Of a stretch of 36,888 nt of DNA, positions 1 through 36,888 are shown piece by piece (positions within the stretch are counted from its first letter, which is position 1; every line of letters begins with the position of its first letter). A program made the translations under genes and the position numbers. The DNA is from a virus. Under the pieces are notes generated by a model. That model made no database searches, was not told the DNA's origin, and saw nothing but the letters and a program-made list of their open reading frames with translations. Where the stretch lies: positions 1 through 36,888 of IMG/VR virus record IMGVR_UViG_3300009091_000231. One strand, 5' to 3'.

Positions 1-2
1 AA

Positions 3-71
3 CCACAAGTACTACGTGGTAAAGTCAGTTCATCAGATATTGCCAAATATATTACTCAACGGACTAGATAA
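3..71 (+). CDS. C-terminal end of an unidentified protein (cut by window start)
   Basis: An open frame runs in from the left edge and ends at TAA 69-71, giving about 22 residues that end in IAKYITQRTR. The next gene starts at the following base (TAA then ATG), the tight packing typical of a phage operon, so this is probably the true end of an upstream gene. Too little is visible to assign a function. Composition is basic and AT-rich like its neighbours. Confidence 0.5.
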   Translation, partial: PQVLRGKVSSSDIAKYITQRTR

Positions 72-401
72 ATGTTGACTTTTAAAAAGTTTTTAAGTAT
101 AATCGATGAAGATGTCGCTATTGATAAAATGGTTATAGATATTCAAACAGCAATAAGCCAAATTGATAATCAAATAAACCAACGAACTCAACCTTTATTA
201 GCACAAAAACAACAATTACAAAGAAGATTAGGTCCTATTTTAAAGAAAAAACAACAAGAAGATGCTAAAACAGCTAAAGAACAACCACAACAAGGTACTA
301 ATCAGCAAAATCCAATGCTGGCTAGAACTGCGACAACTACACCAGGTAGTCCTGGTGCCGCAACACCTGGTTCAATGGCTACTTCAGCACCAACTAGATA
401 A
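72..401 (+). CDS. Small Gln-rich protein with coiled-coil N-half; possible prohead-targeted protein
   Basis: 109 aa. The ATG directly follows the stop of the upstream gene, with a weak CGGA about ten bases before it. Residues 1-65 are helical and rich in Gln, Ile and Lys, and look like a coiled coil. Residues 66-109 are low-complexity (Gln, Thr, Pro, Gly, Ala) and probably disordered. The first residues (MLTFKKFL, then IIDE) resemble the short N-terminal capsid-targeting peptides of T4 internal proteins. I11-D12-E13 fits the L/I-x-E cleavage rule of the T4 prohead protease gp21. That link is inference from a short motif; the protein is otherwise unrecognised. The nuclease gene follows eight bases downstream in the same direction. 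Confidence 0.75.
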   Translation: MLTFKKFLSIIDEDVAIDKMVIDIQTAISQIDNQINQRTQPLLAQKQQLQRRLGPILKKKQQEDAKTAKEQPQQGTNQQNPMLARTATTTPGSPGAATPGSMATSAPTR

Positions 402-409
402 ATTTAGAT

Positions 410-1075
410 ATGTTTGTTCATTTAGATAACCTAATACCATTACTGATAAAATCAGTAGATGGACCAAAAGGAAGACATTATACAACCCCTGAAGGTAATA
501 AATATCCATCTATCACTACTATATTGGGTCATGGGGAAAAAGTATGGTTAAAAGATTGGCGAGATTCGTTAGGTGCAATAAATGCTGATAAAGAAGTAAA
601 ACGGGCAACTGATAGAGGAACTGCTGTTCATCTAATGTTAGAACGACAACTTCAAAACAATCCAAATCCAACTATCGGTCAACATATTGACCATATAACA
701 GAGTTTAAATCGTTAAAACTCCATATTAGATTTTTAAATAATATATTATTACAGGAAGCAGCTTTATATAGTAATTTACTGAAAATTGCTGGAAGAGTTG
801 ATTGTATAGCTGAATATAAAGGAAAATTAGCTGTTGTTGATTTTAAAACAGCAACACGATCTAAATCTGAACAATTAATACAAGATTATTTTCTTCAAAC
901 CACTGCTTATGCGTTAATGGTGGAAGAAATATATGATATTCACATTGAAGATATTGTGATTATTATGAGTGTTGAACGTGGAGTACCTATGTTATTCACT
1001 GGTAAAGTAGATGATTATATCTACCCACTTATAAAACGTATAAATACTTATTATGTAGCAATAGGAGCTAAGTAA
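410..1075 (+). CDS. PD-(D/E)XK exonuclease, MGME1/RecB-like
   Basis: 221 aa. Probable Mg-dependent single-strand DNA exonuclease of the PD-(D/E)XK superfamily, resembling the MGME1-like exonucleases of T4-like phages of marine bacteria. Visible motifs in order: RHYTTPEGNKYPSITTILG near residues 22-40; RGTAVHLMLE at 69-78 (motif with H74); E116 in LLQEAALYS; GRVDCIAEYKG at 129-138 carrying the first catalytic Asp (D131); VVDFKT at 142-147 with D144 and K146; and QDYFLQTTAYA at 158-168, the Q-x-x-x-Y helix. The active-site set looks complete. A role in DNA repair, recombination or end processing is likely. No strong ribosome site precedes ATG 410, so translation may depend on the gene before it. 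Its stop overlaps the next start by one base (TAATG). Confidence 0.85.
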   Translation: MFVHLDNLIPLLIKSVDGPKGRHYTTPEGNKYPSITTILGHGEKVWLKDWRDSLGAINADKEVKRATDRGTAVHLMLERQLQNNPNPTIGQHIDHITEFKSLKLHIRFLNNILLQEAALYSNLLKIAGRVDCIAEYKGKLAVVDFKTATRSKSEQLIQDYFLQTTAYALMVEEIYDIHIEDIVIIMSVERGVPMLFTGKVDDYIYPLIKRINTYYVAIGAK

Positions 1076-1668
1076 TGGATTTACCTATAAATGATAGAGT
1101 AGAACAACAACCAGAAGAGTCTAATGTATTAGGGAATGAAGCTGAAGTAAAATTCACTACGTTAAACCGAACTGTTAATGGAAAAGTTGATACAGGTGCT
1201 ACTACATCATCATTACATGCTAAAGACATTCAAGTTGATAAGGCTAATAATAGAGTTTCGTTCTTGTGTCCTGAAATTTCCAAAGGTATGTTAACTATGG
1301 ATTTAGATGGAGCACAAGAAGTTGTTTCTGCTGATGCCGGTGGGAACTCACGTCCTATGATTAAAATGGACGTGGAAATAAATGGTATCCCTATCAAATC
1401 TGCGTCATTTAATTTAAATGACCGTAGTGAGATGGATAGTCCAGTTTTAATTGGACAAAACATCTTAAAGGTTGGGAACTTTGTGGTTGATGTTAATAAG
1501 GATGAGGCTCCTGAACGTGCGGAAGCTGTTCAGAAAGATGTCCAAACTAACATTGACCGAGATGCTAGAGTTCTTGAAGCGATTCAAGTACTTACGGACC
1601 ATAATGTCACTTTAACTGAGATTATGATGTGTTTACGCACTGTAGCTGTCAATAGTATCAAGGACTAA
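1075..1668 (+). CDS. Retropepsin-like (RimK-associated, ATP-dependent zinc protease family) protein
   Basis: 197 aa. Residues 24-140 match the retropepsin-like fold of the family annotated as putative ATP-dependent zinc protease. The signature DTGATTSSLHA lies at residues 39-49 with the presumed catalytic Asp in D39-T-G-A, followed by a beta-rich stretch and the second flap region with SPVLIGQNIL near residues 123-132. The C-terminal 55 residues are helical and acidic, outside the usual domain. In bacteria this family sits beside RimK-type ligases; no such ligase is visible here. A substrate cannot be named: processing of a phage or host protein is inference. The ATG overlaps the nuclease stop by one base, so the two are translationally coupled. 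Confidence 0.75.
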   Translation: MDLPINDRVEQQPEESNVLGNEAEVKFTTLNRTVNGKVDTGATTSSLHAKDIQVDKANNRVSFLCPEISKGMLTMDLDGAQEVVSADAGGNSRPMIKMDVEINGIPIKSASFNLNDRSEMDSPVLIGQNILKVGNFVVDVNKDEAPERAEAVQKDVQTNIDRDARVLEAIQVLTDHNVTLTEIMMCLRTVAVNSIKD

Positions 1669-1671
1669 TAT

Positions 1672-2280
1672 ATGAATCCAAAGTCACCGTTCTACGTCGT
1701 AGAAGAATTCGTTTCGCCTTTACTTTGTGAAGAGTTGATCGAAATTTGTGACTTTACCGTGCCTGACACAAACAAAGATGGGCACTATGTAAAGACGATG
1801 AAGTCAAACGAGAGAGCTGAGGCAATCATTTATGAGAGATTGCTATTACTTTTACCAGAACTTCAAGCATACTATCAGTTTCAATATAAAGGAACTGAAC
1901 CAATTATGTTTGAATGGCTTCCAACAGGAAGCAAAGGAGAAATGGGGGCGGAAAACAGCAACTTTCTTCGTGGTAAATGGCTACGTACAAGACAAAGGGA
2001 TATCACAGGGATCTTGTTCCTCTGTGATTATCAAGAAACAACCCCTTTTGAACAAGATTATGAGGTATATGGTGGGAAGTTAGAATTTCCACAACATGCC
2101 TTTGGTTTTAACCCTTGTAGAGGAACACTTATTTTTTATCCAAGTGATCCACATTTCATCAACGTTACAACGGAAATTTATGTTGGAGAGTTGTATCAAG
2201 CAAGATTACAAATTGCAGCACAAACTCCATATTTATATAATCCTGAAAAGTTTCCTGGGAACTATCTTAACTGGTTTTGA
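1672..2280 (+). CDS. 2OG-Fe(II) oxygenase-fold protein, possibly degenerate metal site
   Basis: 202 aa, with AAGGA before the ATG. The second half follows the double-stranded beta-helix pattern of prolyl-4-hydroxylase-type 2OG-Fe(II) oxygenases: VYGGKLEFP at residues 132-140, a turn, RGTLIFYPSDPH at 150-161 with the distal iron His H161, and GELYQARLQI at 172-181 with a candidate 2-oxoglutarate-binding Arg (R178). The upstream His-x-Asp metal pair is normally followed by Asn. It aligns with GAEN at residues 92-95, so the His appears lost and Asp changed to Glu. Either the iron site is unusual or the protein is a non-catalytic relative. Such oxygenase-like genes are common in T4-like phages of aquatic bacteria; their substrates are mostly unknown. 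Confidence 0.75.
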   Translation: MNPKSPFYVVEEFVSPLLCEELIEICDFTVPDTNKDGHYVKTMKSNERAEAIIYERLLLLLPELQAYYQFQYKGTEPIMFEWLPTGSKGEMGAENSNFLRGKWLRTRQRDITGILFLCDYQETTPFEQDYEVYGGKLEFPQHAFGFNPCRGTLIFYPSDPHFINVTTEIYVGELYQARLQIAAQTPYLYNPEKFPGNYLNWF

Positions 2281-2337
2281 GTTAATTAATCCCCCTGATA
2301 GGACTTCTGCTTCATGGTGATAGGCATCAGGAGTAAG

Positions 2338-2368
2338 TTGACTTTACTCTCGTTTTGAGAGATAATAT
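2338..2368 (+). promoter_or_regulatory. Sigma70-type promoter for rlpA
   Basis: TTGACT (2338-2343) and GATAAT (2361-2366) are separated by 17 bases. An overlapping TAATAT at 2363-2368 would give 19. The spacer holds a 5-bp inverted repeat (CTCTC, five bases, GAGAG, 2347-2361). It lies about 60 bases before the RlpA start in an otherwise gene-free gap at 2281-2425. That gap also holds two TGATAGG copies and a weak CCTGAT...ATCAGG pairing, with nothing else recognisable. Confidence 0.6.
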
Positions 2369-2425
2369 ACTTTGAAAACTTAAAGAAAAAGTATATTAAG
2401 TTTTATCTTGACGGAGAAAATGAGT

Positions 2426-2962
2426 ATGATAAAACAAAATCATTCAAACGTCACTGCTGTAACGATGTTAGTAGTGTTGTTGGGTTGTGGTATAGGTTCT
2501 ACAGAAGTAGAAGCTAAAGAGAAATCACACAATAAGGGTCATGTAACACATCATAAGGTAGAACACCACCATTATGTGAAACATGAAAAACAAAGGAACA
2601 TAAAAGTAAAAGATAAAAGAGACAAATTATCTAAACCTAGTACTGACCATAAAGTCAGAGGTTCTAAAAGTTCTAAAGGATATAAAACTACAGGTTTAGC
2701 CTCTTGGTATGGTCCAGGCTTTCACGGAAGAAGGACTGCTAGTGGTGATAGATTTAATATGTATGCTATGACAGCAGCACACAAAACTCTACCACTAGAC
2801 TCCAAGGTAAAAGTAACAAACCTAAAAAACAATAAGTCAATTATTGTTACAATTAATGATAGAGGTCCGTATGTAAAAGGTAGGTCAATAGATTTATCTC
2901 TTGCATCCGCTAGGGCATTAGGTGTAATTGGAACGGCTAAGGTTCAAATGGTGGTTTTATAA
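2426..2962 (+). CDS. rlpA: RlpA-like exported lytic transglycosylase (double-psi beta-barrel)
   Basis: 178 aa from ATG 2426. In-frame TTG 2408 and ATG 2420 also exist, but GGAG at 2413-2416 is 9 bases from ATG 2426 and only 3 from ATG 2420. The N-terminus is a signal peptide: basic MIKQNHSN, a hydrophobic stretch [12 protein letters not shown], then VEA-KEK as a possible cleavage site; LLGC could be a weak lipobox. Residues 30-85 are a His/Lys-rich linker. Residues about 88-178 are the RlpA domain: [17 protein letters not shown], then TAAHKTLP and VTINDRGPY, then GRSIDLS and an ALGV ending. In bacterial RlpA the acidic residue of the SGE motif, the AAH His and the NDRGP Asp are conserved. Here the first is Asp (SGDRF). 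Likely role: cleaving peptidoglycan strands in the periplasm during infection or lysis. It has its own sigma70 promoter. Confidence 0.88.
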
Positions 2963-2981
2963 ATTAAATCATAATGTAGCG

Positions 2982-3010
2982 TTGTCAACAACAAGTATTT
3001 GAGATATAAT
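2982..3010 (+). promoter_or_regulatory. Sigma70-type promoter for the dsbA-like gene
   Basis: TTGTCA (2982-2987), 17-base spacer, TATAAT (3005-3010). The DsbA-like ATG is at 3049, preceded by AAGGAAATTATA. A 9-bp inverted repeat brackets the -10 box (separate entry). Confidence 0.8.
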
Positions 3011-3021
3011 ATTTGTTGTTG
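2986..3021. repeat. 9-bp inverted repeat bracketing a -10 box
   Basis: CAACAACAA at 2986-2994 and its reverse complement TTGTTGTTG at 3013-3021 flank the TATAAT at 3005-3010, with 18 bases between the arms. It could be an operator covering the promoter or a hairpin at the start of the transcript. No T tract follows, so it is not a terminator. Confidence 0.5.
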
Positions 3022-3048
3022 ATTAACCCATAATATAAGGAAATTATA

Positions 3049-3369
3049 ATGGCAAAGAAAAAGGAAGAAAATGCAAACGTTCTATCTAATCCAGAAGAAC
3101 TCAAAAAATTCAAACAAACATTAGTAACTGTAACTCATTATCTTCAAATTATTGATGACCAAAAAGAAGCCATTAAAGAAACAGTTGAAGAAGCAGCTAC
3201 ATTATTTAATGTTGATAAACGTATCATACGTAAATTAGCAAATGTTATGTTTAAACATAACTATGCTGATATTCAAGAAGAAAATAGTCATTTTGAAATG
3301 TTATATGAAGCACTTGTTGGTGGAAGAATTACAGTTATAGATCCATTAGAAGACGCTGATATAGAATAA
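3049..3369 (+). CDS. dsbA: DsbA-like double-stranded DNA-binding protein
   Basis: 106 aa. The middle and C-terminal part has the layout of T4 DsbA (89 aa): a helix with KETVEEAATLFNVDKRIIRKL, then ANVMFKHNYADIQEE, then an acidic helix ending in LYEALV. This parallels T4's ELGVDGKMFNRL / HKDNRDVFEAE / ELYDTVF. T4 DsbA binds double-stranded DNA and is linked to late transcription and packaging-stage DNA. The N-terminus is basic (MAKKKEE). Here the gene has its own sigma70 promoter and is closed by a strong bidirectional hairpin. The match is from memory of the T4 sequence, at modest identity. Confidence 0.7.
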   Translation: MAKKKEENANVLSNPEELKKFKQTLVTVTHYLQIIDDQKEAIKETVEEAATLFNVDKRIIRKLANVMFKHNYADIQEENSHFEMLYEALVGGRITVIDPLEDADIE

Positions 3370-3371
3370 TT

Positions 3372-3395
3372 AAAAGGCCACAATGTGGCCTTTTT
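3372..3395. terminator. Bidirectional Rho-independent terminator
   Basis: AAAAGGCCAC (3372-3381), loop AAT, GTGGCCTTTT (3385-3394) with T runs on both strands. It sits between the converging DsbA-like gene (+, stop 3369) and the small Cys-containing gene (-, stop at 3394), and overlaps the latter's stop codon. Confidence 0.93.
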
Positions 3396-3708
3396 AATCT
3401 TTATTAAGTCTTTGGGGAGTTTGTTGAGCAGCAGTAAGTAATATTGTATTGGTTATTTCTGTTCCTTTAACAACTTCATTTCTAAAACTTTCCATAGCAG
3501 CTGTTTGTCCTCTGTTAGTATTAGCATTTTCAACCAAAAGTAACGGTAACCAAGAAAGACTACAATCCCAAACATCATTAAGTACTTCACCAGTTTGAGG
3601 ATCCTGACCTGCTAAACATTTATACCATCTACATCTATGAATTTTTCCATCTACTATTTTTTCACAATCAGCACCTAATGGGCAGGTTAATACTATTTCA
3701 ATGGCCAT
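3394..3708 (-). CDS. Small Cys-containing protein, function unknown
   Basis: 104 aa from ATG 3708 (MAIEIVLTCPLG). The frame is open upstream to 3756, but the extra 16 residues have poor composition and lie across the late box at 3731-3738, so 3708 is preferred; an AGAGAG precedes it. There are five Cys in the first half (LTCPLGADC, HRCRWYKC, DVWDC), a spacing that could hold a metal, followed by a hydrophobic SWLPLLL and a helical tail with AMESFRNEV. I do not recognise a characterised family. Its late box and position after the tail-fibre genes suggest a virion or assembly protein, which is inference. Confidence 0.7.
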   Translation of the reverse strand: MAIEIVLTCPLGADCEKIVDGKIHRCRWYKCLAGQDPQTGEVLNDVWDCSLSWLPLLLVENANTNRGQTAAMESFRNEVVKGTEITNTILLTAAQQTPQRLNKD

Positions 3709-3730
3709 ATAATACTCTCTTTTTTGAGTG

Positions 3731-3738
3731 TATTTATA
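3731..3738 (-). promoter_or_regulatory. T4-type late promoter box for the small Cys-containing gene
   Basis: On the minus strand this reads TATAAATA, the exact T4 late consensus, about 22 bases before ATG 3708. It lies immediately downstream of the stop of the tail-fibre gene (3741). Confidence 0.75.
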
Positions 3739-3740
3739 CT

Positions 3741-4520
3741 TTAACTTTTGACACAAATAATTAGGTTGGTAAATCTAGGAGACCAATTTACTTGTGAACT
3801 ACCATAATCTGTAGCACCACTAAAAGTATGACTATGAGCACCTGCTCCTCCTGTATATCCTGTTGCTGTAAGCCACCAACATTGTGTTGAATCACCAGAT
3901 TGTGGTTGTGTTCCTGCTCTAGTTGTATATGGGTGAACATGATCACCAACTCCAGATGTTGTTCCACTATATCCATGATAATGGGCTGGAACAACATTCA
4001 TAATAGTTGGATCATGAGTACCACCAACTCCACCACCACTACCGTTAACTACTCGTAACATTCTATTATTAGCAGTATCTGTGGTATCTTGTACCCATCC
4101 AGATGGTGCTGATGATTGAGAAAACAACATTCTTGTTCCTGCAGGAACAACAACAGCCACTCCAATAGTAGATGCTACACCATTACCATCAATAGTTAAT
4201 CCAGTACCTATTTTAATTCCACCTAATACTGATCCTGAAGCTATTGGTAAGTTGGAAGAATCTATAAGACCAACTAAATCTGATGATATTAATGTTAAGG
4301 CTCCAGTTCTTGTATTTAACGAAGTAACAATACCAGTATTTGATGAAGCTATAGCTATCCATTTAACACCATCCCATAATTCAACCGTTGCTGCTATATC
4401 ATTAAAGAATAATCGTCCTCTATCTATAGACGTTAAATTAGGAGGATTTGTCACCCCACGTTCAATTATTAGATTTTGGATTTCAGATCCAGCAGCTAAT
4501 TCAATACCATAAAATTTCAT
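3741..4520 (-). CDS. Tail fibre tip protein (collar-type), paralogue 2
   Basis: 259 aa, AAGGA before ATG 4520. In order: N-terminal MKFYGIELAAGSEIQNL (likely attachment), a Trp module GRLFFN...LWDGVKWIAI at residues 35-57, the fibre-shaft motif SLNTRTGALTL at 67-77, VLGGIKIGTGLTIDGNGV, then a C-terminal tip opening with SAPSGWVQDTT and NRMLRVV. The tip carries His-x-His elements (HYHGYSG, DHVHPY, AHSHTFSG) and ends in WSPRFTNLIICVKS. Such HxH motifs bind metal ions in trimeric T4 fibre tips (gp37, gp12-like). Probable role: receptor binding at the cell surface. It follows a second gene of the same design five bases upstream and is probably cotranscribed with it from the box at 5339-5346. Confidence 0.82.
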   Translation of the reverse strand: MKFYGIELAAGSEIQNLIIERGVTNPPNLTSIDRGRLFFNDIAATVELWDGVKWIAIASSNTGIVTSLNTRTGALTLISSDLVGLIDSSNLPIASGSVLGGIKIGTGLTIDGNGVASTIGVAVVVPAGTRMLFSQSSAPSGWVQDTTDTANNRMLRVVNGSGGGVGGTHDPTIMNVVPAHYHGYSGTTSGVGDHVHPYTTRAGTQPQSGDSTQCWWLTATGYTGGAGAHSHTFSGATDYGSSQVNWSPRFTNLIICVKS

Positions 4521-4525
4521 ATCAA

Positions 4526-5311
4526 TTAATCCTTAGTACATACTATTAAATTTAAATATTTTGGAGACCAATTAGCTGCTCCAGTATTACCACTTGTACT
4601 ACCAGAAATAGTATGAGAATGATCACCTGCTACTCCTGTTTGGGTTGCTAAGAAATTATATCCTAGACCACCAAATGTGTTCCCTCCACCACCCCAACTA
4701 TCTGGAACAGTGTGAGTATGATTACCATTAGTACTAGTTGTTCCACTGAAAGTATGAGTATGACTTGGTACTTTATCCATTAATATTGGACTATCTATAC
4801 CACTATATCCACCACCACCTGTTCCACCAGATCCAGTTGTTCCACCAGCAACAGCAACAACTCGTAACATTCTATTATCTGTCGTCACGGTAACATCTTG
4901 TGTCCATCCAGTTGGTGCTGATGGTTGAGCCCAAACTAATTTTGAACCAGATGGAATGCTACTAGTTGATAGTGCAGATAATACTCCACTTGTCATAGTT
5001 AATCCACTACCAATCATAACAGCACCTAATACTGTTGCTGAAGCTGTTGGTAATATTCCACTTAAATCATTAATATTTAATACAACATCTCCAGTTCTAG
5101 TATTAAACGAAGTAACCTCCCCACCAGGAGCTTCCATAGTTCCAGATAAGGTTTTCCAAGTACTCCCATCATAAAAATAAACTAATGATGTACTTGTATT
5201 AAAAAATAGACGACCTGCATATAAACTAGTAGTTGGGTTAGTAGATCCCCCCTCTACTGTTAAATTTGCAGCCTGGGTTCCTGCTGCTAACTCAATTCCA
5301 TAAAAAAGCAT
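4526..5311 (-). CDS. Tail fibre tip protein (collar-type), paralogue 1
   Basis: 261 aa, AAGGGA before ATG 5311. Same architecture as the next gene: MLFYGIELAAGTQAANL, Trp module GRLFFNTSTS...FYDGSTWKTL near residues 32-55, SFNTRTGDVVL, VLGAVMIGSGLTM, then the tip with SAPTGWTQDVT and NRMLRVV, a Gly-rich stretch, His-x-His elements SHTHTFSGTT, NHTHTVPDS and DHSHTISGS, and the C-terminus WSPKYLNLIVCTKD. The N-terminus and shaft motifs are conserved between the pair; the loops between HxH elements differ in sequence and length, as expected for diversifying receptor-binding loops. First gene of a late transcript. Confidence 0.82.
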   Translation of the reverse strand: MLFYGIELAAGTQAANLTVEGGSTNPTTSLYAGRLFFNTSTSLVYFYDGSTWKTLSGTMEAPGGEVTSFNTRTGDVVLNINDLSGILPTASATVLGAVMIGSGLTMTSGVLSALSTSSIPSGSKLVWAQPSAPTGWTQDVTVTTDNRMLRVVAVAGGTTGSGGTGGGGYSGIDSPILMDKVPSHTHTFSGTTSTNGNHTHTVPDSWGGGGNTFGGLGYNFLATQTGVAGDHSHTISGSTSGNTGAANWSPKYLNLIVCTKD

Positions 5312-5338
5312 ATATAATTCCCTTTTGTATATGTGAGA

Positions 5339-5346
5339 TATTTATC
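5339..5346 (-). promoter_or_regulatory. Late promoter box for the tail-fibre pair
   Basis: Minus strand reads GATAAATA, one base from the T4 late consensus, about 27 bases before ATG 5311. A sigma70 promoter for the polymerase starts 18 bases further on, firing the other way. Confidence 0.7.
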
Positions 5347-5363
5347 CCTAATGATATTAAATG

Positions 5364-5392
5364 TTGACTATTCTTTAGGGTTAGAGTATAAT
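5364..5392 (+). promoter_or_regulatory. Sigma70-type promoter for DNA polymerase
   Basis: TTGACT (5364-5369), 17-base spacer, TATAAT (5387-5392): a near-consensus host promoter, about 30 bases before the polymerase ATG at 5422, which has AAGGAG upstream. Confidence 0.88.
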
Positions 5393-5421
5393 ATTGTATT
5401 CACTTAAGGAGAAGTAGAAAA

Positions 5422-8142
5422 ATGAGTTATATTTCAGCAATAACCATGGATGATACTGTTCGTGTTTGGGAAAGAGATAAATTTGGCGAAAGAAATACTA
5501 TAGACCATAACGCTCCATATTATTTTTATATCGATGACCCAAAAGGAACAAACAAAACTATTTTTGACACAAGAGTTAAAAAAATCGATTGTGGTCGTGA
5601 TAGAAAAGTATTCTACACTAAACGTAACCAATACAGAGATAAAGGAGTAGGTATTTGGGAAAGTGATATCGGTCCTGAAATACGTGTCCTGTCTAATCAA
5701 TACTACGATATACCAGCACCAAAAATTCACATAACATTTCTTGATATCGAGGTCGATTACAGCTTAGAACAAGGCTTTAGTGGACCTAAAAATCCATATG
5801 CTCCAATAAATGCTATGTCTTTGTTTCACGAACATACCAATACCATGGTTTCATTATCAGTTCCACCTGATGATGGAATTATCTGGACAGCAGAACTGTT
5901 AAGACAAGAATGTAATAAACAAGTTCCTATTCCTACAGAATACCCCACAATCTTCATAATATGTAAAGATGAACGTGAACTATTAGAACGATTCATTGAA
6001 GAGATTAAAGATAGTGATTTATTGTGTGGATGGAATTCAGAAAAATTTGACTTTCCGTTTATTGGAAAACGTATTGAGATTATATTAGGAACTCATAGAC
6101 TTCATGATTTATCGTTTCCTGACGCTGAATCTCCTCGTTTCTCTGAAGTTGAAGATAATTTCAACAAATTTAGAGCACGAGATCCTAATGTAATTAAACA
6201 AACATATCTTAAACTTGAACTAAGTGGTAGAATGCTTGCTGATTATATGATTCTGTATAAGAAATATGAACCGAATGAAAAACCATCTTATAAATTAGAA
6301 ACAATATCCGAAGATGTACTAGTAGACGAAAATGATGAACCTATATTACCAAAATTACATTATGAAGGTTCATTACATGCTCTATACAAAAATGATTTTG
6401 CTTTCTTTGTTCGATACAATATTCGAGATAGTGAAATATTACATGGATTTGAACAAAAATTGGCATATGTCGAATTAGCAAACCAAATGTATCATTTATC
6501 ATGTGGATTATTTCAACATGTTGGTGGAACATTAAAGTTAGCAGAATTGGCTATTGTTAATCATTGTCATCATGTAATAAAGAAAGTAGTTCCTAATGTA
6601 AATCGTCCATTAATTGATAAAAAGATTGAAGGAGCATTAGTCCTATTACCACAAACTGGAATGCATGAACTTCTCGGGTCTATAGATATTAACTCACTAT
6701 ATCCAACAGCAATCAGAAGTATTAACATTTCACCTGAAAAACTTCGTGGACAATTCTTAGAAAAAGAACAGGCTTGTTGTGAAATTAAATTAGGGAGTGA
6801 TGTTGAACTTACATTTGTATTTGAAAAAACAGGAGAATCTACTACTGCTACTGCTGCTGAATGGAGAGAATATTTACTAGGAATGAGATGGGCTGTATCA
6901 GGATATGGCACTGTATTTGATCAAGATTCTCCAGGTATTATTCCAACTGTATTAACAAATTGGTTTATTCAAAGAAAAGCATATCAAGCTAAAAAGAAGG
7001 AAGCAGGAATAGCTCATAATGAAGAAAAAGAAGCATATTATGATAGACTACAATATGTTTATAAAATTAAACTGAATAGCTTATATGGAGCATTATCTAA
7101 TTTATATTTCAGATTTTATGATTTAAGAATGGGAGAGTCAACTACTGGAACAGGTAGGATGATATTGAGACATCAATGTCGTAAAGTTAATGAAATAATG
7201 GAAGATAATTATAATATAGATTTTCCAATGTATGCCACAGTTGCTGATGCGGTAGAAAGAGATCACCCTCCAGAAGTAGCCTTAGATGGACCATTCTTTA
7301 AAGGTAAATTTCAAACTGAATCTGTAATATATGGAGACACTGATTCTACTTATTTTAATACATGGACCGATAATGTAGAGGATGCTATTAAAGTTGCTGA
7401 TGCCGTTGCTGATAAAGTTAATGGTTCATATCAAGATTTTATGAAAGAAACGTTTTTATGTCAACCAGAATTTGATAATTTAGTTAAATGTGGAAGAGAA
7501 GTTGTTTCTGATCGTGGGATATTTGTTGAAAAGAAAAGATATATTCTTCATCTTGTTGATATCGAAGGAAAACGTGTTAGTAAATGTAAAGTAATGGGAT
7601 TAGATACGAAAAAAACTACATTACCTGTTGCAGTTTCAAAACAATTGAATAAGTTTATTGAAAGATATTTAAAAGGAGAAACATGGGAAGAAGTATCTAT
7701 CTCTATTGTAGATTACAAACATGAACTACAAACTACACAATATATTATGGATATTGGTCTTCCAAAAGGAGTTAAGAACGTAGAAGAATATACAGCAAAA
7801 TATATTTTAGATAAAAAGACTAGATTACCAGGACATGTTGCTGCTGCTATTCATTATAATATGATGTTGGAAACTTATAATGATAGAATTAGTCAACCTA
7901 TTATGTCAGGTATGAAAATTAAAGTATTCAACTTAAAAGTTAAGTATGAAAGATTTGTTAGTATTGCTTTACCAACTGATGCTGAGTTTGTTCCTGATTG
8001 GTTTATTGAAAATTATGTCATAGACAGAAAGATACACGTTACAAAATTAGTGGATAATCCATTACAAAATATTTTGAAGGCTGTAGATAAAAAACCACCT
8101 TCAAAAGAAAGTTTAATATTTGAAGAGGAGTGGAAATTTTGA
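5422..8142 (+). CDS. 43: Family B DNA polymerase, T4 gp43-like
   Basis: 906 aa, close to T4 gp43 (898). It replicates the phage genome with the clamp encoded just downstream. The 3'-5' proofreading exonuclease is intact: Exo I FLDIEVD at residues 106-112 (D108, E110), Exo II GWNSEKFDF at 203-211 and Exo III RYNIRDSE at 331-338 (D336). The polymerase motifs are A, DINSLYPTAIR at 422-432; B, KIKLNSLYGALSN at 548-560; and C, YGDTDST at 637-643 with the two metal-binding Asp. No inteins or splits are visible. The stop overlaps the start of the DUF488 gene. The sigma70 promoter suggests early or middle expression. Confidence 0.98.
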   Translation: MSYISAITMDDTVRVWERDKFGERNTIDHNAPYYFYIDDPKGTNKTIFDTRVKKIDCGRDRKVFYTKRNQYRDKGVGIWESDIGPEIRVLSNQYYDIPAPKIHITFLDIEVDYSLEQGFSGPKNPYAPINAMSLFHEHTNTMVSLSVPPDDGIIWTAELLRQECNKQVPIPTEYPTIFIICKDERELLERFIEEIKDSDLLCGWNSEKFDFPFIGKRIEIILGTHRLHDLSFPDAESPRFSEVEDNFNKFRARDPNVIKQTYLKLELSGRMLADYMILYKKYEPNEKPSYKLETISEDVLVDENDEPILPKLHYEGSLHALYKNDFAFFVRYNIRDSEILHGFEQKLAYVELANQMYHLSCGLFQHVGGTLKLAELAIVNHCHHVIKKVVPNVNRPLIDKKIEGALVLLPQTGMHELLGSIDINSLYPTAIRSINISPEKLRGQFLEKEQACCEIKLGSDVELTFVFEKTGESTTATAAEWREYLLGMRWAVSGYGTVFDQDSPGIIPTVLTNWFIQRKAYQAKKKEAGIAHNEEKEAYYDRLQYVYKIKLNSLYGALSNLYFRFYDLRMGESTTGTGRMILRHQCRKVNEIMEDNYNIDFPMYATVADAVERDHPPEVALDGPFFKGKFQTESVIYGDTDSTYFNTWTDNVEDAIKVADAVADKVNGSYQDFMKETFLCQPEFDNLVKCGREVVSDRGIFVEKKRYILHLVDIEGKRVSKCKVMGLDTKKTTLPVAVSKQLNKFIERYLKGETWEEVSISIVDYKHELQTTQYIMDIGLPKGVKNVEEYTAKYILDKKTRLPGHVAAAIHYNMMLETYNDRISQPIMSGMKIKVFNLKVKYERFVSIALPTDAEFVPDWFIENYVIDRKIHVTKLVDNPLQNILKAVDKKPPSKESLIFEEEWKF

Positions 8143-8573
8143 TAAACGTACTTACATCTTACTATTATGAACCAAATCTTAAAGATTCATCTAATATATT
8201 GGTTTCTATTAGTTGTTCAATAACTAATGGGGTGTTTCAAAGATATGGGAATGATAGGATTATACATTATAATAAACTAGCTCCATCACAGCATCTTCAT
8301 ACTTTAATGTATAATAATAAAATTCCTGTTGAACAATATATTAGTTTGTTTAATCACCAATTAACCCAACTAAATCCTCATATAATAATGAAGGAGTTAT
8401 TAGAGTTCGGAAAAAAGGAAAATGATGTTATATTGCTTTGTTATGAAAAACCTGAAGATTTTTGTCATCGTCAGTTAGTTGCTGATTGGTTTAATACAAA
8501 CGGATATTTTGTCGAAGAATACAAATATAAAAAAACATTATCCCCAACGCTTGAAGAAGAATTCTTTTTCTAG
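8139..8573 (+). CDS. DUF488-family protein, TTG start
   Basis: 144 aa if started at TTG 8139. The frame is open to GTG 8130, but GAGGAG at 8125-8130 is eight bases before the TTG, which also overlaps the polymerase stop (TTGA). This is a classic stop-start coupling. The N-terminus INVLTSYYYEPN is followed by ILVSISCSITNG, and the C-terminal part has DVILLCYEKPEDFCHRQLV and WFNTNGY, the LLC-E...CHR signature of DUF488. The molecular role of that family is not established; conserved Cys and His suggest an enzyme or metal site. The clamp promoter lies inside its last codons. Confidence 0.8.
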   Translation: MINVLTSYYYEPNLKDSSNILVSISCSITNGVFQRYGNDRIIHYNKLAPSQHLHTLMYNNKIPVEQYISLFNHQLTQLNPHIIMKELLEFGKKENDVILLCYEKPEDFCHRQLVADWFNTNGYFVEEYKYKKTLSPTLEEEFFF

Positions 8574-8579
8574 TATAAT
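8551..8579 (+). promoter_or_regulatory. Sigma70-type promoter for the sliding clamp
   Basis: TTGAAG (8551-8556), 17-base spacer, TATAAT (8574-8579). The -35 box and spacer lie inside the end of the DUF488 gene. The clamp ATG is at 8607 with AGGGAG at 8593-8598. This allows clamp expression independent of the polymerase transcript. Confidence 0.8.
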
Positions 8580-8606
8580 GGGAAAAACATATAGGGAGAT
8601 TAAAAT

Positions 8607-9356
8607 ATGAAGTTAACAAAGGATGAAATCAATTATATTCAAGCAGTAATCAAAGTAGCAAACCTAGTAGATATTGGTAACATTATTATTGAACCAGGCA
8701 AAATAAGAGCAATGGATGAAGATCAAACAGTTGTTCTTTTTCAAGATAATAATGTTCCGGATATGTCGTTTGGTTCATTGGGATTAAATCGAATTAGTGT
8801 TTTCTTGGCTAGATTGGAGTTAGCAAAGTTGCAAGATAATTTCACAATTGATGCAGTTACAGCTGGTGATACTACAAAATATGGATTTGATATGTTTACT
8901 CCAACTGATAAACAAACTCCTATGTGGGTTCGCTCATTAACAATGAGTGGGAAAAATACAAAGATTGATTATCGATGTGCTAGTCCACAAACTATCAAAG
9001 CCCCAAAAACAAGAGCTGGTATTAATCAACATACAGTAGATTTAACACCAGAAGCTGTTAATATGATAGCTAAAGGTAAAGCTGCCATGAAGTCGAATGA
9101 AGTATCATTTCATGGTAATAAAGATGGTGTAGTACTTGAAATATCAGACATTAATGGAGATGCATTAGAATATCACTTTTCAGATATAGTACATACTAAT
9201 CCTGGAGTATCATTAGATTTTTCATATAAGTATCCTATAGAATTACTTCTACCCATCTTCAAAACAAATCCAACTGGTCAATTCTCATTAACACCAAGAG
9301 GAACATTAATGTTTACTGTAAGTGGATTAGATGTATATGTAATGGCAAAAGGATAA
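8607..9356 (+). CDS. 45: Sliding clamp / DNA polymerase processivity factor, T4 gp45-like
   Basis: 249 aa (T4 gp45 is 228). Start MKLTKDEINYIQAVIKVA with repeated beta-alpha-beta units typical of the clamp fold. N-terminal domain: IEPGKIRAMDEDQTVVL near residues 28-44 and LGLNRISVFLARLEL at 58-72. The second half contains GDALEYHFSDIVH and the C-terminal strand TLMFTVSGLDVYVMAKG. It should trimerise around DNA, tether the gp43 polymerase and, as in T4, take part in late-promoter activation with gp55. The clamp loader (gp44/62) is not in this window. Its own promoter lies just upstream; two small genes follow at 4- and 12-base gaps. Confidence 0.92.
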   Translation: MKLTKDEINYIQAVIKVANLVDIGNIIIEPGKIRAMDEDQTVVLFQDNNVPDMSFGSLGLNRISVFLARLELAKLQDNFTIDAVTAGDTTKYGFDMFTPTDKQTPMWVRSLTMSGKNTKIDYRCASPQTIKAPKTRAGINQHTVDLTPEAVNMIAKGKAAMKSNEVSFHGNKDGVVLEISDINGDALEYHFSDIVHTNPGVSLDFSYKYPIELLLPIFKTNPTGQFSLTPRGTLMFTVSGLDVYVMAKG

Positions 9357-9360
9357 TATT

Positions 9361-9792
9361 ATGAGTTGGCTTGAATTTTCAAAAAAAGAAAAAAGACCTA
9401 CAATTGAACAAAGATTGAGTCAGTTGGAACATTTATTAACAGTTGAAAAAGAAGATAAACAAAAAGTTGAAGCTGACTTAAGAGAGGCTGAATCTGAACT
9501 TGTTGTTTTAAGAGAACAACAACAAGAATATGAAGATAAACAAAATAGTTCTGAACCATGGGTAATCGTGGTAGGGGAAAGTATTGATCCAATCAAAGGT
9601 ATTGAAATCAAATTAGATTGGAATGAAGCTTTTATTCAATATTTAAAAGAAAATGGAATAACTGCTAAAGATGAAGATGTAGCTGTTCAAAAATGGTTAG
9701 CAATGTTATATGCTGATTTAATGGATAAATTTGAACAAAAAATCATCGATGATAGTGATAAAAATAAGAAAACAGTGAGCGATTACATATAA
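9361..9792 (+). CDS. Coiled-coil protein of unknown function
   Basis: 143 aa, AAAGGA before the ATG. Residues about 14-62 are a long charged heptad-like helix (RLSQLEHLL, KVEADLREAESELVVL, EQQQEYEDK), a probable coiled coil. Residues 65-90 form a short strand-rich piece (PWVIVVGESI), and residues 90-143 are helical and acidic with AVQKWLAMLYADLMDKFEQK. I recognise no family. The position between clamp and RNase H suggests a replication or transcription accessory, but no motif supports that. Confidence 0.75.
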   Translation: MSWLEFSKKEKRPTIEQRLSQLEHLLTVEKEDKQKVEADLREAESELVVLREQQQEYEDKQNSSEPWVIVVGESIDPIKGIEIKLDWNEAFIQYLKENGITAKDEDVAVQKWLAMLYADLMDKFEQKIIDDSDKNKKTVSDYI

Positions 9793-9804
9793 GGAAATAA
9801 TAAA

Positions 9805-10035
9805 ATGAACGAAATTATAATTTCACCAGCATCTATTGAAGTAATAGATACCAGTAAATTAACTGATAAACATGTTGTTATTGTGTATTTTGATATTGGA
9901 AATTTACCCACTACAAAGGCTCAAAAGTTTTTAGAAGATCGTAGAGATGAAATTAGGAAGATAATTCCTGAATCTACTAAAATAATTGTAGCTGTTAAAG
10001 ATAGGCTTCAAATAAAGATAGAAAAACAGGAGTAA
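9805..10035 (+). CDS. Small protein of unknown function
   Basis: 76 aa, AAGGAAATAATAAA before the ATG. It alternates strands and a helix: MNEIIISPASIEVI, HVVIVYFDIGNLP, a basic helix KAQKFLEDRRDEIRKI, then STKIIVAVKDRLQIKI. This suggests a compact alpha/beta fold. The DIGNLPTTKAQKFL element recalls small phage proteins seen beside replication genes, but I cannot name a family. It ends two bases before the RNase H start, so cotranscribed. Confidence 0.72.
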   Translation: MNEIIISPASIEVIDTSKLTDKHVVIVYFDIGNLPTTKAQKFLEDRRDEIRKIIPESTKIIVAVKDRLQIKIEKQE

Positions 10036-10037
10036 TT

Positions 10038-10970
10038 ATGAAACCACAAGGATGTGAATATTTGATATTCGATATATCGAATTTATTGTATCGTTCTTTC
10101 TATGCTCAAACAGGTGAGGATGATACAACATTAGCTGGATTAGCTTGTCATATGGCTTTAATGACTCTTAACAAATATTATAAACAATATAGACCTAAAA
10201 AAGTTGTTATGGCATTTGATAGAAGTAGTTGGAGAAAAGAATATACAGCTGAACATGATTATTTAAAACCATATAAAGGTAATCGTCGTCAGGATATGAC
10301 TCCAGCTCAACAAGCTAAATTTGAACGATTTAAAAACCATCTTGCTGAGTTTGAATCTTTAATCATTAAACATACTACAATTATTACTTTATGGGGTGAT
10401 AGATTAGAAGCTGATGATTTAATTGCTGGTTTTGTTCAACGTCCCTCTGAAAAAAATATTACTATTATTTCAGCTGATAGTGATTTAGCACAATTAATGA
10501 AACATGAGAACGTAACAGTAGTTTCACCAATAACTGATAAGATTCAAACAACATTAGAAAAATTTGAGAATGACCCTGAATATTACTTATTTCATAAATG
10601 TATTCGTGGGGATATTACTGATAATGTTCAATCAGCTTATCCAAGAGTTCGTTCAACAAAAATAAAAGAAGTATATGAGGATGCCACCGATGGTGATGGT
10701 TACAAATATATTAATTTTATGAAAGAGAAATGGACTGACCATAATAAACGTGAGTTTACTGTTGCTCAAATGTTTAAACATAATGAAATATTAATCAATC
10801 TTGAAAAACAACCTACTGATATTCGTCAGATTATAAATGAAACTTTAGAAGAAGAATTAAAATTGACAAAACAATTTTCTTATTTCCATATCTTGAAATT
10901 TGTTGGCAAATATAAACTTGAAAAAATTAAGGATAATATTGAACAATTTATTCCAATGTTAAGTTTATAA
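10038..10970 (+). CDS. rnh: RNase H / 5'-3' exonuclease of the FEN family, T4 Rnh-like
   Basis: 310 aa (T4 RNase H is 305), ACAGGAG before the ATG. It removes RNA primers from lagging-strand fragments. The acidic metal-site residues are present in order: D12 in IFDISNLLYRSFY, D61 in VVMAFDRSSWR, E124/D126/D127 in RLEADDLIAGF, D147/D149 in ISADSDLAQL, and D192/D195 in RGDITDNV at the helix-hairpin region. The basic arch region YLKPYKGNRRQDMTP at 75-89 is also conserved. Last gene of the polymerase-clamp-RNase H block. Its stop is one base from the stop of the converging membrane protein, with no obvious hairpin between them. Confidence 0.92.
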   Translation: MKPQGCEYLIFDISNLLYRSFYAQTGEDDTTLAGLACHMALMTLNKYYKQYRPKKVVMAFDRSSWRKEYTAEHDYLKPYKGNRRQDMTPAQQAKFERFKNHLAEFESLIIKHTTIITLWGDRLEADDLIAGFVQRPSEKNITIISADSDLAQLMKHENVTVVSPITDKIQTTLEKFENDPEYYLFHKCIRGDITDNVQSAYPRVRSTKIKEVYEDATDGDGYKYINFMKEKWTDHNKREFTVAQMFKHNEILINLEKQPTDIRQIINETLEEELKLTKQFSYFHILKFVGKYKLEKIKDNIEQFIPMLSL

Positions 10971-10971
10971 C

Positions 10972-11376
10972 TTATTCATCGGTTTCCTCTGATTCTTTTT
11001 TGGTAATGATTTTTTTCTTTTTAGGTATTGGATGTGTTTTGGAAAAATCTACACCATAACGGGCTGAAACAAATTTGCTCCATCCTTCAATAGCCCCTAC
11101 ATATGCAAGATAAACCAACAACAAGTCATATGTTAGTTTATCATGTAGTGTAGAATATACAACCATCCAAGTTCCTGTTATTCCACCAATTAACTGAAGA
11201 AATTTTGTCAGACTTACGTGAATGGAATCGTTATTAGTTACTAAATCAGCCCAATCTAAATGTCTTGAATGATGAGCTTTATACATTACATATACAAACA
11301 CCAACAATATTATTATTATAGTTATTCCACCAAAACTATTGTATATTTTATGTATAAATTCAACTAAAATATCCAT
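10972..11376 (-). CDS. Small membrane protein, possible holin
   Basis: 134 aa with three hydrophobic segments at about residues 17-32 (GITIIIILLVFVYVMY), 58-76 (LQLIGGITGTWMVVYST) and 84-102 (YDLLLVYLAYVGAIEGW), and a Lys-rich hydrophilic tail (PKKKKIITKK). Size, three membrane spans and a charged C-terminus fit a class I-type holin. Related proteins in T4-like phages of aquatic bacteria are sometimes labelled so, but no sequence motif proves it. It has an exact TATAAATA late box about 25 bases upstream, consistent with late lysis or virion-membrane function. Other possibility: a superinfection or membrane accessory protein. Confidence 0.75.
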   Translation of the reverse strand: MDILVEFIHKIYNSFGGITIIIILLVFVYVMYKAHHSRHLDWADLVTNNDSIHVSLTKFLQLIGGITGTWMVVYSTLHDKLTYDLLLVYLAYVGAIEGWSKFVSARYGVDFSKTHPIPKKKKIITKKESEETDE

Positions 11377-11394
11377 AACATCTCTCGTTGTTAC

Positions 11395-11402
11395 GATAAA
11401 TA
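11395..11402 (+). promoter_or_regulatory. Late promoter box for the PAAR spike-tip gene
   Basis: GATAAATA on the plus strand, 31 bases before ATG 11434. It overlaps the opposing box at 11401-11408 by two bases. Confidence 0.65.
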
Positions 11403-11408
11403 TTTATA
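11401..11408 (-). promoter_or_regulatory. Late promoter box for the membrane protein
   Basis: TATAAATA on the minus strand (exact T4 consensus), about 24 bases before ATG 11376. With the plus-strand box it forms the near-palindrome GATAAATATTTATA. Confidence 0.75.
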
Positions 11409-11433
11409 TCATAAAGGGTAAAAAGAGGATAAT

Positions 11434-11724
11434 ATGCCATTAATAAGTGTAGAGAATGATACAGATTCGGCAGGAGGGGGAAATATACAAGCCACTCAAC
11501 ACACAGTATTCGTCAATAATAAAGCTGTTATTATTATAGGAGATTCGGCTAGTCCGGATTCTCTTTGTCCAACTCAAAATGGAACACATTGTAATCCAAA
11601 ATCAAAAGTAGGTAGTTCAAGTGTATTTGTCAATAATAAAGCTGTTCATAGAGATAAGGATGATAGAATATGTGGGGATACTAATGTTGTAGTAGGTCAG
11701 ACAACTGTTTTTGTGGACTCATAA
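11434..11724 (+). CDS. 5.4: PAAR-domain baseplate spike tip, gp5.4-like
   Basis: 96 aa, as T4 gp5.4 (97 aa). PAAR proteins form the sharp cone capping the gp5 or VgrG spike. Visible: the twin repeat TVFVNNKAVIIIGDS and SVFVNNKAVHRDKDD, Cys/His residues CPTQNGTHC and RICGD that can hold the iron or zinc ion at the apex, and a closing VVVGQTTVFVDS. AAGAGGATAAT precedes the ATG. Alone among recognisable baseplate genes here, it is on the plus strand, away from gp5, and is driven by its own late box in the shared divergent promoter. Confidence 0.88.
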   Translation: MPLISVENDTDSAGGGNIQATQHTVFVNNKAVIIIGDSASPDSLCPTQNGTHCNPKSKVGSSSVFVNNKAVHRDKDDRICGDTNVVVGQTTVFVDS

Positions 11725-11767
11725 TGGGACCAAAAAAATGTATACTGGGTTCTCTGTTTAATTAAAT

Positions 11768-11775
11768 TCTAAATA
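11768..11775 (+). promoter_or_regulatory. Possible late promoter box before the 126-aa gene
   Basis: TCTAAATA, one mismatch to TATAAATA, 41 bases before ATG 11817. Weaker than the others; the gene may instead be read from the PAAR promoter. Confidence 0.4.
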
Positions 11776-11816
11776 GTCTCGAAGTCGTTATACAAAAACT
11801 ATAAAGGAGACTTACT

Positions 11817-12197
11817 ATGACAGATGTAACTTATAAACACGAAAATTCTCGCGAATATCCACATATTGAATGGATGGAATTAAATAACGATGGAATTTTG
11901 CATGAATGTGCAATTATGAGACGTGATATTAATGGAAATGTTTTATTTTTCAAAACAAATGATTTGGACGAAATTGATAAAAGACGTTTAGCTGGTATCT
12001 TAATGGATCGTAACTCAAGAAGTTTTGAACTTTGGGATCTTATGGCTCAAAAAACTTTAGGAAATGGTATGAATGCTTTAGCGTATTTCCATCAATTAGT
12101 TCGTCAACTAACTCCTAACGGAAAGATTCTTGATCCACGCTCTGGTCAAATGGGTGGTGTTGTAACAACTGGTCAAACTGCTTCAGTTCCTGCTTAA
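11817..12197 (+). CDS. Conserved small phage protein, probably virion-associated
   Basis: 126 aa, AAAGGAGACTTACT before the ATG (strong site). The sequence contains REYPHIEWMELNNDGILHEC, IMRRDINGNVLFFKTNDLDEIDKRRLAGIL, NSRSFELWDLMAQ and ALAYFHQLVRQLTPNG, then a Gly/Thr-rich tail. I recall proteins of this type in T4-like phages of aquatic bacteria but no established function. The strong ribosome site, late-type context and following terminator suggest abundant late expression, so a structural or assembly role is the best guess. Confidence 0.78.
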   Translation: MTDVTYKHENSREYPHIEWMELNNDGILHECAIMRRDINGNVLFFKTNDLDEIDKRRLAGILMDRNSRSFELWDLMAQKTLGNGMNALAYFHQLVRQLTPNGKILDPRSGQMGGVVTTGQTASVPA

Positions 12198-12212
12198 TAA
12201 TACTATTATATT

Positions 12213-12240
12213 AAAAAGGAGTCCTAGGACTCCTTTTTTT
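12213..12240. terminator. Bidirectional Rho-independent terminator (perfect palindrome)
   Basis: AAAAAGGAGTC at 12213-12223, centre CTAG, GACTCCTTTTT at 12228-12238, plus two further T. The two converging transcripts (126-aa gene on +, baseplate block on -) stop here; the minus-strand gene's stop codon begins at 12241, inside the T run. Confidence 0.93.
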
Positions 12241-12463
12241 ATAACTGTCCTGATACTATTCGAGCACGACCTGATACGGGATTTTGAAATTGTACAGATA
12301 CATTATTTAAATCAAGAATTTCTACTGTTTCAGGCATTACTTTTTCGTATGCCCCATTACTTGTTAGTTTTAGAACATCCATAGCTAAAAATTTACTATT
12401 TAGTTTATGACTTATTATCCAAACAGATAATTCGTTTGGTTGATAATGATTATATGCTGCCAT
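12239..12463 (-). CDS. Small beta protein, stand-alone gp6 C-terminal-type module (copy 2)
   Basis: 74 aa, CTAAGGA before the ATG. The core fits the pattern of the neighbouring 79-aa protein and of the last ~65 residues of gp6: H-x-Q, then VWIISHKLN, a variable strand, MPETVEILDLNNVSVQF and PVSGRARIV. Shared positions are the Trp-x-Ile-x-His-x-Leu run, the Val/Phe strand and the final Pro-Val-x-Gly-x-Ala. Probably a small beta-sandwich that binds a virion partner; function unknown. Last gene of the long late block, directly before the terminator. Confidence 0.75.
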   Translation of the reverse strand: MAAYNHYQPNELSVWIISHKLNSKFLAMDVLKLTSNGAYEKVMPETVEILDLNNVSVQFQNPVSGRARIVSGQL

Positions 12464-12473
12464 TTTAAATTCC

Positions 12474-12713
12474 TTAGGTTATTAATGCAGTTCCAGTTAC
12501 TAATACACTTCCTACAAAGGTTATTATTACAACCGAAGCGCTTATAAACTTTACATCATAAGCATCATTATTAATATAACGACCAGTAGTTCCTTCAGTT
12601 ATCCACACATCAACTACTGGACTTGTAATATTTAAATTATGAGTAATAGTCCAAACATTTGATGGAATTAATTGTTCATGTGCAAATCTAGTTAATACAA
12701 TAACTCGTGGCAT
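12474..12713 (-). CDS. Small beta protein, stand-alone gp6 C-terminal-type module (copy 1)
   Basis: 79 aa, CAAGG before the ATG. Contains FAHEQLIPSNVWTITHNLN, then VVDVWI, a variable loop and ASVVIITFVGSVLVTGTALIT. The WTITHNL segment matches WNITHDL in gp6 and WIISHKL in the next gene. Ten bases separate it from that paralogue and six from the 411-aa gene, so the three form one transcript. Unknown function; a virion accessory domain is likely from context. Confidence 0.75.
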   Translation of the reverse strand: MPRVIVLTRFAHEQLIPSNVWTITHNLNITSPVVDVWITEGTTGRYINNDAYDVKFISASVVIITFVGSVLVTGTALIT

Positions 12714-12719
12714 AATATT

Positions 12720-13955
12720 TTACCTTGGGGTACGAGCAACAGAAATTGTTAAAGTATACACAATATTTAATGTTCTATTTGCTGATTTTAATATTGGTGA
12801 AAATATCAAATGTGCTAATAATCTTTCACGTTCAGTTGATGAGTTAGTTGGAGCATTTTGTAATCCAGCAATAGTTCCATTAACAGCTGTTTGTAATAAT
12901 CCACCCAATGGTACGTTAATATTTGGTAAAAACGATGTTAATGTTTCATGTGATGACCAAGATGGATTCTCTAATAATACACTAGAATTTGCTCCTGATG
13001 TTCCGCTTGTAAACTTCAAGAAACCGTAAGTAAGGGCTCCTGTAATTGTAGAAAAAGTACCACTAGAATTATCAGTAATAGAAACAGTAGCACCAGTTGG
13101 TAATGGACTTGTTCCTGTAAATCCCCAAGCAGAATCTCCAGTATTAACAGCCTGACAAAAATCACCATATAAAATTTCACCACTAGCTCCAGACCCACCA
13201 ACAGAAGGAGTGGTAAATGATATAATTATAGGGGTAGTACTACCATCAACAGCAATAGCAAATGAGTAATATGTATTTCGTTCAAGACCCATACTATCAA
13301 GTGAAGTTCTGTTCCCCACGTCAATATATTGAAAACCACTTGTATTAATAGCAGTTGCTCCAGTTGTATATAATCCAATCTCATCGAATACAAAAGATGC
13401 TTCAGTATTCTGTGTTGGAAATAATGTATCTGTTAAATATTGACTTTTTGGTTCATCAGCATTAATAGTTGCTGAAATAACAACTTCAGAGGTTAAACCT
13501 AAATCAATACTACGAACTCCTGGTCCTGATATATGAGGAATAGTTGTTGGATCGCTCGAAGGAACTGAACCACCTCCTGGACGAATACCAGTATTTAAGT
13601 CAGCAGATCCAGGATCTACCCCCAGACTAGGGTTTAATACCACTTGACCATCATCGATAATTTTTGAAAATGTTTCATGATAAATACGGCTATCCCAAGT
13701 CGCAATATCCGGAGATTGTCCATCGTTTGGTGTTCTATATGTTACTGTATAAGCAGCATCAACAATAGTTCCACCGTTACCGAAAGCAATACGGTTAATA
13801 TAAAAGTTATGTTCATTTGATAAAGCACGAGCAAACACACGAGCTAAATTTTGAGGATGAACAGCGTTATGTTGGTCAAGTAACACGTTACCTAAGTCAT
13901 CGGTAATATATCCGTGACCTGTAACTGTGGCTGTTATTATGTCTTTTGTTGGCAT
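12720..13955 (-). CDS. Tail/baseplate structural protein of unknown type
   Basis: 411 aa, AGGAG nine bases before ATG 13955. The N-terminus (TATVTGHGYITDDLGNVLLD, then NAVHPQNLARVFARAL and INRIAFGNGGT) looks like a conserved virion attachment region. The middle is Gly/Pro/Ser-rich and beta-prone, with GSVPSSDPTTIPHISG and FVFDEIGLYTTGA. Residues 255-265 are a Gly/Ser hinge, and the C-terminus forms a distinct part ending in ERERLLAHLIFSPILKSA and LNIVYTLTISV. The mix suggests a baseplate-attached fibre or decoration protein. No enzymatic motif seen. It has its own CATAAATA late box. Confidence 0.7.
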   Translation of the reverse strand: MPTKDIITATVTGHGYITDDLGNVLLDQHNAVHPQNLARVFARALSNEHNFYINRIAFGNGGTIVDAAYTVTYRTPNDGQSPDIATWDSRIYHETFSKIIDDGQVVLNPSLGVDPGSADLNTGIRPGGGSVPSSDPTTIPHISGPGVRSIDLGLTSEVVISATINADEPKSQYLTDTLFPTQNTEASFVFDEIGLYTTGATAINTSGFQYIDVGNRTSLDSMGLERNTYYSFAIAVDGSTTPIIISFTTPSVGGSGASGEILYGDFCQAVNTGDSAWGFTGTSPLPTGATVSITDNSSGTFSTITGALTYGFLKFTSGTSGANSSVLLENPSWSSHETLTSFLPNINVPLGGLLQTAVNGTIAGLQNAPTNSSTERERLLAHLIFSPILKSANRTLNIVYTLTISVARTPR

Positions 13956-13982
13956 TTGAATATTTCTCCTAATATATTGAAA

Positions 13983-13990
13983 TATTTATG
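13983..13990 (-). promoter_or_regulatory. Late promoter box for the 411-aa gene
   Basis: CATAAATA on the minus strand, about 27 bases before ATG 13955, directly after the stop of the 75-aa gene (13991). Confidence 0.65.
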
Positions 13991-14218
13991 TTAGTCCATT
14001 CTACGAACGGAAGTTGTAAGCATTTTTATCATATTATTAAAGGCTATTGGTTCAACTAATGCTTTTCCTAGATCATATGTTTTTACTAAACTATCATCTA
14101 CTTGTTCAAAAACAAAAGTTCCCCTTTGTCCTACTTTTTCAATACCGAGCATAGTACATTCATTTAATCTTAAAAATGCTGCTAACACAATATCAGTTGT
14201 TTTATATTCTTGATGCAT
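13991..14218 (-). CDS. Small protein, DUF5659-like
   Basis: 75 aa, AAGAGG before ATG 14218. The order YKTTDIVLAAFLRLNE, MLGIEKVGQRGTFVFEQ and a Val/Tyr stretch before IAFNNMIKML resembles the small DUF5659 family of phage and bacterial proteins, which have no known function. It lies inside the structural block and has its own exact late box, so it is expressed late. The family match is from memory and of moderate certainty. Confidence 0.68.
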   Translation of the reverse strand: MHQEYKTTDIVLAAFLRLNECTMLGIEKVGQRGTFVFEQVDDSLVKTYDLGKALVEPIAFNNMIKMLTTSVRRMD

Positions 14219-14242
14219 AATAACCTCTTACTATTTGTTTTA

Positions 14243-14250
14243 TATTTATA
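14243..14250 (-). promoter_or_regulatory. Late promoter box for the 75-aa gene
   Basis: TATAAATA on the minus strand, exact consensus, about 25 bases before ATG 14218 and just after the stop of the 536-aa gene. Confidence 0.72.
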
Positions 14251-14254
14251 TAAT

Positions 14255-15865
14255 TTATATTGTACTACCTAAGTTATGATTATCATAATGTTGGTCTTCA
14301 TCTAATACCCCAATATCAAAATATTGTGTATCCAATCCCATAGGTAACAAGACTTGTCCATATCTAGGAATAGATGTGGAGGTAAAAAAATCTTTTGTAT
14401 CATGTACTCCAGCATCATCTTCAGATAAAAGAGAACTAATTTTTTCATTAAAGTTTATAAGGAACTCAAACGTGATTCGTTCATCTATAAACGTATCTGT
14501 GTATAAATCTGGAACATCTATTGGTAAACAAAAACTTGGAAGGTCATATCCATTAAAATTATGAATAATCATAATACCATCAGTTAATAATGATGGGGGT
14601 GTTGTTCTATTAACTCTTTGTAGAGAAGTTACTCTAACATATGCTCCTTCAACTACTGTATTTCTAATATAATAAGTACCATTGTTTCTGGATAAATAAG
14701 TATCTTCAACACTAACAACTGCTCCAGGATAAAATATTTCACCTCTTTCAATATTTATAACTCCAGTTCCTAAGTCTGTTATATCAACTATATCAGTAAA
14801 GATTAACGGAAATTGTTTTTTAGCTAAATTAAACACTCCAATTGTAGTAGTTGGAGTAAAATAATAAGTATCTGTACTTATTAATGGACTAGGAAGAGTT
14901 CCAGAAGAACTTACTCTAACACTTAACCCAAATACCCAATTTGGTACAAATGCTACTTCATCTTGAATATTTAATGTACCATTATTTTGAGCTAATAAGG
15001 ATATTTGTTCTACAACAGTGATAATAGTATTTCCACCAACTACAGAGGCAGATTCAATTATATATTTTCCATTAGCACTACTACCACCATTATCGTGAAC
15101 ATATATAGTACTTCCAACAGTTGCGACTGCTAATATTGATCCACTTACTGTCCATTGTCTTACTGACGGATTAACAGCTACTATGTTATGTGTATTCACA
15201 AATGTAAATTGATTAGCTTTTGTATTTGTTGCTATGCAATGATATTGTGTTGGGGTACTAGATTCAACTAAAAACGAATTATATTTTAGATTTTCTTGAT
15301 GTAACCATATTTTACCGCTACCAGTATTAGTAAAACTTAAAGAAGTGCCAGTTGGAGTTCTAGATATAGTAAGAATATTACCAGATACACTAGTTACATA
15401 ATAAACTAACCCTACTGATATTATACCAACAGTAGTATTTGGAAGAATTCCTGTAGTTTGAAAAGTTATTGGGTCTCCTACATTAACAATATATCCATCA
15501 GGATTATACGATATTAAAACATTTGATGGGTGTAATGTATCCGATAAAAAAGTTAGTTCTATTGGTGTTTCACCAATAGCCTGTTTAATGACAACTATTG
15601 GGAAATCATTTAAAGTATAAGGAGAACTATCCCAAATTACACCAAAACCACAAGATGGCACTACTTCAGTATTTGGTCGAACTAAAGTATTAGTCCAAGA
15701 CCATCTTTCTCTCATTGTAACATTTATATTTTCATAATATACATATTCAATCAATACATCTAAAATTTTAGAATGATAAGGTTTAACTGCTTGTGTATAT
15801 TGTACAAATCCTTCAGCAGGATCTATACTAAATGTTGTTGTACTTTGTGTTATTGGAGTTGTCAT
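14255..15865 (-). CDS. Large beta-repeat baseplate/tail structural protein
   Basis: 536 aa. The N-terminus has FVQYTQAVKPYHSKILDVL, a conserved entry motif of phage structural proteins. It contains repeated beta modules also present in the giant upstream protein. Two copies have an NG-turn unit (ANGKYIIESASVV near residue 260 and RNNGTYYIRNTVV near 390), each followed by a strand like ITVVEQI or VTSLQRV. Two copies have an LP-x-x-Tyr unit (ILPNTTVG...VYYVTS near 140-157, TLPSPLISTDTYYF near 315-330). The C-terminal 100 residues are acidic and end in a His/Asn tail. It starts 14 bases after the giant gene and has no promoter of its own, so the two are cotranscribed and probably work in the same baseplate layer. 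Confidence 0.72.
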   Translation of the reverse strand: MTTPITQSTTTFSIDPAEGFVQYTQAVKPYHSKILDVLIEYVYYENINVTMRERWSWTNTLVRPNTEVVPSCGFGVIWDSSPYTLNDFPIVVIKQAIGETPIELTFLSDTLHPSNVLISYNPDGYIVNVGDPITFQTTGILPNTTVGIISVGLVYYVTSVSGNILTISRTPTGTSLSFTNTGSGKIWLHQENLKYNSFLVESSTPTQYHCIATNTKANQFTFVNTHNIVAVNPSVRQWTVSGSILAVATVGSTIYVHDNGGSSANGKYIIESASVVGGNTIITVVEQISLLAQNNGTLNIQDEVAFVPNWVFGLSVRVSSSGTLPSPLISTDTYYFTPTTTIGVFNLAKKQFPLIFTDIVDITDLGTGVINIERGEIFYPGAVVSVEDTYLSRNNGTYYIRNTVVEGAYVRVTSLQRVNRTTPPSLLTDGIMIIHNFNGYDLPSFCLPIDVPDLYTDTFIDERITFEFLINFNEKISSLLSEDDAGVHDTKDFFTSTSIPRYGQVLLPMGLDTQYFDIGVLDEDQHYDNHNLGSTI

Positions 15866-15879
15866 TTATTATACTCTAA

Positions 15880-18800
15880 TTAATCGTCAAACATACCGTT
15901 GACTTCCAGTATTCTTATACCGTGTAATGCTACCCAAGATGTTTTCATTAGTCCTTTATATTTAGATTTAGTGGACAAAGCATCTTGAAGCAATTCAAAC
16001 CAAATACCATTAACATGTTCTGCTCCAAACGTATCATAAATTTCAATCATTGCTGCCTGAATTCCTGCTGGAGTTGTAAAAGTATTACGGAAGAAAAAGT
16101 TATTAATATCTATTGGGGCAAAATCTCGTGTTGGGTCTAACAAATAAGTTAATAAGGTTTTAAGTCCTAATGTTTTATTTACAAAAGCTTGACCCAATTC
16201 TAGTCCATAACGAGTTTCGGTTCCATACTTATCATAATAATTATCATCATACAACACACGATCAAGTGATGGAACTGGGGTTCCATCAGTTAATGATACA
16301 CCGGTTAATGCCTCTATTGCTTTATTCCATAAAAATTGTGAAATATTATTAGATTGTTTTTCACGAAACATTAACCATTCTTCGTGTTTATCTTTCAAAT
16401 CTAATTCACCCATTATAGTATTACTATGATCACGTAACGCTAAATCACGAGTAAACTGAATCATATAACGATTATTATCATTAATATAATTTGCCACATT
16501 ACGAATAATTGCTTCTCTATATATAACTGGACTAGATACGATAGGATTAATCGGTTCTCGAACATCCCATATAATACCATAATCTTGTTGAGCATATCCA
16601 TAAGTTGATTGTACAATATCACTATCTAGTGGTTTCTGTACAATAAAATATGGGTCAGGCATTGTTGACATATAATTAGTAATTTCTGAAGTTGACATAC
16701 TAGATGGATCAGTATTTTTTGTAGTAGATTTTTCTACCCAGAAATAATAATTAAGAGTAGAAGTTCCACTAACTCCAACTGATGTAACACTCTGTGAATA
16801 TTCATAATCTTCTTTCCAATGTACATCTGTAGTACCATCATCACTTAATGAAGGATCAAAATTTGATTCTGTTGAGGTTAATGAATGTATTGGTCTTATA
16901 ACATCAATATAATCATATAATTGAACAACCATATTTGAACCAACAGTAGATACTTCAAATCTATCTAATGTAGCATTATATACTACAGTACCAGTAGTAT
17001 ATAATTTTCCGTTTAGATATACATTAACCGTATCATTGGGATACCAAATATCTCCACCAACAGTAGCTTTCCAATATAATAATGGTTCTGTATCAGTACT
17101 TAACCATGCTCCTATAATACGTTGTTTAGCTGATAATTGTTGAATCCAATTATCAGATGTAAATATTGGAACAATTGTAATAGGTTTAACTACATTATTC
17201 AATGTTAATTGACCTACTTCACCATTTTGTATTGTAATTGGTGTATCATTAAAAGTATTAATTTCAAATGTTTGAATGTCTGTATTATTAATATTTCGCA
17301 AAGAATATTCAGTATTAGATGCTCCTATAACATTAATAAAATTAAAATCAGTCATAGTTCTGAATAAATTACCATCTGTAATTGTTACTTGTGAAGTACT
17401 TCCTGATGCTGAAGTAATACGAATATTTCCGTTTACTAACGTTGCAGTTGCATATATCCCCAAAGCTGTGTTGATTTTTAGCATCAATGCTGAAAATGTT
17501 TGGGTAGTGTCTCCAACAACTGAAAGACTTCTTGTAACATTATCAATATCGAAAGTTGCTGTATATGCAGTAGTATCATTAGCCAATCCTGTAGAACTTG
17601 AATCAACTTTTTCTGTGGTATATATAACTTCTTGATAACCATACGAAGCTACTGGAATAGTTGTTGAACCTTGTGGAAATAATCCATTTGGAATAGTAGA
17701 AATAGTAATTATATCTCCTAATGATAACACTCCAGAATCAACTTTAAAAACTTGGATAGGATTTTTATTATTCCCAATATTAATTATAGTAGCAAGAATA
17801 ACTGGACCTGCTATATCAGTTATAAGTCCATTATTGTTCACAGATGCTATACTAAAAGTTTGTGGATTGTCTCGAGTTGCAGCATCTACAACATATTGAG
17901 TTTGATTTTGTAATTCAGTAGGTAAAGCAGAAGTGGCAGTAAAATATACTATCTGTCCAGTTATATAAGAACCTGCTGGTACTGTTACAATTGTTGGATT
18001 ACCGAATCTTATAGTTCCATCAGATATATTTCTAGTACGTTTAAATAATAATTTTCTAGCTGTTCCAGTTATCTTTTGATTTTGTGGAATAGTTATATTA
18101 CCTTGTTGTTGTAAAGCAATTGCATCCCATTCTGAAGGAACAACATTTGAACGAACCCATTGATATACTTTAATATTCGCATATTCAGCTATATTACCCC
18201 ATTTGTATAATCTATCGTTAATATCTGGATAAACACTTTCATCATAATAAGGAATATACCCAAGTTGAGAAGTATCTAACCATATTGTTCCAACTTCAGC
18301 AAAATCCCAAAAATGTCCTGGAATATCAGCAGAATTCATTGTTACAGAATAAGTAGCAGGATCTTTATCACTTTTTAAATTAATATTATATAAGGCTTTA
18401 TAACTATGTATTCCAAATGCTGGATGCCATAAAGCAATTCTATCAATAATTATACCTGTTTTTCTATCCACTAATTTTGCAGGATTGAGTTTGTCAATGG
18501 ATGGTCTAACGGTATAAATGTGAATAATATCAAAAAATGCTGATTGATCTATACGAGTAACTTCTGAGTTTAATTTAACGTATTGACGTGTACCAGTATA
18601 TTGATCTATTAATAAGTTTGTGCTATATAAACTATAATCCACATCAAAATATGTTAATTTCCCATTATCTTCATCATATGGTATAGGTGTAGTAACTGAA
18701 ATATATGTAATATTTCGGAGCTCATCAAATACAGTACCATCTACAATATATGTACCATTATTGTGAACTGTTTGACTTATTGTCACAGTAGTTCCAGGAT

Positions 18801-21800
18801 ATAAACGTGTTGTCATATCTTCTGCTACTGAAAAAGTATTAGTAGAATCAATAATAGCAGTAGATGAAAATGAATGTATTATGGATATCATTTTACTAGA
18901 TATATTAGCATTACGACGAATAATCCGAATATCATCACAAGGCTCATCATGATGCCAATAAACATAATTAGATGTTATATGAATTTTATTATTAATTAAT
19001 GTAGTCCAATCAACAGTATTCCAACTTCTTAATGTATTATCTGTAGTATTATACCAATATTCAAAATCTGAACTACTTATAGGAGATGGTGGAATTGGTG
19101 CTATAAAAACACGACTCAAACTAGATATGTCAGAATCTAAGAAAAGAGGTTGAATAATTTCAGCACGTTGTTCTGGAAAGTTATTCCAACGAGAATCATC
19201 AGCAAATGATACTAATTTAAATCCTTTTGAGGTTACAGCATATGTAATATCTGCTCTTGTAATATCATCTTCTAATCCAACAAATTCAAAACGAATATCA
19301 TCAACTATTGCATCATTTGTAAATAATAATATTTCTGGATATATACGAGGTCTATTATCACCAAATTCAGCAATTTTAACCGCCCAAAATTCATCAATCT
19401 TTGCATCAATAAATCGACGTGAATTAATATATGCTACTATACTAGATACAGAACCTTTTGCGTGCAACATTCCACGATAAAAAAGGAATTGAGATTTTGA
19501 ATTTACATTCAACATTTCCATATAAGGTACTTTACCTGTATATCCTAACAATGAACGAGCAAGTTTAATATTAGGGGAATCTTCTGAACCAGCATATGTA
19601 TCATAAAAGTTTTGTAAGTCTGTTGCTGATCCTTCAATATTACGATTAAATGCATTACCTCTTAAATAAAAACCACCTAATGTTGGACGTAAAGTATTTT
19701 CTGCTTTTTTAAAAAAATTCATTTCAAATTTTGAGGCATATAGTCCTAAAAATGAATCATATACTAAAACATTACCAGCTGTGTACGGATTAAATAACAA
19801 GAAATGTTCATATCCTTCTAAGAAGAAATGTCCTCCACCTAAATGAATATAATTATATGGATCACCTACATAAAACGGATCTACATCATTTGGTAATTGT
19901 GGGAGTATAGTAATACGATTGCGTTCATCTTGTCTATGAACTATAAGTTTATCAGCACTTAGTGCTCTACCATATTGGTCAAATATAGTTTGACGAACTC
20001 TTATATCTGTATATGGACCTGATATAACATTAGATAACACTCCTAATGGAGTATCTAACCATATATTATTACGAGAAGGATTAATCTCAAAACTTGGATA
20101 TGAACGTAACATATCTTTAACAGCAAGATAGAAATGTCCACTACCTTGGGTTAGTAAATCAATATGAAATGCTGTATAGGTAATATCTTTAGAAGCTGAT
20201 AATTTAATAACTCCATCAGTAGCAGTTTTAACTACAAAATATGTTTCATTAGCATCTAAAGGAGATGGTAAAGAACCAGTTGTTGAAACTTGAATAGCTG
20301 TACCATCATTCCAATATGGAATAGTATCTACTACTGTTAATGTATTATCAGTAATATTAACAGTATATTCAAAACGGTCATTTACTACCATACGAGCTTT
20401 ACGTAATCCATAAGCCCAATCTATAAATCTTTCTAATTCAAGAGACCAATTAATTAACCTTCCAGTATTAAAATCAAAATCACCAGAATCAGCAGTATTA
20501 AAAATAACACCACTATCCTGTTGATATTCAGCATATCCATCAATTGTATTAATTAATGTCTGCATTCCAGTTATAACTTGTGGAGATGTTAGAATAAGAA
20601 CTTTACTTTTGTCTAATGCATAATGATACCAAGTTTCTTTTGAATGACTTTCACCACCAAATACATTAAACGAACTTGCAATTTCAGCGATTGTGTGAAT
20701 ACTAACACCCATTGATACTATATCAATACTAATATTAGTAATAGAATCATTAAAAGATTCAGATAATTTAAATGATTGATTTCCTGTATTAATAACATAA
20801 TATGGAGTATTTGGAACCAATGGAGCTGGTAAAACTTTATCAGAACTTAATACCACCATATCTCCAGTCGACCAAGGAAATACAAAAGCAGCTATTGTAA
20901 TAACTCCATTACCAACTGTTCCAACTAATTGTTCTAATACATTAATACGAGTTCTATCTACACTTGATTCATATACAGAAGATACAACAGTAAAATTACC
21001 ATTTATAGAAGAAGATCCTGTTACAGTAATAGTAGTATTGTATACAAAAACATCTGTTTCATTTCCAGCAACATAAAAACGATTTGCTACTGAATCTATA
21101 CCATTAATTAAATAACGATAGGCATAACATTCATCAGTAACCGGATCAACAATAAATGGATAGGCTTTAACATCATAATAATACATATCTCGAGCAACAG
21201 AAGCTAAACTTGTAAGTTCAAGTTTCCATTTATTTTGGTTATTGTACTGAATAATAGAAGGTGGAATACCAACTACACTAATATTAAAAGCATCAATCCA
21301 TAATTCTCTAAAAGAACCATTATTAATTAAAACCACATTATAATCTGTATTAATAATATCAAATTTTTTATTAGCAATATCTAAGGTACTTGTATCAACA
21401 ATACTATTAAATTGATAAGTTAATAAAGGTGTCCAACCAGCCCATAAGTCTCTAAATTCAACATTTGTATCATAACCAGCAAAACGATTAAAGTTAACAT
21501 ACCATTGATTTAACCCCTTCGCGACATATACTCCATTAACTCCGTACATATCACCATGAAACAAAACATCTGAGTGACTATACACTTGTCCAAAAGTAGT
21601 ATCAACTTCTAATCCGTCTACATATGTATATCTTGGACCAAATGATGCACGAAGAAACTTAACAGGTTGCATTAAAAATGCAATGATAGGATTTTCGTAT
21701 GGATACTGAGGAGATATATTCCACTGCCATTCAATAATATTGCCATCACCAAAAATATAATCAGCATCAGGTACTTTTATTTGATTCATATTCGTAAAAA

Positions 21801-24800
21801 ATGAACGAACATGAGCATCTGATGTTACATAATAAGGAGGTAATAGTTGATCAGGAGTATATCCACCTGTTATAGTAGAATTAGTAATATTAACACTAAA
21901 ATAAATATATGTTCTTAATGATTGACCATCAGTACCTGAATTACCTGTACTTACTCTTCCATCGGGATATGTTCGTCCAGCAGGAACTTGTCCGGTACGT
22001 ATATTCTCCCACATTCCAGTTCCAAGAGAAGAACCACTTGGAGCATAATTAAATATCCAAGTACGTGTACCATTAGTTTGTTTATATTCAGTATCCCACC
22101 AAGTTGGTTTACCATCAAATCCTTGTAGTTTCCAAGGTTCTAAGTGTGGATATGGTGTACCATACCAACTTGTATATAAAGCTTGCCAACATGCTGATGG
22201 GGATGGAGCAGTATATGAATGTGGTGGAGTTAAAATAGTACTAGTTATATAATTCCAAGTAAAAGCATCTGTTTGTCTATATTGAGTATTAACAAATGGA
22301 ACTGGTACAGAATGATTAATAACATATTCATCAAAACGTTTTCTATATTTTTGATCATAAACAAGTTGTTCAGATGAAGTTGGTGTTAATGTAGAATAAT
22401 CATATACAGGTACTACTCCTATACACATCTCATATAATCTATTTTCAAGTTCTAAATATACTTCACCTAATAAAGTTTGAAAATCAATTTCTTGCCATAA
22501 TAGTTGTATATCACCAGCTCCAGGAGTGGTAACTCCTATCCAATTTAATCCAGATTTTCTATAAACAGCATGAGTAATAATATTGTAATAGTATATTCCA
22601 TCTAATATTTCAACACCATTATAATAAAAAGATGGATGTACAGCACTTGCCATATACATTTCAAAACGATAAAACGTACGTGGAGAACCAGTTTTATACC
22701 AAAATACTCCTGAACGTATTTCAGAACCACCATATTGTGTTAAAAATGCAGATTCAGTTGCTGGTGGAGCTGTTAATCCTGAAGCTCCTAATGTTTGTCC
22801 TGATATACGAGGGTCAGCTAAAGATATTATTTTACGAGCAATTGCATCTTCTTCAGCTAAACTATATACAATATCAGTTCTATGTCCATCATGGTGATAA
22901 ACTTGTGTAAATGTACCATCATCTAATAGATGTGGTTGATAATATGGAGCTAATCCAAACATAGGAGCAGTTGCAATCCAATTACGAACACCATTACCAG
23001 TTACTTCATCATATGCAGTAGTATCTCCATATAATTTTGCAACATAATCATTATCTTCATATAAAGCAATCACACTATTAGTAATATGTTGAGAAAATGT
23101 TTCAACTCCTTCAACAACATATTGTCCACATAAATCAATAACAGCACGATTAAAAATATCTCGAACAAATCTAATATTAGCAGCATAGTCATTACTAGCA
23201 TACTCAATTACACCAACAGGAGTAGTATTTGTTACATTAATAGCAGAAATTAAAGTGTCAAATGCACCATTAAATTCTTTAATTGTTCCTCCAACACCAT
23301 AATTATATTCTGATTGAACTTTTGTATATACTCCACCACTAATTAATCCTAATGTTGGTGCTTGATTATCAATTATACCTCTAAAATGTGTAACTAATTG
23401 TGATAAAGATACACTTGGTCTATTACGATGTTCTGGATTATATATCCATTGTTTTACTACTTCCCAATCACCATTAGCAGAACCAACTGGAACTACATTA
23501 CGTTTTTTATCTACATATTGTGGAACGTATTGTTCATTATTAGTTCCACGTCTCCAAATGGTACGAAGAGTTGGATCAGCATCGTTTATAATTACTCCTG
23601 GTATTACTATCCAAGATGTTGTAGCAACATTACGACGATATAAAGTATTAGTAGTTGTGTTAAACCATAAGGCTTGATCCATAGTCCATAATTCAATAGG
23701 ATCTGTAGATTGAACTATAATTGTTCGTAAAGTAGTACCATTTACTGTGGGGAGTAATACACTATCAGACCAAGTATACCCATCCCAATATAATACTTTT
23801 GAAGTAAGTTGACTATACCAATATTGTCCAACTACAGGAAGTAATAAATTTCTATATCCATATAGATAATTATCATCTGTATCTAACGAATGTGGTGCTA
23901 ATAAATGTTGGTCAAATTCAAAGTCAATTCCATTATTTGTTACTACTATACGACGTTGAACAGCACTATTAATTGGGGCATCTTGGCTTTCTTTAAATGT
24001 AATGATAGGTGAAGCAAACATAACATTTCCAGACATAAGATCATATACATTAAACAATGGATATTGATTTATCTCAATTTTATGTTGTTCTGCTAATACA
24101 AATTCTGTTAAACTTTGATATATTGGTTGTTGTGAACTATTAACTAATGCTGAAAATGTAGCATCATCTTCAATAGTACGAACTGGAACAGCATACATTC
24201 CCATATCACGTACAGAAGCAGGACTAACTTCAATACGAATAAGGTCTCCACTTTTTAAAATAGCTAATGATGTAAAAGTTATTCCAACTACAAATGGTAT
24301 TCTACCTGTGAATGTAGTAATATTACCAACAGCAGTGTAACTAGGAAATCCTGTTGAAATATTTTCTATATATGTTCCATATTGACGAATCCCATTAACG
24401 TATACTCTCAATTCATTACTATTTGGTGTAGCATATGGATTAGCATTACTAGAATTATATTGAAGAGATGGCACTAAATCAATAGTTGTTGGAGGGGTCT
24501 GTCCAACAGTAAGTTCTTGGAAAGTATATCCAAAGGATATTTGATCAACTCCTGGTAATGTATTTGTAACAGCATCATTCACTTGAAAGAAATTCAAAGA
24601 TTGTGGATTAGTTGCAGTTGTCGTAATATTAGTAATATCTAACACCCAATGAACGTGATATCCGTACCAATTATCTCCTCTTGAAGTTTTAGTGGGAATA
24701 ATACGAGCTTGATTTAAACCACCAACTGATGGTGCCATAAAGGTAGTTTCTTTAATTCTTACAACGGTAACAAAATAATTTCCTTGAAGAGCAGGATTAG

Positions 24801-26829
24801 TTGATGTATCCATTTCCCTATATTCTGACCAATCTACTGTGTATACATCATGAAATCCAATATCATTTACAATACTAAATTTATATTCTGGAATGAAAAC
24901 ATCAGTTAAATTAATATTAGCATTCATAGTAGATGTTTTATCAAACAAATAGATATACCAAGCACCACTAACTCCTTCTACTTGATATCCTTTTATTGGT
25001 TCCAACTCAATACGTGATGGACTTATAGTTGAAACTTCAAATACATCTGTTGATGTTTTACGATATTTCCAAGTACGTTGAACTTTAGACCATTCATTTA
25101 ATTCTAAATTGGAATCATATTCTAAAATCGGAACTTGAGCTCTTTTTACGTTAGCATATGTATTAATAGCTGTTTTATGTTGCCATCTATTTTGATTAGA
25201 CCATTGATTTAGTACTTGAGATACACAATCTATATTTTCATCCCAATTTTCTGTAGCAGTTGTTAATGTTAATACTGCTGAAAAATTAGAAGCTACAACA
25301 TTCCAACTAGGAACAAATAATGGATCAGATGGTATAGGATGAAGTAGATCACCATATTGTTTTAGTTGATTTGTTGAAGTATCATACCATAAGGTAAGAG
25401 GTAAAGGTTGCCCACCAACCATCATTGTTGGGTCAGCACTATTATAAGCAATCCAATCTGCTTCTGTTGAAAATGATATTTTAGTTAATAGGGTAGTATT
25501 CCAAGCAACATTACCAATACTATTATCATCCCATAATCCAATATCCCAACCTATATCGTTATGACATTTACAATTTACTTGTGTTTGAAATATTAACAAT
25601 AACTCAGAAAGAGATATATTAGCTATAAATGATTTATTAGTTGCTATCCAAGTTGATCCATCCCATGTATATAATATTTTAGAAGAAGGTTGATACCACC
25701 ATTCACCAATAAATGTGGGAGTAGGAGCAGTTTCACCATTATATGCTAATGGGGTTACTGTTTGAATAATAGTTGTATTTGTCACATCATCATATGTAGC
25801 TAATGAAGTTGTCCAATATTTGTTTTGCATATTAATAGTTGAACTATCTTTTGTTAAAAAAACAAATCCAGATACAAATAAATCATCTTGTTTACCTTCT
25901 ATTGACAATGTATTATCAGCAAAAGAAGAACTAAGTATAGTAAATAATGCTGGAATAATAATTTGAGCAACTATGGTATCAGTATATTCGATCCAAGTAG
26001 TTCCATTCCATTCTTGTAAATTATTAGTTGTTGTATTATACCACCAATCACCTATACTTGGATTAATAGGTTGTATAGTTGGAGCTATAACTTCAGCTAC
26101 TTTAACTTTCGTTTTATTACTACTAATATCATACGTTACACTAACAGTTCTCCAATATTTGTCAGTCAGTTGGGTTGTATTGGACAAGTTAGTATAAAAA
26201 GTAAAGTCAGTTGAAAAAATATTATCTTGTTTACCCTGTAATACAAAAGTATTATTAACAAAATCAATAGAAATAACTGGTAAATGAATACCACGTTGTT
26301 GCATTAATGTTTCATAAGATGCTACTTTATCAGAAGCTTTATTACAAACATTCTCAATAGTAAAATATTGTGGAGCATCAGTACTACTCATTCCATTCCA
26401 AAAATAATTTTGATAATTAACTAACATATCAATATTAATAGGAGGAACCCAATTAAATTCTAAAGCTGAACCCCAGATTGGAAGACGATCTATATCGACT
26501 CCTTGTAATTCTAATTGGGTGAGAAAATTATGGTATGATAAGGCTGTCTCTATAGTACCTATTTTTGTATACATTGTAGGAGCTAATTGAAAAGCCTGAC
26601 GATGGGCTTGGTCGTGAGAATTATTAGATACTTCTGGAATTTGGCGATCTACTACAGCATTTGGATTACCTGTTCCTACAAAACCAGAAACACGTATGGT
26701 ATCATCTTTTGTAAATTGACGATCAAATGCCATTTCTGACAAAGTGTTATTAACATCAGATCTATATACTTCTGGTAAGTAATCCTTAATATTAATTTGT
26801 GGCTTTTTGTGATCGCTATAGTTAGTCAC
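15880..26829 (-). CDS. Giant (~3650 aa) baseplate/tail structural protein at the gp7 position
   Basis: One uninterrupted frame of about 10.95 kb. TTG 26835 opens the frame, but AAGGA lies only two bases from it and eight bases from GTG 26829, so GTG (MTNYSDHKKPQ) is preferred: 3649 aa. It follows gp6, where T4 encodes gp7 (1032 aa), so a gp7-like or wedge-periphery role is inferred from order; I cannot confirm homology. It is built partly of repeats. Six to seven Trp modules (pattern WWYN-x-TTTN-x-L-x-x-W-x-G-x-x-W) lie near residues 240-260, 355-375, 460-480, 980-1000, 1030-1055, 1400-1420 and 2565-2590. LP-x-x-Tyr units lie near 2000, 2185 and 2970; NG-turn units near 1945 and 2690. The rest is Tyr/Trp/Asn-rich and beta-prone. 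The C-terminus (SWVALHGIRILEVNGMFDD) is helical. No catalytic motif seen. Confidence 0.85.
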   Translation of the reverse strand: MTNYSDHKKPQINIKDYLPEVYRSDVNNTLSEMAFDRQFTKDDTIRVSGFVGTGNPNAVVDRQIPEVSNNSHDQAHRQAFQLAPTMYTKIGTIETALSYHNFLTQLELQGVDIDRLPIWGSALEFNWVPPINIDMLVNYQNYFWNGMSSTDAPQYFTIENVCNKASDKVASYETLMQQRGIHLPVISIDFVNNTFVLQGKQDNIFSTDFTFYTNLSNTTQLTDKYWRTVSVTYDISSNKTKVKVAEVIAPTIQPINPSIGDWWYNTTTNNLQEWNGTTWIEYTDTIVAQIIIPALFTILSSSFADNTLSIEGKQDDLFVSGFVFLTKDSSTINMQNKYWTTSLATYDDVTNTTIIQTVTPLAYNGETAPTPTFIGEWWYQPSSKILYTWDGSTWIATNKSFIANISLSELLLIFQTQVNCKCHNDIGWDIGLWDDNSIGNVAWNTTLLTKISFSTEADWIAYNSADPTMMVGGQPLPLTLWYDTSTNQLKQYGDLLHPIPSDPLFVPSWNVVASNFSAVLTLTTATENWDENIDCVSQVLNQWSNQNRWQHKTAINTYANVKRAQVPILEYDSNLELNEWSKVQRTWKYRKTSTDVFEVSTISPSRIELEPIKGYQVEGVSGAWYIYLFDKTSTMNANINLTDVFIPEYKFSIVNDIGFHDVYTVDWSEYREMDTSTNPALQGNYFVTVVRIKETTFMAPSVGGLNQARIIPTKTSRGDNWYGYHVHWVLDITNITTTATNPQSLNFFQVNDAVTNTLPGVDQISFGYTFQELTVGQTPPTTIDLVPSLQYNSSNANPYATPNSNELRVYVNGIRQYGTYIENISTGFPSYTAVGNITTFTGRIPFVVGITFTSLAILKSGDLIRIEVSPASVRDMGMYAVPVRTIEDDATFSALVNSSQQPIYQSLTEFVLAEQHKIEINQYPLFNVYDLMSGNVMFASPIITFKESQDAPINSAVQRRIVVTNNGIDFEFDQHLLAPHSLDTDDNYLYGYRNLLLPVVGQYWYSQLTSKVLYWDGYTWSDSVLLPTVNGTTLRTIIVQSTDPIELWTMDQALWFNTTTNTLYRRNVATTSWIVIPGVIINDADPTLRTIWRRGTNNEQYVPQYVDKKRNVVPVGSANGDWEVVKQWIYNPEHRNRPSVSLSQLVTHFRGIIDNQAPTLGLISGGVYTKVQSEYNYGVGGTIKEFNGAFDTLISAINVTNTTPVGVIEYASNDYAANIRFVRDIFNRAVIDLCGQYVVEGVETFSQHITNSVIALYEDNDYVAKLYGDTTAYDEVTGNGVRNWIATAPMFGLAPYYQPHLLDDGTFTQVYHHDGHRTDIVYSLAEEDAIARKIISLADPRISGQTLGASGLTAPPATESAFLTQYGGSEIRSGVFWYKTGSPRTFYRFEMYMASAVHPSFYYNGVEILDGIYYYNIITHAVYRKSGLNWIGVTTPGAGDIQLLWQEIDFQTLLGEVYLELENRLYEMCIGVVPVYDYSTLTPTSSEQLVYDQKYRKRFDEYVINHSVPVPFVNTQYRQTDAFTWNYITSTILTPPHSYTAPSPSACWQALYTSWYGTPYPHLEPWKLQGFDGKPTWWDTEYKQTNGTRTWIFNYAPSGSSLGTGMWENIRTGQVPAGRTYPDGRVSTGNSGTDGQSLRTYIYFSVNITNSTITGGYTPDQLLPPYYVTSDAHVRSFFTNMNQIKVPDADYIFGDGNIIEWQWNISPQYPYENPIIAFLMQPVKFLRASFGPRYTYVDGLEVDTTFGQVYSHSDVLFHGDMYGVNGVYVAKGLNQWYVNFNRFAGYDTNVEFRDLWAGWTPLLTYQFNSIVDTSTLDIANKKFDIINTDYNVVLINNGSFRELWIDAFNISVVGIPPSIIQYNNQNKWKLELTSLASVARDMYYYDVKAYPFIVDPVTDECYAYRYLINGIDSVANRFYVAGNETDVFVYNTTITVTGSSSINGNFTVVSSVYESSVDRTRINVLEQLVGTVGNGVITIAAFVFPWSTGDMVVLSSDKVLPAPLVPNTPYYVINTGNQSFKLSESFNDSITNISIDIVSMGVSIHTIAEIASSFNVFGGESHSKETWYHYALDKSKVLILTSPQVITGMQTLINTIDGYAEYQQDSGVIFNTADSGDFDFNTGRLINWSLELERFIDWAYGLRKARMVVNDRFEYTVNITDNTLTVVDTIPYWNDGTAIQVSTTGSLPSPLDANETYFVVKTATDGVIKLSASKDITYTAFHIDLLTQGSGHFYLAVKDMLRSYPSFEINPSRNNIWLDTPLGVLSNVISGPYTDIRVRQTIFDQYGRALSADKLIVHRQDERNRITILPQLPNDVDPFYVGDPYNYIHLGGGHFFLEGYEHFLLFNPYTAGNVLVYDSFLGLYASKFEMNFFKKAENTLRPTLGGFYLRGNAFNRNIEGSATDLQNFYDTYAGSEDSPNIKLARSLLGYTGKVPYMEMLNVNSKSQFLFYRGMLHAKGSVSSIVAYINSRRFIDAKIDEFWAVKIAEFGDNRPRIYPEILLFTNDAIVDDIRFEFVGLEDDITRADITYAVTSKGFKLVSFADDSRWNNFPEQRAEIIQPLFLDSDISSLSRVFIAPIPPSPISSSDFEYWYNTTDNTLRSWNTVDWTTLINNKIHITSNYVYWHHDEPCDDIRIIRRNANISSKMISIIHSFSSTAIIDSTNTFSVAEDMTTRLYPGTTVTISQTVHNNGTYIVDGTVFDELRNITYISVTTPIPYDEDNGKLTYFDVDYSLYSTNLLIDQYTGTRQYVKLNSEVTRIDQSAFFDIIHIYTVRPSIDKLNPAKLVDRKTGIIIDRIALWHPAFGIHSYKALYNINLKSDKDPATYSVTMNSADIPGHFWDFAEVGTIWLDTSQLGYIPYYDESVYPDINDRLYKWGNIAEYANIKVYQWVRSNVVPSEWDAIALQQQGNITIPQNQKITGTARKLLFKRTRNISDGTIRFGNPTIVTVPAGSYITGQIVYFTATSALPTELQNQTQYVVDAATRDNPQTFSIASVNNNGLITDIAGPVILATIINIGNNKNPIQVFKVDSGVLSLGDIITISTIPNGLFPQGSTTIPVASYGYQEVIYTTEKVDSSSTGLANDTTAYTATFDIDNVTRSLSVVGDTTQTFSALMLKINTALGIYATATLVNGNIRITSASGSTSQVTITDGNLFRTMTDFNFINVIGASNTEYSLRNINNTDIQTFEINTFNDTPITIQNGEVGQLTLNNVVKPITIVPIFTSDNWIQQLSAKQRIIGAWLSTDTEPLLYWKATVGGDIWYPNDTVNVYLNGKLYTTGTVVYNATLDRFEVSTVGSNMVVQLYDYIDVIRPIHSLTSTESNFDPSLSDDGTTDVHWKEDYEYSQSVTSVGVSGTSTLNYYFWVEKSTTKNTDPSSMSTSEITNYMSTMPDPYFIVQKPLDSDIVQSTYGYAQQDYGIIWDVREPINPIVSSPVIYREAIIRNVANYINDNNRYMIQFTRDLALRDHSNTIMGELDLKDKHEEWLMFREKQSNNISQFLWNKAIEALTGVSLTDGTPVPSLDRVLYDDNYYDKYGTETRYGLELGQAFVNKTLGLKTLLTYLLDPTRDFAPIDINNFFFRNTFTTPAGIQAAMIEIYDTFGAEHVNGIWFELLQDALSTKSKYKGLMKTSWVALHGIRILEVNGMFDD

Positions 26830-26856
26830 AGGCAATGTCCTTTTATATCTTCTGAA

Positions 26857-26864
26857 TATTTATA
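26857..26864 (-). promoter_or_regulatory. Late promoter box for the giant gene
   Basis: TATAAATA on the minus strand, exact consensus, 27 bases before GTG 26829 and just downstream of the terminator that closes the gp6 transcript. Confidence 0.8.
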
Positions 26865-26882
26865 AGAGGGTTACGTGTAGAT

Positions 26883-26911
26883 AAAAGTGCTTCTTTATCA
26901 GAAGCACTTTT
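26883..26911 (-). terminator. Rho-independent terminator after gp6
   Basis: AAAAGTGCTTC (26883-26893), 7-base loop, GAAGCACTTTT (26901-26911). On the minus strand it lies six bases after the gp6 stop and ends in a T run. It separates the gp25-gp6 transcript from the giant gene. Confidence 0.9.
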
Positions 26912-26916
26912 AATAA

Positions 26917-29900
26917 TTAAACCAATCTAGCTGTTCCTACTACTGGCATAGTAAATGTAATAACAACTTCACGAGTACTTAAATGTATAACAGAAAATGG
27001 TTGAACTTCGTCAGAAGTTGTATTATAAACACGAACAATTGGATAGAAACCAAGATCATGTGTTATATTCCAAGAAGTTATTGGAACTGTTTGAGTATGC
27101 TCAAACGCATATTCATAAGTTACTTGTGTGAATACATTTGGATGTTGTACTGGACAAACTGTTTGTTGACCCATTCTAAGAACAGTGGCATTAATATCAG
27201 ATACAATATCAACATCATCGACGGTAACGTCTGGATAAAATAATTCATCCTCACGTGCTTGTATTTGAAACATTTCACCAAAAAAGTTATTTGCATAAGT
27301 CGGAACTAATACAACTGTACTTATTTCAATAGGCAATGCTGCATGAATTGCTGTTGCTAATTCAGTAAAATAAAAAGTTTCCCCAAATTCCCACACAGTT
27401 AAGTCAAAAAAGTTACGAACTGTTGATACTAACGTAGTTTTAATTTGGTTAGATGTCATAGTATTATCTGATGAACGTACTACTTTAAATCGAGCTTGTA
27501 AAGGTAAAACAGCCTTTGTCCCAAATAATAATTTAATTTTACCTGGGTGTAATACTAAAGTGTCAGAAATCATCTTGTTGTTAATAAGATAATTATATGT
27601 TAATCTTAAATCTAATGGGGTTGGAGCTTGAGGTTGAGCTGCTAACGGATCTTCTAACCATCGTTTTAATGATAAAAAGTATACTTTTTGTATAATAAGC
27701 GTATCAATAATATTTGAAGCCGCTGGGTCTACTAAATGATATCTTGGAGAATGGTGTAACCATAAAAAATTCAATCCAGAACGACCAATTTCTCTTTTAA
27801 CTAAACCAACAGATGTAGCTAATTCATCTACATAAGCACTTAAAATATCAGGAGTTGGTGACATAACAGTCCATTCTGAGGTTGGAGTAGTTCTGATAAA
27901 ATAAACAAAATCATTTACAGTTACTTCAACTAATGTTCCACCAAAAACATCTCCTAATAAAAATATAACATTTGATATTCCTGTGGTATTCGCAATGTCT
28001 TCAAGCCAATCTACTCCTGATAATACAGGAGTACCACCTAGTATTTGAACTGAGATATCATTTTGACCTATAATATAATATATTGGAAGAACAATTCGAA
28101 TTCCAGTTTCAGGTAAAGGAGCAAGGGTCTGTGTTAAATCTACAACTATTTTCGGTTTTAGTATGTCAGCTAATCCTTGTGGATTATTATTGTCATTAAT
28201 ATTTAAATGATCGGGTACTCCATCACCATTTTCGTCTATAGGAATAACTGATACTCGTTTAGTGTCTGCTAATCCAATATTTACACCATCTTCAATAATT
28301 TCAAGTCCCAAAACATTAAAATTCCAATTTTGTTTTAATATATTATTACGATTATAATTAGGGTTAGCCTGTAATACACTAATTTGATCATAATCTGCAT
28401 TTAAAGTATTATAATCTATAACACGTGAAGCACTATTAGTATTCCAAAAAGTAGTTGTCGGACTTTGGAATATTAATCGTTTAGCTAATCTATTAACTTG
28501 ATATTTACTTTCACTTTGTTGTTGAATAACTGTTATTAATGGGACATTAATAAAATCTGCTGGCCATCCATATGTTGCTAATGCCGTACTTGGATCATCT
28601 GATGTTTGAACAACATACCATTCATTATTAGCCAAATTATAATACATCTCAATATTAGATGGAGATGGTGGTGGTGTTAATCCAGCAGACAATCTAATTT
28701 TTTCATCTGAATTAAATACGCGACGAAATGCTGATGCTGGAACTCCATAACTCGAAACATACAAAAATACATCTGTTGATGATAATAATGGTTCAATATA
28801 AGTAGTGATAAGATCATTAATACCATTAACTATTGGGGTGGTTACTCCTTCAACTTTTTCTTGAAAGTACAATGCTCCATCATTTCCAAAGATTTTTACA
28901 TTTTCATAAGAAGTACTTGGATCATGCCATGGAATGTATTTTGAATCACCAGCAAAAGTTCTATTTAATGAACGTAATTTTAAAATAGAAGAATCTTGTA
29001 ACATAAAGTTATTATAATCTTGACCATTAACCATACGATCTTGAGAATAATATACAGCAGGAGCTGTTATTCTTATATGTTCTAACGATTCAGAAGCTGA
29101 ATTGTTTTGTAATGAATTAATTAAGGAAAAAGTAAATGTAAATGTTTGAGTTCTGTTATAAGAATCAACATACGTAAAGGCTGCTGTTTGATTAACAACA
29201 GATGATTGTGAAATTATAATATCCTGATCAACAGATGATCTACACCAGAAATCAAATGTTCCAGATGGAACATCGGCAAATTCACCATCACCAAATATAA
29301 TTCTGGCTCGATTATTATCTCTTGTTTCTACTTCATATTTATTTCTACGTGGATTAGTATTAAAAATAACATTTTGAGCATGAGCTACATCTACTTGAAC
29401 CCATTCACCTGAACGTCCCACAGTTGCATCACGACGATATGGTAATAATGAAGGTATATCTAATATAGCTCCAGTCACGGGATCTATATTATTAACCCAT
29501 ATATCAGTTTCATTCGCATTATTTAATGGAATTTCATAAATTTGGTTTGGGGTAATTCCATCAAAAGTACTACGAAATCTTTGAAGTATTCCTTGTTTTG
29601 TATAACAAAAGAATCCAGTGGTATGAGAAGTATCTCCTAATCCATCCTTACCATATAATAAGGTAAAATTTGAACCATTATATGGACGACGTTCTATAAT
29701 ACCATCTGTGGAATTATATTCCACAGGTGCTAATTCCATAGGAATAGCCTGATTATTCACATTAGCAGTATATGGAACCGCTCCAGTTGGTAATGGACTT
29801 ATATTTAAGGCGTATAATTCAAATAATACATTTTCAATTTGAAAACGATCTGAAGCTCTAACAGTACCAAAATTCTGCTCTAGTACTCTATTCATTACTA

Positions 29901-30357
29901 ATATAAATTGATCTTTCCATTGTTGGTTACTGGCGTCATTCCAACGAATAGTTCTATTAGACAAATTAGTACCATATGCGTCTATTATATTTTCTGTGGT
30001 AGTGACAGAGGTTATTTTAACCAAACCACGAGCTGGTAAAGGACGATCTGCTTTATAAGATACCAACTTAGCTAATCGTAATATAGAATCTTTACGTTGT
30101 GCTGCTGATAAAAAGTTTTCATGTGCATCTATATCAAAACGATAAGCCATCAATTCAGCAACATAAGCAAAAGATTCGATAAGAGCTATGAATTCACTTG
30201 ATTCTATAAAATCATTAAATGTTTCTGGAAAGTACAACTTAACATAATCAAGTAAACTCTGCTTGATTGTATTATAATCAAATGCAGCAAAATTTACGTT
30301 GTTGAAAGCTTCATACACTTTTTCCCAATTTTCTGCTCTGGCAACAAGACGACTCAT
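26917..30357 (-). CDS. 6: Baseplate wedge subunit gp6 (J-like), enlarged
   Basis: 1146 aa against 660 in T4. The N-terminal 120 residues match gp6 closely in layout: SLLDYVKLYFPETFNDFIESS, FIALIESFAYVAELMAYRFD, NFLSAAQRKDSILRLAKLVSY, then LPARG. The J-like core has ARIIFGDGEFADVPSGTFDFW. Extra parts: a calcium-loop-like DENGDGVPD at residues 708-716 and a C-terminal module (about 1080-1146, SWNITHDLG...VITFTMPVVGTARLV) that also occurs as two separate small genes at 12239-12713. gp6 forms the ring that joins baseplate wedges. The start overlaps the gp25 stop (TAATG), with AAGG seven bases upstream. Probably cotranscribed with gp25 from 30762-30769. Confidence 0.93.
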   Translation of the reverse strand: MSRLVARAENWEKVYEAFNNVNFAAFDYNTIKQSLLDYVKLYFPETFNDFIESSEFIALIESFAYVAELMAYRFDIDAHENFLSAAQRKDSILRLAKLVSYKADRPLPARGLVKITSVTTTENIIDAYGTNLSNRTIRWNDASNQQWKDQFILVMNRVLEQNFGTVRASDRFQIENVLFELYALNISPLPTGAVPYTANVNNQAIPMELAPVEYNSTDGIIERRPYNGSNFTLLYGKDGLGDTSHTTGFFCYTKQGILQRFRSTFDGITPNQIYEIPLNNANETDIWVNNIDPVTGAILDIPSLLPYRRDATVGRSGEWVQVDVAHAQNVIFNTNPRRNKYEVETRDNNRARIIFGDGEFADVPSGTFDFWCRSSVDQDIIISQSSVVNQTAAFTYVDSYNRTQTFTFTFSLINSLQNNSASESLEHIRITAPAVYYSQDRMVNGQDYNNFMLQDSSILKLRSLNRTFAGDSKYIPWHDPSTSYENVKIFGNDGALYFQEKVEGVTTPIVNGINDLITTYIEPLLSSTDVFLYVSSYGVPASAFRRVFNSDEKIRLSAGLTPPPSPSNIEMYYNLANNEWYVVQTSDDPSTALATYGWPADFINVPLITVIQQQSESKYQVNRLAKRLIFQSPTTTFWNTNSASRVIDYNTLNADYDQISVLQANPNYNRNNILKQNWNFNVLGLEIIEDGVNIGLADTKRVSVIPIDENGDGVPDHLNINDNNNPQGLADILKPKIVVDLTQTLAPLPETGIRIVLPIYYIIGQNDISVQILGGTPVLSGVDWLEDIANTTGISNVIFLLGDVFGGTLVEVTVNDFVYFIRTTPTSEWTVMSPTPDILSAYVDELATSVGLVKREIGRSGLNFLWLHHSPRYHLVDPAASNIIDTLIIQKVYFLSLKRWLEDPLAAQPQAPTPLDLRLTYNYLINNKMISDTLVLHPGKIKLLFGTKAVLPLQARFKVVRSSDNTMTSNQIKTTLVSTVRNFFDLTVWEFGETFYFTELATAIHAALPIEISTVVLVPTYANNFFGEMFQIQAREDELFYPDVTVDDVDIVSDINATVLRMGQQTVCPVQHPNVFTQVTYEYAFEHTQTVPITSWNITHDLGFYPIVRVYNTTSDEVQPFSVIHLSTREVVITFTMPVVGTARLV

Positions 30358-30737
30358 TATGCTTTACCTTCAAAGGTTATATTTAAATCTAAATTTCCAA
30401 TAATATTCAATTCAATATAAAGTAGTTTAGCACTTGCTACTACCATATTTTCATCATAAAATGGAAGAATTCTTAATTCCATTAGTTGAACTCTTGGGTC
30501 AAAAGCAATTACAGCTCGTAAATCTTCTTCAAGAATATCCAATGTTATTTGGTCTAGTGGTTCAAAGGCTAAATCAGGAATACGTGTTCCAAAATTAGGC
30601 ATCATTACTCGTTCACCTTTATGTGTAAAGATATGATTTAATAAATCCATTTTTACAAGTTCAACGTCTGTTAATATAAATGATTTATTTCGTTGGTATT
30701 CGTATGTTGAATACCCCCTATAAAGTCCTTTACTCAT
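30357..30737 (-). CDS. 25: Baseplate wedge subunit gp25
   Basis: 126 aa (T4 gp25 is 132), GGAG six bases before the ATG. gp25 joins gp6 and gp53 in the core wedge bundle next to the sheath. Seen: SFILTDVELVKMDLLNHIFTHKGERVMMPNFGTRIPDL, the typical gp25/TssE core; then LEEDLRAVIAFDPRV and the strand ELRILPFYD. The family's E-P-R motif reads D80-P81-R82 here. The C-terminal strand LDLNITFEGKA ends one base into the gp6 start. Confidence 0.93.
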   Translation of the reverse strand: MSKGLYRGYSTYEYQRNKSFILTDVELVKMDLLNHIFTHKGERVMMPNFGTRIPDLAFEPLDQITLDILEEDLRAVIAFDPRVQLMELRILPFYDENMVVASAKLLYIELNIIGNLDLNITFEGKA

Positions 30738-30761
30738 TTTAACTCCAATCCACTATTCATA

Positions 30762-30769
30762 TATTTATC
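30762..30769 (-). promoter_or_regulatory. Late promoter box for gp25-gp6
   Basis: GATAAATA on the minus strand, about 24 bases before ATG 30737 and in the 49-base gap after the gp5-like stop. Confidence 0.68.
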
Positions 30770-30786
30770 ACTGGGTTGGTTATCAC

Positions 30787-32259
30787 TTATCGACGCCAAA
30801 ATGGATTTCTTGGTATTTCTTTACCACCTTCCATTTTTCCAACATTTTTATCACTATATTGAAGCTCACCCTCGTGACCAGTATCTTTTTTAGTTATCAT
30901 TCTTCCCCAGGGTTCATGAGCTGGAACTCGATTAGTATAAAAAGCTAACAATGCTTCTTTTGCCTCTTTTGCAGATTCAGCCCCAGGACCGTTTAAATGT
31001 ATTTGAGTACCAGTTTGAATAATTTGTCCACCAGCTTTAATATTAGTAGCTCCATCAGAAGTATAATTTCCTTTACCGCCTGATTTTAAATTCATATCTG
31101 CTTTTGATGTTACATTTACCATAGCACCTGATTTTACATTAGTATCACTTTTCGATTCCACAAATAAAATATTACCAGTTTTTAGATGAATGTCTGTTTT
31201 AGCATACGCTTTGATTTCAGCATCTGAATACATGTGAATACCTTCTTTTGCGTACATTCTAATAGATTTATCAGAAGTCATATTAATATCTGAAGCTGCT
31301 CTAATACTCACTCTACTATTAGAAAATATATCTATATTACCAGCTTGATCCATCTCAACCCAATTATTACCTTGAGCTGTTGAAATATAAATTCGTTCAT
31401 TCGTATCATCTAATAATATCTGATGTCCAGACATAGTACGAAAACGCATTCTACAGTTTTCCATTCTATCATCCATTGACATAGAATGAAATCCAGGTGA
31501 AGTTATAGAATAAGTTTGAGAGTCATAATTTTTATCAGTTATTCCAGTTCCACCGCTTGGGTCAAATCGACTTGTTTGATAACCTTGTGTACTTGTCCAC
31601 CCATCACCACTATCCGTTGCTTTATCATCTTGAACTCTAGAACCAGAATATGCTAAATGACTAACATCAACACGAGAAACAGCATAATCAGCAGCTCTTG
31701 TTTGCCATTCAAAAGCTTGGTCACTATTACCAAAAGCTTTTTGTATATTACTAGCTAATGGTTGAATTAATTTATCTCCAGAAGAATATGGACCATAAGG
31801 TTTTGCTTTAGGTTTATCTCCTAATTCTGGATGATCTTCAAACATCCAACGACCGTGAGGCATTGTATGAGTTGAAAAAGCATCAAATACACAACCTAAA
31901 TAAATTCTTTGTTGGTGTTCTTCATCTAAACTCATAACAACAACTTGAGCACCTACTTTTGGAATAGCCCACATACCATAAGCGATACCACCTTCAGTTT
32001 GTTTAATTCCAGGTCCACGAGTACCTACAGAAGTTTGTCCACCAAATGGTGTTACATACATAGCCCAAGGCATCCCCTCCACATTATGTTCCCAAGAATC
32101 TCCCCAAGCTTGAACTAATACTCGAACACGACCCCATTGCATTGGATCATTTGTATCAATTACCGTACCTATAGCAACAATATCACTAAATGGAGTATTT
32201 GCATTATGTCCACCATTAGAATCTTCTAATAACTTTTTTTGTTTAGTAATTACTGCCAT
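30787..32259 (-). CDS. 5: gp5/VgrG-like central spike protein without lysozyme domain
   Basis: 490 aa (T4 gp5 is 575). N-terminal OB-fold at residues about 25-130: FSDIVAIGTVIDTNDPMQWGRVRV, then WAIPKVGAQVVVM and IYLGCVFD. The VgrG/gp5 hallmark TMSGHQILLDDTNERIYIST is at 275-294, followed by a repetitive triple-stranded beta-helix (NIDIFSNSRVSIRAASDINM onward) to about 425, and a conserved tail VPAHEPWGRM at 445-454. Between OB-fold and helix T4 has a lysozyme domain; the 130-270 stretch here shows no such catalytic pattern and looks like a linker. The muralytic domain is in the next gene upstream. AAAGGA before the ATG; no late box of its own, so probably read from the hub transcript. Its tip is the PAAR protein at 11434. 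Confidence 0.9.
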   Translation of the reverse strand: MAVITKQKKLLEDSNGGHNANTPFSDIVAIGTVIDTNDPMQWGRVRVLVQAWGDSWEHNVEGMPWAMYVTPFGGQTSVGTRGPGIKQTEGGIAYGMWAIPKVGAQVVVMSLDEEHQQRIYLGCVFDAFSTHTMPHGRWMFEDHPELGDKPKAKPYGPYSSGDKLIQPLASNIQKAFGNSDQAFEWQTRAADYAVSRVDVSHLAYSGSRVQDDKATDSGDGWTSTQGYQTSRFDPSGGTGITDKNYDSQTYSITSPGFHSMSMDDRMENCRMRFRTMSGHQILLDDTNERIYISTAQGNNWVEMDQAGNIDIFSNSRVSIRAASDINMTSDKSIRMYAKEGIHMYSDAEIKAYAKTDIHLKTGNILFVESKSDTNVKSGAMVNVTSKADMNLKSGGKGNYTSDGATNIKAGGQIIQTGTQIHLNGPGAESAKEAKEALLAFYTNRVPAHEPWGRMITKKDTGHEGELQYSDKNVGKMEGGKEIPRNPFWRR

Positions 32260-32280
32260 ATATTATCCTTTATAAATGTG

Positions 32281-34227
32281 TTAAGCTACAGTAGTTGATG
32301 GACCTGTAACTACTGTACTGGAATTTTTGTTTGGAGTTGCTTGACCATTATCTATTTTATTAGAAGAAGAAACTGTAGCATTATCAGCTTTACTATCTGG
32401 TACCTTAGGGCAAGTAGATGATTTTGCTGGATCTTCTTGTTTCTTTTCTTCATCTGAACAACTTGTATAAGCAGATAACATATCTTTAGCTTTTGGTTGT
32501 TGTTTACTTGCTGTTTCAGAAACATTATCAGTATTAGTAACTTGTAGTTTATCATAATTATCATATGGAGCACCATTTTTAAGACGACCTCCCATAATAT
32601 TTTTTGCCCAAATTTGTACTTCAAGAGCTGTTGAATCAGTGGGAAGACCTTGACCTGTTAAGGCATCATCTGTTACATTTGCATGATGATTTCCATTTCC
32701 AGCCGCAATTTGTTTTAAAATAGCAGGACCTCCTCCTTCTCCTTGATTATGAGCAAGATATAAATCACTAGCTGTTACAACATGTCCAGGTAATGCTTTT
32801 TGTATTACTTTCGTATTGTGTTTCATATATCTTGCTGCAGCATCAGCATTAGCATTCATATCAAGCACACTTGCTCCTCTACCATATGCTGCCCAAGTTC
32901 CTCCTTGAACCCACCCATGTTTTGTTTTAGTTCTAGTAGTAAATTGGAATAAACCTTGAGCATTATGAGATGGTTTTCCCATATTAGCACCGAATTTACT
33001 TTCAACAGCAGCAAATTGTGCTAAAGTAAATTCATCAACACCATTATTAACAGCAGCGTTATGTATTGCTTGTTTAACTTCCTCTGGTGCTCCATCATAT
33101 CCTTTAATATTAGATAAATTTCTATCTCTTGGAACATCTTCTGAGACTTCTTGTTTAATTCTTGGATGGTCTATAATATCTGGTGGTGGTTTTTCTGGTA
33201 ATACTGCTGATGAAGTAGTAGTTGGACTTTTATTAGAACTACCTCCACACCCTATAACATTATCATAACATTCTTGAACTAATTTTCCAAGTTTAACATC
33301 TCTTTCTGCTGAGGTATTCTTTTCTTGAGTAAAGGAATTCTTTTCAGGTATACCCAATGCTTGTAAGTTTTGATAAAATTCTCCATTATCAAAAACATGT
33401 TGAATCCCATATATGAAATAATATCCAGAAAACCAAAAATCTACAGCATAATCATTAGACTTAGAAGTTTCATCTTCTGAAGTTTGAGATCCTGTAAATA
33501 ATGATTGATCATCATTGTTACGTGGCATTTTTATATTAATCTTAGCAAAACAAGGTGCTAATGACCAATCAGAAAATTTTGCAAAATTATCATCAGCAGA
33601 TGGAATATTAACACGTTGAGCCATATTTTTTGGATCAGTTGTAGCATTTATAGAACCTAATAAATGAGGATTACCAGTTATTTTTACTGCTGCTTCTATG
33701 GATTCTAATGAAGCATGTTTTGTCATACTATATGAAAATTGTGATGTTTGTTTTGTGTCTTGTGTATCTTTAATACTGGCTGTTTTTATATTTGTTCCAA
33801 AAAACACAGGAATATTCTGTCCATTTTGACGAGTTAATATATCAATACCAGCTGGATGTGTTCCAGCTATAGCTACTTGTTGTCCTGGTTGTTTATATGG
33901 ATTTGCTATAGTCATACCTTGAAGATATACCATTCCCATATTCATCTTGATATCAAACTCTAAAATATCAATATTCCTGCCAGTATAGATATAATCATAT
34001 TCAATTAGATTTTCTCCCATTTTAGCAGCACTTGCTCCACTAGCAGCCGCATCAAATGATACACTATGTGGTTGTACTTGTCGCTCAACTCTATATTCAA
34101 CTGTATATTCTGTTTTTTTATCCTTTCCAGAACCAGTAGGTTTAGACTCAACTCGTGAAAGAATTTTTGTAATATATTTGGTATTATCAACACCAACATC
34201 AGCCTCTGCTTTGATTTCAGAACACAT
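32281..34227 (-). CDS. Baseplate hub protein, C-terminal part with SLT-type lytic transglycosylase domain
   Basis: 648 aa in this frame. Residues 1-300 continue a hub-type protein: NLIEYDYIYTGRNIDILEFD at 73-92 is the hallmark of gp27-like hub proteins of many myoviruses. After a Ser/Pro linker (328-372) comes a lytic transglycosylase/goose-lysozyme-like domain at about 375-525: AAVESKFGAN with the likely catalytic E409, AQGLFQFTTRT at 423-433, and SDLYLAHNQGEGGGPAIL at 487-504. The tail (560-648) is low-complexity. It should cut peptidoglycan as the tail penetrates. ATG 34227 has no ribosome site, and the preceding gene's frame runs on through it. Base usage at third codon positions switches to this frame at 34227. 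The two ORFs are therefore likely halves of one ~967-aa protein. Confidence 0.85.
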   Translation of the reverse strand: MCSEIKAEADVGVDNTKYITKILSRVESKPTGSGKDKKTEYTVEYRVERQVQPHSVSFDAAASGASAAKMGENLIEYDYIYTGRNIDILEFDIKMNMGMVYLQGMTIANPYKQPGQQVAIAGTHPAGIDILTRQNGQNIPVFFGTNIKTASIKDTQDTKQTSQFSYSMTKHASLESIEAAVKITGNPHLLGSINATTDPKNMAQRVNIPSADDNFAKFSDWSLAPCFAKINIKMPRNNDDQSLFTGSQTSEDETSKSNDYAVDFWFSGYYFIYGIQHVFDNGEFYQNLQALGIPEKNSFTQEKNTSAERDVKLGKLVQECYDNVIGCGGSSNKSPTTTSSAVLPEKPPPDIIDHPRIKQEVSEDVPRDRNLSNIKGYDGAPEEVKQAIHNAAVNNGVDEFTLAQFAAVESKFGANMGKPSHNAQGLFQFTTRTKTKHGWVQGGTWAAYGRGASVLDMNANADAAARYMKHNTKVIQKALPGHVVTASDLYLAHNQGEGGGPAILKQIAAGNGNHHANVTDDALTGQGLPTDSTALEVQIWAKNIMGGRLKNGAPYDNYDKLQVTNTDNVSETASKQQPKAKDMLSAYTSCSDEEKKQEDPAKSSTCPKVPDSKADNATVSSSNKIDNGQATPNKNSSTVVTGPSTTVA

Positions 34228-35183
34228 TCAATTATTCTATGAATAGCATCTTCAATACTTACCCCAGCATCTACATGGACATTAGCAGGATCTGGACAAT
34301 GAGGTGTATCCTTTAATTGAACAGCTTGATCATTTACTTGATACGCTGGATTTCCTTCATAAGGTGCTCCACAACTAATAATATAAGTAACTGGACGTAA
34401 AGAGTTAACTAAATCTTCTGATCCTTTTATTTGACCAACTTGTTTTTTAACACAATCAAGATAATGTAAATAATTTTCATTAATTTCAAGTTCTAAGGCT
34501 TTTAAAGTTCCTTCAAATGATCCTTTAGCTTTGAAATTGAATGCTTTAGATGCTTTACTAAAATGTGGTAATCTTGCTGCACTGTTAGCAGCAGCAACAA
34601 AATTAATTTCATAATCACCACCAGCAACTCCAAAATTTCCTACAACATCATAAGCTATAAAAATAACTGGAGGGATATCACTTATAAAGTCAACTCCATC
34701 AGTATCATTATCAAAAGTATATCCAATAAAAAACGTTTTTAATACCCAAAAGGCACCAGCACTATCTACTCCTAATTCTAAACAACATCTTACTACTTGA
34801 TCTAAAAACATAATTCCACGAGGTTCTGATATTGATATACTACCTTCTAAGGCAATAGATGTTCCTCTATCATTCATAGTAGCAGAAGATGCTGTATATG
34901 ATGACCATTGTGTTTTTGTTATAGTAAAGGCAGCATCAGTAGACCCATTAATTAAAATACAATATTGACCAGTACCTCCGGATATTTCAATATTTTTTGG
35001 AGCGTATTTTCCTAATACACTATCCTCTCCAACTCTAAAATTAGCTCCTACTGGATGTTGCCAAGTATCTAATACAGTAGAACCAGCAAGTTTTGATGCT
35101 GTTTCTGATGAATCACATATAGCTAATACATGATAATAACTATATGAACGATACTTAGATAATGAATTTACTGGATTTGACAT
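34227..35183 (-). CDS. Baseplate hub protein, N-terminal part
   Basis: The frame opens at ATG 35183 (AAGG upstream) and stays open to 34005, but only residues 1-319 (to 34227) look coding. They contain SYYHVLAICDSSETASKL, GKYAPKNIEISGGTGQYCILING, ISEPRGIMFLDQVVRCCLELGV, PPVIFIAYDVVGNFG and LKALELEINENYLHYLDCVKKQ, ending in VSIEDAIHRIIE. Beyond that the frame gives a Leu/Arg-rich sequence with G/C-rich third positions, unlike the rest of the genome, while the -1 frame looks coding. So this is the front of a hub protein whose remainder is the 648-aa frame. The family is inferred from the downstream half and gene order (between gp53-like and gp5). Confidence 0.75.
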
Positions 35184-35207
35184 TTATGATAACCTTAATT
35201 GTAGTGT

Positions 35208-35215
35208 TATTTATT
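35208..35215 (-). promoter_or_regulatory. Weak late promoter-like box before the hub gene
   Basis: AATAAATA on the minus strand, about 24 bases before ATG 35183, overlapping the gp53-like stop. One mismatch to consensus in a very AT-rich context; the spacing is right. Confidence 0.35.
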
Positions 35216-35546
35216 ATACAGGAAACGGGGAACTAATCCTTGTTAACATTTCACTAAGCAATCTAGCTCTTGTTGGAACAGTCAGAGTTAATCCTTGTCC
35301 AAATGTGGTAACATCAGAAATAGTATTATATTGTAAGATAAACCATTGTAATCCAGCTTTACCATATAAATCATATGCTAATAAATCAGGTCGTTTATTA
35401 TAACGAGCTGTTAGTGTTAAAGTTATATCAGTAGGAGATTTAGTAAAAACTTTTCGTTCCCACCATCCAAGTCGTGTCTTAAAATCATCTGTATATCCAC
35501 CTTGAATGTATCTACCTTCTGTTTGTGTATTTGATTTTTGTGCCAT
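35214..35546 (-). CDS. 53: Baseplate wedge protein, gp53-like
   Basis: 110 aa (T4 gp53 is 196, so a short form). The diagnostic stretch is ARYNKRPDLLAYDLYGKAG followed by LQWFILQYNTISDV. It corresponds to the RPEELANAIYGNPQLYWVLL region of T4 gp53, and a LysM-like end TLTVPTRARLLSEML follows. gp53 bolts neighbouring wedges together beneath gp25 and gp6. The N-terminal 30 residues (TEGRYIQGGYTDDFKTRLGWW) are polar. AAGGA before the ATG; nine bases after the gp48/54-like stop. Gene order gp53-hub-gp5-gp25-gp6 supports the call. Confidence 0.75.
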   Translation of the reverse strand: MAQKSNTQTEGRYIQGGYTDDFKTRLGWWERKVFTKSPTDITLTLTARYNKRPDLLAYDLYGKAGLQWFILQYNTISDVTTFGQGLTLTVPTRARLLSEMLTRISSPFPV

Positions 35547-35555
35547 AATATATCC

Positions 35556-36491
35556 TTAGAAGTTTTTAAGTGTTCCACTTTTATATGCTTTCAAACTAAA
35601 TTGTTCATATTCAGTTGGAGAATGTGTTTCTATTAATGTTATACTAACATCCATTTTAACTGGAAATGGTTCTGTATTAGATGTTGGGGATATTTGAACT
35701 GGAATGTAATCAACCTCTTCAGAATATGAAATATTTAAACTTGTTAATACAACAGGTATTCTGTTTATATTAACACCATTATTATTATTAATATTATCTC
35801 GGTTGTCGTTACTTGAAGAAGAATATCCATATAAATATAATACTTCTGGTGGTGCTCCTAATAAATTTATACCACCTGTTGTATCTCCTGTTTGTACTTG
35901 CTGTATACCTGCTTTAAGTTGTTGGTCTTGTGTCAACATTGGAGCATGCCAAGTAGTAGGTAGAGCTGATATTTTACCAGTTCCTCCAAAATCAGTAGAA
36001 GATTGTCCAAAAAATGGCATTGTCCAACTACGTAATGTTTGTAAGTATTGCATATTTTGTAAAGCATCAGCAGTATTACGAGAAATAAAATGAACTGTTA
36101 GTTCAAACGTACGTGATCCTGTAAATTTATATACCTGAATACCTCCTGGCATATGAATAGGTTGAACAGCAGAATATTCTACACTACGAGTTTCACTAAG
36201 TGTAGGTGTAACTTCAAATATTACTTGTTTAATATTTCCAGGAGCACCTTGTACCATATTTAATATAGATACTAATCTAACCTTAAAATTAATACTAGAT
36301 TGATCTTTAGGCATAATATTACCAAACAAAGAAGATGTATCACCAAACGGTAAAGAAGTCATATCAATAGGAAAATTCGAACTAGACAATGGAAAAGTAG
36401 TTGCATTTCCAATTCCACCAAATGCACCTATTGGACTTTGTCCAAGTTGATTTAATTGTGATTCTGAAAATACTGGAATAGGATTGGCCAT
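35556..36491 (-). CDS. Baseplate/tail-tube junction protein, gp48/gp54-like
   Basis: 311 aa. After a Gly/Ser-rich N-terminal 65 residues comes a conserved beta core: FKVRLVSILNMV, IFEVTPTLSETRSVEYSAV, HMPGGIQVYKFTGSRTFEL and FISRNTADALQNMQYLQTLRSW. A second set follows: PVVLTSLNISYSEEVDYIPV and FPVKMDVSITLIETHSPTEYEQF. This pattern is found in tube-initiator or tube-cap proteins (gp48/gp54 type) that seat the tail tube on the hub. Which of the two it corresponds to cannot be decided here. It is the first gene of the minus-strand baseplate block, with a late box upstream. Confidence 0.68.
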   Translation of the reverse strand: MANPIPVFSESQLNQLGQSPIGAFGGIGNATTFPLSSSNFPIDMTSLPFGDTSSLFGNIMPKDQSSINFKVRLVSILNMVQGAPGNIKQVIFEVTPTLSETRSVEYSAVQPIHMPGGIQVYKFTGSRTFELTVHFISRNTADALQNMQYLQTLRSWTMPFFGQSSTDFGGTGKISALPTTWHAPMLTQDQQLKAGIQQVQTGDTTGGINLLGAPPEVLYLYGYSSSSNDNRDNINNNNGVNINRIPVVLTSLNISYSEEVDYIPVQISPTSNTEPFPVKMDVSITLIETHSPTEYEQFSLKAYKSGTLKNF

Positions 36492-36518
36492 AATAATTAC
36501 CTGATCGTGATATAAAGA

Positions 36519-36526
36519 TATTTATG
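36519..36526 (-). promoter_or_regulatory. Late promoter box for the baseplate block
   Basis: CATAAATA on the minus strand, about 27 bases before ATG 36491. Only four bases separate it from the -35 box of the gp55 promoter on the other strand. Confidence 0.7.
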
Positions 36527-36529
36527 ATG

Positions 36530-36557
36530 TTGACTTTTGATTAAAAAGTGATATAAT
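36530..36557 (+). promoter_or_regulatory. Sigma70-type promoter for late sigma factor gene 55
   Basis: TTGACT (36530-36535), 16-base spacer, TATAAT (36552-36557), followed 34 bases on by the gp55 ATG with AAAAGGA upstream. A host-type promoter is expected for the factor that turns on late genes. Confidence 0.83.
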
Positions 36558-36591
36558 ACAAGAGCTATATACAAAATTAAAAAGGATTTTT

Positions 36592-36888
36592 ATGATACAA
36601 GGACCGATAGCTATTCCCCCAAAGGTACAATATTTAAACAATAAAGAATTATTAATTGCTGTTAGGGAGTCTAAAGAAAAGAAACAGATGTCTCAAAAAT
36701 TAGCAAATATGTTACAACTATTATGTGCTAAATATGCAACAAAAGGTAACTTTGTTAATTATAGTTACAATGAAGATATGCAGGCATATGCTATGCTAAT
36801 GTTAGTTAGAACTTGGAATAGTTTTGATTTAGCAAAAAGTAACAACCCTTTCGCATTCTTTACCCAATGTATTAAAAACTCATTCATT
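36592..36888 (+). CDS. 55: Late-promoter sigma factor gp55 (N-terminal part, cut by window end)
   Basis: 99 codons are visible from ATG 36592. KVQYLNNKELLIAV matches the T4 gp55 start (YNYVNNKELLQAI), and FVNYSYNEDMQAYAMLMLV matches its region with SGYTQSWKQEMIADGI. TWNSFDLAKSNNPFAFFTQCIKNSFI matches the T4 stretch with [22 protein letters not shown]. This is the reduced sigma region 2 that reads the TATAAATA late box. Partner gp33 is not in this window; the clamp (gp45) is. Its targets, the late boxes listed here, begin in the same intergenic gap. The C-terminal part, including the clamp-binding tail, lies outside the window. Confidence 0.88.
   Translation, partial: MIQGPIAIPPKVQYLNNKELLIAVRESKEKKQMSQKLANMLQLLCAKYATKGNFVNYSYNEDMQAYAMLMLVRTWNSFDLAKSNNPFAFFTQCIKNSFI

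Follow-up and report, generated by a model that had tools for sequence, protein, structure and literature searches.

The window analysed here, a stretch of 36,888 nucleotides of viral DNA (IMG/VR record IMGVR_UViG_3300009091_000231), carries on its minus strand a series of genes in the order gp53-like, transglycosylase-like, gp5/VgrG-like, gp25 and gp6, followed by a single giant reading frame (Table 1). The labels gp53 and VgrG are what we take the matched PHROG and Pfam names to mean. The giant frame begins with a GTG at 26829, ends with a stop at 15880 and comprises 3649 uninterrupted codons for a protein of 412.1 kDa predicted mass. The coordinates, the single frame and the size of about 10.95 kb given by a sequence-only reading of this DNA therefore hold, with the addition of the strand, which that reading had left unstated. 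Counted from a TTG, as in the ORF listing, the frame would span 15880-26835 and encode 3651 aa; the GTG is the better start, preceded by AAAAGGA.

The giant gene is real. Over the same stretch, no open run in the five remaining frames is longer than 119 codons, and the chance of a 3649-codon open run given the base composition is about 10^-132. The third codon position is AT-rich in both the giant ORF and the neighbouring gp6 gene (GC3 of 0.111 and 0.135, respectively). Scans of the window found no N, no tandem array and no homopolymer run over 7, and no near-identical DNA was found in phage records.

A hairpin with a T-rich tail (-17.4 kcal/mol, z -7.7) separates gp6 from the giant gene, and the word TATAAATA, a possible T4-type late promoter, lies about 28 bases before the giant start. 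Of the terminator-late promoter pair proposed earlier, the hairpin stands, but the late promoter is weakly indicated, because TATAAATA occurs 8 times in the window against 11.2 expected by chance in shuffled sequence. The profile matches of the upstream neighbour place the giant gene directly downstream of gp6, as had been claimed. No support was found for the further statement that other baseplate genes follow it: the first ORF there has no PHROG match and the second belongs to a PHROG of unknown function.

Table 1. Features of the window, by position (1 to 36,888)
Feature	Positions	Strand	Remarks
Tail-fibre-like ORF	3741-4520	minus	adjacent to the next; same C-terminal PHROG families 2097 and 25747
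Tail-fibre-like ORF	4526-5311	minus	C-terminal PHROG families 2097 and 25747
Second ORF after giant, 411 aa	12720-13955	minus	PHROG 11259, function unknown
ORF after giant, 536 aa	14255-15865	minus	no PHROG match
Giant ORF, 3649 aa	15880..26829	minus	GTG start
Module C, residues 3519-3649	15883..16275	minus	own gene in L019/L020/L210/L211/L213, L023/L206 and L208
Module B, residues ~2561-3518	16276..19149	minus	separate or joined to C in some relatives
Third module, residues 3064-3165	17335..17640	minus	elsewhere in the giant, or in separate genes, in relatives
Beta-module copy, residues 2663-2747	18589..18843	minus	i-E 6.9e-10
Beta-module copy, Trp-hairpin part, residues 2581-2610	19000..19089	minus	i-E 3.8e-7
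Module A, residues 1-~2560	19150..26829	minus	best-conserved part; own gene in some relatives; border from split points in L023/L206, L028/L214, L195/L197 and L204/L205
Conserved stretch, residues 2376-2480	19390..19704	minus	motif FYxGxIxxKGT; predicted helix flanked by mostly beta regions
Beta-module copy, residues 1915-1972	20914..21087	minus	i-E 2.5e-13
Small beta-barrel module copy 2, residues 305-396	25642..25917	minus	i-E 4.4e-26
Small beta-barrel module copy 1, residues 191-281	25987..26259	minus	iterated profile i-E 7.9e-29; model
AAAAGGA	26838-26844	minus	precedes GTG
TATAAATA, possible late promoter	26857..26864	minus	T4-type
Hairpin with T-rich tail	26882..26912	minus	terminator-like
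gp6 C-terminal ~60 residues	26920-27105	minus	putative shared terminal domain
gp6-type baseplate wedge protein, 1146 aa	26917..30357	minus	PHROG 10646 (E 7.8e-268), PHROG 219 (E 1.2e-19)
gp25-type wedge protein	30357..30737	minus	PHROG 261 (E 6.7e-18), PHROG 43 (E 1.2e-13)
gp5/VgrG-like ORF with OB domain	30787-32259	minus	
Transglycosylase-like ORF	32281-34227	minus	overlaps the next by 223 bases, in a different frame
ORF	34005-35183	minus	no PHROG match
gp53-like wedge protein	35214-35546	minus	

Two further observations concern the neighbouring genes. The C-terminal ~60 residues of gp6 are 42-50% identical to parts of hypothetical proteins from phages of Rhodobacter, Dinoroseobacter and Erwinia; they also match several PHROGs without known function at their C termini, and appear to be a shared terminal domain carried on a wedge protein. 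In Salicola phage SCTP-2 (L008, 1569-10859), the gene at the gp6 position itself encodes 3096 aa.

Relatives of the giant protein

Over four stretches, the giant protein matches PHROG 10938 ('virion structural protein'; E 1.2e-71, 242 bits), and is, by sequence, a member of this already catalogued giant protein family. A Pfam search with the protein returned no family at E<=1, consistent with the earlier statement that it has no apparent enzymatic motif. Residues 2339-2925, used as a tblastn query, matched 45 of 50,697 phage records. All 12 of the matching records that were opened have a single ORF in the same slot, of 3138-4555 aa: XacN1 (ORF325, 3313 aa), Stenotrophomonas phage RAS14 (WAX21643.1, 3138 aa), PA5oct (gp355, 3857 aa), Atu_ph07 ('structural protein', 4449 aa), RaK2 (ORF070, 3326 aa), Vibrio 2.275.O (gp424, 3771 aa), SCTP-2 (gp140, 3807 aa), Phosso (294, 4555 aa), GAP32 (GAP32_230, 3341 aa), Kaldavass (CDS0421, 3339 aa), PBECO4 (gp538, 3333 aa) and Munch (gp262, 3342 aa). 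The gene just upstream is annotated as baseplate wedge in seven of the 12 (XacN1, PA5oct, RaK2, Phosso, GAP32, Kaldavass and PBECO4) and matches PHROG 10646 in Atu_ph07. The XacN1 and RAS14 proteins, which also follow gp25 and gp6, are homologous to the window protein from N to C terminus at about 32-33% identity; the window protein is 336-511 aa longer and contains small beta modules in several copies (at residues 191-281, 305-396 and elsewhere). The other ten, at 3326-4555 aa, share a homologous core at 18-20% identity, but their C-terminal module gives no convincing alignment.

Relatives are also common in metagenomes. A scan of viral contigs with residues 2339-2925 as a single sequence gave no matches; with an alignment of 13 rows (the window protein and the 12 opened phage proteins) as query, at least 561 stretches encoding relatives were found in IMG/VR, of 599 pattern stretches, and 80 were kept for analysis. 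These loci hold 51 complete ORFs bearing the N terminus, with a median of 3434 aa, a maximum of 5268 aa and 23 of at least 3649 aa; pieces of split genes are among the ORFs counted, and all lengths run stop to stop. Of 73 metagenome loci that could be tested, 64 have a gp6 ORF whose end lies no more than 400 nt from the start of the giant; six of the other nine have gp6 further upstream or overlapping, and three (L083, L030 and L041) have none in the locus. Cyanophages S-SSM4 (CYXG_00059, 6932 aa) and ACG-2014d (gp071, 6817 aa) likewise have a giant in the post-gp6 slot, but these proteins are almost twice as long as the window protein and show no detectable similarity to its family. Because giants occupy the slot in all the opened records, in the IMG/VR relatives and in cyanophages, a giant size is thus ordinary there for large myoviruses, and is not the distinguishing feature that the sequence-only reading took it to be.

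That reading had also placed the protein in the virion, and proteomics of relatives bears this out. The record for PA5oct gp355 carries the note ESI-MS/MS. phAPEC6 gp245 (381.88 kDa), with 17 unique peptides and 7.6% coverage, is listed beside gp244, 'baseplate wedge', in Table 1 of its report (PMC7247149), and the available portion of the CBB report gives CBB_236 as a structural protein with 21 peptides, beside CBB_237, 'baseplate wedge' (PMC5259590); gp245 and CBB_236 were assigned to the family by neighbourhood and size, not by sequence. ORF325 is not named in the available portion of the XacN1 paper (PMC5852040), and the accessible parts of the literature on the PHROG 10938 family yielded no passage that names a function for the giant protein. 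PHROG 10938 is filed under 'head and packaging', as a head-internal or ejected protein would be, but the location behind gp53-, gp5-, gp25- and gp6-like genes and the recurrence of the gp6 neighbourhood across relatives make such a role very improbable.

Core, inserts and structure models

In an alignment of 85 rows, window included, 1597 of the 3649 residues fall at columns occupied in 80% or more of the rows. Another 863 residues, in 14 stretches, fall at columns with occupancy below 30%; these cut-offs for 'insert' are our own choice. Iterated profiles, with overlapping definitions, count five barrel-type module copies and six Trp-rich hairpin copies in the window giant, the hairpin number being the highest among the 85 rows. 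Repeated small beta modules account for part of its excess length. The third module (residues 3064-3165) occupies a different place in the giants of L019, L020 and L023, and several relatives carry it in distinct downstream genes of ~700 aa. Both repeated modules recur outside the giant gene: the barrel in the tail-fibre-like ORFs at 4526-5311 (i-E 7e-7) and, more weakly, at 3741-4520 (i-E 0.0026), and the Trp-hairpin in the former.

All 43 members scanned match PHROG 10938 in the region of residues 2376-2480. This stretch is a candidate counterpart, as yet unproven, of the helical core of gp7; its similarity to gp7 is not significant. A carbohydrate-binding module, CBM_5_12, matches eight of the 43 members in the conserved helical segment (alignment A7; best E 7.6e-5).

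Structure models were made of residues 1-1180 (mean pLDDT 74.5) and 2240-3340 (mean pLDDT 56.9); the latter, which holds the candidate core, is poor. Foldseek found no PDB match at E<=0.001 for either. With VIA-align, the N-terminal model matched small barrels, similar to EF-Tu domain II, though weakly. The best match was to a Klebsiella capsule lyase (Z 8.7, rmsd 2.4 over 78 residues; model residues 176-412), and a weak one aligned 63 residues (model residues 767-870) to CBA120 tailspike 4 (Z 6.3, rmsd 2.5). All fold matches of the 2240-3340 model were under Z 5. The absence of gp7, with its helical core and domains V and VI, from the fold-match lists proves nothing. BFVD gave 40 matches at E<=0.001, among them, as expected, the Atu_ph07 structural protein.

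Split genes in relatives

Of 50 close loci found with the C-terminal module, 12 divide the chain between two or three ORFs that meet at module borders; several of these 12 represent one virus type sampled in different metagenomes. Seven are broken at about residue 2560-2766 (L023, L195, L197, L204, L205, L206 and L214), two of which (L023 and L206) have a second break at 3519; four are broken only at 3519 (L208, L210, L211 and L213), and L217 is broken between residues 2932 and 3331. The second genes begin with their own start codons: their translations open with, for example, MTDQTKILP or MTDRDKRLP at a point where the unsplit relatives have LTD. A Shine-Dalgarno-like word stands before some of them. 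L031, L191 and L226 also show splits near the N terminus, but these may be frameshifts and were left out of the count. In L219-L221, the C module lies in a gene of about 620 aa, and the rest of the giant is missing from the locus; in L220, primase-like and HNH-like genes lie near it.

In a tree of 105 core sequences, rooted at the midpoint only, the four rows broken at ~2560 are interspersed with unsplit rows, and four changes are required to explain them (bootstrap 5-95% range 4-4). A further split is seen in L054, which lies in the other half of the tree. The split count is a lower bound, because the label 'fused' on the tree takes in L018, L031, L191, L226, contigs cut off before the junctions, and L054, which is actually split. 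The simplest reading is that several independent splits occurred, by repeated fission of an ancestral single chain.

The sequence-only reading had pointed out that several separate genes in related phages would suggest an assembly fusion here. A minority of loci do have separate genes, as an artefact of sequencing error that joined several genes would predict, but there is no sign of such an error: in L225, the closest contig, the frame continues across those junctions unbroken, and the window lacks ambiguous bases and long homopolymers. The single ORF carried by each of the 12 named phage records excludes assembly fusion, which we give practically no credence.

Comparison with gp7

In T4, gp7 directly follows gp6, the position held by the window giant, but it is only 1032 aa long. 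The sequence-only reading put the giant protein at the gp7 position and called for searches with gp7 profiles; these give no support for descent. A tblastn search with T4 gp7 matched 1434 records, with none of the giant family among the 50 matches listed, a selection spread over the matches. A 95-row gp7 core profile, which does detect the cyanophage giants, found nothing significant in 85 giant family members. Likewise, when 58 overlapping windows of the family were compared with the gp7 core by hhalign, the best probability was 2.3 of 100; a full-length hhalign comparison was uninformative with a shallow gp7 alignment, and the deeper 95-row core profile gave the same result. An hmmscan of 43 core members returned no gp7 or Tail_P2_I family. 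PDB sequence searches found nothing with the whole giant protein or with profiles A3 and A2, and only an unrelated chain with A7 (E 0.076); the method works, because the gp7 profile A4 recovers the T4 gp7 entries.

Nor was a gp7 core found elsewhere in the complete genomes of relatives (0/12, against 3/3 for T4 and two cyanophages as controls). PF09684 (Tail_P2_I) was also absent from the 12 genomes, in a test insensitive enough to miss T4 gp7 as well. A gp8 profile found T4 and the two cyanophages and none of the 12 genomes. The gp7 name is thus one of position alone.

The window protein may still share an ancestor with T4 gp7 and have grown by insertions, as the cyanophage giants did, an idea compatible with a structural role in the wedge. 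In cyanophage giants at L101 (88-20886, 6932 aa) and L102 (107-20560, 6817 aa), the gp7 core is split by an insert of ~630 residues, with profile i-E of 4e-7 to 4e-6 for its first half and 4e-8 to 7e-8 for its second. Besides the shared slot, this precedent favours the idea, as do the five best of the 58 profile windows: none is significant, but they cover residues 2281-2601 and 1-261, and the best centre on residues ~2437-2458, with the motif FYxGxIxxKGT, and on the N terminus. By eye, the motif resembles the FYSTKG stretch of the gp7 core. Because these windows fall on stretches predicted to be helical in a mostly beta chain, common descent is a fair lead, but no more. Weighed against the failure of every profile comparison and of the hmmscan to reach significance, we find this origin conceivable and lean slightly against it.

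A different origin would make the giant a protein of the outer wedge or of the fibre network that has come to occupy the gp7 slot, the role of gp7 being lost or absorbed by an enlarged gp6. The gp6 of the window, at 1146 aa, does exceed the 660 aa of T4 gp6, the family shows no gp7 similarity, and the beta modules shared with tail-fibre-like ORFs and the weak tailspike 4 match would fit a fibre-related protein. All 12 complete genomes would then lack a recognisable wedge initiator, as judged by the gp7 core profile and by the insensitive PF09684 search, and we consider such a replacement rather unlikely.

A proposed role in the baseplate wedge

We think it probable that the giant is a structural protein of the baseplate wedge in a myovirus of the jumbo-phage type, filling the slot of T4 gp7. 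The ORF itself, its family, its place after gp25 and gp6, and the presence of relatives in virions all point to this role; that it joins gp6 in the wedge is what we infer from them. In this model, a conserved core of about 1600 residues, including the short helical stretch near 2400-2470, would join gp6 in every wedge, in the manner of T4 gp7, which forms a heterotrimer with a gp6 dimer. The remaining residues would form inserted beta modules on the wedge exterior, with surfaces that serve fibres and spikes for docking or as levers. If each wedge holds one copy, as we assume, the protein would add 6 x 412 kDa, or about 2.5 MDa, to the baseplate. The chain is modular, and its linkers near 2560-2766 and 3519 tolerate division between separate genes, so the parts probably fold on their own and come together on assembly.

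A bolder version of this model is that one chain replaces several T4 wedge proteins (gp7, gp8 and perhaps fibre-docking parts), the recurrent splits, which fall at the same two linkers in different lineages, marking subunit borders. We regard this as possible, with considerable doubt. If true, the baseplate could work with a single covalent chain or with the chain divided into two or three subunits.

The protein is among the largest virion proteins of a widespread group of phages, and the places where relatives naturally split it show where its parts end and could be cut for expression. The family also corrects the impression of a unique giant: post-gp6 giants are the rule in the opened phages of the RaK2, PA5oct and XacN1 types, and occur in cyanophages as well.

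Follow-up and report, generated by a model that had tools for sequence, protein, structure and literature searches.

Two overlapping open reading frames (ORFs) on the minus strand of the window, the whole 36,888-nucleotide stretch of viral DNA analysed here, are almost certainly the two parts of one baseplate hub gene of a contractile-tailed phage, with a net loss of one nucleotide at about position 34227. The front ORF extends over 34005-35183 (392 aa) and the back ORF over 32281-34227 (648 aa). On the basis of homology and codon use, the front part of the gene is assigned to 34227-35183 (minus strand, frame 0, 319 codons), and homology together with an SLT domain assigns the back part to 32281-34227 (minus strand, −1 frame, 648 codons). 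The junction that carries the net loss of one nucleotide was placed at 34225-34232 (minus strand) from the ends and starts of BLAST matches in relatives and from protein alignment. What remains of the front ORF, 73 codons at 34005-34226 (minus strand), is an out-of-frame tail and not a conserved protein. The loss of a single base at about 34227 would make one hub gene look like two. The initial annotation had listed such a loss among several explanations for the change of frame, and it is now strongly supported by five relatives in which the gene is a single intact ORF.

These relatives are five different phage contigs (L003, L024, L004, L027 and L028; L002 carries DNA identical to L003 on a second contig and was not counted separately). 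The initial annotation had proposed an alignment with related phages, in which a single intact ORF was to count against a programmed event, and in all five the homologue is one uninterrupted ORF over both halves, with 23-62% identity to the window hub. Gene order is as in the window, the hub lying between wedge-like and spike genes, and in contrast to the window copy the hub is unbroken. The front part is 62, 48 and 35% identical to the intact hub ORFs of L003, L024 and L004, respectively, and for the back part, identity to that L003 ORF is 48% over residues 2-608. According to the boundaries of the BLAST matches, which end and start at 2994/3001 in L003, 2994/3001 in L004 and 4180/4184 in L024, the junction comprises three nucleotides (one codon) in these relatives and two in the window. 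Protein alignment reveals no further length change at the junction in these three phages, and the two ORFs are therefore best read as one gene minus one nucleotide. In the more distant L027 and L028, the protein alignment places a few additional residues near the junction. Since five relatives carry an unbroken gene, the window points to an ordinary sequence error or a broken copy and not to a new form of gene control.

The residues that follow the junction lead to the same frame assignment. When read in the −1 frame, the 74 residues past 34227 match the L003 hub at E 1.3e-13; the 73-residue front-frame tail has no meaningful match to that protein (best E 2.2). Substitutions relative to L003 peak at third codon positions on either side: codon positions 1, 2 and 3 carry 90, 54 and 147 of them ahead of the junction and, counted in the −1 frame, 21, 27 and 30 past it, where the contrast is small. 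ORF320 of the isolated Xanthomonas phage XacN1, a single ORF of 615 aa, has no bearing on the junction because its match is limited to the front 180 columns.

Codon use changes at the same place. It had been claimed at the outset that the front ORF is coding only to about 34227 and the −1 frame from there on, which both codon use and homology bear out. Third positions of the front frame are 92% AT before the junction and 45% after it, where those of the −1 frame are 88% AT. In 20-codon windows, the best frame by mean log codon frequency turns from 0 to −1 between 34230 and 34215. The sequence also contains the GAA codon at 34229-34227 and the TGA directly before ATG 34227 in the −1 frame that had been described there, and the ORF coordinates agree that the front frame runs on without a stop for 73 further codons. 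This open tail counts against the loss of one base, since it is mildly unusual: for these amino acids and the codon use of the genome, a frame would stay open this long in only about 2% of cases (P about 0.02). The openness is not kept in relatives, however: in both L003 and L004 a stop ends the corresponding frame after 4 codons.

Structure prediction supports a gp27/VgrG-like baseplate hub fold, and a transglycosylase domain follows it in the protein. The model was that of the intact L003 hub (mean pLDDT 57.8, about 71-76 around the junction), in which the junction corresponds to residue 311, at the end of a helix. Foldseek returned 38 chains at E <= 0.001, the best of them nearly all hub or VgrG proteins, and comparison with hubs gave VIA-align Z scores of 9-14. 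The model resembles T4 gp27 (Z 11.8, rmsd 5.6, 255 residues), Mu gp44 (Z 11.2, rmsd 5.1, 259 residues) and VgrG1 (Z 9.9, rmsd 5.1, 249 residues), and its residues 10-600 align with structural neighbours across both halves; a sequence search of the PDB gave no match. The SLT transglycosylase domain lies at about residues 387-498 of the back part (Pfam SLT, E 6.6e-7), which also matches the transglycosylase family phrog_4067 (E 2.8e-21). In T4, it is gp5 that carries the lysozyme. The window differs from T4 in having the transglycosylase domain on the hub, and its hub copy is also frame-broken. The domain is thus found on the hub protein and not on the OB-fold spike. The L003 hub has an extra C-terminal region, roughly 150 residues past the end of the window protein.

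The hub gene is flanked by a gene for an OB-fold spike (30787-32259, Phage_base_V match) and by a gene of a wedge subunit family (35214-35546, family match); a second wedge subunit family gene occupies 26917-30357, likewise by family match. A very large gene of 3651 aa (15880-26835, minus strand) comes after the latter and has a same-frame counterpart in the 190-kb relative L003. Elsewhere in the window, two adjoining tail-fibre-like genes (3741-5311, minus strand) both match family phrog_25747 at their C termini; neither has a match in the 190-kb relative. On the strand opposite to the tail genes, 5422-10970 (plus strand) encodes a family B DNA polymerase (phrog_262), a weak match to a polymerase processivity factor and a 5'-3' exonuclease. 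Two further suspected frame breaks were rejected. The one at about 12478 consists of two small genes whose spacing differs in the relative, and the one at about 3750 is an independent gene, the ORF at 3394-3756 (minus strand), listed with a TTG start at 3756, for which ATG 3708 is probably the true start.

Regarding its cause, the loss of the base is probably a sequencing or assembly error. T4-like phages cannot do without their hub, and for this reason an error is likelier than a mutation. Otherwise, the loss would be a real mutation and the contig would come from a phage or provirus genome that is defective or decaying, a possible but rather unlikely origin; the phage would then make a truncated hub ending in 73 wrong residues. 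Single-base mutations do occur in virus populations, and technical indels usually arise in long homopolymers, of which there is none at the junction; this favours a real loss and speaks against a technical one. An isolated break also fits a mutation: the other window genes with a counterpart in L003 each match it in a single frame, and within this compared set the break in the hub is the only one seen. The other morphogenesis genes compared are intact, however, and with an essential hub a dominant genome carrying a broken copy would not be expected. Two exact patterns retrieved no further copy of this genome from viral_contigs, and a scan of genome_contigs found no relative.

A true split hub, in which the product of the front ORF and a 648-aa protein from an internal start would be made separately and assemble together, is very unlikely. 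An ATG does stand exactly at the junction and the front frame is open for 73 codons, and the initial annotation had considered such a gene while remarking that this ATG has no ribosome site. The latter point is correct: ATG 34227 shows no Shine-Dalgarno pairing (+0.2 kcal/mol), and 18 of the 19 other starts checked pair with the anti-Shine-Dalgarno at −2.4 to −8.0 kcal/mol. Stop-start coupling would not help either, because the front-frame stop lies 222 nt downstream of the internal ATG and is too far away. Moreover, the split would fall where a helix ends inside the predicted hub domain, in a fold that solved hubs match over both halves, and all relatives are unsplit. With neither a Shine-Dalgarno sequence nor coupling, the split gene finds no support. 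It is likewise very unlikely that the lineage recently lost one base and nevertheless obtains a functional hub, whether assembled from two polypeptides or produced through low-level recoding at the junction.

Also highly improbable, and contradicted by the evidence, is programmed −1 ribosomal frameshifting that would join both frames, either at the junction or at the A AAA AAA heptamer at 34113-34119 (minus strand). As the initial annotation had noted, the A7 run lies within the front frame; it is a perfect heptamer inside the ORF overlap, in the right register for −1 slippage. Programmed −1 frameshifts are known from phage genes such as those of tail assembly chaperones, and the window shares with them the overlapping frames, the −1 offset and a slippery-like heptamer inside the overlap. 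It departs from them in that the heptamer comes after the switch in homology and is not conserved, and in that relatives are unshifted, each having a single ORF that needs no shift. The heptamer is best regarded as a chance slippery-like sequence 36 codons past the real frame change. These 36 codons (34227-34120) are homologous in the −1 frame only, with 15 of 36 residues identical to L003, and a shift at the heptamer would therefore come too late; codon use between 34227 and 34119 had rightly been held against frameshifting from the start. As homology and codon use both switch at 34227, the A7 run was rejected as a recoding site. At 34227 itself no slippery motif is seen, the 73-codon front tail is not conserved, and the RNA of 34131-34260, a stretch that ends ahead of the heptamer, has no unusual fold in a calculation that leaves pseudoknots aside (z-score −0.22). 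A literature search found no precedent for a frameshifted hub. In sum, the candidate programmed shift is not supported, with the switch in homology preceding the heptamer and the relatives doing without a shift.

If it were true, recoding of an essential virion protein would be notable; the evidence is against it. For the annotation of this phage, both ORFs should be merged into a single entry, a hub gene with a broken frame, and no recoding site should be annotated at the A7 run.
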